DNA of 64,000 nt from Burkholderiales bacterium (GTDB taxonomy: Bacteria; Pseudomonadota; Gammaproteobacteria; Burkholderiales; Burkholderiaceae_C): the NCBI GenBank assembly GCA_028868825.1, contig JAGWTU010000001.1:186001-250000 (forward strand), in the 5' to 3' direction. The notes under the pieces are model-generated. The model made no database searches, was not told where the DNA came from, and saw nothing but the letters and a program-made list of their open reading frames with translations. This document shows, piece by piece, positions 1 to 64,000 of the stretch; position 1 is the first letter of the stretch, and each line of letters starts with the position of its first letter. Both the position numbers and the translations under genes were made by a program.

Positions 1-1306
1 AGGTCTTGCCGACGCAGCGCGGGTCGAGGATGCGCAGCGGCCGCCCCGGCGCCGCACCGGCCAGCGGGTTGAACGCGGCCAGCGACAGGCACATCGCCAT
101 GCGGTGGTCGTCGTAGGTGCGGATCGTCGCCGACTGCCAGCTCGTGGGCGGCGTGACCTCGATGAAGTCGGGCCCCTCGACGACGCCGGCGCCGACCTTG
201 CGCAGCTCCGCGGCCATCGCCGCGATGCGGTCGGTTTCCTTGACGCGCCAGCTCGCGATGCCCGTGAGCCGCGTCGGACCCTCGGCATACAGCGCCATCA
301 CCGCCAGCGTCATCGCCGCGTCGGGAATGTGATTGCAGTCGAGCGCGATGCCCTGCAGCGGCCAGCGGCCGCGATGGACCTCGAGCCAGCCGGGTCCGCT
401 GCGCACCTGCGCGCCCATCGCGACGGCGGCGTCGACGAAGCGGATGTCGCCCTGGATCGAATCGCTGCCCACGCCCTCGATGCGCAGCGGCGCACCGCCA
501 TGCGCGGCGATGGCGCCGAGCGCGACGAAGTACGAGGCGGATGAGGCGTCGCCCTCGACATGGATCGCGCCCGGGCTCGTGAACGAGGCACCGCGGGCGA
601 TCGTGAAGCGCTGCCAGCCCTCGCGCGCGACCGTGACGCCGAAGCGCTGCAGCAGGTTCAGCGTGATCTCGATATAGGGCTTGGAGATCAGCTCGCCGTC
701 GACCTCGATGACGATGTCGCGCTCCTGCGCAACGAGCGGCAACGCCAGCAGCAGGGCGGTCAGGAACTGGCTCGAGACATCGCCGCGCACGCGGATCGGC
801 CGCTCGGTCGCGAGGCGGCCGCCGGCCGTGCCCGACAGGCGCAGCGGCGGGTAGCCGGGCTGGCCGAGATCGTCGATGCGGCAGCCCAGCGGGCGCAGCG
901 CGTCGACGAGGTCACCGATCGGGCGCTCGTGCATGCGCGCGACGCCCGCGAGTTCGAAGCGCCCGCCCTGCGTCGCCGCGAGCAGCGCCAGCGTCGCCGC
1001 CAGCGGTCGCATCGCGGTGCCGGCATTGCCGAGGAACAGTTTCGCCTCGTGCACCGCGAGGCGGCCCGCGATACCGGTGACGCGCAGCACGGCGCCGTCG
1101 CGCTCGAGCCCGCAACCGAGTTGCGCCAGCGCCGCCAGCATCACTTTCGTGTCGTCGCTGTCGAGCAGGTCGTGGACCTCGGTCGTGCCGCGGGCCATGC
1201 CGGCGAGCAGCAGCACGCGGTTGGAGATGCTCTTCGATCCGGGCAGGCGCACGGTGCCGGATGCGCCGACGAGGGGCGGCAGGTCGAGATGGGGGATGTC
1301 GTACAT
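1..1306 (-). CDS. aroA: 3-phosphoshikimate 1-carboxyvinyltransferase (EPSP synthase), 3' end missing
   Basis: Joins shikimate-3-phosphate and phosphoenolpyruvate to form EPSP in the cytoplasmic shikimate pathway. The frame starts [14 protein letters not shown] and shows the family blocks [16 protein letters not shown] (binding loop), [14 protein letters not shown] (PEP-site region) and, near the window edge, [16 protein letters not shown] and YDDHRMAM. About 435 codons are present; the frame breaks off just after the RCVGKT block, so roughly 15-25 C-terminal residues probably lie outside. The ATG at 1306 is chosen because the upstream in-frame codons offer no ATG or GTG before the tyrA stop. 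It lies 42 bp downstream of tyrA in a pheA-tyrA-aroA run for aromatic amino acid synthesis. Confidence 0.95.
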
Positions 1307-1348
1307 CGAGGCGGCGGCGCCTGAACCAGAAAGGGGACGCAGCCGCGG

Positions 1349-2239
1349 TCAGGGCTTGCCGGCCGCGGGGAGGCGGGGGGTGCTCATCTGCCAGCCCGTG
1401 CGGCCTTCGGAAGGGCCGCGGATCAGGCCCTCGAGCGCGTCGGCGTTGCCTTCGCGCATCGCGTGCTCGATCGCGTCGAGCGCGTGGCGGAAACGCTGCG
1501 ACTGCTTGAGCACCTCCTCGCGATTGGCGGTGAGGATGTCGCGCCAGACATCGGGACTGCTGGCGGCGATGCGCGTGAAATCGCGGAAACCCGGTCCGGC
1601 GAGCGAGAGGTAGTCGCGCCCGGCGGGCTGGTTGGCGACGGCGCTGAAATAGGCGAAGGCGAGCAGGTGCGGCAGGTGGCTGACGGCGGCGAAAGCGGCG
1701 TCGTGGTTCTCGGGCGTCATCTTCAGCACCTGGGCGCCGATGGCCGACCAGACGTCGGTGGCCTTCTGCACCATCTCCGGCGCGGTCTGCGGCAGCGGCG
1801 TGAGGATGACCTGGCGACCGCTGTAGAGCGCGGCGTCGGCGTTCTGGATGCCCGAGACCTCCTTGCCCGCGATCGGGTGCGCGGGGACGAAGGAGGCGAT
1901 GCGCCCGCGCAGCACGCGGCGCGCGGCGTCGACGACGTCGCGCTTGGTGCTGCCGACGTCCATGAACAGCACGCCGGGTTCGACGAGATCGCGGATGTCC
2001 TTGAAGGTCGTCTCGGTCGCCGCCACCGGCACCGCGAGGAGGACGATGTCGGAACCGGACACCGCGAGCAGCGCCGATTCGGCGGCGATGTCGATCACAC
2101 CCAGCTTGCGCGCGCGCTCGGTCGTCGACGGCGACTTGCTGTAGCCCATCACGCGCTTGACGAGCCCGGCGCGCTTGAGCGCGAGCGCGAAGCTCCCGCC
2201 CATCAATCCGCAGCCGATGACGCCGAGTTGCTGAAACAT
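1349..2239 (-). CDS. tyrA: Prephenate dehydrogenase (TyrA family)
   Basis: Oxidative decarboxylation of prephenate to 4-hydroxyphenylpyruvate in tyrosine synthesis, 296 residues. The N-terminus carries the Rossmann NAD(P) motif GVIGCGLMGGSFALAL, then VPVAATETTF, the DVGSTK segment and the hallmark substrate-site block AHPIAGKEVSG around residue 130. The start codon abuts the pheA stop (no intergenic base), so translation is probably coupled to pheA. No ACT or chorismate-mutase domain is fused. In many Burkholderiales a hisC paralogue separates pheA from tyrA; here it is absent. Confidence 0.93.
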   Translation of the reverse strand: MFQQLGVIGCGLMGGSFALALKRAGLVKRVMGYSKSPSTTERARKLGVIDIAAESALLAVSGSDIVLLAVPVAATETTFKDIRDLVEPGVLFMDVGSTKRDVVDAARRVLRGRIASFVPAHPIAGKEVSGIQNADAALYSGRQVILTPLPQTAPEMVQKATDVWSAIGAQVLKMTPENHDAAFAAVSHLPHLLAFAYFSAVANQPAGRDYLSLAGPGFRDFTRIAASSPDVWRDILTANREEVLKQSQRFRHALDAIEHAMREGNADALEGLIRGPSEGRTGWQMSTPRLPAAGKP

Positions 2240-3343
2240 CTAGTGGACGTCGATGGGGTAGGTGCCGAGGATCTTGAAGAAGGCGCAGGCGCCGCGCAGA
2301 TCCTTCAGTGCCGCATCGACCCGGGGCTCGTCGGGATGGCCCTGGAGGTCGATGTAGAAGTAGTACTCCCATTGCCCCGAGCGCGCCGGGCGCGATTCGA
2401 AGCGGCTCATCGACACGCCGTGGGTCTTCAGCGGCACCAGCATGTCGTGCACGGCCCCGGGCCGGTTCGTCACCGAGACGACGAGGCTCGTGCAATCGTG
2501 CCCCGAGGCCTTCGGTATCGGGTGGCGCTGCGGATGCGTGACGATGGCGAAGCGGGTGCGGTTGTGGGCATCGTCCTGGATCGCCGGCGCGATCAGGTGC
2601 AGCCCGTATTCGCTGGCCGCGCGCTGGCTCGCGATCGCCGCCAGCGCCGGGTCGGCGCCGGCCATGCGCGCGCCCTCGGCGTTGCTGGCCACCGGCCGGC
2701 GCTCGACCTGGGGCAGGTGATGGCTGAGCCAGCGGTGGCATTGCGCCAAGGCCTGCGGGTGGGCGCAGACGGCGCTGATGCCGTCGAGGCTGTCGCGCTG
2801 GCGCAGCAGGTTGTGGCGCACGAGCAGGCTGGTCTCGCCGATGATGAACAGCGGCGTCGTGAGGAACAGGTCGAGCGAACGCGCAACGACGCCCTCGGTC
2901 GAGTTCTCGACGGGCACGACGCCGAAATCGGCAGCGCCCGACGTTGCGGCGTGCATCACCTCGTCGATGCTGGCGCTCGGCAGGCGCACGATGGAGTTCC
3001 CGAAGTAGCCCAGCGCGGCCTCCTCGCTGAACGTGCCGGCGGGGCCGAGGTAGGCCACGCGCGTCGGCGTCTCGAGCGCGCGGCAGGCCGACATGATCTC
3101 GCGCCAGATCGGCGCCACGCCCTCGTTGCGCAGCGGACCGGGGTTGAGCGCCTTCAGGCCGTCGATGACCTGGGCCTCGCGCTCGGGCCGGAACACGACC
3201 GAGCCTTCGCGCTTCTTGATCTCGCCGACCTCGAGCGCCAGGGCGGCGCGCCGGTTCAGCAGCGTCAGCAGCTCGCGGTCGACGGCATCGATGCGGCCGC
3301 GCAAGGTCGGCAGATCGGCAGCTGACGGGTCGGGTTCGGCCAT
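2240..3343 (-). CDS. pheA: Bifunctional chorismate mutase / prephenate dehydratase (P-protein)
   Basis: Converts chorismate to prephenate and then phenylpyruvate for phenylalanine synthesis, 367 residues. Three domains are visible in order: an N-terminal AroQ-type chorismate mutase (LRGRIDAVDRELLTLLNRR, first ~95 residues), a prephenate dehydratase domain beginning VAYLGPAGTFSEEAA, and a C-terminal ACT regulatory domain with the Phe-binding FESRP motif near residue 310. The ACT domain implies feedback inhibition by phenylalanine. It is 13 bp from the DUF2059 gene upstream and abuts tyrA downstream; serC, often found between gyrA and pheA in related genomes, is missing. Confidence 0.95.
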   Translation of the reverse strand: MAEPDPSAADLPTLRGRIDAVDRELLTLLNRRAALALEVGEIKKREGSVVFRPEREAQVIDGLKALNPGPLRNEGVAPIWREIMSACRALETPTRVAYLGPAGTFSEEAALGYFGNSIVRLPSASIDEVMHAATSGAADFGVVPVENSTEGVVARSLDLFLTTPLFIIGETSLLVRHNLLRQRDSLDGISAVCAHPQALAQCHRWLSHHLPQVERRPVASNAEGARMAGADPALAAIASQRAASEYGLHLIAPAIQDDAHNRTRFAIVTHPQRHPIPKASGHDCTSLVVSVTNRPGAVHDMLVPLKTHGVSMSRFESRPARSGQWEYYFYIDLQGHPDEPRVDAALKDLRGACAFFKILGTYPIDVH

Positions 3344-3356
3344 GGGCGCGGTCGTG

Positions 3357-3961
3357 TCACTTCTTGGCGGCGGCGCCCGAGGCGGCGGCGGACGGGCTGG
3401 GCAGGCCGAGGTGGCTGCTCATCGCCTGCTCCATGGCCTTGAACTTGGGTTCGAGTTCGGCGCGCATGTCGGCGACCAGCTTCGCCGACATGGCCTGCTG
3501 GATCTCGCCGCCGATCGACTGGTAGCGGCGGAACACGGGCGATTCGAGGATGGTCGCAATCTGGCGCAGTTCGTCCTCGCTGAAGCGTTCCTCGAGCATC
3601 GGTCCGATGACGCTCGGCGCGAGCTTGACCGCACGCGCCTTGGCCAGCGGCGTCACTTCATCTGCGTACTTGCGCGCGTCGGCCTCGACATCGCGGGCCG
3701 CGGCCTCGCGCTTGTCGGCGGGCATGTTCTGCAGCACGCGGCCGGCACCCTGCATCAGCTGGCCCGCGGGCTGCTGGACGAGCGCGGCGGCCATGTTCTC
3801 GAGGAACGGCTGCTGCGCCTTGAGCACGCGCGCCACGAGTTCCTTCTTCGCCGCGCTGACCTTGGCCGGCGCAGGCTTGGCGGCGGCGGCCGGGGCGGGT
3901 TGCGCCTGGACGGCCGCGACGGCAGCGATCAGGGCGGCGCAGGCGAGGGACTTCTTCAGCA

Positions 3962-3962
<1 letters not shown>
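3357..3962 (-). CDS. DUF2059 domain protein with signal peptide
   Basis: 201 residues. The N-terminus MLKKSLACAALIAAVAAVQA is a typical Sec signal peptide, followed by an Ala/Pro-rich linker and an all-helical domain with the DUF2059-type segment FSEDELRQIATILESPVFRRY. It is predicted to be periplasmic; the family's molecular role is unknown. The ATG overlaps the gyrA stop by one base (TGATG), so it is probably translated from gyrA-containing mRNA. The C-terminus is low-complexity Ala/Ser/Lys. Confidence 0.8.
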
Positions 3963-6601
<2,639 letters not shown>

Positions 6602-6879
6602 GCGCTCACAGGTTGGGGAGGGCCTCCGAGCCAGGACTGCAGCGGAGTGAAGCCCATGATTCTACGGCCGTGCGACCTGTCGCGGATGCGCAACAAGCGC
6701 CCCGGCGAGCCCTGACGCAGGGCCCAAAATGGGGCCCGACCGACACCCTATGGCACAATCATCCGTCAATGGCGAGTACCCGTTGCCATGGGGATTTGCC
6801 CGGTAAACATCCCAAAATTCCCGCTTGTCGTTTTGGACGTCGCGCAGGTCCGTCTGCGCCATTTCTCGAGAGGAGAACC
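6602..6879. other. gyrA-ompA divergent intergenic region
   Basis: 278 bp between divergent gyrA and ompA. The most AT-rich part lies around 6725-6835. A strong Shine-Dalgarno AGGAG (6871-6875) precedes ompA. A minus-strand TAGAAT (6664-6659) could be a gyrA -10, but I see no convincing -35. No credible gene. Confidence 0.5.
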
Positions 6880-7557
6880 ATGAAGAAATTGAACAAGGTG
6901 GCGGTGCTCTTTGCATCCGCTGCGCTTGCGGCCCCCATCGTCGCTTTCGCGCAGGCGAAGTCGATCGACAACTGGCGGGCCACCGACGGTACCGTCTGGA
7001 AGAACGGCACCAACGAACTGTGCTGGCGCGATTCGGGCTGGACTCCGGCGACTGCGGCTGAGAACTGCGACGGCGCGATCAAGCCGCCGCCGCCACCGGC
7101 CCCGGCTCCCCCGCCGCCGCCCCCGCCCCCGCCGCCCGCTCCGGTGGCTCCGCCGCCCCCGCCGCCGCCCGCCCCGGTCGTGGCCCCGGCCCCGGTGCAG
7201 GAGAAGGTGACCTTCGCTGCCGATGCGTACTTCGACTTCAACAAGGCGAAGCTGAAGCCCGAAGGCATTGCCAAGCTGACCGACCTGGTGGACAAGACGA
7301 AGGCGATCAACCTCGAGGTGATCATCGCCGTCGGCCACACCGACTCGATCGGCAGCAATGCCTACAACCAGAAGCTGTCGATCTCGCGCGCCGAGGCCGT
7401 CAAGGGCTTCCTGGTCGGCAAGGGTGTCGAGAAGAACCGCGTGTACACCGAAGGCAAGGGCAAGACCCAGCCGGTGGCCGACAACAAGACCTCCGAAGGC
7501 CGCGCGAAGAACCGTCGCGTGGAAGTCGAGGTCGTCGGTACCCGCACCAAGAAGTGA
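6880..7557 (+). CDS. ompA: OmpA-family outer membrane protein with C-terminal peptidoglycan-binding domain
   Basis: 225 residues. The signal peptide MKKLNKVAVLFASAALAAPI ends near AFAQA. A short N-terminal domain (NWRATDGTVWKNGTNELCW) is typical of Burkholderiales OmpA proteins and has two Cys that may pair. A linker of about 45 residues follows, made almost only of Pro, Ala and Val (7081-7200). The C-terminal OmpA domain binds peptidoglycan: YFDFNKAKLKPEG, VGHTDSIGSNAYNQKLS, SRAEAVKGFL and NRRVEVEV. There is no eight-strand barrel, so it is the short type. AGGAG five bases before ATG supports the start. A terminator follows at 7598-7620. Confidence 0.92.
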   Translation: MKKLNKVAVLFASAALAAPIVAFAQAKSIDNWRATDGTVWKNGTNELCWRDSGWTPATAAENCDGAIKPPPPPAPAPPPPPPPPPPAPVAPPPPPPPAPVVAPAPVQEKVTFAADAYFDFNKAKLKPEGIAKLTDLVDKTKAINLEVIIAVGHTDSIGSNAYNQKLSISRAEAVKGFLVGKGVEKNRVYTEGKGKTQPVADNKTSEGRAKNRRVEVEVVGTRTKK

Positions 7558-7597
7558 CATCGGCGGCCCGGGACTTTCCCGGGCTCCGATCGACCGG

Positions 7598-7620
7598 AAC
7601 CCCGCTGCGGCGGGGTTTTT
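7598..7620 (+). terminator. Rho-independent terminator of ompA
   Basis: Stem AACCCCGC / GCGGGGTT with a TGCG loop followed by five T residues, 41 bp after the ompA stop. Confidence 0.88.
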
Positions 7621-7647
7621 CATTTACTGAGATATAGACACTATCAG

Positions 7648-7740
7648 CGTGCAGAACTTGCACGTTTAGCCTCAAAAGACGGGTTTGGCGCAGAGGGGTG
7701 CGGCCAGGCTCTGCGCGTAACGTGCAACTCTTGCACGTTT
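7648..7740. promoter_or_regulatory. Two 20-bp palindromic operator-like repeats upstream of the integrase
   Basis: CGTGCAGAACTTGCACGTTT (7648-7667) and CGTGCAACTCTTGCACGTTT (7721-7740) are near-identical inverted repeats (CGTGCA-N4-TTGCACG) whose starts lie 73 bp apart. The second overlaps the predicted integrase -35. A half-like GTGCACAAG lies just before the start codon. They could be repressor operators or recombinase binding sites. Confidence 0.6.
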
Positions 7741-7760
7741 GGCCTTCATCGTGCTATTCT
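7731..7760 (+). promoter_or_regulatory. Candidate integrase promoter
   Basis: TTGCAC (7731-7736), an 18-bp spacer, then TATTCT (7755-7760). The -35 sits inside the second palindrome, so binding there would block transcription. Transcription would start only a few bases before the ATG at 7770, leaving almost no leader. Confidence 0.35.
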
Positions 7761-7769
7761 GTGCACAAG

Positions 7770-8957
7770 ATGGCCGTTCTGAAGCTTTCGGGCACGCTCA
7801 ATAGTGAACCGCAGGGGAAATCACACCCCGAAGCGGGGAGCGACTCCAGCCTGAGCTTCCTTCACGGCACGAAGCTGGCCTACGCGTCGAACCTCGTTCG
7901 CGACTGGCACGCCGACCTGCTCCACTACCAAGGTCTGAAGCCCGGCAGCGCAAAGCTGCACCGCGACAACCTGCTGCGGCTGCTCAACCACGCACGCGTC
8001 GCGCCGTGGGATCTGCAGAAGGACCACGTCACGCGCTACTTCGAATCGCGCGTGGACCAAGAGACCGGCCAGATGCTGGCGCCTGCCACCGTGGGCACCT
8101 ATTGCGCGGCCTGGAGAGGTTTCCAGAACTACATGCTGACGGCCGAGCGCGTCAACGAACTGTTCTCCGAGTTCAAGGTCCGGGCGAAGGCGTTCGTCGA
8201 CGACGACAACTCGATCGCGGTCAAGCGCCACAAGCTCAACTGGGTACCCAAGGGCTGGGCGTTGACAGGCGCGGAGATCGACGCGATCGACGAGACGTTC
8301 CGGTCAGAGATCGCACGGGCTGCGCGCGAGCATTCGAAGTCGTTGCTGCCGTTGCAGCGCGACCGCGTGATGTTCCATGTGGGAATTCACTTCGCCCTAC
8401 GCATCTCGGAACTGACCGAGCTGCGAGTGTCCAGTTTCTGCGCCAGCTTGGACAAGGACCTTCAGCACTTCGGGAAGTGGGGAGTGGTGACGGTCACCGG
8501 AAAAGGTGATGTCACCGGCTCGATTCCCATGCGCGATCCGAGCGTGCACGGCCTGATCGAGTGGTACACGAAGAGCGTGCGGCAGAAGATTCTGCTCAGG
8601 CGCGCGTCCAAGACCGATGACGACGGGCGGCGTCGGATCAAGGGCGAAATGGTGAGCGTGAGCGACCTCATGTTCCCGAGCGAACGCGGTGGCGTGGTTT
8701 GCCCCAACGGCTTCCGCAAGCGGCTCGCGGACATCGCCATGAAGGCTGGCGTTCTGCGGCGCAAGCTCACGCCACACACGCTGCGGCACACTGGCTGCAC
8801 GTTGATGGTCCCGCTGTACTCGCCGGAGATCGCGCAGAAGTACATGAGGCACAAGCATCTCCATACGACGCTGTACTACTACCACCCGACGCCCCTGGCC
8901 GCTGCCAACGAGGTGAACAGCGCTGCTCAGCTGTTTGACGATGAGGAAGAGGACTGA
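7770..8957 (+). CDS. Tyrosine-type site-specific recombinase (integrase)
   Basis: 395 residues, expected to cut and rejoin DNA for island integration or excision. An N-terminal SAM-like core-binding region (YASNLVRDWHADLLHYQGLK) precedes a complete catalytic domain: Arg I in HFALRISELTEL, the beta-hairpin Lys in VTGKGDVTG, Arg II in HTLRHTGCTL, and the nucleophile Tyr in HKHLHTTLYYYHPT. The ATG at 7770 lacks a clear Shine-Dalgarno and lies about 10 bp after a -10-like box, so the mRNA may be leaderless. The next gene starts one base after the stop, and two further genes follow by overlap. Confidence 0.9.
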   Translation: MAVLKLSGTLNSEPQGKSHPEAGSDSSLSFLHGTKLAYASNLVRDWHADLLHYQGLKPGSAKLHRDNLLRLLNHARVAPWDLQKDHVTRYFESRVDQETGQMLAPATVGTYCAAWRGFQNYMLTAERVNELFSEFKVRAKAFVDDDNSIAVKRHKLNWVPKGWALTGAEIDAIDETFRSEIARAAREHSKSLLPLQRDRVMFHVGIHFALRISELTELRVSSFCASLDKDLQHFGKWGVVTVTGKGDVTGSIPMRDPSVHGLIEWYTKSVRQKILLRRASKTDDDGRRRIKGEMVSVSDLMFPSERGGVVCPNGFRKRLADIAMKAGVLRRKLTPHTLRHTGCTLMVPLYSPEIAQKYMRHKHLHTTLYYYHPTPLAAANEVNSAAQLFDDEEED

Positions 8958-8958
8958 C

Positions 8959-9453
8959 ATGACGATGAAGATCAAGCTGCGAAATCGCCTGGAGGTTCTG
9001 ATGCGCGACTCCGGCGTGAAGTCCATCGAAGAGATGGCGCAACGCCTGACCGAGAACCAGGGCTACAAGATCACGCGCACGCCGTTGAGCCGGAAGTTCA
9101 AGGACGATGACGTGCAGCTGCCGCTGTCGCTCATCGAGGCGCTGTGCAACGAACTGCAGTGTCTGCCGGGTGACCTGTTCGAGACCAACGTGAGCGACGC
9201 GCCTGCGGAATTCGTCGATGACCTCCGGTCTCGCCTGCAGCCGTTTCGGTACGGTACGTTGAGGCTGGCGAAGCCCGGGTCTGCGAGCGATGCCCAGGCC
9301 ACCGCGCAAGAAGCCGCAGCGCCGCCGGCAGCGGCGTCGCCTGAACCAACAACCGCACGGCCGAAACCACGCCTTGCCGAGAAGAATCTCGACGATCTGG
9401 CCGGTCCAAAGGTAACGCATCTGAATGCCAAGAAGGTCAAGCCAAAGTCCTGA
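8959..9453 (+). CDS. Helix-turn-helix (Cro/CI-like) protein of the integrase operon
   Basis: 164 residues. The N-terminal ~75 residues look like an XRE-type HTH: LRNRLEVLMRDSGVKSIEEM, then TPLSRKFKDDDVQLPLSLIE and LCNELQCLPGDLFE, the last typical of the fifth helix of this fold. The C-terminal half is Ala/Pro/Lys-rich and probably disordered. An in-frame TTG at 8935 could add eight residues, but the ATG at 8959, one base after the integrase stop, is more natural. It may repress at the palindromes upstream of the integrase or direct recombination; both are inferences. Confidence 0.75.
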   Translation: MTMKIKLRNRLEVLMRDSGVKSIEEMAQRLTENQGYKITRTPLSRKFKDDDVQLPLSLIEALCNELQCLPGDLFETNVSDAPAEFVDDLRSRLQPFRYGTLRLAKPGSASDAQATAQEAAAPPAAASPEPTTARPKPRLAEKNLDDLAGPKVTHLNAKKVKPKS

Positions 9454-10780
9454 CCCACGCACCGGCGTGTGCACCCTGTGCGAGCACACGCTGCAGTGGA
9501 CCAACTGGCACGAACACCGCCACTGTTTCCAGTCGGAGGCTGTCCGGCCGGAAGGGTGCTGGGCGCTGCAAGAAGGCAGCGGCCTGGCCTTGTGCGCGCA
9601 ATCGCTTGCGGCCCGCAGGACGACAGCAGCGCGATTCGAGGTGCGCCTGACGGTGCTTAAAGGCCTCGGGAAAGTCATCGACGGTGGCGATGCAGCCGTC
9701 ATCCGCTACCTGCGCACGCTGACACCAGAACAGACCTACGAACTGGTCCGTTCGGCCGTGCCCGCATTGCAGGCCCGCGTATCTGCATTGCTCAAGCAGG
9801 CCGAGGTCAAGGAACCACGGCGAGAACGCAGGCAGGTGTCCATACCGGAATCGATCCCGGAGCAAATGAAGGACATGCTGCTGAAGTACGAGGCGAAGCT
9901 TGAACGCCGATCCGACCGGCTGACCGAGAAGGGCCACACCCGTTCGTATGCCTACATCGCACGGCTGATGTCGGAGCCGCGCAGGCTGGCTATCTACCTG
10001 GCTGCGGAAGGGCATACCTCCTGGGTCAGCATGAAGAGGCGCGACGTGGTGTCGTTCATGGCGAAGAACCCCGCCGTTCTGCGCACGTCCGTCGAGCGCT
10101 TCCTACGGTTCTTGGAGGAGGACAGGCCTTTCGCTGCAGCATCAACCGTGCAGCGCAAGGGTGCGAAGAGAAAGTCGGGCGTAGGGCAGTCGAGCCCCGC
10201 GCACGAGGTTCTTTCGCCAGAGGAACTGAAGGCGATTCTGGATCGCGTCCGGTCGGAGAACACTGAGCCCGAGTACCTCCTGACCTGGCTGATCTGCAAG
10301 ATGGGTCTGACCGCGCAGGCGGCCTACGACATCACGCTCGACAAGTTCGAGGTCAACGAAGCCGGGAGGCTGGCCGTCAGACCTGCACGGGTCTGGGTGT
10401 TGGTGCCCAAGAGCGTCGCCGCCATCTTCGAACGAAACATCCAGCAGCTTTTCCCCGGATGGCGCGATGCCACGCTGGAAGCGCGCTCGCACATGTCGCT
10501 GTTCGTCACGACAATCCCAAAGGTCCACGTGTTCGTTGAACAGACCTTGGGGCAGAAGGCGAGGACTCTTCGTGCCTCCGCCATCTACGCGGCGATGCGC
10601 GCGGGCCACCGCGATCGCGTCACGCTCGTCGAAACGATGGGCGTGTCCATCGCCACCATCCAAAAGCTTGAGCGTCTTCTGTCGGCCGACCTGCACCGCA
10701 CCTTGCCGGCGGCGTTCGTGAAGGAGCGCAACAAGCACATCATGGGCACGGCCGGAACTCAGGATGACGGAACCGAGTAG
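9425..10780 (+). CDS. Recombinase-like protein lacking catalytic residues, with N-terminal Cys/His cluster
   Basis: 451 residues, starting inside the previous gene (29-bp overlap). The N-terminus has a zinc-finger-like cluster (CTLCEHTLQWTNWHEHRHC). The second half follows the layout of a tyrosine recombinase: a SAM-like segment around 190-230 (YLAAEGHTSWVSMKRRDVVS), a helix matching the Arg I region (LICKMGLTAQAAYDITLDKF), and a segment matching the HxxR and Tyr helices (KARTLRASAIYAAMRAGH, then MGVSIATIQKLERLL). Arg I, the HxxR His and the nucleophilic Tyr are all absent, so catalysis is unlikely. I infer an accessory DNA-binding partner of the upstream integrase. Fold assignment is by pattern only. 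Confidence 0.7.
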   Translation: MPRRSSQSPDPRTGVCTLCEHTLQWTNWHEHRHCFQSEAVRPEGCWALQEGSGLALCAQSLAARRTTAARFEVRLTVLKGLGKVIDGGDAAVIRYLRTLTPEQTYELVRSAVPALQARVSALLKQAEVKEPRRERRQVSIPESIPEQMKDMLLKYEAKLERRSDRLTEKGHTRSYAYIARLMSEPRRLAIYLAAEGHTSWVSMKRRDVVSFMAKNPAVLRTSVERFLRFLEEDRPFAAASTVQRKGAKRKSGVGQSSPAHEVLSPEELKAILDRVRSENTEPEYLLTWLICKMGLTAQAAYDITLDKFEVNEAGRLAVRPARVWVLVPKSVAAIFERNIQQLFPGWRDATLEARSHMSLFVTTIPKVHVFVEQTLGQKARTLRASAIYAAMRAGHRDRVTLVETMGVSIATIQKLERLLSADLHRTLPAAFVKERNKHIMGTAGTQDDGTE

Positions 10781-11081
10781 CTGCGAACCCTGGTTCGTCT
10801 ACATGCTGCAGTGCCGATCTGGGCGCGTCTACACCGGCGTCACGCCGGTGCTCGACCACCGAATCAAGGTGCATCAGGCCGGCAAGGGCGCGCTGTTCAC
10901 GCGTCTCGATCCCCCGCAGCGCCTGCTGGCCGCCAAGCTGTTCCCGAACAAGCGCGAGGCCATGAAGGTCGAACGGCAGGTCAAGGGGGTCCGCACTGAG
11001 CGCAAGCTGACGCTCGCCCGCATCTGGTCAGAACAGCACCCGGTCGACCAGGCCACCCAGGATCGCCTTGCGCTCGCGTAG
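10764..11081 (+). CDS. GIY-YIG nuclease-family small protein
   Basis: 105 residues. The GIY-YIG core is visible as FVYMLQCRSGRVYTGVT, followed by the Arg/His helix region RIKVHQAGKGALFTR and ANKxEA-like segment PNKREAMKVERQVK. This is the small single-domain (UPF0213/YhbQ-like) layout. It overlaps the upstream gene by 17 bp and its 3' end overlaps the convergent HipA-like gene by 54 bp. Whether it acts with the recombinase module is unknown. Confidence 0.8.
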   Translation: MTEPSSCEPWFVYMLQCRSGRVYTGVTPVLDHRIKVHQAGKGALFTRLDPPQRLLAAKLFPNKREAMKVERQVKGVRTERKLTLARIWSEQHPVDQATQDRLALA

Positions 11082-11828
11082 TGCTTCGTAGCACTGGTAC
11101 TGGTCCGGCAGGATCACGTTGCCGACCGTGTCCTGATAGACCGTGGCGGCCTCGATCGCCCAGTCGGGCATGCTCACCACCCGCTCGACCATTGCGCCGC
11201 AATAGCGGGCGTTTACGAGCTTCTGGAAGGGGTGAAACGACGGGTAGTCCTGCCGCGACAGGAGGTCGATCGACGAATCGACCGTCGAGCGGCACGACAG
11301 AAGCGATGAGCCCTGGTCCAGCGCGAAGATGACGCCGCGATCGGCGCCCCGAATCTGGCCCTTGAAGTTGAGCGCCCGGTCTTCGTTGCCGATCCAGAGA
11401 TCGAAGACGGCGATTGCGGCGGCCTCCAGCGGGTACTTCGCGCAGAGCGCAGCCATCGCGCGCACGTGGCCTGTGTTGCGGTAGACGCCATCAGGCACCT
11501 CGATGGTGTCCTGCTCGTCGTCTTCATCGTCACCGTCGCCACGGTCCTCGTCAGTGAAGTCGTAGATGTCGAGACCGGCCTCAGCGGCGCGCAGCGCGGC
11601 AAAGCGCATGGCGGTGGTCTCAATGGAGCGCCTGGCCGGCACGCCGACCAGCACCGGGATGCCCAGGAACATGGCCAGCCGGTTGGCGGCCAGCTCAGAG
11701 TACAGCTGGGCGCTCGCTTCCTGGTGGTCGCCCTTGAGCACCGCAGCGATGTGGCCGTCTTCCGCGCCCGTGGTGCTGCGCTCGTTCGGCGAGGAGTCGC
11801 CGCTGATTTCGTAGCAGAGGATCGGCAC
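11028..11828 (-). CDS. HipA-like kinase-domain protein
   Basis: 266 residues. The centre shows the HipA-like kinase signature: FDLWIGNEDRALNFKG (D-x4-N-x-D-R-x3-N, catalytic loop) followed by FALDQGSSLL (the metal-binding Asp motif). An acidic stretch (DEDRGDGDDEDDEQD) interrupts the N-lobe. Length fits the compact HipA_2-type family rather than full HipA (~440 residues). It begins 6 bp downstream of hsdR in the same direction and looks like the last gene of the restriction operon. There is no HipB-like partner. Role unknown; a kinase that senses or modulates restriction is conceivable. Confidence 0.65.
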   Translation of the reverse strand: MPILCYEISGDSSPNERSTTGAEDGHIAAVLKGDHQEASAQLYSELAANRLAMFLGIPVLVGVPARRSIETTAMRFAALRAAEAGLDIYDFTDEDRGDGDDEDDEQDTIEVPDGVYRNTGHVRAMAALCAKYPLEAAAIAVFDLWIGNEDRALNFKGQIRGADRGVIFALDQGSSLLSCRSTVDSSIDLLSRQDYPSFHPFQKLVNARYCGAMVERVVSMPDWAIEAATVYQDTVGNVILPDQYQCYEALRERKAILGGLVDRVLF

Positions 11829-11834
11829 GACGGA

Positions 11835-14800
11835 TCAGGGGTGCTCGAAAGCCCAGGTGTCGGCCAGCAACTCGGCCTGCGCGATCACCTTGTCGGTGGC
11901 CTCGGCCTGCTTGTCCGGCGGGTACTTGTGCTTGGCGAGCAGCACCTTGACCATGGCGATCATGCGGGCGCGTGCCGACTTGCGGTTCTGCCAGTTGATG
12001 GTGGCGGACTTCCGGAGCTTGTCGGTCAGTTCCTGCGCCAGTGCTCTGAGCACCGGGTGCCCGAGTTCACGCACCGCCGACTCGTTTTCAGTCAACGCCT
12101 GGTAGAAGGCAAACTCCTCCTCCGACATGTCGTCGGGCGGCCTGGACGAGTTGATCTCACGGGCCAGCCTGATCAGCTCTTCGATCACCTCGACGGTGGT
12201 CAGAGCGCGGTTCTGGTACTTGGCGATGGCCTCTTCGAGCTTCTGGGTGAACTCCTTGCCCTGGATGGCGTTCTTCTGGCTCCGGGACTTCACCTGGTCG
12301 GCGATCAGGCGCTCCAGCAACTCGGCCGCCAGGTTCTTGGTCGGCATGGCCTGAATCTGCGACAGGAACTTCTCGTCGAGGACCGAGATGTCGGGCTTGC
12401 CGATTCCCAGCGTGCCGAAGATATCGTTGACGCCCTCGACCAGCACGCCCTTGGCCACGAGTTGCCGCAGGGCGGCTTCCTTCTCCACGCGCGATCGCGT
12501 CTCGCCGGAGCGGGTGAGCTTGATGAGGGACACGCGCACGGCCTGGAAGAAGGCGATCTCGTCGCGTAGCGCCATGGCAGCTTCCAGCGTGCCGGCGAGG
12601 GCCTGCGCCTTGTTCAGCTTCGCCACCTGATCCAGGAAGGCACGGACGCCCCTGTTGCGGCCCTTCTCGTCAGGCTCGGGGTCAACCTCCAGCACATGCT
12701 CCATCGCTGGGCCCAGCAACGCCAGCGCCCTTTTCGGCGCATGGAAGCCGTCGTACTCGAAGCCGTGGAAGAACTCCTTGCGGATCACGTCGAGGGTGTC
12801 CAGCAGAATCTTCAGTGCCTCGCCGGAGGTGTCGACCGGATCACGCTCGCTGTGAGCGTCGCGCGTGTACTGGCGGATGGCCTTCTTCAGTTCCTCGCCG
12901 ATGCCGATGTAGTCGACGATCAGTCCACCGGGCTTGTCGCGCCAGATGCGGTTGGTGCGGGCGATGGCCTGCATCAGGCCGTGGCCCTGCATGGGCTTGT
13001 CGACGTACAGCGTGTTGACCGGCGGTGCATCGAAGCCGGTCAGCCACATGTCGCGCACGATAACCAGCTCCAGCTCGTTGTCAGCGTCCTTGAAGCGCCT
13101 TTCGATCTGCTTGAGCTGCCGGGTGTCTGTGCGGTGCGGCTGGAGATGCGCCGGGTCGGCCGAGTTGCTCGTCATCACGATCTTGATGCGGCCGGTGTTC
13201 ACATCGTTGCCGCGCCACTCCGGACGCAGCTTGACGATCTCGTCGAACAGACGCACGGCGGCCTCGCGAGAGATGGCGACGATCATGGCCTTGCCTGCCA
13301 TCGTTTCCTTGCGGGCTTCCCAGTGCGCCACCAGGTCGGCGGCTAGCGTCTCCAGGCGGCCGTCAGCCATCGCGATGGCTTCGATGCGAGTGAAGCGCGA
13401 GACCGTGGTGTTTTGGGTGGACTCGTCCTCGTCCTCGGTGGCTTCGAGGAACTCGTCCATCAGGGACTGCTTCTCGGCCTCGTTGAACCGCAACTCGATC
13501 ACCCGCGATTCGTAGCTGACCGGGACGATCGCTTCGTCTTCCTGGGCGGCGACCATGTCGTACACGTCGACGTAGGTGCCGAACACTGCCTCGGTGTCGC
13601 GGTCGTCGAGGCTCACCGGCGTGCCGGTCATCCCTAGGTAGATGGCATGCGGCAGGGCGTCGCGCATGTACTTGGCCATGCCGTAGCGCGTTTTGCCGGT
13701 GTCGGCACTGATGTCGGCCTTGAATCCGTACTGCGTGCGGTGCGCTTCGTCGGCGATGACCACGACGTTCGAGCGCTCGCAGAGCACAGGCACGCTGGTC
13801 TTGCCGGCTTCCGGCGCGAACTTGTTGATGGTGGTGAAGAAGATGCCGCCGGCCTCGACCTCGGACAGCTTCTTGCGAAGGTCGTCGCGGCCATCGGCTT
13901 GCTTCGGCGTCGCGCGCAGGGACTCGCCGCAGTCGGCGAAGGTCTCGAAGAGCTGACCGTCCAGGTCCTTGCGGTCGGTGACGAGCACGACGGTTGGGTT
14001 TTCGAACTCCGGGCGGTCGCGGAGCGCCATGACGTAGAACAGGGCCAACAAGGACTTGCCGGAGCCCTGGGTGAACCAGATAACGCCACCTTTCCCGTCC
14101 TTCTTGTGCACAAGTGCGTCGACCGCTCGCTCGACGGCGCGGAGCACGCCATGGTATTGGTGCCACTGCGCGACGATCTTGAAGCTGGCGCCACCGTTGC
14201 TGCCGCCGTACGCCACGAAGCCACGGAAGAACGACAGCAGCGTGGCGGGCTCCAGCAGGCCTCGAATCAACACCTCCAGTTCGAGCAACCCCTTGGCGGC
14301 CTTCTTGCCGCCGAGCAGCCGCCACCGCGAGTGCCTGCCGAGGTCGGCCGTCAGCGAGCCGTAGCGGGCCACAGTACCGTCCGAGATGACGTTCAGCAGG
14401 TTGAAGAAGAACAGCTGGGGGATGTCGGCCTTGTAGGTCTGAATCTGGTTGTAGGCAGCCTCGATGTCGGCGTTGATGTCCGCAGGGTTCTTCAGCTCGA
14501 CCACCACCAGCGGAAGGCCGTTGACGAAGAGAACGATGTCGGGGCGACGAATCTTCTGCCCGTGGACGGTGAACTGCTGCACCGCGAGGAGATCGTTGGC
14601 GCCGTCGAAGTTGATGACCCGCACGCGAAGGACGGTCCGGCGGCCATCGTCCTCGATCCGATCCAGAGGGACTCCGTTACGCAGCCAGTCGTAGACCTCC
14701 TTGTTGCCGTCCACCACCGACTGGGAGCCGTACCCGGAGACGAGGGCGACGGCCTGCTCGATTTCCTTCTGGGTGAGCGCCGGGTTCAGCTCAGTGACTG

Positions 14801-14960
14801 CATCGCGAAGGCGTGGGACAAGCACGACATCGGAGTACCGGCGCCGGGCCTCATGTTGGCCGCCTGGCGACAGGTCGTCACCGTGAATGCTGGTGTAGCC
14901 AAGGCCGGCGAGCCATTCGAGGGAAGCCTGCTCGACGATGGACTCGTCAACCGATTTCAT
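11835..14960 (-). CDS. hsdR: Type I restriction enzyme, R subunit (HsdR)
   Basis: 1041 residues, the motor and nuclease of a type I restriction system. The N-terminal PD-(D/E)xK nuclease is visible as DIVLFVNGLPLVVVELKNP (Asp and ExK). The SF2 motor follows: Walker A in QGSGKSLLALFYV, DEAH box in VVVIADEAHRTQYG, motif III in GMTGTPVSL and motif VI in AIARTNRIWRDKPGG. A long helical C-terminus is expected to bind the MTase core. The ATG at 14960 is 134 bp after hsdS. All core motifs are intact, so the enzyme is probably active. Confidence 0.95.
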   Translation of the reverse strand: MKSVDESIVEQASLEWLAGLGYTSIHGDDLSPGGQHEARRRYSDVVLVPRLRDAVTELNPALTQKEIEQAVALVSGYGSQSVVDGNKEVYDWLRNGVPLDRIEDDGRRTVLRVRVINFDGANDLLAVQQFTVHGQKIRRPDIVLFVNGLPLVVVELKNPADINADIEAAYNQIQTYKADIPQLFFFNLLNVISDGTVARYGSLTADLGRHSRWRLLGGKKAAKGLLELEVLIRGLLEPATLLSFFRGFVAYGGSNGGASFKIVAQWHQYHGVLRAVERAVDALVHKKDGKGGVIWFTQGSGKSLLALFYVMALRDRPEFENPTVVLVTDRKDLDGQLFETFADCGESLRATPKQADGRDDLRKKLSEVEAGGIFFTTINKFAPEAGKTSVPVLCERSNVVVIADEAHRTQYGFKADISADTGKTRYGMAKYMRDALPHAIYLGMTGTPVSLDDRDTEAVFGTYVDVYDMVAAQEDEAIVPVSYESRVIELRFNEAEKQSLMDEFLEATEDEDESTQNTTVSRFTRIEAIAMADGRLETLAADLVAHWEARKETMAGKAMIVAISREAAVRLFDEIVKLRPEWRGNDVNTGRIKIVMTSNSADPAHLQPHRTDTRQLKQIERRFKDADNELELVIVRDMWLTGFDAPPVNTLYVDKPMQGHGLMQAIARTNRIWRDKPGGLIVDYIGIGEELKKAIRQYTRDAHSERDPVDTSGEALKILLDTLDVIRKEFFHGFEYDGFHAPKRALALLGPAMEHVLEVDPEPDEKGRNRGVRAFLDQVAKLNKAQALAGTLEAAMALRDEIAFFQAVRVSLIKLTRSGETRSRVEKEAALRQLVAKGVLVEGVNDIFGTLGIGKPDISVLDEKFLSQIQAMPTKNLAAELLERLIADQVKSRSQKNAIQGKEFTQKLEEAIAKYQNRALTTVEVIEELIRLAREINSSRPPDDMSEEEFAFYQALTENESAVRELGHPVLRALAQELTDKLRKSATINWQNRKSARARMIAMVKVLLAKHKYPPDKQAEATDKVIAQAELLADTWAFEHP

Positions 14961-15094
14961 GGTGTTGTGCCCGGAGACAGTCGATGCATCGATCTTGGTG
15001 CGACTGAGTTTTCGTTAGGCGTGAGCTTATCTCCGAAAGCGTAGCGCCGGCCTGCGACGCGCCAAGCTCTCGGCAGGGAGGTAGCAAGATCGAT

Positions 15095-16444
15095 CTACGC
15101 ATCTGCCGACTCGACCAACTCTTCACCCTCGGCAACTGGTAGCGCACCAGAGATTAGCTCGGGTAGGAACGCGTCCCTCACGGCTGCGAGCTTCCTCGCC
15201 TGAACTGCGTTCGTGATACGCCGCGAGATCAGAGGTTCAAACACACGGTCCAATGCCGCAATAAGTTCCGGCGGCGGCACAGCCGCCATAGCCTCCGATA
15301 GATGGCCTCGTTGAATATGGCCCATGGTGGTGGCCTTGTTCGCTGCTATCTCCCTGAAGCGGCCAAGGTGCTGTCGAGTGGCGAAGTAGTAGAACCACTT
15401 TGGAAGCCTGTCCGATGTGACCTTGAACAGATGCTGGTTCAGGGCACCTTGGCCGCCGCACCAGAACTCGACCTCAAGTGAACCGGACCAAGAGAACAGG
15501 ACATCGCCATCGTTGACGACGTACTGTGGACGCAGTCGGGCGCTAGCGCGGTCTGCGCCGAAGACGTTGCCGGCACGTAGTTGCGCAATCTTGATGACCG
15601 GCAGGAACTCGGTGTCGGATTCGGGCGGGAACTTCTGGAGCGCTAGTCCGTTGAGGTAGTCGGCAATCGCGTCGAGGGGACGGCGCGTCCAGCCTCTGGG
15701 AAGAAGGCCATGTTTGTCTTTGGAAAACTCGTGTGGGAAGAGACGCGTGATCTGGGGTGCAATGCCGGGTGCATCGCAACATTCTGCATTGGCAAGTACA
15801 GGATCGAAGTCAACCAGACACGACTGGAAGATGCTCCCGGCGATTGCCTCCAAGGTCCTGCCGGTGTCGTCGAGCAGATCGATGCGGTTATTGATCGATG
15901 ACGCAAGCTTCGCGATGCGTCTTTGGACGGCAATCGGCGGCAAGGGAACGTCGAAGGATTCGATATGGCCCTTGGTGATCGCTCTGCGACTACCTCCTGC
16001 GTTGAAAGATTCGATGTAGGCCTTGGTTCCGGACAAGGTCAACCACGCTAAGAGGTATTCCGGCAAGCAAAGAGACCTTTCGGTTCTGATCAGCACGACA
16101 TGCTGGTTGACGCATGCAGGCAGGATGCGAGTCGGGACAACGCAAGATCGTCCAAATGTGGAGCCATCGCCGGTGATGTTCAGAAGTACGTCGCCGGCTT
16201 GAACTTCAGCGCCTGCAAGGTCCTTCGCTTGATCTACCGAGATATTGGCGAGTCCGGTTGAGGTGAACCGGTGGTCAAGCACGTTCTGGCTGCGGATCAA
16301 GACGTACCGCTCTCTGGTCGGCAGATAGCTCTCCGCGCCGCCCCGTGGCGTCGCACCCGATCGAATCTTGGTGGTGATGGCGCCGAGTTTGGCTACGGGC
16401 CAAGCCGCGCGAGAACTCGTGCTGATTCCGGGCTCAGACTGCAT
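15095..16444 (-). CDS. hsdS: Type I restriction-modification specificity subunit (HsdS)
   Basis: 449 residues; sets the DNA target of the M and R subunits. Two target-recognition halves are visible, each ending in a conserved helix: IESFDVPLPPIAVQRRIAKL near the middle and LSEAMAAVPPPELIAALDRV near the C-terminus. The first TRD begins WPVAKLGAITTKIRSGATPRGG and the second PRGWTRRPLDAIADYLNG. The ATG at 16444 overlaps the end of hsdM by 11 bp; the frame is open further upstream to 16585, but that stretch lies inside hsdM. It is less GC-rich than the flanking core genes. Confidence 0.92.
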   Translation of the reverse strand: MQSEPGISTSSRAAWPVAKLGAITTKIRSGATPRGGAESYLPTRERYVLIRSQNVLDHRFTSTGLANISVDQAKDLAGAEVQAGDVLLNITGDGSTFGRSCVVPTRILPACVNQHVVLIRTERSLCLPEYLLAWLTLSGTKAYIESFNAGGSRRAITKGHIESFDVPLPPIAVQRRIAKLASSINNRIDLLDDTGRTLEAIAGSIFQSCLVDFDPVLANAECCDAPGIAPQITRLFPHEFSKDKHGLLPRGWTRRPLDAIADYLNGLALQKFPPESDTEFLPVIKIAQLRAGNVFGADRASARLRPQYVVNDGDVLFSWSGSLEVEFWCGGQGALNQHLFKVTSDRLPKWFYYFATRQHLGRFREIAANKATTMGHIQRGHLSEAMAAVPPPELIAALDRVFEPLISRRITNAVQARKLAAVRDAFLPELISGALPVAEGEELVESADA

Positions 16445-18080
16445 ATCCGAACGAGGCCATTTGGGTCCGAATCTCTTCGTCGAGTGAGGTGCCCAACAGC
16501 ATCTGCTCGGACAGTTGGTCGGCAAGCCGCTGCATTCGATCAGCGAAAGGCTCTGCCATGTTGTCGACCTCTTGAGTCCCGACATAGAGACCAGGGGTCA
16601 GGAGGAAGCCTCGCTCAGTCACCTCGGCGATGCTGGCTGAGTAGCAAAGGCCGGGCACGTCCTGATACGCCACCCCGTCGCTGAAGTCGGTCTCGCGCCA
16701 TCGGTGGTAGGTGAGAGCGATTCGCTGAAGGTCATCGTCGGTGAACTCGATCTGCATGCGAGAGAGACGGCCGCTTGCAACTTTGCGAGAGTCGATGAAC
16801 AGGATTTGCTTCTTTCGATCTCTCTTGCCGTTGACGCCTGCCTTCTTGTCAGCAGACAGGAACCAGAGGCACGCAGGGATCGTGGTGTTCGAAAACAGCT
16901 GTCCCGGCAAGGAGACCATGCAATCAACCACGTCAGCAAGAACCATGTTCTTTCTGATCTCGCCTTCCCCCGACTGCTGAGAGGACACGGAGCCGTTCGC
17001 GAGAACGATGCCTGCTCGTCCACGACTCGACAAGCGCGACACCATGTGCTGTAGCCAGCCGAAGTTCGCATTGCTCGCCGGAGGAATGCCGAATCGCCAC
17101 CGAGGGTCTTCCTTCAGCTTGTCGCCATCCCAGTCAGAGATGTTGAACGGCGGGTTGGCGAGGATGTAGTCGGCTCGCAGCGTCTTGTGTTGATCGTTCG
17201 TGAAGGTGGAGCCGTAGGTCTGACCGAGATCGCCATCCAGGCCGTGAACTGCGAGGTTCATCAGGCACAGACGCCGCGTGGCCGCCATCAACTCCTGGCC
17301 GTAGACCGCAAGGTCGCCTCTTCTGCCAAGGGTCTTCTGGTGAGCGTCTTTGAACTTCGCCGATTGGACGAACATGCCGCCGGACCCACAGGCCGGGTCG
17401 TAAATCTTCCCTTTGAACGGCGCCAGAATTTCGACGAGCAAGTTGACGACGCTCTTCGGCGTGTAGAACTCACCGGCCTTGGCACCTTCGTTCAGCGCGA
17501 ATTGCCCGAGGAAGTATTCGTAGACTTCGCCGAAGACATCGCGGCTGCCGTGCTGCTTCGGATCGAACTTGAGCCGGGCAACCACCACCATCAAGTCGTT
17601 GAGCTTGCCGGGGCCGAGGGCCAACCGTGAGAACTCGCGATACAGGACGCCCTTGAGGGTCGGATTCTCGGCCTCGATTTCACCCATGGCCGTATCGAGA
17701 AACTGCGGTAGCTCGGGGTCGGTGCCCTTCTTGAGGAGCACGCCGAAGTGGGAATCGGGCGGCACCCAAAAGACATTGTCCTGGTCGTAGAAGGTCTTGT
17801 CGCGGACGAAGCTGGCTTCCGCGTCTGTACGCGTTGACTGGTCCTCGATGTAGATGTCGGACGCCGGGTCGGCCAGGCGCAGTCGGATGACCTCGGCATG
17901 GGCGTCGAAGAGGTCCGAGACGTACTTGAGGAAGACGAGGCCGAGAACGGGGTACTTGTAGTCGGCGGCCGATACGGAGCCGCGCAGCTTGTTCGCGGCG
18001 TCCCACAGGGTCTTCTTGAGTTCTTCGTTGGTCATGAGGCTCAGATTGATTGATTCGGTGCGGTTCACGGGCGGCGTCAT
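16434..18080 (-). CDS. hsdM: Type I restriction-modification DNA methyltransferase (HsdM)
   Basis: 548 residues, N6-adenine methyltransferase subunit. An N-terminal HsdM_N helical domain (MTNEELKKTLWDAANKLRGS) precedes the SAM motif I in DPACGSGGMFVQSAKF (near residue 225) and catalytic motif IV in ILANPPFNISDWDGD (near residue 310). The ATG at 18080 overlaps the recombinase stop (ATGA); MTNEEL at residue 16 is an alternative start at 18035. With hsdS it forms the modification enzyme that protects host DNA. Confidence 0.95.
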   Translation of the reverse strand: MTPPVNRTESINLSLMTNEELKKTLWDAANKLRGSVSAADYKYPVLGLVFLKYVSDLFDAHAEVIRLRLADPASDIYIEDQSTRTDAEASFVRDKTFYDQDNVFWVPPDSHFGVLLKKGTDPELPQFLDTAMGEIEAENPTLKGVLYREFSRLALGPGKLNDLMVVVARLKFDPKQHGSRDVFGEVYEYFLGQFALNEGAKAGEFYTPKSVVNLLVEILAPFKGKIYDPACGSGGMFVQSAKFKDAHQKTLGRRGDLAVYGQELMAATRRLCLMNLAVHGLDGDLGQTYGSTFTNDQHKTLRADYILANPPFNISDWDGDKLKEDPRWRFGIPPASNANFGWLQHMVSRLSSRGRAGIVLANGSVSSQQSGEGEIRKNMVLADVVDCMVSLPGQLFSNTTIPACLWFLSADKKAGVNGKRDRKKQILFIDSRKVASGRLSRMQIEFTDDDLQRIALTYHRWRETDFSDGVAYQDVPGLCYSASIAEVTERGFLLTPGLYVGTQEVDNMAEPFADRMQRLADQLSEQMLLGTSLDEEIRTQMASFGYAV

Positions 18081-18670
18081 GCCGGCGCTTTTGGCGCAGC
18101 CGGTTGTGGGTCTTGTATGCCGGCGCGGGAAAGCGCCGCGTTCAACGTGACTCGGCTCACGCTGAAGTGCCGGGCAACTTCGGCCTTGGTGATGTTCGGG
18201 TCCGACAGCATCGCCGCCGCCTTGCGCACGTCGGTCGGTGAGAGCGCGTGCTTGCGACCACCCTTGCGCCCGCGAGCACGTGCGGCGGCAAGGCCGGCGA
18301 TCGTCCGCTCTTTGATCAGGCTGTGCTCGAACTCGGCGAGGGCGCCGAAGATGTGGAAGACCAGGCGCCCGCCGGAACTGGTCGTGTCGATGGACTCGGT
18401 CAGAGACCGAAAGCCGACGCCGCGTTGATTGAGGTCATGCACGATCTCGACGAGGTCCTTGAGAGATCGAGCAAGCCGATCGAGCTTCCAGACCACTAGG
18501 GAGTCGCCCTTGCGCAACGTGCGCAAGCAGGCGATCAGTTCCGGCCTGTCGCGAAAGGTGCCGGTCGCCGTCTCGTGGAAGACCTGTTCGCACGCCGCGC
18601 CGTTGAGGGCGTCGAGCTGGAGCTGGGGATTTTGGTCCTGGGTGCTAACCCGGGCGTAGCCAATGATCAT
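18077..18670 (-). CDS. Serine recombinase (resolvase/invertase family)
   Basis: 197 residues. Catalytic Ser lies in IIGYARVSTQDQNPQLQLDA, and the catalytic Arg cluster in LVVWKLDRLARSLKDL. FHIFGALAEFEHSLIKERT is the long E helix, and a C-terminal HTH (ITKAEVARHFSVSRVTLNAA) completes the Tn3-resolvase/DNA-invertase layout. The ATG at 18670 is preferred; a TTG at 18673 is also in frame. Its stop overlaps the hsdM start (ATGA), so it is the first gene of the hsd operon. No second hsdS cassette or inverted hsdS copy is visible, so an invertase role on hsdS is not supported here. Confidence 0.9.
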   Translation of the reverse strand: MIIGYARVSTQDQNPQLQLDALNGAACEQVFHETATGTFRDRPELIACLRTLRKGDSLVVWKLDRLARSLKDLVEIVHDLNQRGVGFRSLTESIDTTSSGGRLVFHIFGALAEFEHSLIKERTIAGLAAARARGRKGGRKHALSPTDVRKAAAMLSDPNITKAEVARHFSVSRVTLNAALSRAGIQDPQPAAPKAPA

Positions 18671-18672
18671 CA

Positions 18673-18693
18673 AACGTACCTTGTCTGTACGTT
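18673..18693. promoter_or_regulatory. Inverted repeat upstream of the serine recombinase
   Basis: AACGTAC (18673-18679), a 7-bp spacer and GTACGTT (18687-18693), a perfect 7-bp inverted repeat ending next to the recombinase start codon. It is placed to act as an operator or a recombinase binding site. Confidence 0.5.
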
Positions 18694-18711
18694 GATTACT
18701 TTACGGCTTCC
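18692..18711 (+). promoter_or_regulatory. Motif copy A shared with the S24 regulator region
   Basis: TTGATTACTTTACGGCTTCC matches the site at 24932-24951 at 15 of 20 positions, with ten contiguous identical bases starting two bases earlier (CGTTGATTAC). It lies in the divergent region between the hsd operon and the AAA ATPase gene, overlapping the inverted repeat above by two bases. Confidence 0.45.
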
Positions 18712-18837
18712 TTCCCATTGAGGCAACGACTTTCGGCCAAAACGAGCGCGACCGCGAGGGCGTACATCAAACGACCGTTTGTTTTCGGCCCCACCTGGTG
18801 AGCTGGGATGCCTACTCCGGCTGCCCACCCGAGAAGA

Positions 18838-18865
18838 TTACGATGTTTTATTCGTGGCCTATAAT
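18838..18865 (+). promoter_or_regulatory. Candidate promoter of the AAA ATPase gene
   Basis: TTACGA (18838-18843), a 16-bp spacer and a perfect TATAAT (18860-18865), 30 bp before the ATG. The surrounding AT-rich patch is unusual for this GC-rich region. The -35 match is weak. Confidence 0.5.
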
Positions 18866-18895
18866 TATGGCTCCGGAATAAAGAGAAATAACTCA

Positions 18896-20056
18896 ATGGC
18901 TGAAATCTACCGCCGCCCCGAGCTGGCCGCCCAGATGGCCAAGCAGCTCCTTCATCCTGGAGTCCTCGATGAGGGCCTTCGGTCTGGCTTGTTCCTCTCC
19001 GGCCTGCGTCGTACGGGCAAGACGACGTTCTTGCTGAACGACCTCATCCCTGCTCTCGAAGACGCGGGAGCGCTCGTGATCTACGTCGACCTCTGGAGCG
19101 ATACGCAGACCAGCCCGGCGGCGCTCGTACTGTCCGCAGTGAAGAAGACGCTGGCGGACCTTCAGACGCCGGCATCGAGCATCTTGCAGAAGCTCAAGCG
19201 TGTCGGCGGTGCCGACGTGGGCGCCTTCGGATTCAAGTTCGGGTTCAAGTTGGACAGCGTTGGCGCCGAGGGAGGTACGACGCTCGCGCAGGCCCTTACC
19301 GAAGTGGTCGATCAGGCCAAGACGGACGTGGTTGTGATCGTCGACGAGGTCCAGCATGCGATCACGTCCGAGGACGGCAACCAGATGCTTCTCGCGCTCA
19401 AGTCCGCACGTGACGCGATCAACCCGCGACCTGATACGCCTGGCCACTTCATCTTCATCGGAACGGGTTCGCACCGCGCGCTTGTTAGCGAACTGACCGC
19501 ACGCAGGAACCAGGCGTTTACTGGCGCCACTTCAGTGCCCTACCCGGTGCTGAACGGCGACTATGTCGAGCACCTCCTCAAGCGCCTTGCGCAGGAGGCG
19601 GCAGTTCCGCTGCCATCGGCCGCCGTTGCAACCCATGCGTTCGCGACCTTGGGCAACCGTCCGGAGGAAATGCTTAAAGCGCTTAGGCAGTTAAGGCACA
19701 TACCTCCCGGCGGAAACCCGGACGAACATTTGCCTGTGATCGCCGCGACGCTTCGGTCGGCTGCAGCAGACATCGAGTTGATGAAAGTGGAGCAGCTTGG
19801 CGGTCTCGCGACGGCGATCTTCGAGCGCATCGCTTCGACGGACGGCGACGCACGAGGAGTGTTCTCGTCGGAGGCGGCGGCCGAATACACGAAGGCCATT
19901 GGGCGAGAGGTGCGAGTCGAGGACATTCAACCGGTCGCGAACGATCTTCTTGCCGCGAACCTCATCATGCGTCGCGGGCACGGCGTGTACGGTGTGACTG
20001 ACCCGTTCGTTCAGGAAATCTGGCGGGAGAAGAAGGCGTTGGGATCAAAGGCTTGA
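18896..20056 (+). CDS. AAA/STAND-type ATP-binding protein
   Basis: 386 residues. Walker A is FLSGLRRTGKTTFLLNDL near residue 30, Walker B is DVVVIVDEVQHA near 145, and a sensor-1-like Thr lies in HFIFIGTGSHRAL. The C-terminal ~100 residues (VEDIQPVANDLLAANLIMRR, then HGVYGVTDPFVQEIW) resemble the winged helix that follows ORC/Cdc6-like and ATPase_2 domains. The nucleotide site is complete. It stands alone on plus, divergent from the hsd operon and 348 bp before the first TcmP gene. Possibly a defence ATPase or replication/transposition-type regulator; no partner is evident. Confidence 0.75.
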   Translation: MAEIYRRPELAAQMAKQLLHPGVLDEGLRSGLFLSGLRRTGKTTFLLNDLIPALEDAGALVIYVDLWSDTQTSPAALVLSAVKKTLADLQTPASSILQKLKRVGGADVGAFGFKFGFKLDSVGAEGGTTLAQALTEVVDQAKTDVVVIVDEVQHAITSEDGNQMLLALKSARDAINPRPDTPGHFIFIGTGSHRALVSELTARRNQAFTGATSVPYPVLNGDYVEHLLKRLAQEAAVPLPSAAVATHAFATLGNRPEEMLKALRQLRHIPPGGNPDEHLPVIAATLRSAAADIELMKVEQLGGLATAIFERIASTDGDARGVFSSEAAAEYTKAIGREVRVEDIQPVANDLLAANLIMRRGHGVYGVTDPFVQEIWREKKALGSKA

Positions 20057-20112
20057 CCTCATGCTCGTACCGGGCTGGCAAGGACCGATAAGGACGATAG
20101 GCTGCTGCACCA

Positions 20113-20301
20113 ATGGACCACGTCGCGCAAAATCGGCCTTCTATCATCCGAAAAGGCGGGAGGGGAGCTGTTCGCTTCGTCACGCCATCCGGGGTGACGG
20201 CTATCGTCGGCACCTCCATCGATCCAGGCTTGATTCGAGCGCTCCGTAAGAAGCTTGAGCGGAAACTGCGGGCGAGCGGGCACATGATCGACCAGCGATA
20301 A
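20113..20301 (+). CDS. Possible small protein, 62 residues
   Basis: A short open frame (MDHVAQNRPSIIRKGGRG...) with a basic C-terminus (RALRKKLERKLRASGH), in the 348-bp gap between the ATPase and TcmP genes. No family is recognised and no strong Shine-Dalgarno is seen. The rest of the gap (20302-20404) contains only an AAGGGAGAG ribosome site for the next gene. Confidence 0.35.
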   Translation: MDHVAQNRPSIIRKGGRGAVRFVTPSGVTAIVGTSIDPGLIRALRKKLERKLRASGHMIDQR

Positions 20302-20404
20302 ATCGCTGGGCATACTCAGGCGACAGGCGCGGCCCACGCGAGTCACTCGTACTTGGTGGTGCGCGATCGACTCGCGCAGGGCACGTAAGGGAGAGTGAAT
20401 CGTC

Positions 20405-21586
20405 ATGGCAGGAGTAGTCCCGGGCATCTACGAAGGGCGTATCCCCGCCCTGGTCAAGCACACGCTGCTGAAGAGCTATCTCGAAAAGCTCGTCCTGATC
20501 ATCGGCATGAACGGCCGCAAGACAGGCAAGGCAGAAATCTGCTACGTCGACTGCTTCGCCGGTCCTTGGGGCTCGGACGACGAGGACCTGGACGGCACCT
20601 CGATTGCGCTGTCGCTCAAGACGCTCGCGGCCTGCAAGGCTGAGTTGGCCACGCGCGGCGTCGATGCGAGCATGAGAGCGCTCTACATCGAGAAGGACAA
20701 GGGCGCGTTCAAGAAGCTGGCCAAGTTCCTTGCCGAGCGTGCGACCTCCGAAGTCGAGCACGACTGCCGCAACGGCGACTTCGTCGACCTTCGCGACGAC
20801 ATCCTGAACTGGTGTGGCACGTCCGCCTTCACGTTCTTCTTCGTTGACCCCAAGGGCTGGACGCCGATCGTGATCGACGTGATGGAGCCGCTGCTCAAGC
20901 GCCCGCGAAGCGAGTTCCTGATCAACTTCATCTACGACTTCATCAACCGGACCATGTCGATTCCGGCGTTCGAAGCGGACATGCGCAAGCTGCTGCGGCG
21001 GTCTGTCGACGTGGAGGGCATGTCACCAAGCGAGCGCGAGAAGACTCTGCTGGGTGCCTACCGCGATGGCCTGAAGTCGTGCGTTCCGCCAGGACGCGGC
21101 GAGTTCCGGGCGAGGACTGCCTATGTCGGTGTGATGCACCCATCGCAGGAGCGAACCAAGTACCACCTGGTGTACCTGACGAGCCACCACACCGGCGTCG
21201 TCGAGTTCATGGAAATCTCGGAGAAGGTCGACATCGTCCAGGCCCGAGTGCGCGCAGCAACGAAGCTGGAGCAGAAGCAGAAGGCCACCGGCATGGGCGA
21301 CTTCTTCGCCGACGAGGCCGTGCCCGAGTCAGGTGAGGGCCGAAGCAGCCCAGACGATGTCGACGCGTACTGGCGCGACTATCTCAGCGGTGGCGAACGC
21401 CGCATCGACAAGGCGATGTTCGCGGACATCCTCGAAGCTACCGACTGGTTCCCCAATGAGTTGCAGGCATCGTTGCTCCGGCTCATCAAGGCAGGGATCG
21501 TGGTGAACCTCGACGACGCCACGTCGAAGCGCCGGTCAAAGCCGTTGCACATCGACAAGCTGGGCGAGCGTCTGAAAATGGCGTAG
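20405..21586 (+). CDS. tcmP: Three-Cys-motif partner protein (TcmP family), copy 1
   Basis: 393 residues. The TcmP family is named for its genomic association with the DUF5131 (Gp37/Gp68) three-Cys-motif proteins; its biochemical role is not established. The N-terminus (PALVKHTLLKSYLEKLVLII) leads into YVDCFAGPWGSDDE near residue 48, which resembles SAM-binding motif I of methyltransferases, and FFFVDPKGWTPI near 140, resembling motif IV. This suggests a Rossmann MTase-like fold. The C-terminus (DWFPNELQASLLRLIKAGIVV) may form a winged helix. AAGGGAGAG precedes the ATG. It is convergent with the minus-strand operon that holds the second TcmP, with only one base between the stop codons. Confidence 0.8.
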   Translation: MAGVVPGIYEGRIPALVKHTLLKSYLEKLVLIIGMNGRKTGKAEICYVDCFAGPWGSDDEDLDGTSIALSLKTLAACKAELATRGVDASMRALYIEKDKGAFKKLAKFLAERATSEVEHDCRNGDFVDLRDDILNWCGTSAFTFFFVDPKGWTPIVIDVMEPLLKRPRSEFLINFIYDFINRTMSIPAFEADMRKLLRRSVDVEGMSPSEREKTLLGAYRDGLKSCVPPGRGEFRARTAYVGVMHPSQERTKYHLVYLTSHHTGVVEFMEISEKVDIVQARVRAATKLEQKQKATGMGDFFADEAVPESGEGRSSPDDVDAYWRDYLSGGERRIDKAMFADILEATDWFPNELQASLLRLIKAGIVVNLDDATSKRRSKPLHIDKLGERLKMA

Positions 21587-21587
21587 G

Positions 21588-22172
21588 TCAGGTCTCTTCG
21601 CTGCGATCAAGAAACTGCAGCTTGAACTGCCAGCCTTCGAAGGTCGACACCATGCGGCCGAGTTCATCCCACGAGACCTCGCGACCATCGATGACCACCA
21701 TCGGGACACGATGGTGCTCGTCGGGATCGCTGTCGACAGTGCCGCGCAAGACGAGGCCATTGTTCACCTGCAGACCGTGCTCGGTGTCTTCAAGATGGGT
21801 GAGAGCAAGTGCCCGCCGCATCTTAGTGATCAGCGTGCCAAGCAAAGCCAGCGGATCATCGTCCGGTTCCCCGATCACCTGAAACCGATACCCAGCCGGG
21901 GAACCACCCTGCAGCTCGAATGCGTCGATTGCAACGCCGGGACCGAACAGGCGTGTCCGAAATCGAAACTCGTGTTCAAGGCCTCGCGCGTCGACCATGC
22001 GGACAGGTTCGAACGCCACGTGTTCGAAGCCCTGCAGACCAAGTTGCTTGGCGACGGTCTCATTGAAGCAACGACTGCAGAGCAGCCTGTATCCACATTC
22101 CATGGAGCCGTAGCTGACGCCCTCGTGGGCAACGATGGGCTGGTGGCAGCTTTCGCACGGGTTCGGCTTCAT
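21588..22172 (-). CDS. Zinc-ribbon protein of the TcmP/DUF5131 operon
   Basis: 194 residues. The N-terminus carries two Cys pairs (CESCHQP and CGYRLLCSRC) consistent with one zinc ribbon. The rest is a mixed alpha/beta region with FRTRLFGPGVAIDAFELQ, EDTEHGLQVNNGLVLRGTV and EHHRVPMVVIDGREVSWDE, and a C-terminus ending FEGWQFKLQFLDRSEET. I cannot assign it to a family with confidence. It starts 28 bp after the TcmP-2 stop and is the last gene of the operon. Confidence 0.7.
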   Translation of the reverse strand: MKPNPCESCHQPIVAHEGVSYGSMECGYRLLCSRCFNETVAKQLGLQGFEHVAFEPVRMVDARGLEHEFRFRTRLFGPGVAIDAFELQGGSPAGYRFQVIGEPDDDPLALLGTLITKMRRALALTHLEDTEHGLQVNNGLVLRGTVDSDPDEHHRVPMVVIDGREVSWDELGRMVSTFEGWQFKLQFLDRSEET

Positions 22173-22200
22173 ACCTGGTGGGTCTCGGGGCAGTCGCGGG

Positions 22201-23472
22201 TCAGATGGAGAACAGCGTTCGTTGCGGAGGCGACATGATCTGGTCGGTGTCCTTGATCTGCGCAGCGGAGCGACGCCGGCTGCCATCAGCCCCGACGATC
22301 TCGACGGCCTTCTCCGTGAGCAGCTTGCCGATCGACTCGCGGTAGATTTCCTTCGAGGCCGGCGAGCTGTTGCATGTGGTGGCGAACAACTCGCCGAAGC
22401 TGATGCCGGCGTCGTCGGCGTACACGAGTCGCGGAATCTGCTCGCCAAGTGCCGAGATGCTCGCGCGTCGAGCAACGTCGTCGAACTCGAAGCCCAGGCC
22501 CGATTGCCCCAGGAACGCGGCGTCGTGAACGGGGTCGTAGCCGACCATCTGGAACATGTCCAGGCCGGGGCCGCCGTAGTGGATGAACTGGTTGTTGTTG
22601 GCCCAGTGGACTTCCGTCATCACGTCACGAGCGCGGTGGTGCTGTGACATGTGGATGAGCCAATAGTCGCCATGGCCGCCACGGTTGCGGATGAAGAACG
22701 GCGTGAAGTGGCGGGCGCCGCAGTTCTCGACGAGCCGGCGATACAGCGTGCTCTGAAGCAGCAAGCGCCAGTCGCGGTCCGAAGCCTTGATCTCGTCCAC
22801 CGAACGGCCGCCGAAGATGTCGGGGATGCCAAGGCCGTCGAGCAGGTCCTTCATCTGGTCGCCGTCGTTGGCGAAGTTCATCAGCGAGTCGACGTTGAAC
22901 GTCAGGATGATCTCCGCTCGCGGCAGGGCCTCGAAAATCTTGCGCATCAGCTGCGTCGGCACATCCTTGTAGCCGTATTGGTCGAGCGCGAAGATGGAGC
23001 GGCCGTTCTTCGGGCTCTTCTTCTTGATGAACTCGATGATCGCGCCGGCCTTGTCCTGAAACCGAGCGTGATCGATGTAGATGCCCTTGCCGATCCTGTC
23101 GCCGTATCCATGCTCCTGCAGCACCTTCACGAGGTGCCCGTGCGCGTGAGCATCGGCTTCGGTGAAGAAGTAGTCGACCTGGAGTTGGACGGGTTTGCGC
23201 CGATCCTGGTTGATCCGGAACTCGGCTTCCCGGGTGGCTTCGAGGAAGATGAACGGCGAGCCCTTGACGGGCTTGCGGGTGTCGTTGTGGATGTACATGC
23301 CACCCCCAGCGAACCCATCGACCAGCGTGAGCTTCAGAACGTCCTGGTTGGGCGAGCTGACCAGGGTGTGGAAGTAGGCGGCAAGGTACGCCTCAAGAAT
23401 GCGGTGCTTGGCGACGCTGTGCTGCTGGATGAGGTCGGGGCCGTCCTTCCAGTTGTATTGCTTCAGCGTCAT
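22201..23472 (-). CDS. tcmP: Three-Cys-motif partner protein (TcmP family), copy 2
   Basis: 423 residues. The same plan as the plus-strand copy: N-terminal helix (HRILEAYLAAYFHTL), the motif-I-like LTLVDGFAGGGMY near residue 50, and FALDQYGYKDVP near 160 where the other copy has FFFVDPKGW. The two proteins are otherwise very diverged. It starts 8 bp after the DUF5131 stop, the adjacency that defines the family. In-frame codons upstream of 23472 lie inside the DUF5131 gene, so ATG 23472 is chosen. Enzymatic activity is inferred from motifs only. Confidence 0.85.
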   Translation of the reverse strand: MTLKQYNWKDGPDLIQQHSVAKHRILEAYLAAYFHTLVSSPNQDVLKLTLVDGFAGGGMYIHNDTRKPVKGSPFIFLEATREAEFRINQDRRKPVQLQVDYFFTEADAHAHGHLVKVLQEHGYGDRIGKGIYIDHARFQDKAGAIIEFIKKKSPKNGRSIFALDQYGYKDVPTQLMRKIFEALPRAEIILTFNVDSLMNFANDGDQMKDLLDGLGIPDIFGGRSVDEIKASDRDWRLLLQSTLYRRLVENCGARHFTPFFIRNRGGHGDYWLIHMSQHHRARDVMTEVHWANNNQFIHYGGPGLDMFQMVGYDPVHDAAFLGQSGLGFEFDDVARRASISALGEQIPRLVYADDAGISFGELFATTCNSSPASKEIYRESIGKLLTEKAVEIVGADGSRRRSAAQIKDTDQIMSPPQRTLFSI

Positions 23473-23480
23473 GCGTTCCT

Positions 23481-24227
23481 TCAGGCGTGGGCAGACAGTG
23501 CTGGCATGTCGTCCCAGGTGCGCCCTTGAAGCAGACGGCCATTGGCCTTCTTGGAGCGGCGCTTGCCATCGGCTCCCCAGCCGCCCCACTGCTTGAAGAA
23601 GAACTGCACTCCCTGGTCCTCACATTGTTGACGGACATTCTCGACCCATTCGATCTGCATCGGACGCGCCTTCGGCCCCGATTCTCCGCCGACGATCACC
23701 CAATGAATGCCCGTTAGGTCGAGAGCACCAACGTCCGACAGCAGCGGCTCCACCGACAAGAAGCGGATGCGGGCGTCGACCTGGCGCAACGCCGCGATAC
23801 GAGGAACGCCATAGCGCCGATCCTCGACGGATACACCGAGCCATGCGTTGTCGGGAACATCGCGGTTCCGGAAGAACGTCGCCATGCGATCTGCGCGCTT
23901 GGTCAGCACCTGGAAGGTGTGCTGCGGGCAACGGCGGATCACGTCGAAGACTTGGGCGATGTAGTTGTCGTCCACACTTTTGTGGAAGAGATCGGACATC
24001 GAGTTCACAAAGTACACCGTCGGCTTCTTGCGCGCCAGCGGCTCCGCCAGGCGCTCAGGCAGGATGGTGAGCTTGAAGCCGTTCTCGTAGCCCGGCGTAC
24101 CCATGGCCTGCAGTCGCTTGGCCATGCTCTCGGCGTAGCAGTGCTTGCACCCCGGCGAAATCTTGGTGCAGCCCACGGTCGGATTCCACGTTGCCTCGGT
24201 CCATTCGATCCTGCTTGCTTGAGACAT
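23481..24227 (-). CDS. DUF5131 (phage Gp37/Gp68) family protein with three-Cys motif
   Basis: 248 residues. The family hallmarks are all present: WTEATWNPTVGCTKISPGC then KHCYAE gives C-x6-C-x2-C, which resembles a radical-SAM [4Fe-4S] site, followed by YFVNSMSDLFH, VSVEDRRYGVPRIAAL, RIRFLSVEPLL, IHWVIVGGESGPKARPM and FFFKQWGGW. Family function is unknown; phages and mobile islands carry it. It starts 36 bp after the S24 gene stop and is followed by TcmP at 8 bp. All three Cys are present. Confidence 0.92.
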   Translation of the reverse strand: MSQASRIEWTEATWNPTVGCTKISPGCKHCYAESMAKRLQAMGTPGYENGFKLTILPERLAEPLARKKPTVYFVNSMSDLFHKSVDDNYIAQVFDVIRRCPQHTFQVLTKRADRMATFFRNRDVPDNAWLGVSVEDRRYGVPRIAALRQVDARIRFLSVEPLLSDVGALDLTGIHWVIVGGESGPKARPMQIEWVENVRQQCEDQGVQFFFKQWGGWGADGKRRSKKANGRLLQGRTWDDMPALSAHA

Positions 24228-24263
24228 GACGTTCTCCTAGTTCTTCAAAGTCAGTGCAGGCGT

Positions 24264-24854
24264 CTAGACGGCGTGGATCACGCGCGTCACGACGCCCCAG
24301 ATGTTCAGTTCGCTCTTGTCGCCGACTGGGATGTCGGCGAAGTCCGGGTTCGCGGCCTGCAGCAGCCAGCCGGTGGTGGTGCGCTTCAAGCGCTTGACGG
24401 TCAGTTCACCATCGACATCAGCGACCACGATCCGGCCGTCCTCGGGCGCTACGCCCCGATCGACGACCAGTTCATCGCCATCAGCGATGCCCGCGTCGCG
24501 CATAGACCACCCGGCCACCTTCATGACGAAGGTGCTGCTCGGGTCCCGCACCAGGTGCTTGCCGAGATCGACAGCGTCCTCTTGGTAGTCGTCGCCGGAA
24601 GTTGGTTTGCCGGCGCGGACTCGGCGGCCCAGCGCAGGCACGGAGGTCGCTGCGCGCATCGAAGCGATTGGCTTCAGCCCGCCGGTCTCATTTGGCGCCT
24701 GAGCTGTGCGCTTGACCTCATCCAGGTAGCCCACCACCACGGGAACGAGGCTCTGCGGCACCCGGACCGTCTTGGTGGGCTCGCCGTAGGCAGCCTTACG
24801 GCCGGCGCCCTGTCGGGTGCCGCCATGGCGGGGTTTGGTGGGCTCCGTGTGCAT
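24264..24854 (-). CDS. UmuD/LexA-like S24 autoprotease with N-terminal DNA-binding-like region
   Basis: 196 residues. The C-terminal half follows UmuD closely: an Ala-Gly cleavage site in RVRAGKPTSGDDY, catalytic Ser in VAGWSMRDAGIADGDELVV, and catalytic Lys in GELTVKRLKR. Unlike UmuD (about 24 residues before the cleavage site) there are about 80 residues upstream, with a basic GGTRQGAGRKAAYG and a strand-helix segment TKTVRVPQSLVPVVVGYLD that looks like half of a ribbon-helix-helix. No umuC is nearby. I infer a damage-responsive repressor of its own operon. A 20-bp operator-like site abuts the start codon. Confidence 0.8.
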   Translation of the reverse strand: MHTEPTKPRHGGTRQGAGRKAAYGEPTKTVRVPQSLVPVVVGYLDEVKRTAQAPNETGGLKPIASMRAATSVPALGRRVRAGKPTSGDDYQEDAVDLGKHLVRDPSSTFVMKVAGWSMRDAGIADGDELVVDRGVAPEDGRIVVADVDGELTVKRLKRTTTGWLLQAANPDFADIPVGDKSELNIWGVVTRVIHAV

Positions 24855-24873
24855 GATTCTGTGACGAAATCAA
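24854..24873 (-). promoter_or_regulatory. Operator-like motif copy C at the S24 gene start
   Basis: Read on minus, TTGATTTCGTCACAGAATCA. It matches copy B at 17 of 20 positions but in the opposite orientation, and touches the S24 start codon, so binding would block that gene. Confidence 0.6.
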
Positions 24874-24931
24874 GCCTAGCACGCTGCGACTCTCATAGGA
24901 AGCAGGGCGGGCCTGGACAAACGCCGGAACG

Positions 24932-24951
24932 TTGATTACGTGACAGATTCA
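24932..24951 (+). promoter_or_regulatory. Operator-like motif copy B upstream of the S24 gene
   Basis: TTGATTACGTGACAGATTCA, an inverted partner of copy C, 58 bp away, in the divergent region between the S24 operon and the RHH cassette. The pair brackets the probable S24 promoter region. Confidence 0.6.
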
Positions 24952-25002
24952 AGATGCCAAGGGAGTTCATCCTGAGGCCTATAAGACATGCATTTCTTCG
25001 TC

Positions 25003-25085
25003 ATTTGCATGCAAGCAACTGCGATTTGCTTGACGACACGTCCGAAGGGACATACCATGCAAACAATGCGATCGTGCATGCAAAT
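25003..25085. promoter_or_regulatory. Inverted ATTTGCATGCA repeats around the RHH gene start
   Basis: ATTTGCATGCA (25003-25013) and its reverse complement TGCATGCAAAT (25075-25085) flank the Shine-Dalgarno and start codon; a further ATGCAAAC lies at 25057. This is the placement expected for autoregulation by the ribbon-helix-helix protein encoded here. Confidence 0.5.
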
Positions 25086-25503
25086 TGAGGCCAAAGACAT
25101 GAACAATGTCCACATGGAGTTCGACGAACTGCTGACGATGAAGGCGCTGATGTTCAAGGCGGACATCAGTGGCCGTACCAGTACCGGCTTCGCAGGTCGC
25201 ATTCTCGAACGCGACCCGGAGCAAGCGGAGGCGATCGGGATGAAGAACATCTGCTTCCGCATCGACCCGCTGCTGCAGGCGAGGTTCGAGGTCACGTTGC
25301 ATGCGCTTGGCATGTCGAAGCAAGAGGCACTTTCGGAGGCCCTGCACGAAATGCTGAACCAGTTCGATGCCAAGCTGAATCAGATTGGCGTCGGGCCTAT
25401 CAACTACGAAAACAGGCTACGTGAACTGGGTTTCGAGTTGGGGCCGGAGACCGAGCACGGTCGAGCGCTCATGCGCGTAGATCAGCCGAAGAAGGGAGCA
25501 TGA
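25057..25503 (+). CDS. Ribbon-helix-helix DNA-binding protein (RelB/Arc-like), first gene of a pair
   Basis: 148 residues. A ribbon-helix-helix-like core is visible near residue 65: strand NICFRIDPLLQARF, then helices VTLHALGMSKQEALSEAL and HEMLNQ. This resembles RelB/DinJ-type antitoxins, though the N- and C-terminal extensions are unusual. ATG 25057 is chosen because GAAGGGA (25044-25050) lies six bases upstream; ATGs at 25078 and 25099 are alternatives. The gene overlaps the next by ATGA. Regulator of the pair by autorepression is an inference from the flanking inverted repeats. Confidence 0.6.
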   Translation: MQTMRSCMQIEAKDMNNVHMEFDELLTMKALMFKADISGRTSTGFAGRILERDPEQAEAIGMKNICFRIDPLLQARFEVTLHALGMSKQEALSEALHEMLNQFDAKLNQIGVGPINYENRLRELGFELGPETEHGRALMRVDQPKKGA

Positions 25504-25904
25504 GTATGGCCTTCGAATCCTTTGACGACCTCGCTCGCGTCGGCTTGAAACGCGCTGCGATGAAGGCTGCTCGGGTCATCGTGAAGTCAGAGTTCAGCGA
25601 CCGTCAGCGCCCACAGACGGTGTTCCGGTTCTCGGACGACCTCGTTGAGAGAGCTGGCTGGGTGCCAGGTCAAGACCGGATCGAACTGCTCATCGATCGG
25701 ACGGACATGGCGATCCGCGCACGCAAGGTTGCAGCCGGCGGCTACAAGCTCATCGGAAATGGATCGGCTCGGCCCTACCTAAAGTTCACCGCCGCGCGAG
25801 GAATGCCAGTGTCTGACGAAGCGTCCGAGGCCGTCGATGTTGTCGTTGTGGGCGGCGAAATCATGTTCGTGTTGCCATCGGGCGTGCGGCTGTCGGCCGC
25901 ATGA
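25500..25904 (+). CDS. Uncharacterised protein, second gene of the RHH pair
   Basis: 134 residues, translationally coupled (ATGA) to the RHH gene. Visible segments are RPQTVFRFSDDLVERAGWVP, DRIELLIDRTDMAIRARKV and VVVVGGEIMFVLPSGVRL, giving a beta-rich pattern. No signal peptide, membrane segment or nuclease motif is recognised. The order (small DNA-binding protein, then coupled partner) resembles a toxin-antitoxin cassette but also many plain regulator pairs. Its 3' end overlaps the convergent CoiA-like gene by 44 bp. Confidence 0.55.
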   Translation: MSMAFESFDDLARVGLKRAAMKAARVIVKSEFSDRQRPQTVFRFSDDLVERAGWVPGQDRIELLIDRTDMAIRARKVAAGGYKLIGNGSARPYLKFTAARGMPVSDEASEAVDVVVVGGEIMFVLPSGVRLSAA

Positions 25905-27117
25905 TTTCGACCGGGCGCCTGCGGACGACGTGGTACCGAAAGCCAGTGCGCTTGATGTAGCCCAGGCGCTGCAAGGCGTCGAGGTATTCACGCAAGGCGC
26001 CTGCCGGTGAAGGAAGCCTTTCTCGCTCCCAGTTGGTCAACAAATCACCATGGGCGTACAGAACGGCGAACTCAGGCCACGTTCCAAACTTCGCCTTACA
26101 GTGGTTCGCGGCCTGCGCTTGTGTGAACGATGAGTAGGGGTTGTGGGCAACGTAGGTGCCGAACAGCGTGGCTTGCCAGACACGTCGGTCGACCGGCCAA
26201 CCCATTTCATTCGGAAGTGCAATGTTGATTTGCGGTTGAGGATCGTCCCAATCGAGGCCGAGACGCGGAGCCCAGTACCGCCATTCGTGGCTGTTGGGTC
26301 CATCAGCGGCCAAACGCGCACGCTCAGTGGTCAGCCGTTCCGCACCAACAAACTCGCTCAGGGACGAAGTCGCTGCAAGGAAGCCGGGGGTTCTACAACG
26401 TGCTCGCTCCAATGCGGCAGTTTGCCGCTCGCGCCGCAGCTGCGCGTCTCGGTCGGCCTGTTCGGCAATCCTGGTGGCGACAGTGGCGGCATCTGCCTTC
26501 AGGCCGGCCGACAAGGGGCTGAACAGCCAAGTCTTGTTCTCGACCCCCTTCAGCACGGCATCCCTCAGCATGTCGCGACCCCATCCCTGGGGCATGGTCG
26601 ACAAGTCGATCTCGATCGCTGCGATACCGAGTTCGGCCAGCCGTGCGAGCTTTTCCGGTTCATCCCGAACAAAGTGGGTTACTGCGACCTCAACCAAGAG
26701 GTCGGTGCCGCGTCCTGTCGCGACTATGTCGGGGATGACTCGTCCGAGGCGAACCTCTGAAGTCACTTCATCGAAGGACATCCGGTGCAGGGCGACAGAT
26801 TGCTCGGAGCGATGGGGCCTTCCCGAAGAGTCGAGGGCCTGGGCTTTTTCTACGAGCGGAGGCAGCATCAGCCAGCGCTCTTTGACTAGAAGTTCCTTCG
26901 CCGCAAGATGCAGCGCGGTCTCAACGCCGTGGGCGCAGTCGGTGCCGGATTCATGAGCGAAGGTGTGTTGCCTTACGCTCCCCTGCTTGGCAACAAGCCT
27001 CGCACCACACGATGGGCATACGCAACAGCAAGCAAGCCCACGCCCGACTTCGTCAACATGGCGAAGCAAGCCATGTGCATCGAGCGCAAACGTCAGTGGG
27101 ACAGCAGCCTGGTGCAC
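25861..27117 (-). CDS. CoiA-like nuclease-family protein
   Basis: 418 residues. The N-terminus has a zinc-finger-like region of the CoiA type (CPSCGARLVAKQGSVRQHTF, then AHESGTDCAHG) and a PD-(D/E)xK-like nuclease core near residue 130 (RVIPDIVATGRGTDLLVEVA, then VTHF). CoiA in Gram-positive bacteria aids DNA uptake; homologues are also found in phage and defence contexts. The central region (ADRDAQLRRERQTAALERAR) is a probable coiled coil, and the C-terminus resembles a winged helix (GALREYLDALQRLGYIKRTG). Whether it acts on foreign DNA is not shown by sequence. Confidence 0.7.
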   Translation of the reverse strand: MHQAAVPLTFALDAHGLLRHVDEVGRGLACCCVCPSCGARLVAKQGSVRQHTFAHESGTDCAHGVETALHLAAKELLVKERWLMLPPLVEKAQALDSSGRPHRSEQSVALHRMSFDEVTSEVRLGRVIPDIVATGRGTDLLVEVAVTHFVRDEPEKLARLAELGIAAIEIDLSTMPQGWGRDMLRDAVLKGVENKTWLFSPLSAGLKADAATVATRIAEQADRDAQLRRERQTAALERARCRTPGFLAATSSLSEFVGAERLTTERARLAADGPNSHEWRYWAPRLGLDWDDPQPQINIALPNEMGWPVDRRVWQATLFGTYVAHNPYSSFTQAQAANHCKAKFGTWPEFAVLYAHGDLLTNWERERLPSPAGALREYLDALQRLGYIKRTGFRYHVVRRRPVEIMRPTAARPMATRT

Positions 27118-27207
27118 GCGACGCCCATCGTGCGCGGTTTAGGTTTGGATCACAACGCCGCTATGAGCGAGTCCGCAGAAGGCTTCGGGAACCGCCTTCT
27201 GAAATTC

Positions 27208-27555
27208 TCAGCCCGCGACACGAACAGGCGTGCCGGTGGCGGAGTTGTTTGCAGTTTCGCCTGCCCGCACTATGAACCGACCTCGAAGCAACCCGGCAAG
27301 AAAATCATCGAGCGGCGAACACAAGACGGCAGAGAGGAAGAGCCCAAGGCCGGAGGATGCGAGGGCCAGAACGATCACAGCCGTAGCCCCCATGCCTGTC
27401 CCAGAGAAGGCATGAGGCGAAACTGACTTCATCGCAAGGATGAACGAATTGATCTGTGTCGACGACATCCATTCTCGAAAGAAGTCAATGGAGAGTTGCG
27501 ACATGATCACGGCGGCGGCGAACAGCCCGACGGCGACTACTCGAATAGCATTCAT
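27208..27555 (-). CDS. Small putative inner-membrane protein
   Basis: 115 residues with two hydrophobic stretches (AIRVVAVGLFAAAVIMSQL and GATAVIVLALASSGLGLFL) joined by a polar loop. No family is recognised. It lies alone between the CoiA-like gene and the RHS gene, and may be a membrane partner or a spurious frame. Confidence 0.4.
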   Translation of the reverse strand: MNAIRVVAVGLFAAAVIMSQLSIDFFREWMSSTQINSFILAMKSVSPHAFSGTGMGATAVIVLALASSGLGLFLSAVLCSPLDDFLAGLLRGRFIVRAGETANNSATGTPVRVAG

Positions 27556-27788
27556 TTGCAGTCCTCTTCTCTGGAAGTCAAACCATCATTTTCAGAGAAC
27601 GGTCCCCATAACACTCAGAGCTTTTCATGTTGATCAGTGCGCTCAGCCTCGTGCTGGCGCGTTTCGGCAGAACGAATCTGTGGACAACTGCGTCGCTCCC
27701 TTGCGAATCAACTTTTTCCGCTCAAAAGTGGGTGTTATAGGTGCGGCCAGCGAAAAATCCCAAACATCAAAAGTTTGGGAGGTGCGCT
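27556..27788. other. Upstream region of the RHS gene
   Basis: AT-richer non-coding stretch. It ends in a good Shine-Dalgarno, GGGAGG (27777-27782), six bases before a GTG start at 27789. No RNA gene or clear promoter is recognised. Confidence 0.5.
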
Positions 27789-30700
27789 GTGTCTTTGTGG
27801 AAATCGGTTGGGCACGCTTGCAGGCGAGCGGTCAGATGCGTCACCCCGTCATGGGCGGACGCCAGAGTTGTGATGCAAGTCGTCTTTGCGCTGGTGTCAG
27901 CGGCGTCGCTTCCGACGGCATCGTTCGCGCAAGCCACATCGACAGCCGAACGATTCTTCAACTCTGCGGCCGACGCGCAGAACGCTTGCACGGCGCAGCC
28001 CGTCGAGTATTACTGCGGTCCTGACGGCCAGCTTTACCAAAGCGCCTGCAACACGATCGCAGGGCCGCACGGCGCCGGGCTGACGACGGTAACGCGTGTA
28101 GAGATGACCAAGCCGGCGGGCCTTGGTGCGTGCTACTACTCGGCGGGATCAAGTCTCAAGTACACGTACTTTGTCTGGCGTGACAGCGCGTGTCCTGCGG
28201 GCCAGAAGTTCGTTGGTCCCGGTGTCGACGATTGTGTCGACGAAACCTACACGACCTACAGCGACGACAACCGCAAAGGTTGTGGCAGCGGCGATGGGGG
28301 TGGCGGCTGCAACAAGCCCAAGGATGGGCAGTCGACTTGCGATGGATCAGGTGGTGTCGCTGGCGAGAACGGCGGTGCCGGCTCGGGTTCTTGTTCGGAA
28401 TCGGGTGGAAGCCGGGATTCGGAGGACATGACCGGAAACCCGATCAACTCGCGAATAGGGAACAAGACGCAGAGGGAAATCGACATCAGAGGCGGCAACG
28501 GCGTACCTGGCTTCGTCAGAACCTACAACAGCTTCGAGACCCGAAATCTCGCGAATCTCGGCGTCGGCTGGATGCACAACTGGGCACGCCGGCTCGATCG
28601 GACGGGAAGCACGATCGTCGCAGTCCGCAGCGATGGCGCCATCCAGCAGTTCACAACCAGCGGGACGGGCATCGGCTTCTGGAGTGGCGATCCCGACACC
28701 CGGCTGCGGTTGGAGGGCAAGGACACTTCATACGAACTCTCGTCACAGGACGGTACGGTAGAAACCTACGACAAGATGGGGCGGCTCGTGTCTGTGAAGG
28801 AGGCGAACGGGCAAGTCACAACGTTGGACCAAAGTGTCGGCGTCTTGACCTCGGTCACCGGTCCATTCGGACATCGAATCACGTTCGGATGGAGCGGGGG
28901 CGTACTCGTGTCGGTCACGGACGCCAACAACAAGATCGTCTACTTCAACACAACGAGCGACCAGAACCTCGCGTCGGCGACCTACCCCGACGGCTCGACG
29001 CGGCGCTACCTCTATGAAGACTTCTTCATCCGTCACGGGCTCACGGGGATCGTCGACGGAACGAACACCCGCATTTCGAGCTACACGTATGACCAGGCGA
29101 GACGGATCGCAATTGCAACCTCGCGCGCAGGCGGCGTGGGGGCGAGCCAACTGAGTTTCAGCGCGAATGGCTTGATCGCGTATGTCACCGACGCGGCAGG
29201 CCGGATTCTGACCAAGGTGCGCCAACGCCTGTTCGGCCTGAACAAGACCGTGGCCATCACCAACAGCACGGACTCGAAGTCGGTCACCAAGGCTTATGAC
29301 GCGCAGGGCAACATGTCGTCGGTGACGAATGAGGAAGGGCAGACCACGAGCAGTGTCTTCGACGGCGCCAACCGCCTCGTCTCGATCACACGGGCGGCCG
29401 GCACTTCGATCGCTCGTACGACATCTACCTCTTACGCTGATCCATTCTTCGCCATCAAGTCGGCAGTGTCCGAGCCGAGCGTTCTTCCTGGGCAAAGCAA
29501 GACGACGACGTACGCGTACGCAGACACCCGTTTCCCGTTGCTTCCTACCTCGATGACGGTCTCCGGCTTCACGCCGTCTGGGCAGACCGTCTCTCGGTCA
29601 ACAGGCCTGGCGTACACGGCACAAGGGCAGCTTGGGTCAATCGACGGACCTCGATCCGACGTGATCGACACGACGACGATCGAGTATTGGCAGTGCTCCA
29701 CCGGTGGCTCGTGTGGCCAGCTCAAGCGCATCACGAACGCGGTCGGCCAAGCGACAACCTTCGACACCTACGATGGCGCTGGCCGCCTCACTCAGAAGAC
29801 GGGGCCCGACGGCGTGGTGACGACGTACACCTACGAGCCGCGAGGCCAGGTTGCCAGCATCACCGAGACTGGCGGAACACAGACCAGAACCACCTCGTTC
29901 ACCTATGACCAGGCGTCCAGGCTCTCGACGGCCTCGTTGCCGTCAGGGCAGGTGCTGACCTACTCGTGGGACGGTGCCGATCAACTGCTCTCTGTTGCCG
30001 ATCAGCTCGGCAACACCGTGACCTACGGCTATGACCTGCGAGGCAACCGCACATCGCAAACGGTAAAGGATGCCGGAGGCAACATCGCCACTCAGGCCAT
30101 GATGGTCTTCGATGCTCGAAACTTCCTGAAGAGCATCGCGGCAGCTGGCGGTACGACCAACATCACGAACGACGGTCTTGGGAATCCGATCTCGGTGACC
30201 GACGCGAAGGGACAGGTGACGACCAACCAGTTCGACGCATTGAACCGACTTTGGATGTCGATCAATCCCTTGAACGGGACGACCACTGGCTCGTTCACCC
30301 CTGCCGGAGACCTCGCAACTTTGTCCACGCCGAACGGAGCTGGGTTCAGCTTCCTGATCGACGACCTCGGCAACCAGCTTCGCGAAACAAGCCCCGATCG
30401 GGGGCAGGTCAACAAGTCATTCGACGCCGCTGGAAATCTGAAGACAAGGACGGACGCTCGCGGCGTGACGGTGGCCTACACCTACGACGCGGCCAACCGA
30501 CTCACCCACGTCACCTACCCTTCCGCGATCGAGAACACGTCCTACTCCTACGATTCGTGCAGGGTAGGAAAGCTCTGCCAAGTGATCGACGCAAGCGGCA
30601 CGCACGCCTACCAGTACGACGGGCTTGGCAGGCAATCTCAGGAGCTGTGGACGGCAAGCTCCTCTCTGGGAGGCCACGCCTTCACCACGAGCTACACGTG

Positions 30701-32162
30701 GACCGCGTTCGATCAACCTTCGACGATCACCAGCCCGACTGGGCGAGTCGTTTCGTACACCTACGACGCGGTCGGACGAGTGGCAGGCGTGGCGTCCGGG
30801 TCGCAAACCTTGGTGTCTGGGAGAGCCTATCGGGCGGACGGCACCCTTGCTAGCCAGACTTTCGGAAACGGGGTGGTCGAGACCAGAACCTACGACACGG
30901 CCGGGCGCCTTGCGACATGGCAGATCGGCTCGATCGAGACGCGCGTCTACGGCCGCGACTTGAACGGAAACATCACGTCAATCACCACGGGTAACGTGGC
31001 CAAGAACTTCGGCTACGACGCGACCGACCGCCTTCTGTCGGAGCCGGGCCAGTCGTTTGGCTGGGACACCAACAGCAATCGAACGAGCGATGCGAGCGGA
31101 ACATACGTGTACCAGGCGTCCACCAACCGAATGACCTCGGGGCCGGCCGGTTCTGTGGGCATTGACGCAGCAGGGAACACCACCTCCATTGGGACGCGTA
31201 CCTTCGCCTACAGCGACAGAGGCAGGCTCGTTCAAGCAATGAACGGTGGTGCCGTCGTCGGGAGTTACGTCTATCGCGCAGACGGCCTGCGAGCTGGAAA
31301 GACGACAGCGAGCGGCACGACGCTCTTTCATTGGGACGCTGCCGGAAACCTGATTGAGGAAACGACGGCTGCCGGCGGGACCACGGGTAGCTACGCATGG
31401 GTTGGCACGACTCCCGTGGCGAAGTGGGCCACAGGAGCACAAAGTTCGGTCTTCTTCCTGCACACGGATCAGCTTGGCACGCCTCGGCTCGGTACGTCGA
31501 CTGCAGGGGGTCAGGTCTGGCGCTGGGACGGGGCCGCCTTCGGACAAGGAGGCGCGTCAGGAAGTGCGCAGCTGAACCTAAGGTTCGAAGGTCAGTTTTA
31601 CGACGCTGAGACAGGCCTATACCAAAACCGGAATCGCACCTACGACCCCTCCTCGGGGAGGTATCTGGAGAGCGATCTATTGGGCCTGACCGCCGGCACA
31701 AACACGTTTGCATATGTCGGCGGGAACCCAATGACACGAACGGACCCCTGGGGCCTCGACTGGATATACGTTCAATCCACCGGACAGATGTACCACCAGC
31801 CTGCGGACTCACTTGGCGGCGGGCCTCCTGCACCGGTAGGCAGTCCTGGCTATGCTGGTCACGGCATCGGCGTGAACAACGCGCCGCTAGATGTCTTGCC
31901 CTCCATCGGACCGCTTCCCTCTGGGACCTACGAAATAGGTCCACAGCAGACTAACGTCACCGGTGCGGGGCTCAGCCTCCCAGGCTCTATGCGGCTCACT
32001 CCAGACCCCAACAACTGGATGTACGGCAGGGCCGGCTTCCTAATACATGGGGACAACAGTCGAGGCAACAGATCAGCTTCCGAGGGTTGCATTATCGAAC
32101 CTAGGGGAGTGCGAGACATCATTGGCCAGAGTCAAGATCGGACATTAAGGGTGATTCCATGA
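27789..32162 (+). CDS. RHS/YD-repeat polymorphic toxin with L,D-transpeptidase-like C-terminal domain
   Basis: About 1457 residues. A signal-peptide-like N-terminus (VVFALVSAASLPTASFAQA) is followed by a Cys/Gly-rich segment, the DUF6531-type entry (NPINSRIGNKTQREIDI), more than twenty YD/RHS repeats (for example TYDAANRLTHVTYP, YGYDLRGNRTSQTV) and the RHS core end (DAETGLYQNRNRTYDPSSGR, then TDPWGLD), after which toxin tips diverge. The tip (~110 residues) has LPSGTYEIGP and AGFLIHGDNSRGNRSASEGC, a His and Cys pair as in YkuD/DUF2778 L,D-transpeptidase-fold (Tlde1-like) enzymes that attack peptidoglycan. GTG 27789 follows a strong ribosome site. The shell would encapsulate and then release the tip. 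Confidence 0.85.
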   Translation: MSLWKSVGHACRRAVRCVTPSWADARVVMQVVFALVSAASLPTASFAQATSTAERFFNSAADAQNACTAQPVEYYCGPDGQLYQSACNTIAGPHGAGLTTVTRVEMTKPAGLGACYYSAGSSLKYTYFVWRDSACPAGQKFVGPGVDDCVDETYTTYSDDNRKGCGSGDGGGGCNKPKDGQSTCDGSGGVAGENGGAGSGSCSESGGSRDSEDMTGNPINSRIGNKTQREIDIRGGNGVPGFVRTYNSFETRNLANLGVGWMHNWARRLDRTGSTIVAVRSDGAIQQFTTSGTGIGFWSGDPDTRLRLEGKDTSYELSSQDGTVETYDKMGRLVSVKEANGQVTTLDQSVGVLTSVTGPFGHRITFGWSGGVLVSVTDANNKIVYFNTTSDQNLASATYPDGSTRRYLYEDFFIRHGLTGIVDGTNTRISSYTYDQARRIAIATSRAGGVGASQLSFSANGLIAYVTDAAGRILTKVRQRLFGLNKTVAITNSTDSKSVTKAYDAQGNMSSVTNEEGQTTSSVFDGANRLVSITRAAGTSIARTTSTSYADPFFAIKSAVSEPSVLPGQSKTTTYAYADTRFPLLPTSMTVSGFTPSGQTVSRSTGLAYTAQGQLGSIDGPRSDVIDTTTIEYWQCSTGGSCGQLKRITNAVGQATTFDTYDGAGRLTQKTGPDGVVTTYTYEPRGQVASITETGGTQTRTTSFTYDQASRLSTASLPSGQVLTYSWDGADQLLSVADQLGNTVTYGYDLRGNRTSQTVKDAGGNIATQAMMVFDARNFLKSIAAAGGTTNITNDGLGNPISVTDAKGQVTTNQFDALNRLWMSINPLNGTTTGSFTPAGDLATLSTPNGAGFSFLIDDLGNQLRETSPDRGQVNKSFDAAGNLKTRTDARGVTVAYTYDAANRLTHVTYPSAIENTSYSYDSCRVGKLCQVIDASGTHAYQYDGLGRQSQELWTASSSLGGHAFTTSYTWTAFDQPSTITSPTGRVVSYTYDAVGRVAGVASGSQTLVSGRAYRADGTLASQTFGNGVVETRTYDTAGRLATWQIGSIETRVYGRDLNGNITSITTGNVAKNFGYDATDRLLSEPGQSFGWDTNSNRTSDASGTYVYQASTNRMTSGPAGSVGIDAAGNTTSIGTRTFAYSDRGRLVQAMNGGAVVGSYVYRADGLRAGKTTASGTTLFHWDAAGNLIEETTAAGGTTGSYAWVGTTPVAKWATGAQSSVFFLHTDQLGTPRLGTSTAGGQVWRWDGAAFGQGGASGSAQLNLRFEGQFYDAETGLYQNRNRTYDPSSGRYLESDLLGLTAGTNTFAYVGGNPMTRTDPWGLDWIYVQSTGQMYHQPADSLGGGPPAPVGSPGYAGHGIGVNNAPLDVLPSIGPLPSGTYEIGPQQTNVTGAGLSLPGSMRLTPDPNNWMYGRAGFLIHGDNSRGNRSASEGCIIEPRGVRDIIGQSQDRTLRVIP

Positions 32163-32680
32163 ATTCACGATCATTTTCAGTATTCGCTGTAGGTTGCCTC
32201 CTTCTTGTCGGTGCAGCACTTGGAGCTGACGATATCTGGTCAGAAGTGCATGCTGATGGGGAGACTGGGATCAGCGTTGCCACGCAGTCCACTGCAGTTG
32301 TCGTAGACATCAAGGTACGGAAAGTGCAGCGAGCAGTATCGGAAACAGACGCTGTGACAATGCTGGCAAAGGACTGCCTTGAGGAGCGAGCCCCATGCAG
32401 CCTCGTTGAGCAGTTGCGAATCAAAGTGGACAAGAATTCGCTCTTTGTGCCTCGATCTGCTTTTCGTGGTTTGTCAAATGTTCGGCTTGCCAAGCTGACC
32501 TCAATTCGAGGTGGCTTCGAGCTTACTCTTCGCGGGGGAGACGGCTCCGAAGGCTATATTTTGAAAATTGTCTTTGACAAGAGTCGCGTCACAAGTCGAA
32601 TTCTTGCGAGCAGCCTGGCTCCGAACGATGCTCTTGAGGTAACTCGATATAGAAAGCAGAACGAGTCATTTGATAGGTAG
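32159..32680 (+). CDS. Probable periplasmic immunity protein for the RHS toxin
   Basis: 173 residues, coupled by ATGA to the toxin gene. A clear signal peptide (FSVFAVGCLLLVGAALGA) sends it to the periplasm, where an L,D-transpeptidase-like toxin would act. The mature part is beta-rich (SVATQSTAVVVDIKVRKVQR, RGGFELTLRGGDGSEGYILK) with two Cys (LAKDCLEERAPCSLVEQ) that may pair. No known immunity family is recognised. Base composition is clearly AT-richer than the RHS core, as is common for toxin-tip/immunity modules. Confidence 0.7.
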   Translation: MNSRSFSVFAVGCLLLVGAALGADDIWSEVHADGETGISVATQSTAVVVDIKVRKVQRAVSETDAVTMLAKDCLEERAPCSLVEQLRIKVDKNSLFVPRSAFRGLSNVRLAKLTSIRGGFELTLRGGDGSEGYILKIVFDKSRVTSRILASSLAPNDALEVTRYRKQNESFDR

Positions 32681-32727
32681 ACGGTGCTATTCAAAATGTT
32701 GGAAGTGATTAATTTCACTGTCTCTTG

Positions 32728-33246
32728 ATGCAACGCTTTCACTTCTGGGTTCTCGTCTCTGTCCTTCTAACCCCATTGGCGGGTTACGCTACCGAAGAGG
32801 GAGACTTGTGGGCTGCGAACGCAGCCATTGCGGCAGATATCGCAGTGCGAGCACACCCCAAAACTCGCTCGCTGTGCGCCGAACGTCCATGTCTTGGTGT
32901 GGCTCAATCGGAGCTTGGATTGCTCCTGATCGCGGCACGAGATACGAGACAGTCAGGCATTGCCCTAGCTGAACTGATTAGGTTTCGACTCGACGGCGGC
33001 TTGGCGGAGGATTACGCATGCATAGTGGCGAAGAAGGGGATTCAATTGAAACCCTATGTAGAGGCATTGAAACCGAGCTTGCTGCGTGATCGGTGCGTTT
33101 CCGAATACACCTCAGTCACTCGAAGCCAGCCGCAACTATTCGCTGCATCGGAAGCCGGGTTGGTTTGCCGATCCGTTGAGGACGTGACAGTCGCAAAGCG
33201 AGAACTGCTGAGTCTCCTGGTTTCGAGGCGAACATGCCAAGAATAG
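32728..33246 (+). CDS. Secreted protein of unknown function
   Basis: 172 residues with a signal peptide (FWVLVSVLLTPLAGYATEE). The mature protein is helical with several Cys (SLCAERPCLGVAQ, DYACIVAKK, DRCVSEY, GLVCRS, RRTCQE). Placed just after the RHS immunity gene it may be a second immunity-like or orphan immunity protein. ATG 32728 is preferred to the adjacent TTG. No family is recognised. Confidence 0.6.
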   Translation: MQRFHFWVLVSVLLTPLAGYATEEGDLWAANAAIAADIAVRAHPKTRSLCAERPCLGVAQSELGLLLIAARDTRQSGIALAELIRFRLDGGLAEDYACIVAKKGIQLKPYVEALKPSLLRDRCVSEYTSVTRSQPQLFAASEAGLVCRSVEDVTVAKRELLSLLVSRRTCQE

Positions 33247-33469
33247 CCCCCGATCCACCGACCACGTCTGTGGTCAGCTTGTCTAAACAGCAGAAGGTTC
33301 GGCTGCTAGAGGGGCTAAGGATCGACAATGAAGTCCCAACTTAAACTGCAAGGACACCTGAAATGAAAGTGCCGCCGGCGTGTTCACAGCGGTGCCCGTG
33401 TCTGATGCTGCGCGCGCCCGCCTGATTGAGTTCGCTGGCGAAGACGACCACACAACCCAGGAAATAGCC
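33247..33469. other. Non-coding stretch after the secreted-protein gene
   Basis: Contains an inverted repeat GACCAC / GTGGTC around 33260-33275 without a T-run and no convincing gene. It may be decayed sequence of earlier toxin/immunity cassettes. Confidence 0.3.
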
Positions 33470-33739
33470 ATGTGGAAACTTGCGCCTTGGCGCCAAGTGC
33501 TGCTGATCTTTGCGGCTCTCTTGGCCGCACTTTTCGCGGCCGGTCAGGCAATTGCATTTGCATGGCTATCAGCTCTTCCGGAGCAAGTGTCGCAACTCGA
33601 ATCATTGAGAACGAGGTTCTGGAACTACGCTGCGGCGTCAGCGGTTCTCTTGGTATTCGATGCAGTATTGCTGTTGAATTTGGTAAGGAAAATCAAGAGC
33701 AGGCGTAATCGGTCCAAGGACGTTCAGGTGTCTGAGTAA
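33470..33739 (+). CDS. Small membrane protein with two transmembrane segments
   Basis: 89 residues; WRQVLLIFAALLAALFAAGQ and NYAAASAVLLVFDAVLLLNL are hydrophobic helices joined by a short periplasmic or cytoplasmic loop, with a basic tail (RKIKSRRNRSKD). CAGGAAA precedes the ATG at 33470; the frame is open further upstream but those codons look non-coding. Unknown function. Confidence 0.5.
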   Translation: MWKLAPWRQVLLIFAALLAALFAAGQAIAFAWLSALPEQVSQLESLRTRFWNYAAASAVLLVFDAVLLLNLVRKIKSRRNRSKDVQVSE

Positions 33740-33781
33740 GCCTCAGAGGGCGCTTGGTCCTGATCACAGCAAGGTTTCGGC

Positions 33782-34078
33782 ATGAAGATGTTTGCGACGC
33801 TGTATTCACTTGTTTTGGCATGCGTTTCCTCTTGGGCATGGATCACCCACTTCATTTATCGAGGTTCGACGGAGGAGCACTTGCTTCCAGCCATCGCCTT
33901 GAATGTAGTCACATTGCCATCTTCCATGCTAATGGATACTTTGGTGGTGAAAGTGCCATGGATGCTGTCTAGTCCAACAACTATGCTGTCATCAGTAACA
34001 ATACTTGGGATAGTTCAGGCGGGAGCGATGTGGCTATTGGTCAGAGCATGCACGAGTGCACGAGTCGGACCTACCTGA
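33782..34078 (+). CDS. Small putative membrane protein
   Basis: 98 residues with up to three hydrophobic segments (FATLYSLVLACVSSWAWITH; LPAIALNVVTLPSSMLMDTL; SVTILGIVQAGAMWLLVRAC). It is AT-richer than neighbours. No family is recognised; it may be another relic of the RHS-associated accessory set. Confidence 0.45.
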   Translation: MKMFATLYSLVLACVSSWAWITHFIYRGSTEEHLLPAIALNVVTLPSSMLMDTLVVKVPWMLSSPTTMLSSVTILGIVQAGAMWLLVRACTSARVGPT

Positions 34079-34100
34079 TGCGTGAAGACCGGCAACCGAT

Positions 34101-35150
34101 CTATCTCGTGGCGAACTGGGCAACCTCGGCCTCACTTGGCATCGTCTCGGAAGTGAACGGAATATCGATGTAGAGGCGCCCGTCAGGCCTGCTCTTGTAG
34201 TAAATGCCGCCATGTGCAAGCAGTTCATCCGCAAGGTCGCCGACTACTTCGAATGAGGACTTGTCGGTCCATTTGCCGTAATACTTCGCGATGTCCTGGA
34301 GAGCTTGCTCCAGGCGCGCGAAGTACGGCGCGAACCAGTGCCCCTTCAACGCTTCCACGGTTCTTGGCATCTCCGACAGGTCGCGGCCCAAGCCCCGTAG
34401 GTTGCCCAAGTGGTACGCGGTGAACTTCATCAAATCTCCGTAGGCGACATAGACCTCACCAAGAATTCGGTCGATGTTGGCATGGACACGGTATGCCTTG
34501 ATGTAGTCGTTGGCCTGCTGCCGGGTCTCCTGCAGGCTCTTTAGGAAAGTGTCCTCGTAGCCTTCGGTGGGTTCGGTGCCGAAGCCCGCGCTCAGCATCG
34601 TCGCAGCGTACTCATCCCAACATGCCAGGATGATCTGCCACCGGTACCCGATACGAGCATCGGGATGCGCCGTCCTCAGTAGGAAGCCAGGAAACGCTGC
34701 GTCGAACTTGTAGGTGACCTCGACGTGAGCGCACTCATGGCTGATCGTGTGCAGGACAAAGCCGAAGTGCTCGTGCTTGAAGTCCTCCAATGGAGCCATG
34801 TAGGCGGCGTTCAGGAGGACATGGCTTTTCAGCGTGCCGTCGCGAATGACTGACGGGGTCATGGCGATGCCCACCACATGGGTGTCGGAGGGCGTGAGCC
34901 GAAAGGTTGTCTCGTACCCTCGGTCGAGGTCCAGCAAGGCCTGCGCGTAGTCGTATGCCACCGTCACGCCGTCAAGCCGGCTCAGATCGAACTGCCTACT
35001 GAGTTCCCGGATGCATGCACCGACCAGGGAGCCCAGCTGCTGCGCGCTTTCCTCGCTGTCGAACGCCCTGGCACTGATGGTGAAGCTGTCCGGTGCCGTC
35101 GTAGGCCTGGTGGGTCGCTCTTCGGGATCGGCGGTCAGCGGTGCGTCCAT
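34101..35150 (-). CDS. Putative zinc-dependent protein with HExxH motif
   Basis: 349 residues. The centre shows FVLHTISHECAHVEVTYK, an HExxH zinc motif, and about 45 residues later LACWDEYAATMLSAGF, where Glu is suitably placed as a third ligand (gluzincin pattern). No signal peptide or membrane helix is visible, so it is probably cytosolic. Start M at 35150 is chosen; an earlier in-frame start at 35327 would overlap the divergent gene. It is divergent from the antitoxin-like gene at 35294 across 143 bp. Substrate unknown. Confidence 0.6.
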   Translation of the reverse strand: MDAPLTADPEERPTRPTTAPDSFTISARAFDSEESAQQLGSLVGACIRELSRQFDLSRLDGVTVAYDYAQALLDLDRGYETTFRLTPSDTHVVGIAMTPSVIRDGTLKSHVLLNAAYMAPLEDFKHEHFGFVLHTISHECAHVEVTYKFDAAFPGFLLRTAHPDARIGYRWQIILACWDEYAATMLSAGFGTEPTEGYEDTFLKSLQETRQQANDYIKAYRVHANIDRILGEVYVAYGDLMKFTAYHLGNLRGLGRDLSEMPRTVEALKGHWFAPYFARLEQALQDIAKYYGKWTDKSSFEVVGDLADELLAHGGIYYKSRPDGRLYIDIPFTSETMPSEAEVAQFATR

Positions 35151-35293
35151 TCGATCATTCTCGTTGGCAAGGTCGCGACATCGTGCCACGGCCTTCACGC
35201 GTTCGAGATACGTCGAGAGGCTCCCGCAGGGAACGCTGGGTGCCAAGGACCCAGGCAGTGACGCCGGTCGAGCACAGCCGTAATATTCACCGC

Positions 35294-35704
35294 ATGCCAG
35301 ACCTTCAAAGTCGCCGCCAACTGCCACGCAGCCCGCTTGCTGCCGGCTGCCTGATCCCCGTGGTGAAGATCAATCCAAGCCTTCTACTGGAGGAAGGTGA
35401 ATTCAGGCGCCGGATGGGGTGGACTACCAAGAAGCTGGAAGCAGAGGAGGCGCGTGGCCGAGTGTTTCACCTGGGGATGGGGCAGGTGTCGCGCTACCCG
35501 GCCTTCTACGCTGACTTCGACCCTGCTGGCCGCCATAGGCTTGCAGCAGTGTGCCAGTTGCTTGGTGACCTTCCCGGCGGTAGCAAGTGGCAGTTCTTCA
35601 CTGGAGGCAAGGGCTCGCTGGCCGGGAGCACGCCGCTTGCAGCACTTCGCGAAGGCAGGCTCCGGCAGGTCAAGGCCACCGCCGAAGGCTTCGCCGAGCG
35701 ATGA
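35294..35704 (+). CDS. Possible Xre/MbcA/ParS-type antitoxin-like protein
   Basis: 136 residues. The C-terminal half (GSLAGSTPLAALREGRLRQV, KATAEGFAER) resembles the toxin-binding domain of Xre/MbcA/ParS (DUF2384) antitoxins with its conserved G-x-x-PL-x-AL-x-x-G pattern. No clear N-terminal HTH is seen. It is coupled (ATGA) to the next gene. Family assignment is tentative; an unrelated conserved protein is the alternative. Confidence 0.5.
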   Translation: MPDLQSRRQLPRSPLAAGCLIPVVKINPSLLLEEGEFRRRMGWTTKKLEAEEARGRVFHLGMGQVSRYPAFYADFDPAGRHRLAAVCQLLGDLPGGSKWQFFTGGKGSLAGSTPLAALREGRLRQVKATAEGFAER

Positions 35705-36033
35705 GCGCTGAAGCGAAACTGGATGCATCCATGACTGAGCGACCAAGCCGCGCCGTCGACCTTCACGGCTTCGCCCTGAAGGAGTTCCTGGAGTTCGTCC
35801 GAAAGGAAGACCCGTCATGGATCGACGGTGCCCTCGTACACCGCAGCGACGATGGGCACCAAAGGTCAGGTGTGGTCGAGGGTAAGGTGTGGGTTGAGGT
35901 ACTGATGTCCGACAAAACCGCAGAGGCGCTGGCTCGTGTCCTGGCACGAGCTGAAGCGTTCGACGAGAACGAGGCTGATGCCGTCCTCGGTCTGCGAAAG
36001 GCGCTCCGTCTCGGAGATGTAGCCGGAGCCTGA
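35701..36033 (+). CDS. Uncharacterised protein coupled to the antitoxin-like gene
   Basis: 110 residues, starting in the ATGA overlap with the previous gene. It has no RES-domain residues expected of the usual Xre-linked toxin, and no catalytic motif I can name. The C-terminal half (SDKTAEALARVLARAEAFDE) is helical. Whether the pair is a toxin-antitoxin system is not established. Confidence 0.5.
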   Translation: MSAEAKLDASMTERPSRAVDLHGFALKEFLEFVRKEDPSWIDGALVHRSDDGHQRSGVVEGKVWVEVLMSDKTAEALARVLARAEAFDENEADAVLGLRKALRLGDVAGA

Positions 36034-36074
36034 CCATCGCTTGGGCCGCCGGTCGCTGCTGCCCTCGCCGTCGT

Positions 36075-37463
36075 TCAGCAAGTGCCGGCGTCCCAGTCGA
36101 ACCGGTTGGTCGCCGGGTTCCACTTCTGCCGCGCCTGGTACTCCACCTGCTTGCCACTGTCGTAGGTGCGGTAGCAGGTGCTGTTCTCGCACCTGGTGTT
36201 GCAGGTCGTGACGCCCTGCTGGCCCTCGGGTCGAGCCGGGAAGCGACCGGTGAACGAGGCCTGGGTCAGCTGCATCGAAGGCGGCGCCTGTTCGGCCATC
36301 AGGACGGGCTTGAGCTTCGACTTGCCCAGCGCTTGGCCAGGCTTCCACTCACGGGAGAGTCGTTGCCCCTCGGCGATCTGGTCACGGGTGAGACGTGCTG
36401 CGATCTGCTCGCGTTCGGACAGCGCATGCGTGTTCGGCTCGTCGGCTGACGCCGCAAGGTTCAGCCAGGCGTAGGCGATGATTGCATCTGCCCGTACACC
36501 GACACCGTCCCTGTAGAGACGGGCGAGATTGCGCTGCGCGTCGCCGTCGCCTTGGCGCGCAGACAGCTCGTAAAGCCGGGCGGCTTCCAGCGGGTCCTGG
36601 CGCACGCCGAGGCCCCGTTCGTAGAGCGTGCCGAGGTTGTTCTGGGCGGTCGCGTGCCCCAGGTCGACGGCCAGCCGGTACCACTGGGCTGCCTCCTTCG
36701 CGTCCTTCTCGACGCCAGTGCCGTACTCGTAGAGGGTGCCCATGCCGAACCGCGCACCAGCGTTGCCCTGATCGGCTGACTTGCGCCACAACGAGACCGA
36801 TGCGGCCTGGTCCTTGGCGACACCGACTCCGTTGCCCAGCATCCAGCCGTACTCGAACTGGGCCATGGCGTCGCCCCCCGCTGCGGCCTTGCCGAGCTGT
36901 AGGGCTCCGGCCACTTCGTCCTTCTCGATGCCCTGCCCGTAGGCAAACATCTCGCCCAGGCGCCGCTGCGAGGCTGTGTCGCCACCGTCGGCGCCTTTGC
37001 GGAACCACTTCGCCGCAGTCGTTCGATCCTTGCCGACCCCGAGGCCGTCGAAGTACATGATGCCGAGCATGCGCTGCGACGCAGCGTCGCCGCCGTCAGC
37101 CGCCCTGCGGAACCAGATGGCAGCCGTCTCCAGGCTCTTGGCGACACCGCTGCCGCTCGAATACATGGTGGCCAGATTGAACTGGGCGTCGACGTTGCCG
37201 GCCTCTGCGGCTAACCGGTAAAGGCTGACTGCCTTGGTGGCGTCCTTCGGAACGCCGCGCCCATGCGCATACATGACCGCGAGCGTATTGGTCGCGCCGA
37301 CATCACCGGCATCGGCCAGCGGCTTTAGCTCCTTCAGCGCTGTGGCGTAGTCACCACTCTGGTACGCAGAAAGACCGGTGGCCAGATCGGCGGCTGCGGT
37401 GCCGGGCCACGTGTAGACGGATGCGGCCAGAACCGCGACGAACAGCAGCTTGTTCCTGGACAT
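36075..37463 (-). CDS. Sel1-repeat protein with signal peptide
   Basis: 462 residues. A signal peptide (MSRNKLLFVAVLAASVYTW, cleavage near GTAAA) precedes a TPR-like entry (GLSAYQSGDYATALKELKPL) and about seven 36-residue Sel1 repeats such as AEAGNVDAQFNLATMYSSGS, GVGKDRTTAAKWFRKGADGG and DQGNAGARFGMGTLYEYGTG. The C-terminus (about 110 residues) is Cys-containing (CNTRCENSTCYRTYD). Sel1 proteins act as periplasmic scaffolds, often in signalling or envelope stress; here the partner is unknown. Confidence 0.88.
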   Translation of the reverse strand: MSRNKLLFVAVLAASVYTWPGTAAADLATGLSAYQSGDYATALKELKPLADAGDVGATNTLAVMYAHGRGVPKDATKAVSLYRLAAEAGNVDAQFNLATMYSSGSGVAKSLETAAIWFRRAADGGDAASQRMLGIMYFDGLGVGKDRTTAAKWFRKGADGGDTASQRRLGEMFAYGQGIEKDEVAGALQLGKAAAGGDAMAQFEYGWMLGNGVGVAKDQAASVSLWRKSADQGNAGARFGMGTLYEYGTGVEKDAKEAAQWYRLAVDLGHATAQNNLGTLYERGLGVRQDPLEAARLYELSARQGDGDAQRNLARLYRDGVGVRADAIIAYAWLNLAASADEPNTHALSEREQIAARLTRDQIAEGQRLSREWKPGQALGKSKLKPVLMAEQAPPSMQLTQASFTGRFPARPEGQQGVTTCNTRCENSTCYRTYDSGKQVEYQARQKWNPATNRFDWDAGTC

Positions 37464-37592
37464 GCTTGCTTCCTCCTGGGTCGACGAGCGGGGGCTCCGA
37501 CGGCTCTGCGCAGGCGGCGCGCGCCCTCGGCCCCTGGATTGTGACTTAAACGCGGCTGACTCAAAAGCAGCGCGCCGGGAGACTGAACCTCG

Positions 37593-37844
37593 ATGTCTCC
37601 AGGAGCCGCAAACCAGTCAAAGAAGCACGCCAGCGCACGGGAGGCACTGGCGGCGAACATCGTCGCCCTCAGGCACGAGAAGGGCTGGTCACAGGAGGTC
37701 TTGGCGTTCGAGTGCGGCCTGCACCGAACCTTCGTCGCTCACGTCGAGCGGTTGTCGCGCAACATCTCGCTGGACAATGTCGAGCGGCTCGCCCTCGCGC
37801 TGGGCGTGCAGCCGTACGAGCTGTTGAAGCCTCGAAGCGACTGA
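37593..37844 (+). CDS. XRE-family transcriptional regulator, single HTH domain
   Basis: 83 residues, essentially one Cro/CI-type HTH: REALAANIVALRHEKGWSQE, VLAFECGLHRTFVAHVERLS and LDNVERLALALGVQPYELL. This size fits small MTase-controller-like or phage regulators. It is divergent from the Sel1 gene and is the last clear accessory gene before ubiG. Confidence 0.8.
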   Translation: MSPGAANQSKKHASAREALAANIVALRHEKGWSQEVLAFECGLHRTFVAHVERLSRNISLDNVERLALALGVQPYELLKPRSD

Positions 37845-38154
37845 CGCTGTGGCGTCGTTCCGGGCGAACGACGGAGCAGTTGTCGAGAGGTCAGCGGCCT
37901 GCGAAGGTCGTCTCTACTACCAAGGAAGGAAAGGGGGGCGTGGCTGCCTGCGCCAAGCCTTTGCTTCCATAATGTCGAGCGACACAAGGCACCGATGAAC
38001 CACCTGAGCCTCCCTGCTTGGTTGTTGAGTTCACCTGCTCTCCCTCTAGGGCGCGGGCCAATAGTTCACCTTCGTTCCGGCCATAGTTCAGCCATCCGAT
38101 AATTCCGGCACTCGCTGGCGGTGGCGCTGCGGCGATGTCGCTAAGATCCCCGTC
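37845..38154. other. Right junction of the large island
   Basis: 310 bp between the XRE gene and ubiG. It holds two near copies of ATAGTTCA (around 38072 and 38090) but no gene, terminator or repeat of the left junction that I can identify. The island's right end is probably in this stretch. Confidence 0.4.
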
Positions 38155-38865
38155 ATGCAAGCCGCCAACGTCGACGCCCAGGAACTGGCGAAATTCAGCG
38201 AACAGGCCCACCGCTGGTGGGATCTCGAAAGCGAATTCCGCCCGCTGCACGAGATCAATCCGCTGCGGCTGGACTGGATCGACGAGATCGCCTCTTTGCG
38301 CGGCAAGACCGTGCTCGACGTCGGTTGCGGCGGCGGCATCCTCAGCGAATCGATGGCGCGCCGCGGCGCCGCCCAGGTCAGCGGCATCGATCTGGCGACG
38401 AAGCCGCTGGGTGTGGCGCGTCTGCACGCGCTCGAGGCCGGCGTGACCAACCTCGAATACCGCGAGATCGCCGCCGAGGCGCTGGCCGCCGAGCGTCCCG
38501 CGTCCTACGACGTCGTGACCTGCATGGAGATGCTCGAGCATGTGCCCGAGCCGGGGGCCATCGTGCAGGCCTGCAGCCGTCTCGTGCGGCCCGGCGGCTG
38601 GGTGTTCTTCTCGACCTTGAACCGCAATCCCAAGGCCTTCGCGCTCGCCATCGTCGGCGCCGAATACCTGTTGCGCATGCTGCCGCGCGGCACCCACGAA
38701 TACGCCCGCTTCATCCGGCCGAGCGAACTCGCGCGCTGGGCGCGCGAGCAGGGACTGGTCGTGCAGGCGAGCCGCGGCATCGAATACAACCCGCTCACGC
38801 AGCGCTACCGCTTGTCGGGCGACACCAGCGTCAACTACTTGGTGGCCTGCCGCCGACCGGGGTGA
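38155..38865 (+). CDS. ubiG: Bifunctional ubiquinone O-methyltransferase (UbiG)
   Basis: 236 residues. SAM-dependent O-methylation at two steps of ubiquinone synthesis. The family N-terminus [20 protein letters not shown] is followed by SAM motif [20 protein letters not shown], then [29 protein letters not shown] and [17 protein letters not shown]. The gene is complete and its stop overlaps the gph start (GTGA). Confidence 0.95.
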
Positions 38866-39524
38866 GCAGGGCGCAGGCGGTGCTGTTCGATCTCGACGGC
38901 ACCCTCATCGACAGTGCACCCGACCTCGCCACGGCCGCGAACGCGATGCGTGCGCGGCGCGACTTGGCGCAGCTGCCCTATGCGCAGTTGCGCCCCCACG
39001 CCAGCTCGGGTGCCCGCGGCCTGCTGCGCGCCGCGTTCGACGCCGAGCCGGGGCAGGGGCGCTACGCCGCGTTGCGCGAGGAATTCATCGCCCTCTATGG
39101 CCAGCGGATGCTGGAGCGCACGACGCTCTTCGCGGGCGTGGCGGAACTGCTGGCGCGGCTCGACGCCGAGGCGATACCCTGGGGCATCGTCACCAACAAG
39201 GCGCTGCGCCTGGCCGAGCCGCTGGCCCGGGCGCTCGGGCTGCTGACGCCGGACCGGGTCCTCGTCGGCGGCGACAGCACGCCGCATCTGAAACCGCATC
39301 CGGCGCCGCTGCTCGAGGCTGCGCGCCGCATGGGCAGCGACGCCGGTCGCTGCGTCTATGTCGGCGACGACCTGCGCGACGTCGCCGCCGGCCGCGCCGC
39401 GGGGATGGCGACGCTTGCGGTGGCCTGGGGTTACCTCGGCTGCGAGGTCGGAATCGACGCCTGGGGCGCCGACGACATCATCGATCGACCGATGGACCTC
39501 TTGAACTGGCTCGATCTGGCCTAA
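38862..39524 (+). CDS. gph: HAD-family phosphoglycolate phosphatase-like hydrolase
   Basis: 220 residues, starting GTG within the ubiG stop. HAD motifs are intact: [18 protein letters not shown] (nucleophile Asp), [17 protein letters not shown] (motif II), [14 protein letters not shown] (motif III Lys) and [18 protein letters not shown] (motif IV). Ubiquinone-cluster position next to ubiG is typical of betaproteobacterial gph, which dephosphorylates 2-phosphoglycolate; substrate is inferred. Confidence 0.9.
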
Positions 39525-39536
39525 ACTCGAGCGCAT

Positions 39537-39910
39537 GGGACCGACCTGGCTTCGACGTGGGTGCGGAGTCGGCGCGGGGCATGCCGAGCACCAGTACGCT
39601 CGTAAAACCACTGGAAACAAAGTAACTGCGAACGATACTTCGTACGCCCTCGCCGCTTAAAACCGGTGAGCCTCGCAACAGTCGGCCTATGGGCTGGGTC
39701 TGAGGGGTCAAACCCGAAGACTGCGAGGTCATACACATAGGCTCGTCCCGCGGCGTGTCATTCGTCGTGGGCCTAAAACCAAATGACTCGGGGACCGGAT
39801 AGCGTGCTGCTGCGCGATCCGGGCTCCTAAATTCAAATCAGACAGCTACGCATGTAGAACCGTCCGGCGATGGCTTGCGGACGGGGGTTCGATTCCCCCC
39901 GGTTCCACCA
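39537..39910 (+). ncRNA. ssrA: Transfer-messenger RNA (tmRNA)
   Basis: 374 nt; frees stalled ribosomes and tags the product for proteolysis. The 5' end GGGACCGACCTGGCTTCGAC pairs its first seven bases with CGGTTCC near the 3' end (one G-U pair), and the encoded CCA ends at 39910. The T-arm GGGTTCGATTCCCCC is visible near the 3' end. The tag frame at 39628-39660 reads ANDTSYALAA then TAA. It is transcribed with gph on the left and its terminator follows at 39942-39977. Confidence 0.96.
39628..39660 (+). other. tmRNA proteolysis-tag reading frame
   Basis: Ten codons and TAA give ANDTSYALAA, ending in the ALAA degron read by ClpXP/ClpAP. The resume codon is GCG. Confidence 0.93.
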
Positions 39911-39981
39911 TCCAAGGCTCCGCAAGGGGCCGTTTATGACCAAGGCGCCAAGTAAATCAACAACTTGGCGCCTTTTTCATG
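39911..39981 (+). repeat. attL: left 71-bp direct repeat
   Basis: Starts immediately after the tmRNA CCA. 70 of 71 bases match 49267-49337; the mismatch (A versus G) is at 39962. It includes the whole ssrA terminator. Confidence 0.9.
39942..39977 (+). terminator. ssrA Rho-independent terminator, copy in attL
   Basis: Stem AAGGCGCCAAGT / ACTTGGCGCCTT followed by a run of five T residues. Confidence 0.9.
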
Positions 39982-40010
39982 CCCGCATAAGGCCAGTCAA
40001 GGCCGCTTGC

Positions 40011-40106
40011 ACCGGGTAACCGACCGGGTAACAGACCGGGTAACTGCTACGATGTGGCCCCAAGCGGGGCAAAGTTACCCGGTCAACCTAGGCGGAGTTA
40101 CCCGGT
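40011..40106. promoter_or_regulatory. Arm-type/operator repeats upstream of the ssrA-element integrase
   Basis: ACCGGGTAAC occurs three times in direct orientation at 40011, 40023 and 40035 (12-bp period), and its reverse complement GTTACCCGGT at 40074 and 40097. The last copy ends one base before the integrase ATG. Two more copies lie near the right end (49174, 49186). This fits integrase arm binding and possibly autoregulation. Confidence 0.75.
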
Positions 40107-41411
40107 ATGGCAGCGACCGACATCCTGAGCGATAAGGCCATCAAGGCGGCGATCAAGACCGCGGCCGACACGGCCAAGGCACGCAAGCTGAGTGATGGTG
40201 GCGGGCTGGTGCTCGAGGCCAGGCCGACCGGCGTCGGCTGGTGGCGGTTGCGTTACTGGATCGACTCGAAAGAGGGGATGCTCAGTCTCGGCACCTATCC
40301 TGAAACCGGATTACGGGATGCACGCGAGAAGCGCGACGCTGCGCGCAAGCTGATCGCAGCCGGCGGCGACCCGAGCGCAGCCCGCAAGGCGGAGAAGTCC
40401 GACCGGGCACAGCAGCGCGAGGCGCAGGCCCTGGCCGACGCCGGAATGCCGGGCCCGGGCACCTTCGAGCATGTCGCTCGAGAGTGGCTGACGACCGTTC
40501 ATGAGGTCAAGGTCAGCGCCGGCCACGCGGAGCGCACCCGCATCCGACTCGAGCAAGATGCCTTCCCCTGGATCGGGCGCCGCCCCATCGGCGAGATTGA
40601 GGCGCCCGAGTTGTTGCAGTGCCTGCGCCGGGTGGAGGCCCGAGGCGCGATCGAGACCGCGCACCGGATCAAGGACGCATGCGGACAGGTTTTCCGCTAC
40701 GGCATCGCTGTCGGCGCCTGCCAGCGCAATCCAGCCACTGACCTACGCGACGCGCTCAAGCCGGTGCAGAGCCGGCACCATGCGGCGATCGTCGACCCCC
40801 TTCACGCAGGCAAGCTGCTGCGCGACGTAATGGCCTACGAAGGCCATCCCGTGACGCGGGCCGCGCTCAAACTGTCTGCGCTGCTGCTGCTGCGCCCGGG
40901 CGAGCTGCGGCACATGGAATGGTCGTGGATCGACCTTGACGGCGCGCTGCTGACTGTGCCGCCCGAGGTCATGAAGCGGAAGAAGGCCGACAAGCTGGAC
41001 GGCCCGCCGCATGTGGTCCCGCTGGCGCCTCAGGCCGTGGCGATCCTGCGCGAGCTGCACCCGCTGACCGGCGGGGAAGGCCGGCGCTTCATCTTCCCCT
41101 CGCTGTTGACTGGCGAGCGCTGCATGAGCGAGAACACGGTACGCGGCGCGCTGCGGCGCATGGGCTACGGTAACGACGACATGACGGCGCACCGCTTCCG
41201 GGCGATGGCGCGAACCATGATCGCCGAGCGGCTGGGCGTGGCGCCCGAGGTGATCGAAGCCCAGCTGGCGCACGCTGTCGGCGACTCCCTGGGCCGTGCC
41301 TACAACCGCACGCAGTTCCTCGAGCAGCGACACGACATGATGACGAAGTGGGCTGACTACCTCGACCGCCTGCGCGACGGCGCTCAGGTGCTGCCGTTCA
41401 AGACCGCCTGA
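40107..41411 (+). CDS. int: Tyrosine integrase of the ssrA element (P4-type)
   Basis: 434 residues. The N-terminal DUF4102-type arm-binding domain (KARKLSDGGGLVLEARPTGV, then GTYPETGLRDAREKRDAARK) is typical of P4-like integrases. The catalytic domain has Arg I (LLLRPGELRHMEWSWID), the HxxR region (MTAHRFRAMARTMIAERLG), HAVGDSLGRAYNR with the nucleophilic Tyr, all in place. It lies next to attL, pointing away from ssrA, the usual layout for elements that target tmRNA or tRNA 3' ends. Repeats immediately upstream suggest self-regulation. Confidence 0.93.
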   Translation: MAATDILSDKAIKAAIKTAADTAKARKLSDGGGLVLEARPTGVGWWRLRYWIDSKEGMLSLGTYPETGLRDAREKRDAARKLIAAGGDPSAARKAEKSDRAQQREAQALADAGMPGPGTFEHVAREWLTTVHEVKVSAGHAERTRIRLEQDAFPWIGRRPIGEIEAPELLQCLRRVEARGAIETAHRIKDACGQVFRYGIAVGACQRNPATDLRDALKPVQSRHHAAIVDPLHAGKLLRDVMAYEGHPVTRAALKLSALLLLRPGELRHMEWSWIDLDGALLTVPPEVMKRKKADKLDGPPHVVPLAPQAVAILRELHPLTGGEGRRFIFPSLLTGERCMSENTVRGALRRMGYGNDDMTAHRFRAMARTMIAERLGVAPEVIEAQLAHAVGDSLGRAYNRTQFLEQRHDMMTKWADYLDRLRDGAQVLPFKTA

Positions 41412-41505
41412 ATTACCCCGCGCCGGCCGGACGCCGGCAAGCGGGGTCGGAAGCTGTTCGAGCAGCGACCGACCCCTGACCACCGAAGGAAAGCGAGTTC
41501 CGAAG

Positions 41506-42048
41506 ATGGCTACCGTAATTGTCGGCTCAAGCGCCGACGCAAAGACAAAGAGAACCCCTGGCACGTACTACACGCCGCCGAGCTGCATCGATGATGTGCC
41601 GGAGGTGGTCAAGTCCGGAGAAACGTGCAATCAGCGGGACTTCTACAGCGGTTCGGCCGAGGCGTTGGCTGCGGCGGGTCTGCTGCCGCTGGGCATGTTT
41701 CCCGGGCAACCGGGGCGGCCGATTGGCAAAGCGTCATACCGGCCGCTGGGTGCGGCCAGGCGATCGGATGAGCCTTGGTGGCGCACACCCGGCTACTTGA
41801 CTGTCACGCGCCGTGCCAATGGGACATTCTGTATTGGCATCACGTTGAGCCACGAGGCGCAGGCACACCGGGAAGCCGCCGCAGCCGAACGCGAAGCAAA
41901 GCGCCGGACCGAGGTTCAGCTAAGGCAGGCGACCCGAGGCGTTGCCGACGAGACGGCGCGCTTGAAGTCGTTGACGCCGCCCTGCAGGTTGCCGGCCGGC
42001 TGGGCGGTGATCGTCGGCGGAAAGGCTCAGGTGGCGCGCCATGGCTGA
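41506..42048 (+). CDS. Uncharacterised element protein
   Basis: 180 residues. The central region (YLTVTRRANGTFCIGITLSH) is followed by an Ala/Glu/Arg helix (HREAAAAEREAKRRTEVQLR) likely to be a coiled coil. No family is recognised. It overlaps the next gene by 8 bp. Confidence 0.6.
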   Translation: MATVIVGSSADAKTKRTPGTYYTPPSCIDDVPEVVKSGETCNQRDFYSGSAEALAAAGLLPLGMFPGQPGRPIGKASYRPLGAARRSDEPWWRTPGYLTVTRRANGTFCIGITLSHEAQAHREAAAAEREAKRRTEVQLRQATRGVADETARLKSLTPPCRLPAGWAVIVGGKAQVARHG

Positions 42049-42358
42049 GGTCTATCGACTCCCTGGTGCCAGCGAGCCGGCGGCGGTCGCGCCTCCGATT
42101 GCCGTGGAGGGGTGGGACTTCGACGCCGAGGATTCGGATCCACCTGTCATCATCAATCCATCCGCGACCCCGCAGGCCCGCGCGGCGTGGGCGCTCGGCC
42201 AAATGCAGCAACTCGGCACGCTGCTCGATGCGATCGGACAGAGTTCAGGCGGAACCGGCGTGAACGCGGCGCTTGTTGCCGGAGCTGCAAATCACTTCAG
42301 CCGGCAGATAGTAGCGGTGCTGACGGAGCTATCCGCATCACTGCGGACCTGGGATTGA
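42041..42358 (+). CDS. Uncharacterised element protein
   Basis: 105 residues, starting inside the previous gene. An acidic linker (WDFDAEDSDPPVIINPSATP) separates a short head from a helical C-terminus (QARAAWALGQMQQLGTLLDA). Unknown function. Confidence 0.6.
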   Translation: MAEVYRLPGASEPAAVAPPIAVEGWDFDAEDSDPPVIINPSATPQARAAWALGQMQQLGTLLDAIGQSSGGTGVNAALVAGAANHFSRQIVAVLTELSASLRTWD

Positions 42359-42403
42359 TCGCGCCTGCGGCACTGAACACTCGGGCGAGCGAAAAGGGGC
42401 GGC

Positions 42404-42946
42404 ATGCGCAAGAACAAGCGGGGAGAGCCGCAGTTGAGCACCGCGGAGTGGCGTATTCGAGGCTGGGCTCTGGAGGAAGCGGCAAATGAACTGTTGACGC
42501 TGATCGATGAATCGGCGTCGGCTGCCGTCTCGTCGGTCGGCCTACTGGGTCTTGTTCGAGAGTTGATTGACAAGGCTCTTTCCTGCGAGCAGTTGGCCGG
42601 CCATGCCTCGAGACGCGGGCCCAAAGCGAAGGCCAAGCACATCAAGCGACCGGCCCACGTCAACGCAATTGTTGCCGCGGCGCTCCCACCCAAGTTTTGG
42701 CCAAAGGCCAAAGTGGGCCGAAAGAGCACGATGCCGATCTCAGATCAGGCGTTGCTCGATCAGGTGGAGGCCGGGCGACAACTGTCGGGCGTCAACAGCG
42801 ACGTAGAAGCTATCAGACTGATGGTCGATGCCTACTGGCTAGAGCGCGGAATGAACCGCGTGGGTGGATCCCGCGTAGATCTGGTGAAGCGCTACCAGAA
42901 GCGGCTGTCGACGATTCGCAAACATCCGAAGAATCCCGGCAAATAG
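42404..42946 (+). CDS. Uncharacterised element protein
   Basis: 180 residues, preceded by AAGGGG. A helical N-terminus (EWRIRGWALEEAANELLTLI) and a basic C-terminus (VDLVKRYQKRLSTIRKHPKN) suggest nucleic-acid binding, but no motif is recognised. Confidence 0.55.
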   Translation: MRKNKRGEPQLSTAEWRIRGWALEEAANELLTLIDESASAAVSSVGLLGLVRELIDKALSCEQLAGHASRRGPKAKAKHIKRPAHVNAIVAAALPPKFWPKAKVGRKSTMPISDQALLDQVEAGRQLSGVNSDVEAIRLMVDAYWLERGMNRVGGSRVDLVKRYQKRLSTIRKHPKNPGK

Positions 42947-43006
42947 CGCGCTGGTTTCGGAATAGGTCAACACAGACATTGGCGTCACTGCTGCTGATTG
43001 CAGCGC

Positions 43007-43429
43007 ATGGGGCCAACTGTGACGACAAAGACTGATCTTCCCCCGATCCTGCCCGCGCTTTCGAGCGTGGCCCTGATCGACGCCCCGACCTGTGCCGCCG
43101 CTGGCGGAATGTCGGTTTCCTGGTGGCACGAAAAGGTGCGACTCGGGGAGGCGCCCGAGGCCGCTGTTCGGCAGTCGCGGTGCACCCGCTGGCGCCTTGC
43201 GGACGTAGCGACGTTCTGGCAAGCCTTCGCAACGAATAGCCATGCCGACACAGAGACCGCAGCGAAGGTGACGGCGAAGGCGAAGAAGGCCAGCGCAGCG
43301 GCCCGCGTGAGCGCGCGGCGAACGCGCAAGGGGCAGCGGCATGATGCGCCCCACAAATGGCGAGGGGCCTACCGTGGCAGCGGTGGCCCCCCAGGGAAAT
43401 ACGCAAGACGAGAGCCCCGATTGTCATAG
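43007..43429 (+). CDS. AlpA-like helix-turn-helix regulator
   Basis: 140 residues. The N-terminal part (DAPTCAAAGGMSVSWWHEKV, TRWRLADVATFW) matches the MerR/AlpA-type excisionase fold, in which a helix-turn-helix is followed by a wing with a Trp. P4-type elements use AlpA to activate the integrase or to excise. The basic C-terminus (AKKASAAARVSARRTRKG) is low-complexity. ATG 43007 is preferred; a TTG lies at 42998. It overlaps the next gene by 89 bp. Confidence 0.7.
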   Translation: MGPTVTTKTDLPPILPALSSVALIDAPTCAAAGGMSVSWWHEKVRLGEAPEAAVRQSRCTRWRLADVATFWQAFATNSHADTETAAKVTAKAKKASAAARVSARRTRKGQRHDAPHKWRGAYRGSGGPPGKYARREPRLS

Positions 43430-43616
43430 CGGCGGCTGTTCTGGGCAAGCGCTCCATGTCATCGCAGGCGAGGCCAAGGCTGCGGAATTCCTGACCCGGC
43501 TGCACTCCCAGCAGGCCGACCCCGACGAACTGGCTGTGCTGGTCTCGATGATGTACGGCGCCGCCTTGCGCGGGTTCTGCCGCGTCATCGCGAAGGCGAT
43601 CGGGGGCGTGCGATGA
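43341..43616 (+). CDS. Uncharacterised small element protein
   Basis: 91 residues, starting inside the regulator gene. The C-terminal half (GEAKAAEFLTRLHSQQADPD, ELAVLVSMMYGAALRGFCRV) is helical. No family recognised; it is coupled to the next gene by ATGA. Confidence 0.55.
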   Translation: MMRPTNGEGPTVAAVAPQGNTQDESPDCHSGGCSGQALHVIAGEAKAAEFLTRLHSQQADPDELAVLVSMMYGAALRGFCRVIAKAIGGVR

Positions 43617-43840
43617 GCCGCGCCGACCTCAGAAAAGCGCCCGAGGCTCAAGGCCTGATCGTGCGGCACGATCCCTGGTGCCCGATGTCCTACGGCGAGG
43701 GAATGCGCTGCGCTGCCGGCTGCAGTCCGACCCTCGAGCTCGTGGATATGGCGACGCTGGCCGCGACCATGCGGCGTGATTTCCGCAATCGGTCGCAGCG
43801 GCGCGCGGCGGCGAAGGCAGCGCGGAGGGATGGGCGATGA
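43613..43840 (+). CDS. Small Cys-containing element protein
   Basis: 75 residues coupled by ATGA on both sides. Cys and His (IVRHDPWCPMSYGEGMRCAA, GCSPTLELVD) may bind zinc; the C-terminus is strongly basic (RRDFRNRSQRRAAAKAARRD). Likely a nucleic-acid-binding accessory of the following primase-like gene. Confidence 0.55.
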   Translation: MSRADLRKAPEAQGLIVRHDPWCPMSYGEGMRCAAGCSPTLELVDMATLAATMRRDFRNRSQRRAAAKAARRDGR

Positions 43841-44793
43841 GCGACCCCGTGCAAGCCTTCCGGGCGGCGATCCTGGCCGCGCTGGGCCATGCGCCCGACG
43901 ATATCGAGCCGGGCCGGTTCCATCGATTCGGCACGAGCGATCGACGCGGCGACGATGCCGGCTGGTGCAAGTTGTTCGACGACCTTCGCGGCGGCGTATT
44001 CGGCTGCTACCGCCAAGGGATCAGCGAAACGTGGAGCGCAGCCGATCGCGCGAGGCTGACGCGCCAGCAGCGCGCCGACCTGACCCGACAAGTTGCCCAG
44101 GCTGCGGCCGAGCGGGAACGCATTCAGCGCCAGCAATGGGCAGAGAACGCGCAGCGAATCGCTAAGCTGTGGTCGGAGTGTCTGCCGCTGGTGCCCGGAG
44201 ATCCGGTCACGCTGTACCTCAAGCGGCGCGGTTTCGGCGGGCTGTGGCCGCTTCCGGAATGCTTGCGCTATCACCGCGCGCAGCCCTATTGGGACGGCGC
44301 CGAGAAACTGGGTACCTTCCCCGCGATGGTGGCGCCTCTCGTCGCGCCAGACGGGCGCACGGTGGCCCTTCATCGGACCTACTTGACCACGGACGGGCGG
44401 AAGGCTGGTGTACCTAGCCCGAAGAAGTTGACGGGCGCAACTGGGCCGCTTGCGGGTGCATGCATCCCTCTGCAAAAGCCGGCGCGCGGCGTGATCGGCA
44501 TTGCCGAGGGCATCGAAACGGCGATGGCGGCGTGGTGCGCGTCGACTGTGCCTACCATGGCGGCGTACTGCGCCGGCAACCTGGCGGCGTGGACGTGGCC
44601 GACCGGCGTGCAGCGCTTGGTGATCTTTGCCGACCACGACAAGGCAGGGCGCGAGGCGGCGGACACGCTCCGCGCTCGGGCGCTTGCGGCGAATCTCAGA
44701 TGCGACGTTCTGACGCCAACTACAGCGGGCGTCGACTGGTGCGACGTATGGGCGCAGCGTGGCCCTTTGGCCATCGACGGAGCTGCAGCATGA
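43837..44793 (+). CDS. Toprim primase-like protein
   Basis: 318 residues. The Toprim fold is visible as GVIGIAEGIETAMAAWCAST (catalytic Glu) and RLVIFADHDKAGREAADTLR (DxD metal site), as in P4 alpha-type and phage primase proteins. The first third carries a Trp/Cys-containing segment (DDAGWCKLFDDLRGGVFGCY) and a helical stretch, and an Arg-rich domain of the DUF7146 type lies between. It is coupled by ATGA to the ATPase downstream, so the pair probably replicates the excised element. Confidence 0.82.
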   Translation: MSDPVQAFRAAILAALGHAPDDIEPGRFHRFGTSDRRGDDAGWCKLFDDLRGGVFGCYRQGISETWSAADRARLTRQQRADLTRQVAQAAAERERIQRQQWAENAQRIAKLWSECLPLVPGDPVTLYLKRRGFGGLWPLPECLRYHRAQPYWDGAEKLGTFPAMVAPLVAPDGRTVALHRTYLTTDGRKAGVPSPKKLTGATGPLAGACIPLQKPARGVIGIAEGIETAMAAWCASTVPTMAAYCAGNLAAWTWPTGVQRLVIFADHDKAGREAADTLRARALAANLRCDVLTPTTAGVDWCDVWAQRGPLAIDGAAA

Positions 44794-45995
44794 GCGCGGT
44801 TCAAGACCTGGCGCGGCTGCAAAGCGCAGCGCCAGCGGTGCGGCTGATCCGTGGCGATGCGGTTGCGCTTGAGCCGGTACGGTGGCTGTGGCCGGGCTTC
44901 CTGCCGGCCGGCATGCTCACGCTCCTTGGCGGCGCCCCTGGCTGCGGAAAGACAACCATCGCGCTTTCGCTTGCCGCCACCGTGGCCCGCGCCGGCGCCT
45001 GGCCCGATGGATCGCGCTGCGCTCGGCCGGGTGATGTGCTGATCTGGAGCGGAGAGGATGCACACCCCGTGCTGGCCGCGCGCCTTGCAGCAATGGGCGC
45101 CGACATGTGCCGCATTCACTTCATCGACGGCATCAGCGGCGGCGAAGGCGAGGCATTCGACCCGGGCCGGGATATGCCGCTACTAGAGGCCACGGCTGAA
45201 ACGCTCAAGGCGCCTCGCCTGCTGATCGTTGACCCCATCGTCTCGGCAGTGATCGGTGACAGCCACAAGGGCGCCGAGGTGCGCCGGTCCCTGCAACCAG
45301 TCGTCGCACTGGCCCAGCGCCTCGGCTGCGCAGTGATCGGGATCACGCATTTCAGCAAGGGAACTGCCGGGCGCGACCCTGCCGAGCGAATCACCGGCAG
45401 CATTGCATTCGCCGCGCTGGCCCGGCTGGTGCTCGTGGCTGCCAAAGTGCAGGCCGACGAAGGCGACGAACCGCGGCGCGTGCTGGTCCGGGCGAAGTCG
45501 AACATCGGGCCCGACGACGGCGGATTCTCCTACTCGCTGGATCGAGTGGAAGTGGCGCCCGAAGTCGAAGGCCAGCGCGTGGTGTGGCTCGAGGCTCTGC
45601 AGGGATCGGCTCGCGATGTACTGGCCGAGGCCGAGGCCAACCCGGACGACGACGGCGAATCGTCGGCGCTCGATGAAGCCGTGCAGTTCCTGCGGTCGGA
45701 GCTGAAGGACGGCCCAAAGCCGGCAAAGGCGATATTCCGCGAGGCGCGCGACGCAGGCCACGCCGAGCGGACAGTGAAGCGCGCGAAGTCGGATCTACAG
45801 GTCGAATCGCTCAAGGAGAAGTCCGGCTGGGTCTGGGCGCTTCCGATCAAGGAGGCCAAGGAGGCCAACAGTGCCAACGATTCCAAGGGTCAAACTGGCG
45901 GCCCCCTTGCGAGTTCGGCCAACAGTGCCAGCGATTCACCCCTTGGATTCCTTGGCACCCTTGGCACCCTTGCCGACGATGCGGAGGCGATCTGA
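44790..45995 (+). CDS. RecA-fold (RepA/DnaB-like) ATPase of the element
   Basis: 401 residues. Walker A GGAPGCGKTTIALSLAATV near residue 50, the strand LLIVDPIVSA as Walker B, and GCAVIGITHFSKG as the Q/H motif, as in RSF1010 RepA-like hexameric helicases and phage AAA_25 proteins. The C-terminus has a probable DNA-binding helix region (DAGHAERTVKRAKSDLQVES) and a low-complexity Gly/Ser tail. It overlaps genes on both sides. Confidence 0.85.
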   Translation: MSAVQDLARLQSAAPAVRLIRGDAVALEPVRWLWPGFLPAGMLTLLGGAPGCGKTTIALSLAATVARAGAWPDGSRCARPGDVLIWSGEDAHPVLAARLAAMGADMCRIHFIDGISGGEGEAFDPGRDMPLLEATAETLKAPRLLIVDPIVSAVIGDSHKGAEVRRSLQPVVALAQRLGCAVIGITHFSKGTAGRDPAERITGSIAFAALARLVLVAAKVQADEGDEPRRVLVRAKSNIGPDDGGFSYSLDRVEVAPEVEGQRVVWLEALQGSARDVLAEAEANPDDDGESSALDEAVQFLRSELKDGPKPAKAIFREARDAGHAERTVKRAKSDLQVESLKEKSGWVWALPIKEAKEANSANDSKGQTGGPLASSANSASDSPLGFLGTLGTLADDAEAI

Positions 45996-46447
45996 TGGGC
46001 GCCCGCGATCTGTTGCACAGCTTGGCCGGCGCCGGTCTGAGCGTCAGTGCGGATGGCGACCGCCTTGTGATCCGGCCGGCGTCGAAGCTGACCGACACCA
46101 TGCGGACGGCGCTGCGCGAGGCGAAGGCCGAATTGCTGGCGCTACTGGCCGGCGGTCCCGACGACGCCGAGGCCTTCGAGGAACGTGCGGCCATCTTCGA
46201 ATTCGACGGCGGCGTGCCGAGGGCCGAGGCTGAGGCGCTGGCCCTCGGCGTCACCAAAGGTGCGGGTCCGGCCGTCCTTGTCGTCGACATCGATACCCGA
46301 GTGCGCTGCATCCGCTGCCGGCATTACCGCCCGGGCCGGTGCTCGAGCTGGCGGGCGGCTGGGTTGGCCGCGGCCGAGGTGGGGCCCGATCTGGCATCGC
46401 TGCCGCAGCGCTGCCCGAGCTTCCTTCTGCGGAGCATGGCCTCGTGA
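45995..46447 (+). CDS. TubC N-terminal-docking-like protein with Cys-rich C-terminus
   Basis: 150 residues. The first ~50 residues (ARDLLHSLAGAGLSVSADGD, RLVIRPASKLTDTMRTALRE, AKAELLALL) match the TubC docking-domain pattern known from NRPS/PKS proteins, where it mediates protein-protein docking. The C-terminus has a Cys cluster (RCIRCRHYRPGRCSSWRAAG, QRCPSF) that may bind zinc. Similar stand-alone domains are reported on phage-like elements, where they are not linked to NRPS work. It is coupled at both ends (TGATG, GTGA). Confidence 0.7.
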   Translation: MGARDLLHSLAGAGLSVSADGDRLVIRPASKLTDTMRTALREAKAELLALLAGGPDDAEAFEERAAIFEFDGGVPRAEAEALALGVTKGAGPAVLVVDIDTRVRCIRCRHYRPGRCSSWRAAGLAAAEVGPDLASLPQRCPSFLLRSMAS

Positions 46448-47679
46448 TCGCCCCGACCCTACTCGAGGCATCGTTGGCCGCTGACTGCCGCCCGCTGAGA
46501 CAGTGGAACATCCTGCGCGAGGTCGCCCTGTCCGGTCGCGTCGATGTTGGCCGCCTTCGATCGGCGCTGCATCAGGCGGCTTGCATTCACCCGCTTTCCC
46601 GGGCTCGTCGGCTGGCCGATCGTGCCGGCGGATGGGTCTGGGGCATCGCGGACGATGTGCCTGGCGAACTGCTGCGCGTGGTCGACACCGCAACGCTAGG
46701 AACGGATGCCGTGTTGCGCGAACTGCAGTCCGAGCGGCTGTACCCCGTCGCATCCCCTGCCTTCAGGTGCATCGTCGTGCGCGGTCCAACTGCCGACCGA
46801 ATGCTGTTCAACTTCTGCCACGAGCGGACAGACGGTATCGGCGCGATGGCTTTCCTTGCCTCAGTGCAGCGCTCCTACTCCGGCGAGGCTGATCCGGCGC
46901 GTGGCGTCGACTGGATCGATCGGCGGTATGTCGGAGGCGCGATCTTGCATACCCGCGCGGCTTGGCCCGGCCTGATTCAACATGAGCCAATCGACCACTT
47001 GGCACCTGAAGTCGACCGCGCGCTGTCGTCACATGACACCCACATCGTGAATACCACGGTCTCGGATGTCGAAGCGTTGGCACTGAGGCGCGCGGCTCAA
47101 GGGGTGACGATCACTCATCAAGTCGTGGCCGCGATGTCGATTGCCTGCGATCAGTGGAATAGCGCGCGTGGCCGCAGCCCCGGACGAATCTGCATTGCCG
47201 TGCCCGTGAACGCTCGCCCCGATGCGTGGGCGATGCAGGGATTCATGGGGAGGTTCGGAACACTGTTCGTCAACACGGCGCCGGGTGAGCGGACCGACAT
47301 CAATACGGCGTCTCGATCCGTCGCGGAGCAAGTCCGCCACATGATCCCGATTGCGAAGGATGCGGCCGACAGCCTGGCTAGACCGGCCCCGTTGGCCATC
47401 GTGCCGACAGAGCCGGCCGCGCCGATCCCGGAGAGCTTCATTCCAACGGCGGCTGTCTCTAGCCTGGGCGCCTGGCGCCTACCCGCTTTCGGGCGCGCCG
47501 GGCAGGTGCTGGACGTATGGGCGCCGCCGCTGGCTCAGGAACCGATGGCGGTAGCGCTTGGAGTGCTGGGCATGCGGGGCGGCGTTCGCCTGTCCTTCAG
47601 GTTCGCCGCGTCGATGATCGGGGGAGACGGTGGGCTGCAGTTCGCACAGATGGTGCGCGAGCTGCTGTTGGTTCGGTGA
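46444..47679 (+). CDS. Condensation-domain-like (CoA-acyltransferase superfamily) protein
   Basis: 411 residues, starting GTG inside the stop of the TubC-like gene. It follows the plan of the NRPS condensation/PapA/alcohol-acetyltransferase superfamily: FNFCHERTDGIGAMAFLASV near residue 125 aligns with HHxxxDG (first His is Cys, second His and Asp kept), a mid-domain GFMGRFGTLFVNTAPGE, and AAVSSLGAWRLPAFG resembling the late vSNlG motif. With TubC-like upstream this looks like a split, stand-alone acyl-transfer or docking pair on a mobile element. Acceptor and donor unknown; it has no carrier protein or adenylation gene nearby. Confidence 0.68.
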   Translation: MIAPTLLEASLAADCRPLRQWNILREVALSGRVDVGRLRSALHQAACIHPLSRARRLADRAGGWVWGIADDVPGELLRVVDTATLGTDAVLRELQSERLYPVASPAFRCIVVRGPTADRMLFNFCHERTDGIGAMAFLASVQRSYSGEADPARGVDWIDRRYVGGAILHTRAAWPGLIQHEPIDHLAPEVDRALSSHDTHIVNTTVSDVEALALRRAAQGVTITHQVVAAMSIACDQWNSARGRSPGRICIAVPVNARPDAWAMQGFMGRFGTLFVNTAPGERTDINTASRSVAEQVRHMIPIAKDAADSLARPAPLAIVPTEPAAPIPESFIPTAAVSSLGAWRLPAFGRAGQVLDVWAPPLAQEPMAVALGVLGMRGGVRLSFRFAASMIGGDGGLQFAQMVRELLLVR

Positions 47680-47716
47680 GGCATTCAGCCGCTCTGCAAG
47701 AGCAAGGAGAAACAAG

Positions 47717-48139
47717 ATGACGAACCCCAAGCGCCCGGGTCGATGGAAGCCAGGCGAGAGCGGCAACCCAAACGGCCGCAAACCCGGAAGCAGCGAAGTC
47801 GGCAAGCTGCGCGCCAGCATCGCGACGCACATCCCCGACATCATCGCCAAGCTGGTCGAGCAGGCAAAGGGCGGCGATCCTGCAGCGGCCAGGCTGCTTA
47901 TCGAGCGCGTGATTCCGCCGCTCAAGGCGTCCGAGCAACCCGCGCCGATGGCATTGCCGGACGGCACCCTTACCGATCAGGGGAGGGCTGTCCTGACGGC
48001 GACCGGGGCGGGTGACATTGCCCCAGGCCAGGCCGCCCAACTCTTGAGCGGGCTTGGATCCCTTGCCCGGCTGATCGAAACCGATGATCTTGCCGCGCGG
48101 ATTGCGGCATTGGAGGCGAAGCATGGCAACAAACCTTGA
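47717..48139 (+). CDS. DUF5681 domain protein
   Basis: 140 residues. The N-terminus RPGRWKPGESGNPNGRKPGS is the DUF5681 signature, often found next to phage terminase genes. The C-terminus (LLSGLGSLARLIETDDLAAR) is a helical region ending in a probable coiled coil. A good ribosome site (AAGGAG) precedes ATG 47717. No large terminase follows, so here it is orphaned. It overlaps the next gene by 17 bp. Confidence 0.75.
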   Translation: MTNPKRPGRWKPGESGNPNGRKPGSSEVGKLRASIATHIPDIIAKLVEQAKGGDPAAARLLIERVIPPLKASEQPAPMALPDGTLTDQGRAVLTATGAGDIAPGQAAQLLSGLGSLARLIETDDLAARIAALEAKHGNKP

Positions 48140-48356
48140 GCGGCGCGTCGTTGCGCTCGAGTCTCAGCGTTCCATCGACAAGCCCGCGGCGGAGATGACC
48201 GACCGCGAGTTGTTGGCGATCGCGGTCCCGGAATACAAAGGTCCCATGCCGCCTGACGATGAGTTGGTGGCGATGCTCGAGAAGTGCCTGGGAAGGTCGA
48301 TACCTACGGCGCCCGCGCAGCTACTGTTCAAGGGGGGCGCAAATGGCGACTCTTGA
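48123..48356 (+). CDS. Small element protein with MAT-LERR N-terminus (first)
   Basis: 77 residues. The N-terminus MATNLERRVVALESQ is a short coiled-coil-like helix. The rest (EMTDRELLAIAVPEYKGPMP) has no recognised family. Similar N-terminus in the next gene suggests a duplicated module. Confidence 0.55.
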   Translation: MATNLERRVVALESQRSIDKPAAEMTDRELLAIAVPEYKGPMPPDDELVAMLEKCLGRSIPTAPAQLLFKGGANGDS

Positions 48357-48615
48357 GCGGCGGATTGAAGCGATGGAGCAGATGGGCGCGGCGCGCAGCA
48401 ACGGCATTGCGGTGATTGCGCGACAGGTCATCAGTCCCGGGGGCCTCGAGCCGGACAACGGCGCTTGCGACATGGAGGGCGCGACGTATGCCCGCGGGCT
48501 CCACGAGTCATCCGACGAGTTCGAAGGCCGCATGATGGCGACCGCCGAGGGCTTGAGCCGCAGTCAAGGGCGATCGATTCGGATTATCTTCAGCCCGGCC
48601 GCCCTTGCCACGTAG
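48343..48615 (+). CDS. Small element protein with MAT-LERR N-terminus (second)
   Basis: 90 residues; MATLERRIEAMEQMG echoes the upstream protein and lies in a 14-bp overlap with it. The remainder (NDACDMEGATYARGLHESSD-like region in the middle, IIFSPAALAT at the end) is not recognised. It is the last plus-strand gene of the element. Confidence 0.5.
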   Translation: MATLERRIEAMEQMGAARSNGIAVIARQVISPGGLEPDNGACDMEGATYARGLHESSDEFEGRMMATAEGLSRSQGRSIRIIFSPAALAT

Positions 48616-48742
48616 CGGGGGCGCGGCCCAGATGACCGCAGGCGAGCTGACCGGCCTTTGCCGAGCGGATAAAGAAACGGCGGGAAACGCCCGCCAGACC
48701 TAGAACCTGGGCGTGGTGGACGGAGCGTAGGCCAGATGGGTG

Positions 48743-49123
48743 CTAGTCCGGACAGGGCCAGTATGCGGCAAGTGCACCTTGCACAAACATGCCCGCTGGA
48801 AGCCAGGAACTTCGATCCCACGCGGTTCCGCCCGGGGCAACCAGTCTCCCCCGGAGTTCGAAATACCTGGCCTGGACTACGGCATAGGCGATCTTCCCCG
48901 TCGTCCCAGGTGGCGTGCACACGCGCACCTTCCGGGCGGTTGGATCCGCGCTGTCGGCGGCCGATACAAGCTGCCCCGATTCGTAGCCCGCGAGCCAGCC
49001 CATCACGAACATCGCCGCCTGCGTCTCGTCCAACTCGACGAGATCCTTCGCCGAGAAGGCGCTCTGCGCTTCGGCGGCGCTGGCGGCCGTGGCAAGCAAA
49101 ACGGCGGCGATCAGGCGTCTCAT
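48743..49123 (-). CDS. Rap1a/Tai-like secreted protein
   Basis: 126 residues on the opposite strand to the rest of the element. A signal peptide (MRRLIAAVLLATAASAAEA) is followed by FVMGWLAGYESG, VRVCTPPGTTGKIAYAVVQA and FVQGALAAYWPCPD, the layout of Rap1a/Tai-type periplasmic immunity proteins with two conserved Cys. It has no cognate effector in the element, and a plain periplasmic role is possible. Start at 49123 chosen for the signal peptide; the frame is open to 49168. Confidence 0.6.
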   Translation of the reverse strand: MRRLIAAVLLATAASAAEAQSAFSAKDLVELDETQAAMFVMGWLAGYESGQLVSAADSADPTARKVRVCTPPGTTGKIAYAVVQARYFELRGRLVAPGGTAWDRSSWLPAGMFVQGALAAYWPCPD

Positions 49124-49173
49124 CGTGGCCCTCCCTTTTCGGGCGACGATACCTTGCCGGAGGCGCACGATTC

Positions 49174-49195
49174 ACCGGGTAACTTTCCGGGTAAC
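49174..49195 (+). promoter_or_regulatory. Right-end arm-type repeats of the element
   Basis: ACCGGGTAAC (49174-49183) and TCCGGGTAAC (49186-49195), again spaced 12 bp, about 80 bp inside attR. Confidence 0.7.
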
Positions 49196-49266
49196 TCAGC
49201 CGGCCAGAAGGGCGGAAAACTAGCATCCATGCGGCTTTTCAGCCACAGTGTGAGTGACCCCGGTCC

Positions 49267-49337
49267 TCCAAGGCTCCGCAAGGGGCCGTTTATGACCAAG
49301 GCGCCAAGTAAATCAACGACTTGGCGCCTTTTTCATG
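49267..49337 (+). repeat. attR: right 71-bp direct repeat
   Basis: Copy of 39911-39981 with one mismatch. It carries a second copy of the ssrA terminator stem-loop at 49298-49333. The bases just left of it (CCCCGGTCC) loosely echo the tmRNA 3' end. Confidence 0.9.
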
Positions 49338-49358
49338 TGCGCCCGGCATGGGCGCACA

Positions 49359-49392
49359 GAAAAAAGGGCTCGAGCGATGGCGCCCGAGCCCT
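49359..49392 (-). terminator. Rho-independent terminator for minus-strand genes right of attR
   Basis: On minus, stem AGGGCTCG / CGAGCCCT followed by six T residues. It would end the unit containing the small Cys protein at 49525-49773. Confidence 0.75.
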
Positions 49393-49524
49393 GAAGCCGA
49401 TTTCCGATCAGCTGAGGAATTCCGGCCCCACTGTGCGCTCGATGCGGGGCCGCGTCATCCGCCCAAGTCGGGTGTATCCCCAGGTTCGAGGGGGAGGGGT
49501 GTCGGCTCCCACGGGGAGCGCAAG

Positions 49525-49773
49525 CTATGGCGCCCACGCGACCGTGACGACGTTCTCGGGCAGCCGCGCCACCGGCGCGTTCGCCATCTGGACGCCAAGT
49601 GGCGGGCCCGACTCGTCGTCGGCGCCGACCTCGCGCTCGAACCCGCTGCATCCCCATTGCGGCTGCGACCGCACGCGGGCGGCATTGGGCAGCGCGCAAC
49701 GTGCTGCGCTGCCCTCCGACGTCATGCCGACGAAGCGCGTGCAATGCCAACACGGACGCTCGCGCGACCCCAT
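49525..49773 (-). CDS. Small Cys-containing conserved protein
   Basis: 82 residues. RERPCWHCTRFVGMTSEGSA, ARCALPNAARVR and QPQWGCSGFEREVGADDE give a CxxC plus two later Cys that may bind metal. I know similar small proteins in Burkholderiales core genomes, but no function. Start at 49773 is chosen; the frame is open to 49833. Confidence 0.6.
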   Translation of the reverse strand: MGSRERPCWHCTRFVGMTSEGSAARCALPNAARVRSQPQWGCSGFEREVGADDESGPPLGVQMANAPVARLPENVVTVAWAP

Positions 49774-49944
49774 GCTCGTGCTCTGGCTGATCTGTCGTCC
49801 CATGCCGACGAGCATGCCGGCCGGGTGGCTCACAACTTGAGTCTGCGCGTTCGCGGGGTGAAACCATAGGTACCTCCCGGGCTTCGATCATCGATGGCAC
49901 CGCCGGGCGGACACTGACGCCCCTTCCGACAAACTCACGCAACG

Positions 49945-50169
49945 ATGCGGTACACCGTTTCAGGCGTGGCAGGCGATCAGATCGCCCTTCTCGACGGCGC
50001 GGGTCACCGCTATGCCGCCCGCGTCCTGCAATCCGCTCCGGCGGTCGGCGTCGAAGTCCACGGCGGGCACCCCGTGCCGGGCTTCGCGATCCTCACGGCA
50101 CCGCGCACCGGGCAAACCTGCCTCGTCGTCTTCGGCCCGGTCAGCGCTCGGACCACGCGTTCGGAGTAG
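49945..50169 (+). CDS. Small hypothetical protein
   Basis: 74 residues, beta-rich (GDQIALLDGAGHRYAARVLQ, GFAILTAPRTGQTCLVVFGP). No family recognised. It lies between attR flank and the hemerythrin gene; moderate coding appearance. Confidence 0.45.
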   Translation: MRYTVSGVAGDQIALLDGAGHRYAARVLQSAPAVGVEVHGGHPVPGFAILTAPRTGQTCLVVFGPVSARTTRSE

Positions 50170-50286
50170 CAGCGCCGCCCAGCGGAATTCACCCGGCCCT
50201 TGAGTTCGATCAAATGCGAGCCATGCCTGCTCCGTAGAGTCGTCAGGGATTGCAACCGTTGAGCAGTGGTTTGGAGAGACGCACCG

Positions 50287-50688
50287 ATGCAGGTGTTTGC
50301 ATGGCAGGCCGGCTACGAGGTCGGCGACCCCGAGGTGGACGATCAGCACCGCCATCTGTTTACGCTTGCGAATCATGTGCTCGCGGCCACCGGGCGCTCG
50401 GCGCTGGCGCATGCGGCGGTGCAGCTCCACGACTATGTGCGTGAGCATTTCGGCAACGAAGAAGGGCTGATGCGGCGCGTCAACTACCCCGAGCGCAGCC
50501 TGCACGAGGCATTGCACGACGAACTGATCGCGCGGCTCAATGCCATCAGCTCGGCGGTGGCCGCCGGCGCCGGAAGCCGCGAGGAGCTGCGGCAGTTCCT
50601 CAGCCATTGGTTGCTGGGCCACATCGCGACGCAGGACAGCCGGCTCTGCGCCTATGTCCGCGCCGTGGGCGGGCGGGCCGCGGACTGA
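50287..50688 (+). CDS. Bacteriohemerythrin
   Basis: 133 residues, a non-heme di-iron O2-binding protein. Metal ligands are in WQAGYEVGDPEVDDQHRHLF (His), HDYVREHFGNEEGLM (His, Glu), YPERSLHEALHDEL (His) and HWLLGHIATQD (His), in canonical spacing. GGAGAGA precedes the ATG at 50287. Role in O2 storage, delivery or sensing is family knowledge; proximity to formate dehydrogenase is suggestive only. Confidence 0.88.
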   Translation: MQVFAWQAGYEVGDPEVDDQHRHLFTLANHVLAATGRSALAHAAVQLHDYVREHFGNEEGLMRRVNYPERSLHEALHDELIARLNAISSAVAAGAGSREELRQFLSHWLLGHIATQDSRLCAYVRAVGGRAAD

Positions 50689-50816
50689 GCAAGAATCCGC
50701 GCCGGATGCGGCCGGCGCAGGGACGGCGCATGAAGGGCGACAGCCGCTTGCAAGAATGCGGCGCCGTCGACGTCTATGGCGTTGCCACCGCCCCAGTCTT
50801 CGCATAATGCCCGCCC

Positions 50817-51437
50817 ATGCCCCCGTACCCGCCTGCCCGCGCGCCGGCCTCGTTGAGCCAACTCGACCCCGCGACCCTGCTTGCGCTGCGCGCCGACATG
50901 CTGCGCTTCGCGCGGCTGCAGCTGCGCCACGCCGAGGTCGCCGAGGACCTCGTGCAGGAGGCGATCGAGGCGGCGCTGCGCGGCGCGCCGGGCTTCGCCG
51001 GGCAGTCGTCGCTCAAGACCTGGGTGTTCGCGATCCTGCGCCATCGCATCATCGACCACCTGCGCACGGCGGCGCGCGTGGTGCCGATGTCGTCGCTGGT
51101 CGACGACGGCGACGACTGGCAGGAGCAGGTCGAGGCGCTGTTCAATGCCGAAGGCCGCTGGCGCGAGGACGCGCGACCGGTGCCGTGGCCGGCGCCCGAC
51201 GCATCGATGCAGAGCAAGCAGTTCTGGCGTGTCTTCGAGGCCTGCCTCGATCACCTGCCGGCGCAGATGGGACGCGTGTTCATGATGCGTGAATTCCTCG
51301 GTCTCGAGACCGCCGAGATCTGCGAGCAGGCCGGCGTCTCTAACAGCAATTGCCATGTGCTGCTGCATCGCGCGCGGCTGAAGCTGCGCGACTGCCTGCA
51401 GCGCGGCTGGGGTGACCCCGAAGGCGCGTCATGCTGA
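50817..51437 (+). CDS. ECF-family RNA polymerase sigma factor
   Basis: 206 residues. Sigma region 2 (DMLRFARLQLRHAEVAEDLV, then KTWVFAILRHRIIDHLR) and region 4 (CLDHLPAQMGRVFMMREFLG, ETAEICEQAGVSNSNCHVLL) are present, with a longer linker between them than usual. It overlaps the next gene by 7 bp, which encodes a zinc-binding anti-sigma-like protein. No target promoter can be assigned from sequence. Confidence 0.88.
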   Translation: MPPYPPARAPASLSQLDPATLLALRADMLRFARLQLRHAEVAEDLVQEAIEAALRGAPGFAGQSSLKTWVFAILRHRIIDHLRTAARVVPMSSLVDDGDDWQEQVEALFNAEGRWREDARPVPWPAPDASMQSKQFWRVFEACLDHLPAQMGRVFMMREFLGLETAEICEQAGVSNSNCHVLLHRARLKLRDCLQRGWGDPEGASC

Positions 51438-51664
51438 GCTGCCTGCAGGTGACCGAACTCTGCTCGCGCGAACTCGACGGACCGCTGCGTCGCGGCGAGC
51501 GCCTGGGCCTGGGGCTGCATCTGATGATGTGCAGCGGCTGTACGCGTTATCGCGCGCAGATGAAGGCCTTGCGGCAGGCGATGTCGACCTATGCCCAGGG
51601 TGGCGCCGAGACCGCCGAGTCGGCGCCGGACGACGACCCGCCGGCGACCGCTCGCTCGCGCTGA
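51431..51664 (+). CDS. Zinc-finger anti-sigma-like protein
   Basis: 77 residues; LGLHLMMCSGCTRYRAQMKA carries the HxxxCxxC zinc motif of ZAS (zf-HC2) anti-sigma factors, preceded by QVTELCSRELDGPLRRGER. Overlap with the sigma gene supports pairing. It has no membrane segment, so it would be a soluble regulator. Confidence 0.8.
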   Translation: MLSCLQVTELCSRELDGPLRRGERLGLGLHLMMCSGCTRYRAQMKALRQAMSTYAQGGAETAESAPDDDPPATARSR

Positions 51665-51695
51665 GCGAGCGGCCCTGCGCCGCCGTGCGAAGCGA

Positions 51696-52091
51696 TCAGA
51701 ACACCAGCGTGCGCCAGCGCAGATCGCAGGCGCGCGCCATGAACTGCACGGCGCCGCCGCGGCCACTGCATTCGGCGATGAGCCGGTCGTGCGTCAATCC
51801 CTGCGCATGCAGCGCGTCGGTGCAGGCCAGCAGCACCGCGCCATGCGAAACCGCCTCGCGCATCGCATCCAGCACGGTCTTGGCGTGATGCGGCGATGCG
51901 CGCAGGCCGGCGGCCACGCCGGGCTGGAGCAACAGGACGCTGCGCGCCGTGAAGTAGATCTCCACCGGCATGTCCATCGCCGCCGCGGCGGCGGCGTGGA
52001 AGAACGGCGTGGCCAGGCGCTGCGGCGCCTCGGGCTCGCTGGCCCAGAGCAGGATCGCGATGCCCGCGGCCGCGTCGCTCTCGCCATTCAT
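51696..52091 (-). CDS. DsrE-family protein
   Basis: 131 residues. DsrE/DsrF-like fold with AIAILLWASEPEAPQRLATP, DMPVEIYFTARSVLLLQP and LLACTDALHAQGLTHDRLIA, where the Cys in ACTDAL is the position of the reactive Cys in sulfur-transfer members. It is the last gene of the formate-dehydrogenase/selenium unit (ATGA overlap with the GcvH-like gene). Sulfur-trafficking role is inferred from family. Confidence 0.75.
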   Translation of the reverse strand: MNGESDAAAGIAILLWASEPEAPQRLATPFFHAAAAAAMDMPVEIYFTARSVLLLQPGVAAGLRASPHHAKTVLDAMREAVSHGAVLLACTDALHAQGLTHDRLIAECSGRGGAVQFMARACDLRWRTLVF

Positions 52092-52525
52092 TCGGCGTCC
52101 CCGATGCGATTCAGCCAGGCGTGATGCGCCATCGCGGCCGGCACTGCGGCGCCGTGGAGCAGGGCGGGGCGGTCGGCAGCGAAATCCGCCAGCCGGATCC
52201 TGGCCAGCCAGCCTTCGTCGTACGGCGAGCGGTGCACGAGTTCGGGCACATCCTCGAGCCGCTCGTTGCGCTCCAGCACCACGCCGCGCACGGGCGACTT
52301 CACCGAGACGATGCTCTTGGCCAATTCCACGACCGCGACCGAGCGGCCCTGTTCGATCTCCGACCCCGGGCTCTTCGGCCGGCACATGTATATCTCGCCG
52401 GCCGCGCGGATGCCCAGCGCCGTGATGCCGACCGTCGCGCTGCCGTCGTCGTGCAGCCGGGCCCAGACCTGGTGTTCGACCAGGTACCAGAGATCTTCGG
52501 GAAAGTGCAGGCCCAAGGCATCCAT
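52088..52525 (-). CDS. GcvH-like lipoyl-carrier protein
   Basis: 145 residues. The lipoyl domain fold shows GSATVGITALGIRAAGEIYM and SVAVVELAKSIVSVKSPVRG, with the lipoylated Lys in ELAKS. It is unlikely to be the housekeeping glycine-cleavage H protein, because no gcvT or gcvP is near; it resembles lipoate-binding proteins paired with sulfur-transfer genes. It lies 13 bp after tRNA-Sec and is coupled to the DsrE-like gene. Confidence 0.8.
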   Translation of the reverse strand: MDALGLHFPEDLWYLVEHQVWARLHDDGSATVGITALGIRAAGEIYMCRPKSPGSEIEQGRSVAVVELAKSIVSVKSPVRGVVLERNERLEDVPELVHRSPYDEGWLARIRLADFAADRPALLHGAAVPAAMAHHAWLNRIGDAE

Positions 52526-52538
52526 GGTTCACCGCCCG

Positions 52539-52634
52539 TGGCGGAGGAGGGTGGGAGTCGAACCCACCCGGCGACGCATGGCGCCACCCACCGGGTTTGA
52601 AGCCCGGCCGATCCACCAGGATCGTTCCTCCTCC
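52539..52634 (-). tRNA. selC: Selenocysteine tRNA (tRNA-Sec, anticodon UCA)
   Basis: 96 nt on minus including encoded CCA. An 8-bp acceptor stem (GGAGGAGG / CCTCCTCC), anticodon loop GCTTCAAACC with TCA, a long variable arm (GGTGGCGCCATGCGTCGCC) and TTCGACTC in the T arm are diagnostic. It lies 22 bp after selB and 13 bp before the GcvH-like gene, in one transcription direction. Confidence 0.95.
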
Positions 52635-52656
52635 GTTGCAATCGATCGCGCGATTC

Positions 52657-54579
52657 TCACCGCAAGCCCTCGACGAACAGCCGGCTCTCGGCACGCAGCC
52701 GATGTTCGTCGCCGACGCGCCGCAGCAGTCCGATGCGGTCCAGATGCTCGAGGATCTGGATCGCCCGCTTGCGTCCCAGCCCCGTCGCATCGCGAAAGCG
52801 CGCCGCCGTGACGACGCCGCTGTCCTGCGCCGCCAATTCGCGCGCGATCGCCGTCAGGCGTGCCATCGTCGCCGGTGGAACGTAGAGATCGCGCACGATC
52901 TGGAACAGCTCGCCCTGCTGCGCCAGGCGCGCCAGCGCGAGGCGCACCAGCGCTTCGCCCTCGCCGCCGTCGCGTGCGAGGTCGCGCACCCAGGCGCCTT
53001 CGAAGCCGGCGGCCGCCAGCGGCGCCGCGAGCTTCTGCGCCAGCCGGGCCTCGGTGGCCGAAAGCTGCACGCCATGCTCGGGCCGGTGCACGAAGGCGCC
53101 GCGTTGGCTCACGCACCCTTCGGCGCGCATCGCCGCGAGCAGGGCGACCCACAGCGGCTCGCTCAGGCGCGGCAGCACGAGGCGGCGCAGCCGTGCACTG
53201 TCGGGTCCGAGTTCGTCGGGATGCTGGGCGTGGAACGCCGACAGCACCTCCAGCACACGTTCGCGCGCGGCCTGCGCGTGCGCGTGGCCCCAGAGCCAGT
53301 CGCCCTGGGCGTCGTGGTGGCGCAGCGCGTCGGCGAGCGGGATCTCGACGACACGGCCCTCGCGCGCCGCGAATTGCCGCAGCTCGAGGCCCAGCGGCGC
53401 CGCCGCCAGCAGCGCCCGCAGGCGCGCTTCGGGTGTGGCGGCCGTCAGCGCCTGCAACTCGGCCAGGCGCTGCGGCGTGCGGCGGTAGCGCACCGGCGCG
53501 GCCGGGTCGAGCACGCTGGCGCCGGCCAGCGTGCGCGTCGCCGAGGCGTCCCGCAGCACGATGCGGTCGCCGTGCCAGGCACCGATCGGCGCGCGCAGCA
53601 CGAGCTGCGCCAGGCCGGTCGCGCCCGGCGCGAGCACCGGCGGTTCGAGCAGGGCGACCGTCGCCATCGTCTGCGCGGCGCCCAGATGCACGTGCACGGA
53701 TGTGCCCGAGCGCAGGGCGGTGGTCTCGCCCTGCCACAGCGTCAGGCGCAGGTCGATGCGGTCGGCTGCGCGGGCGACGAATGGCGCCACCAGCCATTGC
53801 CCGCGTTCGACCTCCGAGCGGTCGACGCCGGCCAGCGCCAGCGCGCAGCGCTGGCCCGCATGCGCCACCGTCACGCGCCGGTTCTGGGCGTGGATGCTGC
53901 GCACGCGGACGGTGTGCGTGCCGGGCACGAGGCGCAGCTCGGCGCCCAGGTGCACCGATCCCGCATGCACGGTGCCCGCGGCGATGGTGCCGACGCCGTC
54001 GAGCGTGAAGACGCGGTCGATCGCGAGCCGGAACGCAGCGTCGCCGGCGCTCGCCCTGGCCGGGTCGGTTGCGGCGTCGCGGGCGGCGCCGATCAGGCGC
54101 CCGCGCAGCGCGGCCATGCCGTCGCCGCTGATCGCCGAGACCGGCAGCACCGGCGAGCCGGCCAGCGCCGAAGCCTCGACGAGCGCCGCCGCTTCGGCGC
54201 AGACGGCGGCGACGCGCGCGGCATCGGCGCGATCGGTCTTCGTCACGACCACCGTGCCGCGCTCGAGGCCGAGCAGCGAGAGCACGGCCAGATGCTCGCG
54301 CGTCTGCGGCATCACGCCGTCGTCGGCGGCGACGAGCAGCAGCGCATGGTCGATGCCGGTGGCGCCGGCCAGCATCGTGTGCACGAGCCGTTCGTGCCCG
54401 GGGACGTCAATGAAGCCGATGCGCTCGTCGCTGCCGGGCAGGTCCAGGTAGGCATAGCCGAGCTCGATCGAGACGCCGCGCGCCTTCTCCTCGGGCAGGC
54501 GGTCGGTGTCGACGCCGGTGAGTGCCTTCACCAGCGTCGTCTTGCCGTGGTCGATATGGCCTGCGGTGCCGACGATCAT
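52657..54579 (-). CDS. selB: Selenocysteine-specific elongation factor SelB
   Basis: 640 residues. Delivers Sec-tRNA to UGA at SECIS elements. The G domain is intact: [20 protein letters not shown] (P-loop), [18 protein letters not shown] (switch II), [10 protein letters not shown] (G4). Domains II-III follow and a C-terminal set of winged helices ([20 protein letters not shown]) binds SECIS RNA. Starts 13 bp after selA. Confidence 0.95.
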
Positions 54580-54592
54580 GAGCGTGTGCGGA

Positions 54593-56038
54593 TCAGGCCA
54601 GTGCCAGCTGCAGCGCAGGCAACTGGGCGACGAACGGTGCCGCGTCTTCGAGGCAGCGCAGGTCCAGCAGCAGGCGGTCCTCGCTGATGCGGCCGATCAC
54701 CGGCAGCGGCAGGCTGCGCAGCGCGCCGGCCAGGGCGTCGAGCGCGCGGCCGCTGCCCCGCTTTTGCAACGGGGCCAGCGCGAGGCCAGCCGAGGGCAGG
54801 CGCTCGACGGGCAGCGAACCCGAGCCGATCTGCCCCAGCAGCTCGACCACCGTGACCTCGAAGCGCGGCGCCACCGCGGCAGCCAGCGCCGACTGCAGGC
54901 GCAGCGCCAGTTCGTGGATGGCCGCGGCGGGCCGCGTCAGCAGGCGCAGCGTCGGCAGGTCCTGCGCCAGCCGCTCGGGGCGCAGGTAGAGCATCAAGGT
55001 CGCTTCCAGCGCGGCCAGCGGCAGCTTGCTGACGCGCAGCGCCCGCTTGAGCGGGTAGTTGCGGATCCGGCCGACGGCCGCCTTGCTGCCGACGATGAGC
55101 CCGGCCTGCGGGCCGCCGAGCAGCTTGTCGCCGCTGAAGGTGACGATGTCGCAGCCGGCGGCGAGCTGCTCCTGCGGCAGCGGCTCGCGCGGCAGGCCGT
55201 AGGCGGCCAGGTCGATCAGCGAGCCGGCGCCGAGGTCGCTGGCCAGCGGCAGCGCACGCGCGTGGGCGATCGCGGCCAGCTCCGCCTCGCCGACGGCCGA
55301 GGTGAAGCCCTGCACCGCGTAATTGCTCGTGTGCACCTTCATCAGCAGCGCGGTGCGCGCGCCGATCGCGCCGGCGTAATCGTGTGCATGGGTGCGGTTC
55401 GTCGTCCCGACCTCGACCAGCTTCGCCCCGGCGGCCGCCATCACGTCGGGCATGCGAAAGGCGCCGCCGATCTCGACGAGTTCGCCGCGCGAGACGATGA
55501 CCTCGCGGCCACGCGCCAGCGCCGCGATCGTCAGCAGCACGGCGGCGGCGTTGTTGTTGACGACAGTCGCCGCCTCGGCGCCGGTAAGCGTGCACAGCAG
55601 TTCCTCGACGACGCTGTCGCGGTCGCCGCGACCGCCGCTGGCGAGGTCGTATTCGAGGTTGTTCGGTCCGGCCATCAGCGCCAGCACCTGCTCCAGCGCC
55701 GCGTCGGCCAGCAGGGCGCGGCCCAGATTGGTGTGGATGACGGTGCCGGTGAGGTTCAGCACGCGCTGCAGCCGCGGCGCGAGGCGCCGCTCGACGGCGG
55801 CGCGAATCTCGGCTTCGAGTGCCTCGACGTCCAAGGCGCCGGCGTCCAGCGCGCCGTCCAGCGCCTGCGCGCGCAGGCGCTGGACGAGCGCACGCGACTC
55901 GCCGGCGACTAGCGTATGGCCATGCTCGGCGACGAGCGCGGCGACGCCCGGCAGGCCGAGCAGCCGGTCGATCGAAGGCAGGTCCTGGGGACTGGCCTTC
56001 GAACCGTGAACCACGGATTCGGCGGGCCGCCCCGTCAT
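54593..56038 (-). CDS. selA: L-seryl-tRNA(Sec) selenium transferase
   Basis: 481 residues; converts Ser-tRNA(Sec) to Sec-tRNA(Sec) with [23 protein letters not shown] near the N-terminus, [20 protein letters not shown], and [17 protein letters not shown] with the PLP lysine are all present. ATG 56038 overlaps the fdhE stop (ATGA); the frame upstream lies inside fdhE. Confidence 0.95.
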
Positions 56039-57054
56039 GGCGCGGGGGGTGGATCGGGCGGCGCTTCGGGGTCGCCGAAGAGCAGCAACAGGTTCACGCC
56101 CTGGCGCTGGAAGCCGGCGTCGGAGACCAGCAGGTCCAGCGTCACCGAGGCCAGGTCGTCGGCCACCGGATCGACATGCGCATCCTTGGCCATGTGGACG
56201 ATCTTCAGGTAATGGCTGCAGACATCGCAGGTCTCGGCCTGCACGGCGTCGCGCGCTGCGCCGGTGGCGGGCAGGGCATGGCCAGGCAGCGCCTCGAGCG
56301 ACTGGTAGCCGATGCCCTTGGTGCCGCGACAGGCCGCGCATTTGACGCGCACCATGTGCCACTGGGCGGCGCAGAGCGAGCAATGCAGATAGCGGTAGCC
56401 GGACACGTCGGCGCCGATGCGCGAGATGCTGGCGGTCGGGTGGCTGCCGCAGCAGGGGCAGCGCGTCTCGTCGTCGGTGCGGCCGAAGGGCGCCGGGCGG
56501 CCGCCGAGGCGCGTCGCCTCCGTCTGCAGCACGAGCGCCGTCCAGTAGACCTGCAGCGCGGCCGCGATGAGCGGCGCCGCGCCGAGGTCGAGTCCGCGCA
56601 TCGTGCGCGACAGCAGCCGGTCGGCCTGCTGTTCGAGCGCCGCATCGCCCTGCGCGCGCAACGCCTGCACGACGCCGAGCGCGGGACTGCCGACCAGCCG
56701 CGGCAGCAGTTCGTCGAGCAGGTCATGCAGGCCGCGGCGCCAGGCCGCATCGCGGGGCCAGTGCAAGGCCGGCAACGGCGGCCGGCCGGCCTGGGCCGCG
56801 GCCTCGATGGCTTGGGCGTCCGGTGTCGGCAACTCGGGGTAGCGCTGCAACAGCGCATGCTGGGCGCGCGTGAGTTCGGCCGCGAAGAGCAGGAAGTCGC
56901 GCGTCGCGTGCCCCGCTGCCAAAGTGCGCAGCCGGGCCTCGCGTTCCGCAAACAACGTCGCCGGATCGGGCAGGCGCAGGAAAGGCACCTGCTGCCCGGC
57001 CTGGACGGCGATCTCCTCCGGCGTCAGCAGCCGCGCGGCCTGCGCCGTCACCAT
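56035..57054 (-). CDS. fdhE: Formate dehydrogenase accessory protein FdhE
   Basis: 339 residues; assists maturation of respiratory formate dehydrogenase. Rubredoxin-like Cys pairs CPCCGSHPTAS, HCSLCAAQWHMVRVKCAACR and CDVCSHYLKIVHM are present. Located 15 bp after fdnI and coupled to selA. Confidence 0.93.
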   Translation of the reverse strand: MVTAQAARLLTPEEIAVQAGQQVPFLRLPDPATLFAEREARLRTLAAGHATRDFLLFAAELTRAQHALLQRYPELPTPDAQAIEAAAQAGRPPLPALHWPRDAAWRRGLHDLLDELLPRLVGSPALGVVQALRAQGDAALEQQADRLLSRTMRGLDLGAAPLIAAALQVYWTALVLQTEATRLGGRPAPFGRTDDETRCPCCGSHPTASISRIGADVSGYRYLHCSLCAAQWHMVRVKCAACRGTKGIGYQSLEALPGHALPATGAARDAVQAETCDVCSHYLKIVHMAKDAHVDPVADDLASVTLDLLVSDAGFQRQGVNLLLLFGDPEAPPDPPPAP

Positions 57055-57069
57055 CGGGAATTCATGCGC

Positions 57070-57693
57070 TTACTTGCCACCCGTCACGTCCCGGTACCAA
57101 AGCGCGTGATTCTGCCTCGCCCAGGCCGCCGTCACGGTGCCGCGCGTCATGCCGCGGATCGAGCCCTGGGTCCAGATCGCCATGTAGATATGGCCGATGA
57201 CGAGCAACACGATGCCGGTGGCGGCCACCGCGTGCAACAGCGTCGCGATGCGGATCAGCCCGATCGGGAAATAGGGCGCGAACCAGGGCCGCCAGAACAC
57301 GAATCCGGTCAGCACCAGCACGACCATGCAGACCACCATCGCCCAGAACAGCATCTTCTGGCCGTAGTTGAACTTGCCTGCCGGTGGCATGTTCGCGTCG
57401 TCGCCGGCAATCAGCCGGCCCATCTGCGCCTTCCACTCGCGGTCGGCATCGGTGATGCGGTTGTCGCCGCGATGCGCGAGCGCGAAGCGCGCGAAGGCGA
57501 CGGCCATCAGCACGCCGAGGAAGGGATGCAGGATGCGCGTCCAGGGCCCGCCGCCGAAGAACGTCGAGAGGAAATACAGGGCCGGGTGGAAGAAGGCCAG
57601 CCCCGAGAGGCCGGCGGCGAAGAACAGCAGCGCGATCGCCCAATGGTTCAGGCGGTCACGTTCATCGAAGCGCTTGACGAGCTGGGTGGTCAT
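57070..57693 (-). CDS. fdnI: Formate dehydrogenase cytochrome b556 (gamma) subunit
   Basis: 207 residues with four hydrophobic helices (HWAIALLFFAAGLSGLAFFH; HPFLGVLMAVAFARFALAH; LFWAMVVCMVVLVLTGFVFW; LLHAVAATGIVLLVIGHIYM). His residues in these helices would bind hemes and menaquinone/ubiquinone as in FdnI. It anchors the FdnGH module to the inner membrane. Starts 13 bp after fdxH. Confidence 0.93.
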   Translation of the reverse strand: MTTQLVKRFDERDRLNHWAIALLFFAAGLSGLAFFHPALYFLSTFFGGGPWTRILHPFLGVLMAVAFARFALAHRGDNRITDADREWKAQMGRLIAGDDANMPPAGKFNYGQKMLFWAMVVCMVVLVLTGFVFWRPWFAPYFPIGLIRIATLLHAVAATGIVLLVIGHIYMAIWTQGSIRGMTRGTVTAAWARQNHALWYRDVTGGK

Positions 57694-57706
57694 CGTGGGT
57701 CTCCGT

Positions 57707-58594
57707 TCAAGCGTCTTCGTCGACCTGGTGCGGCCCGACCTTGACGTAGTGGAAGAGTCCGGCCACCACGGCGCCCACCATCGCGGCCACGGCCAGCGGT
57801 TTGGCGATGCCCTTCCACAGCGAGACCAGCGGGCTGATCTTCGGATCGGCTGGCAGGCCGTGGTAGAGCTCGGGCTGGTCGGCATGCTGCAGCACGTACA
57901 TAACATGCGTGCCGCCGACGCCGCTGGGGTTGTAGACGCCGGCCTGGGCGTAGCCGCGCTCCTTCAGGTCGGCCACGCGCGCCTCGCTGTAGTCGAGCAT
58001 GTCCTCCTTGGTGCCGAAGTGGATTGCACCGGTCGGGCAGGACTTGACGCAGGCCGGCTCCAACCCCACGCCGACGCGGTCGGAACACAAGGAGCACTTG
58101 TACGACTTGTTGTCCTTGGCGCTGATGCGGGGCACGTTGAACGGGCAGCCGGTGACGCAGTTGCCGCAGCCGATGCAGTTCTCGCTGATGAAGTCGACGA
58201 TGCCGTTCGCGTATTGAACGATCGCGCCCGGGGCCGGGCAGGACTTCAGGCAGCCGGGGTCGGCGCAATGCATGCAGCCGTCCTTGCGTATGAGCCATTC
58301 GAGGCTCGTCGCCTGGTCGGCCTTGCTGCTGTCGCGCCGCGTCTCGACTTCCGAGAAACGCATCACCGTCCATGACGACGGCGTCAGATCGTTCGGGTTG
58401 TCGTAGACGCCGGCGTTGGTGCCGATCTCGTCGCGCAGATCGTTCCATTGCATGCACGCCACCTGGCAGGCCTTGCAGCCGATGCAGCTGGAGACGTCGA
58501 TCAGCTTGGCGACCTCGGGCTCGCGCCGCACCGAGGGGCTCTCGCTGGTGGTGGCCGAGCGCCTGGCGATGTCGAGTGATTGCAGGGATGACAT
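57707..58594 (-). CDS. fdxH: Formate dehydrogenase iron-sulfur (beta) subunit
   Basis: 295 residues. Four [4Fe-4S] clusters are indicated by [40 protein letters not shown] and [22 protein letters not shown]-terminal hydrophobic helix ([20 protein letters not shown]) attaches it to the membrane, as in E. coli FdnH. It starts 3 bp after fdnG. Confidence 0.95.
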
Positions 58595-58597
58595 CGT

Positions 58598-61500
58598 TCA
58601 GGCCTTCTCGATGTTGACGATGAAGCTTTTGTATTCGGGGGTCTGCGTATTCGCATCCCCGACGAAGGGCGTCAACGTGTTCACCAGGTAGCCGGGCTTG
58701 GCCAGGCCGACGAAGCCCCAGTGGTTGGGCAGGCCGACGGTGTCGATCTTCTTGCCGTCGCACTCGAGCTGCGGGATGCGCTTGCTGACCAGCGCCACGG
58801 CCTTGATGTAGCCGCGGTTGGACGAGACCTTGACCTTATCGCCGTTGGCGATGCCCTTGGCCTTGGCCAGTTCTTCGCCGATCTCGACGAACTGCTGCGG
58901 CTGGATGATCGCGCTCGTCTGGACGTTCTTGGTCCAGTAGTGGAAATGCTCGGTCAGGCGGTAGCTGGTGGCGACATAAGGGAAGTCCTTGGGCGTGCCG
59001 AAAGCCTCCATGTCGCCCTTGTAGACCCGCGCCGCGGGGTTCGACTTCGCCTTCGGATTGCCCGGGTGCATCGGGTTGTGCTCGAGCGGCGACTCGAAGG
59101 GTTCGTAATGCTCGGGCAGCGGTCCCTCGGCCATGCCGGTGGGGGCGAACAGGCGCGCCACGCCCTCGGCCGTCATGATGAAGGGCTGGACGCGGTTCTC
59201 GTCCTCGGGGTTGGCGTCGGGTCGGATGTCGGGCACGTCCGACCCGGCCCAGGCCTTGCCGTTCCATTGCACGAGCTTGCGCTTGGCATCCCAGGGCTTG
59301 CCGTTCGGCGCCGCCGAAGCGGCGTTGTAGAGGATGCGCCGGTTCGCCGGCCAGGCCCAGGACCAGTTCAGCGTCTGGCCGATGCCCCAGGGGTCGCTGT
59401 TGTCGCGGCGCGCCATCTGGTTGCCGGCCTGGGTCCAGGCGCCGCAATAGATCCAGCACCCGCTGGCCGTCGTGCCGTCGTCGCGCAGCAGCCCGAAACC
59501 GGGCAGTTGCTCGCCCGCCTTGGCCAGCACCTTGAGCGGCGCCTTCGGGTCCTTCGGATCGGGCGGCGCCAGCACGTCCTCGAGCGCCTTGCCGTTGTAT
59601 TCCATCGCCAGCTCTTCGGACGAAGGGCTGTTGGGAATCTTGTAGGTCCAGGTGAGGTTGACGATGGGATCGGGAAAAGCGCCGCCTTCCTTCACGTAGG
59701 CCGACTTCAGGCGCAGGAACAGCTCGGCGATGATCTCGGCGTCGCCCTTGGCCTCGCCCGGGGGCGGTGCGCCCTTCCAGTGCCATTGCAGCCAGCGGCC
59801 GCTGTTCGTCAGCGAGCCGTCCTCCTCGGCGAAGCAGGTGCTCGGGAAGCGGAAGACCGTGGTCTGGATCTCTTCGCTCTTGACGTCGTTGTATTCGCCG
59901 TGGTTCTTCCAGAACTCGGCCGTCTCGGTGTTGAGCGGATCGATGATCGCCAGGTATTTCAGCTTCGACAGCCCGGCGACGATCTTCTTCTTGTTCGGGA
60001 ACGAACCCACGGGGTTGAAGCCCTGGCAGATGTAGCCGTTGAGCTTGCCCTGGTTCATCATCTCGAACGCGTTGAGCACGTCGTAGAGCTTGTCCCACTT
60101 GGGCAGGTAGTCGAAGGCCCAGCTGTTCTCGGCCGTCGCCGCCTTGCCCCACCAGGCCTTTTGCAGACTGACGAAGAACTTCGGGTAGTTCTGCCAGTAG
60201 CTCATCTGGTTCGGACGCAGCGGCTTCGTCGCCCGGGTCTTGTAGTAGGTCTCCAGGTCCTGTTCGCTGTCGCGCGCCAGGCTGAGGTAGCCGGGCAGGT
60301 TGGTCGACAGCAGTCCGAGGTCGGTCAGGCCCTGGATGTTGCTGTGGCCGCGCAGCGCGTTCATGCCGCCACCGGCCACGCCGATGTTGCCCAGCAGCAG
60401 CTGCATGATGGCGCCGGTGCGGATCATCTGCGAGCCCTGGCTGTGCTGCGTCCAGCCGAGCGCGTACATGATCGTCATCGTCTTGTCGGGCGCCGACGTC
60501 GTGGCGATGTACTTGCAGACCTCGAGGAACTTGTCCTTGGGCGTGCCGGTGATCTTGCTCACCATCTCGGGCGTGTAGCGCGCGTAATGGCGCTTCATCA
60601 CCTGCAGCACGCAGCGCTCGTGCTGCATCGTCTCGTCGACCTTGGCAAAGCCCTTGTCGTCGAGCTCGTAGGCCCAGCTCGCGCTGCTGTAGCTGCGCTT
60701 GGCCTCGTCGTAGCCCGAGAAGATGCCGTCAGTGAACGAGTAGCCCTCGCCGACGATGAAGCCGGCATTCGTGTACGCCTTGACGTACTCGTGCTGGATC
60801 TTGTCGTTGGCGAGCAGGTAGTTCAGCACGCCGCCGAGGAAGGCGATGTCGGAGCCGGCACGGATCGGCGCGTAGTAGTCGGCCATCGCCGCGCTGCGCG
60901 TGAAGCGCGGGTCGACGACGACCAGCTTGGCCTTGCGCGTGTGCTTGGCTTCGACCACCCATTTGAAGCCGCAGGGATGGGCCTCGGCGGCATTGCCGCC
61001 CATGATCAATACGAGGTCGGCGTTCTTGATGTCCACCCAGTGGTTGGTCATCGCACCGCGGCCAAACGTCGGAGCCAGACTGGCTACCGTCGGGCCGTGT
61101 CAAACGCGTGCCTGATTGTCGAAGACCAGCATTCCCATCGAGCGCATCGCCTTGTGGGTGATGTAGCCCGATTCGTTGGACGATGCCGAAGCGCAGAGCA
61201 TGCCGGTGGACAGCCAGCGGTTGACGGTCTGGCCGGCGGCGTTCTTGGCGATGAAGTTGGCGTCGCGGTCGGCCTTCATCATCTTGGCCAGTCGCGACAT
61301 CGCCTCGTCCCAGGACACGCGCTTCCACTCGGTGCTGCCGGGCTCGCGGATCTCGGGGTGCTTGAGGCGGTTCGGGCTGTGCACGAAGTCGAGCAGGCCG
61401 GCGCCCTTGGGGCACAACGTGCCGCGGTTCACCGGATGGTCCGGGTCGCCCTCGATGTGGACGATGTCGGCGGTGACGTTCTTCGCCTTGTCGCCGAGGC

Positions 61501-61687
61501 TGTACATGATGATGCCGCAGCCTACCGAGCAATACGGGCAGGTGTTGCGGGTCTCGGTCGTGCGGGACAGCTTGAAGTTGCGCGTTTCGGCCAGCGCCGC
61601 CATGGGCGAGAAGCCCAACGCCACCAGACTGGATCCCACCAGTCCGGCTCCGCTGACCCGGAAGAACTGCCTCCGGTCCATATCCAT
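58598..61687 (-). CDS. fdnG: Formate dehydrogenase alpha subunit, selenocysteine- and Mo-containing
   Basis: 1029 residues with one in-frame UGA at 61100-61102 decoded as Sec, residue 196, in DNQARV-Sec-HGPTVASL; E. coli FdnG has Sec at the same number and context. The TAT signal DRRQFFRVSGAGL is followed by the [4Fe-4S] site CPYCSVGCG, then the MGD-binding regions (TNHWVDIKNADLVLIMGGN, GLTDLGLLSTNLPGYL) and the C-terminal domain (PYVATSYRLTEHFHYWTKN). Exported, periplasmic. Start 61687 is chosen by alignment with E. coli (MDVSRRQFF). The UGA is genuine, not a frameshift. Confidence 0.96.
61071..61102 (-). promoter_or_regulatory. SECIS element and Sec UGA codon in fdnG
   Basis: On minus: UGA, 11 nt, then stem GG-U-AGCC, loop AGUCU, stem GGCU-CC with a bulged U. 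Distance and bulge match E. coli SECIS geometry. Confidence 0.88.
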
Positions 61688-61702
61688 CTGATCACACCCC
61701 AT

Positions 61703-61992
61703 GTCGGGCTCGGCCCGATCGTGATTGATGCCTGCATCACGGCAGAGCGCTGACCATTGGACCTGATGATTGCCATGTTGACTGTGCGGGAAATCCTTAT
61801 GAAGCCATCACCACAAGCAAGTTAACATAATATACATTGTACTCTATTTAAGCAGCGTCGCCGCCGATGGAGCGCTCCGCGTTCGACCTGACCGATCGCG
61901 CTAGACAGCGTTCAGATTGAGTTCATTCGGGGTCCACAAACTCCTCCACATCAGGGCATCCCGCCGATGCCCTCGCACCGAGGAGCCCCGCG
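61703..61992. other. Divergent promoter region between fdnG and the glycosyltransferase operon
   Basis: 290 bp with a striking AT-rich block (61790-61855). On plus TTAACA (61822-61827), 17-bp spacer, TATTTA (61845-61850) is a plausible promoter for the glycosyltransferases. On minus a TATATT/TATTAT patch in the same block could drive fdnG. I see no clear FNR (TTGAT-N4-ATCAA) or sigma-54 site. Confidence 0.45.
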
Positions 61993-63333
61993 ATGATCAC
62001 CGAATCGGCCTGCGACTACCGGCGCCCGCCCTACCTGCCCGCCTGGGACCGGCCGCAGCGCGGCTTCGATGCGCAGCGCATCTTCGGCACCCGGCGCGAG
62101 GGCGCGCCGGCGACCCAGGTCTGCATCTATTCGCACGACACCTTCGGCCTCGGCCACCTGCGGCGCAACCTGGCGATCGCCGACCAGCTGCTGCGCAGCG
62201 CGGACCCGTTCGAGGTCTGGCTGCTCACCGGCTCGCCGGTGATCCGCCAGACGAAGCTGCCGCACGGGCTGCATGTGCAGCCGCTGCCGCCCGTCGTCAA
62301 GACCGGCGCCGAGCGCTACGCCGCGCGCGCGCCGGGCCAGCTCTTCGGGCTTACCAAGGGCTACCGCGAGGCGCTCATCATGAAGCTCGTCGAGGAGCAG
62401 CGCCCCGACGTGTTCCTCGTCGACCACGCCCCGGCGGGCATGAACGGCGAGCTGCTCTCGACGCTGGCGCTGATCCGCAACGAGCTGCCGCGCACGCGCA
62501 CGGTGCTCGGCCTGCGCGACATCCTCGACAGCCCCGAGAGCGTGCGCCGGACCTGGCAGGAGCAGGAGCTGCACGCCTTGATGGAGCAGGCCTACGACGA
62601 CCTCTTCGTCTACGGCAGCGAGCGCCTGCACGACGTCGTCGCCGCCTACGGACTGTCGACGAAGCTCGCGCGGCGCGTGCAGTATTGCGGTTATGTCGTC
62701 GGCCCGGCGCGCTTCGAGCAGTTGCGCGCGACCGACGGCGGCAAGGTCTGCTGGGATCGACAGCGCAGCGGTGCGCGGCCCGTGGTGCTGGTGATGGCCG
62801 GCGGCGGCGGCGACGGCCATTTCCTGATGGATGCCTATCTGCAGGGGATCTGCCGCGGCGCGCCGAACGATTTCCATTCGGTCATCGTCACCGGGCCGCT
62901 GATGCCGGGCGCCGAGAGCCAGGCGCTGCGGAATGCGGCCGCCGGGCGCGACGATGTCGAGATCGTCGCCTACGCGAGCGAGCCGATGCCGAGCATCCGC
63001 GCCGCCGATCTCGTCGTGTCGATGGCCGGCTACAACACCTGCGTCGAGTTGCTGGCGGCGCGCAAGAAGGCCATCCTGGTGCCGCGCAGCGTGCCGCGGC
63101 TCGAGCAGAAGCTGCGCGCGGACCTGCTGGCCGGTCTCGGGCTGTTCGACGCCGTCGATCCCGACGCCGATCTCGCCGCGACGCTGTCCGTGCGCGTGCC
63201 GCGCGCGCTCGCCGCGGCGCTGCCCTGCGAGGCGGGCTGGGCCGCGGTCGACCTGCGCGGCGCCGAGCGCGTCGCCACCGCGCTCGCACGCTGCGCCTCG
63301 CGCCTCGAGCGGCCGATCGAGGACCTGGCATGA
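61993..63333 (+). CDS. GT28-like glycosyltransferase family protein
   Basis: 446 residues, GT-B fold. N-terminal VCIYSHDTFGLGHLRRNLAI is the Gly-rich loop of this family, and the C-terminal donor site VVSMAGYNTCVELLAARKKA, then ILVPRSVPRLEQKLRAD resembles MurG-type GT28 sugar-nucleotide binding (VxMxGYNT). No membrane helix. It is coupled to the next glycosyltransferase (ATGA). Probable role in envelope or exopolysaccharide assembly; acceptor unknown. Confidence 0.8.
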   Translation: MITESACDYRRPPYLPAWDRPQRGFDAQRIFGTRREGAPATQVCIYSHDTFGLGHLRRNLAIADQLLRSADPFEVWLLTGSPVIRQTKLPHGLHVQPLPPVVKTGAERYAARAPGQLFGLTKGYREALIMKLVEEQRPDVFLVDHAPAGMNGELLSTLALIRNELPRTRTVLGLRDILDSPESVRRTWQEQELHALMEQAYDDLFVYGSERLHDVVAAYGLSTKLARRVQYCGYVVGPARFEQLRATDGGKVCWDRQRSGARPVVLVMAGGGGDGHFLMDAYLQGICRGAPNDFHSVIVTGPLMPGAESQALRNAAAGRDDVEIVAYASEPMPSIRAADLVVSMAGYNTCVELLAARKKAILVPRSVPRLEQKLRADLLAGLGLFDAVDPDADLAATLSVRVPRALAAALPCEAGWAAVDLRGAERVATALARCASRLERPIEDLA

Positions 63334-64000
63334 AGCCGCTCGAACCGGGGCCGGTGGCCTATGTGCTCAAGCGCTATCCGCGCCTGACCGAGACCTTCAT
63401 CCTCAACGAGATCCGCGCCATCGAGCGGCTCGGCGAGCGGCTGCACATCTTCTCGCTGCTGCCGCCCGAGCCGCCGCCGCACCACCCCATGGTCGACGAA
63501 GTGCGCGCGACGCTGCATGCGCCGCCGTCGGGCTGGTGGACGACGCTGCGCGTCTTCGGCGCGGCGCAGCGGTCGCTGCTGGTCGCGGCGCCGCGGCGCT
63601 ACCTCGGCACCTTCGTGCTCGCCGTCTGGCGCAAGCTGGGCTCGCGCCATCCGCTGTCGCTTTGGCGGCAGTTCGCGCGCGCGGCCGTCCTGGCCCAGAT
63701 GTGCCGCGATCTGGGCATCCGCCATATCCACGCCCATTTCGCGAACGCACCGACCACGGTGGCCGAATTCGCGCATCGCATGAGCGGCATCCCCTTCAGC
63801 TTCACGGCGCACGCGAAGGACATCTACCTGGCACGCCCGGCGATCCTGCGGCGCCACCTGCAGGCGGCCGAATTCGTCGCCACCTGCACCGGCTACAACG
63901 CCGAGTACCTGCGCCGCATCGCGCCGCGGCTGGACCCGCGGCGCATCCACCTCGTCTATCACGGCATCGACCTGCAGAACTTCAGCGGCGTCGCCGGGCG
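63330..64000 (+). CDS. GT4-like glycosyltransferase, 3' end outside window
   Basis: 223 codons present, open at the right edge. AYVLKRYPRLTETFILNEIR at the N-terminus and HIHAHFANAPTTVAEFAHRM, then FSFTAHAKDIYLARPAILRR are typical of GT4 (colanic-acid/exopolysaccharide) enzymes; the donor domain begins at HLVYHGIDLQNF. Coupled to the upstream gene. Confidence 0.85.
   Translation, partial: MKPLEPGPVAYVLKRYPRLTETFILNEIRAIERLGERLHIFSLLPPEPPPHHPMVDEVRATLHAPPSGWWTTLRVFGAAQRSLLVAAPRRYLGTFVLAVWRKLGSRHPLSLWRQFARAAVLAQMCRDLGIRHIHAHFANAPTTVAEFAHRMSGIPFSFTAHAKDIYLARPAILRRHLQAAEFVATCTGYNAEYLRRIAPRLDPRRIHLVYHGIDLQNFSGVAG

Follow-up and report, generated by a model that had tools for sequence, protein, structure and literature searches.

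A DUF5131–TcmP locus headed by a UmuDAb-like repressor gene in a Burkholderiales bacterium: a candidate damage-inducible nucleic-acid modification module

Genes for DUF5131 and TcmP proteins are a known pair (the PADLOC candidate PDC-M30) for which we found no established function. In the literature searched there was no paper on DUF5131, and searches for TcmP and DUF5131 returned gene lists or unrelated abbreviations. Such a pair lies in a 64-kb stretch of a Burkholderiales genome (the window), behind a gene for an S24 protein, and it raises the question of what these proteins do and what switches them on. A preliminary description of the locus proposed a “regulated nucleic-acid-modifying or defence system”. 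All five of its genes were found again at the same positions (Table 1), and the reported row of minus-strand genes with gaps of 8-36 bp was confirmed: 36, 8 and 28 bp separate the S24, DUF5131, TcmP1 and zinc-ribbon genes in turn. The reading that we favour, at roughly even odds (probability about 0.5), takes the unit for a damage-inducible module for nucleic-acid modification that belongs to mobile and defence islands.

Table 1. Features of the DUF5131–TcmP locus and its surroundings, in positions of the window.
Feature	Position	Strand	Remarks
Type I R-M genes (HsdR, HsdS, HsdM) and serine resolvase	11835-18673	-	context; HsdM from translation and position
AAA ATPase, upstream of TcmP2	18779-20056	+	context only; 31% relative in L021
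TcmP2 (TIGR04474), second methyltransferase-like protein	20405-21586	+	393 aa; conserved partner, inverted here
Zinc-ribbon protein DUF7685-DUF7686-DUF7713	21588-22172	-	194 aa from its ATG; passenger
TcmP1 (TIGR04474), predicted RlmJ-like methyltransferase, C-terminal GMT-wHTH	22201-23472	-	423 aa
DUF5131 (PF07505), predicted SPL-like radical-SAM enzyme	23481-24227	-	248 aa; C20-x6-C27-x2-C30
S24 protein, probable UmuDAb-type self-cleaving repressor	24264-24854	-	196 aa; PF00717, A81-G82/S117/K154
Predicted operator 1, TTGATTTCGTCACAGAATCAT	24853-24873	-	overlaps S24 start codon; 1 mismatch to TTGA-N4-GTnAC-N4-TCAA
Predicted operator 2, TTGATTACGTGACAGATTCAA	24932-24952	.	exact UmuDAb-format site, divergent S24/CopG promoter region
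CopG-like gene, divergent from S24	24988-25503	+	weak CopG match, E 0.0026
134-aa gene behind CopG-like gene	25500-25904	+	open reading frame

The first gene was initially called UmuD-like. The family is right (99.8 bits against PF00717 in a profile search), while the role is probably different: the protein looks like a repressor of the UmuDAb kind rather than a plain UmuD. In a BLASTP comparison it shares 40% identity over 191 aa with the S24 protein of an Acinetobacter locus (L260), and the alignment, running from residue 9 onwards (residue 8 in the relative) and thereby over nearly the entire protein, includes the long N-terminal domain (landmarks GGTRQGAGRK...TKTVRVP). The Acinetobacter record is labelled as a phage, and its S24 gene is taken for UmuDAb on the basis of genus, length and operator; the DNA upstream of that gene carries TTGAAAATGTAACTTTTTCAA. 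Self-cleavage of Acinetobacter UmuDAb is reported at A83-G84, using S119 and K156 (PMC4807011), and the window protein has the same Ala-Gly/Ser/Lys pattern: A81, G82, S117 and K154 are invariant in all 18 aligned proteins. A role as the UmuD of polymerase V was rejected for the window, where no relative of the UmuC of L015 was found at E 1e-5. Elsewhere, in L201, an S24 gene of the UmuDAb type does accompany UmuC, and UmuC is also present in L015, with umuD-umuC directly upstream.

The DNA in front of the S24 gene fits the same picture. The A. baumannii UmuDAb binding site is described as TTGA/TCAA arms flanking a GTnAC core (PMC11332147), and both systems have the format TTGA-N4-GTnAC-N4-TCAA at their own divergent promoter region. 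Sites in this format with at most one mismatch number three in the window against 0.02 expected, the third (33176-33196) lying away from the S24 promoter, and an exact match is seen just once in the 5,837,552-base assembly, at operator 2. Every one of the 16 named loci that have a UmuDAb-type S24 carries TTGA-N4-GTnAC-N4-TCAT at the start of this gene, and the site is kept while the DNA upstream diverges. Operator-like sites also precede the CopG gene in four loci (L003, L005, L011 and L019), and in the window the CopG-like gene and the one behind it are possibly under operator 2. UmuDAb has a corepressor, DdrR, whose gene is divergent; the divergent gene in the window is the CopG-like one. 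E. coli-type LexA boxes (CTGT-N8-ACAG, at most one mismatch) are absent between 17841 and 25600, and in the window as a whole they number 19 against 17 expected. Judged by these sites, the S24 protein would bind and repress its own operon. There are differences from the known system: Acinetobacter UmuDAb controls umuDC/ddrR, whereas the window gene precedes DUF5131-TcmP, its operator 1 overlaps the start codon, and the single exact operator in the assembly probably makes it a local switch. The host also differs, being a member of Burkholderiales, while a review places UmuDAb in Moraxellaceae (PMC9578287).

What the repressor would control is, first, the DUF5131 protein (369.8 bits against PF07505 in a profile search), of the phage Gp37/Gp68 family. 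Its C-x6-C-x2-C site, likened in the preliminary description to those of radical-SAM enzymes, is indeed conserved, being invariant in two alignments (25/25 and 30/30). The six best PDB matches of its AlphaFold model (pLDDT 88) are all spore photoproduct lyase (SPL), a distant likeness (TMq 0.50-0.57, 11-12% identity, rmsd 5.7-6.4 Å), followed by lipoyl synthase at rank 7 and then by ordinary TIM-barrel enzymes. The model thereby predicts a fold of the radical-SAM barrel type, at the level of distant likeness, and DUF5131 may be a SAM-cleaving Fe-S enzyme. SPL and DUF5131 share a Tyr after the third cluster Cys, but SPL has C-x3-C-x2-C, the canonical radical-SAM cluster motif. Membership of the SPL family was ruled out at the profile level: a 7-sequence SPL profile gave no match (hhalign probability 0.6%, where an unrelated profile pair, A4 vs A8, gave 0.1%), and neither did PF20903 in a Pfam search. 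By sequence, neither DUF5131 nor TcmP1 matched a solved structure. The profile of radical SAM mobile pair protein A (TIGR04471) matches 30/30 DUF5131 proteins, but the window protein, at 100.7 bits, stays below the cut-off of 355.

The lyase likeness invites an alternative, a DNA repair module, in which the SPL-like enzyme would undo a lesion such as a dimer or a cross-link, the TcmPs would help in recognising it or finishing the reaction, and damage would induce the whole, like umuDC or imuABC. Besides the fold matches, this reading draws on the damage-type repressors and operators at these loci, the umuDC genes upstream in L015, the imuA and error-prone polymerase genes in the neighbourhood of the B. 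glumae plasmid copy, and the report that SplB-like lyases occur in SOS contexts (PMC3765255). We nevertheless consider it unlikely, given the lack of a DUF5131 sequence-profile match to SPL and an occurrence on plasmids, a Tn4652-type element and phages, with coupling to restriction-modification (R-M) genes, that suits modification better. A repair lyase that depends on two methyltransferase-like partners is, moreover, not known to us.

Those partners, TcmP1 and TcmP2, both exceed the TIGR04474 cut-off of 53 bits (230.6 and 93.9 bits). Their methyltransferase-like motifs, noted from the start, held up: D52, F54, G56, D164 and G167 are invariant in 34/34 aligned TcmP proteins, with motif I reading VDGFAGGG in TcmP1 and VDCFAGPW in TcmP2, and motif IV reading D164-Q-Y-G-Y and D-P-K-G-W. 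The 14 best structural matches of the TcmP1 AlphaFold model (pLDDT 85) are all chains of the RlmJ family, the 23S rRNA A2030 N6-methyltransferases, one being the DUF519 relative 2oo3 (E 1.4e-8 to 7.4e-7; distant, at 11-13% identity and TMq 0.34-0.38). RlmJ motif I (D-T-H-A-G-A-G) resembles D-G-F-A-G-G-G of TcmP1, and D164 aligned with the RlmJ DPP motif in a profile comparison covering 53 columns. TcmP2 compared poorly with RlmJ by profile (6.9%) and gave weak sequence matches to solved structures (E 0.37 or worse). The TcmP1 fold agrees while the family does not: TcmP proteins had no match to PF04378 (RlmJ) in a Pfam search, they have DQYGY/DPKGW where RlmJ has DPP[YF], and they carry an extra C-terminal wHTH (30/34 proteins at E up to 0.1) and are partnered by DUF5131. 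Since motif IV is DxxG and not DPPY, N6-methylation of adenine is not to be assumed. Structure prediction, suggested earlier as a check for a SAM or 4Fe-4S pocket, gave models of DUF5131 and TcmP1 that fit SAM-dependent classes, at the level of fold and for these two proteins.

An RNA target is the second alternative. The TcmPs might methylate rRNA or tRNA as RlmJ does and DUF5131 modify the same RNA, for example against an RNA-targeting defence or toxin; many radical-SAM enzymes do modify RNA, and the RlmJ matches of TcmP1, with motif IV aligned, lend the idea some substance. It is doubtful all the same, because wHTH domains, found at the C-terminus of most TcmPs, usually bind DNA, because the R-M genes in the same operon and the damage control point to DNA, and because the host genome has its own RlmJ elsewhere.

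Which of these genes belong together can be read from related loci. S24, DUF5131, TcmP1 and a second TcmP occur together in 14 of 19. The second TcmP had been described as facing the operon, which is true of its orientation here, but it is not a separate element: it belongs to the conserved unit. Of the 14 named loci that contain it in full, 13 have it on the operon strand, and it is inverted in the window and L011. The preliminary description had also counted the zinc-ribbon gene in the operon set and proposed a survey of gene neighbourhoods, which found the S24, DUF5131, TcmP1 and TcmP2 genes non-randomly associated and the zinc-ribbon gene randomly so. The latter is in 0/19 related loci; its family (DUF7685/7686/7713 in a profile search) occurs in 5 of 399 genomes, alongside DUF5131/TcmP solely in the window's own, and the other four have no DUF5131 match whatsoever, so that it is ruled out as a member of the system. 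Within the pair the association runs one way. TcmP is accompanied by DUF5131 in 20/21 genomes and 35/37 viral loci, while among 79 viral loci with DUF5131 there are 37 in which no TcmP could be recognised within 1.5 kb; we propose that the pair is built around DUF5131, with TcmP as the partner that depends on it.

The regulator is more variable. UmuDAb-type S24 is missing from the examined DNA of 3/19 named loci, and S24 proteins of another type, whose N-terminal domain is LexA-like, are encoded beside DUF5131/TcmP in seven loci read, six of them with GAAC-N4-GTTC at the start of that gene (L196-L200 and L256, not L020). An S24 or LexA-like gene lies in the DUF5131 stretch of 10/37 genomes read, against 0.2-0.9 expected (P 2e-14 to 1.5e-8, under assumed gene densities and with two of the genomes, G046 and G376, from one genus). 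S24 was found in none of 18 plasmid loci by the A7 profile and in 1/116 viral loci (L042) by phmmer; it is not obligatory for DUF5131/TcmP loci, which are seen on phages, plasmids and a Tn4652-type element.

R-M genes come immediately after TcmP1 in 6/19 named loci (L009, L010, L013, L017, L019 and L020; the first two are near-identical copies) and in L206, and PADLOC typed them as IIG in the four loci tested; no R-M gene was found right after TcmP1 in the other 13 of the 19. The resolvase-HsdM part of the type I R-M region is common to the window and L003. PADLOC also matched both TcmPs to PDC-M30A (TcmP1 with just 74 bits) and DUF5131 to PDC-M30B/M41B, components A and B of PDC-M30 being adjacent in the window. 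The window has the same TcmP and DUF5131 pair, extended by a second TcmP and by an S24 repressor with its candidate operators; the PADLOC entry has no description. Of the role first proposed, regulated modification is supported at the level of sequence by the repressor, of self-cleaving type, with its matching operators and by the radical-SAM-like and methyltransferase folds; defence is only suggested, by the PADLOC candidate status, the same-operon R-M genes and the defence-rich setting. Abortive defence, in which the derepressed operon would harm nucleic acid of the cell or phage, or translation, after infection (damage-induced CBASS operons being the model), is very unlikely: the pair does figure in PADLOC among the candidates for phage defence (PDC-M30/M41) and the neighbourhoods contain BREX PglW, type IIG, type I R-M and cyclase genes, but DUF5131, TcmP1 and TcmP2 have no nuclease or toxin domain in Pfam, and a purely anti-phage role fits poorly with the presence of the pair in phages and viral contigs as well.

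A damage-inducible modification module could work as follows. The S24 protein, working like Acinetobacter UmuDAb, would bind the two 21-bp operators as a dimer and silence both the operon of which it is part (S24, DUF5131, TcmP1) and the divergent CopG operon. Once RecA-ssDNA filaments form, be it after DNA damage or after the entry of phage or conjugative DNA, S24 would cut itself at A81-G82 by means of S117 and K154 and release the promoters. Once derepressed, the operon would yield the SPL-like radical-SAM enzyme together with RlmJ-fold methyltransferases, two of them in the usual arrangement. Jointly these enzymes would modify bases (most likely in DNA, less likely in RNA) and so might protect the element or host at times when restriction enzymes or invading DNA are at work. 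A more specific version is speculative and, taken as a whole, improbable: a selfish, local UmuDAb-type SOS switch would govern a new kind of two-enzyme hypermodification of DNA bases, with TcmP adding a methyl or related group through its altered N-methyltransferase site and the SPL-like enzyme attacking it, so that the modified base is made only during DNA stress or entry and either protects the element against the restriction enzymes of the same operons or acts jointly with them.

In the literature searched we found no paper linking UmuDAb to DUF5131-TcmP or to Burkholderiales. What is new here is the UmuDAb-like S24 gene with its candidate operators, the recurrent four-gene set, the fold likenesses, the one-way association of TcmP with DUF5131 and the R-M genes behind TcmP1. 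DUF5131 and TcmP, previously paired by name, are each given an enzyme class that is open to testing, together with a likely inducer, and a type of repressor and operator described for Acinetobacter is extended to Burkholderiales, apparently in control of a single mobile operon there.

The four minus-strand genes of the preliminary description (S24, DUF5131, TcmP and a zinc-ribbon protein) and the second TcmP facing them are all present where that description places them, with intergenic gaps of 36, 8 and 28 bp in the operon. The DUF5131/TcmP pair figures in PADLOC under two candidate defence systems, PDC-M30 and PDC-M41. The island around the cassette also contains type I R-M genes, a resolvase and a pair of integrases; one integrase adjoins the tmRNA gene, a frequent attachment site for integrases.

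Features of the window, with profile matches where found
Feature	Position	Strand	Match or description
S24 protein	24264-24854	-	PF00717
DUF5131	23481-24227	-	PF07505, 369.8 bits
TcmP1	22201-23472	-	TIGR04474, 230.6 bits; additional GMT-wHTH domain
Zinc-ribbon protein	21588-22172	-	DUF7685/7686/7713
TcmP2	20405-21586	+	TIGR04474, 93.9 bits
Predicted operator 1	24853-24873		one-mismatch copy; overlaps S24 start codon
Predicted operator 2	24932-24952		exact TTGA-N4-GTnAC-N4-TCAA
Third operator-like site	33176-33196		at most one mismatch; away from S24
CopG-like and 134-aa protein genes	24988-25904		divergent from S24
Type I R-M genes (HsdR, HsdS, HsdM) and resolvase	11835-18673	-
Tyrosine integrase	7698-8957
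Tyrosine integrase	39537-41411
tRNA-Sec gene	52539-52634	-

One TcmP1 scan of named GTDB contigs returned 19 loci, mostly from Burkholderiales. DUF5131 immediately precedes TcmP1 in all 19, and an S24 gene with a long N-terminus is the operon's first gene in 16 (the exceptions are L020, with another S24 type, and L017 and L018, with none in the locus sequence covered). A complete TcmP2 occurs in 14 of the 19, all S24-bearing, and a copy in L014 is cut at the end of the available sequence; the sequence covered shows no TcmP2 in L012, L017, L018 and L020, that of L012 and L018 stopping within about 1 kb of TcmP1. TcmP2 shares the operon strand in 13 of the 14 full-copy loci; in L011, as in the window, it has the opposite orientation. 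Between S24 and DUF5131, L020 carries a third, short TcmP, for which a Pfam search gave no match. The zinc-ribbon protein occurs in none of the 19 loci; its family is found in 5 of 399 genomes of the order and adjoins DUF5131/TcmP in the window's own genome only.

Neighbourhood counts in genomes and viruses indicate that TcmP accompanies DUF5131, and that DUF5131 is also found without TcmP. TcmP occurs in 21 of the 399 genomes (E <=1e-8) and DUF5131 in 41 (E <=1e-10); the two match within 0.5 kb of each other in 20 of the 21, and in the last (G164) they lie on separate contigs, both close to contig ends. Viral contigs yielded 17 loci through the TcmP1 profile and 20 through the TcmP2 profile, with DUF5131 within 0.8 kb in 35 of the 37 (the remaining two, L044 and L153, are truncated where their contigs end). 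The reverse scan took the best 80 of at least 600 viral DUF5131 stretches: one (L045) was already a TcmP locus, and among the other 79 an iterated HMM found TcmP within 1.5 kb in 42 and none in 37. Phage copies (six records) have genes for ASCH, DUF4326, DUF1643, cysteine dioxygenase, PAPS-reductase-like and DNA MTase proteins nearby. DUF5131 is apparently broken (matches split across frames) beside intact TcmP frames in L026, a P. aeruginosa plasmid, and in L256, from genome G317.

The S24 protein (196 aa) has about 80 residues ahead of its cleavage site, a longer stretch than that of UmuD. A81-G82, S117 and K154, which are spaced as in LexA/UmuD, are unchanged in 18 of 18 aligned proteins. 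The protein is 40% identical over 191 residues, N-terminal domain covered, to a 203-aa S24 protein from L260 (328 kb), whose record carries the label Acinetobacter phage; because of its genus, its length and the TTGAAAATGTAACTTTTTCAA site in the DNA ahead of its gene, the latter was taken as UmuDAb. Acinetobacter UmuDAb cleaves itself at Ala83-Gly84, using Ser119 and Lys156 (PMC4807011), and in A. baumannii it acts as a repressor at an operator with a GTnAC core and TTGA/TCAA arms (PMC11332147). The exact form of this site, operator 2 in the S24/CopG divergent promoter region, occurs at a single place in the 5,837,552-base assembly, and with up to one mismatch the window holds three sites against 0.02 expected. 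Each of the 16 named loci whose S24 has the long N-terminus carries TTGA-N4-GTnAC-N4-TCAT where that gene starts, as does G164, and elsewhere among 268 loci this form is confined to copies of the window's stretch itself; the DNA upstream of this start-codon site diverges among loci. In L003, L005, L011 and L019 the divergent CopG-like gene is preceded by sites two or three mismatches from GATTTCGTCACGAAATC, L013 has one further operator-like site (one mismatch to GATTTCGTCACGAAATC), and an E. coli-type LexA box is absent from the S24 promoter region. Judged from sequence, S24 and its sites look like a UmuDAb-type repressor-operator pair of local action, with predicted binding. The 134-aa protein (88-90% identical to counterparts in L003, L005, L011 and L019) is encoded by a gene that may be co-regulated through operator 2. 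Further UmuDAb-type S24 genes in L169-L173, from genomes of the order, have related but distinct palindromes near their starts (e.g. TTGAATTCGTCACGGAATTCA in L171), which suggests a wider family of such switches.

A second putative damage switch, unrelated to the UmuDAb-type protein, is an S24 with a LexA-like N-terminal domain that adjoins DUF5131 or DUF5131-TcmP in seven loci, on the opposite strand in L196-L200 and L256 and in line in L020. GAAC-N4-GTTC, the form of Gram-positive SOS boxes, lies at its start in six of the seven, L020 being the exception. DUF5131 stretches were surveyed in 37 of the 41 genomes (G065, G292, G306 and G329, all fragments, and the second DUF5131 of G057 were left out), and ten have an S24/LexA-like gene: G000, G046, G376, G132, G349, G070, G057 (with umuC, about 5 kb away), G164, G073 (a LexA-type protein) and G317 (where DUF5131 appears broken). 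If a 3.9-Mb genome is assumed to hold 2-8 such genes, chance would account for 0.2-0.9 of the ten (P 2e-14 to 1.5e-8, for genomes that are only partly independent). In L015, umuD-umuC lies immediately upstream, and a B. glumae plasmid copy has imuA and error-prone polymerase genes; S24 was found in none of 18 plasmid loci and only 1 of 116 viral loci.

The three Cys of DUF5131 never vary in two alignments, one of 25 sequences and one of 30, and the radical-SAM model TIGR04471 matches 30 of 30 DUF5131 proteins (best E 9e-30; the window protein scores 100.7 bits, below the cut-off of 355). Its AlphaFold2 model (pLDDT 88.0, pTM 0.88) finds spore photoproduct lyase (SPL) at ranks 1-6 in the PDB (E 5.8e-4 to 1.9e-3, TMq 0.50-0.57, rmsd 5.7-6.4 A), followed by lipoyl synthase and then ordinary barrel enzymes. 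A profile of seven SPL-family sequences gave no match to DUF5131, so the likeness is a distant one of fold and not family membership. For TcmP1, the first 14 structural matches of the model (pLDDT 85.4, pTM 0.87) are chains of the RlmJ family of 23S rRNA methyltransferases (E 1.4e-8 to 7.4e-7, TMq 0.34-0.38), ahead of all other MTases. Independently of the model, hhalign sets D164 of the TcmP profile opposite the DPP motif of the RlmJ profile (79.7%, E 1.5e-5, 53 columns); a TcmP2-only profile matches RlmJ weakly. D52, F54, G56, D164 and G167 are unchanged in 34 of 34 aligned TcmP proteins, 30 of which match a GMT-wHTH domain (E <=0.1). Motif IV is DQYGY or DPKGW in TcmP and DPP[YF] in RlmJ.

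An R-M gene immediately follows TcmP1 in 6 of the 19 named loci (MmeI-like in L009, L010 and L019; Eco57I-like in L013 and L017; N6_Mtase plus Methylase_S in L020), and likewise in L206. PADLOC assigns all four tested (L009, L013, L017, L020) to type IIG (249-865 bits). These loci represent fewer independent events, since 2 positions separate L009 from L010 across the unit and the R-M gene of L019 differs from that of L009 at 314 of 2952. In L011, the genes at 10779-14389 beside the inverted TcmP2 encode a 411-aa protein that Pfam does not recognise and an Eco57I/N6-methylase protein, which puts R-M genes next to TcmP2 as well. The resolvase and HsdM are common to the window and L003 (12369-15865), at 84% and 74% identity, and the HsdS-region ORFs are only 26% identical: by sequence, the cassette in both has beside it a type I R-M system whose specificity varies. 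In six Pseudomonas/Stutzerimonas plasmids (L027-L029, L033-L035) the pair comes after genes for a DNA-binding protein and a site-specific integrase, which the L033 annotation names Tn4652 cointegrate resolution protein T and a recombinase; given that annotation, DUF5131-TcmP may travel with a Tn3-family transposon. Other neighbours include, upstream of the L004 cassette, PglW of the BREX/Pgl type (1702-5919; 1621.7 bits) and CBASS-type cyclase genes near the rhizobial pairs L030 and L036, L030 also having radical-SAM, HD, AAA and exonuclease genes nearby. The S. meliloti TcmP gene SMa2243 is listed alongside the Hna defence gene SMa2245 (PMC12445080).

We propose that S24 would repress the operon until RecA, activated by damage or incoming single-stranded DNA, triggers its self-cleavage; DUF5131 and the TcmP proteins would then be produced and would jointly modify nucleic acid. 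Three features make DNA our first choice of target: the R-M operons, the wHTH domain and the SPL fold. The main rival target, favoured by the RlmJ fold, is RNA, and a repair role, to which the SPL fold and SOS context would point, comes next. The DUF5131/TcmP pair is already known as a candidate system; new to us, and without mention in the accessible portions of the literature searched, are a UmuDAb-type switch with its operators in Burkholderiales, a unit with two TcmP proteins, the dependence of TcmP on DUF5131 in one direction only, and the folds assigned to the enzymes. Damage control of DUF5131/TcmP is recurrent, not obligatory.
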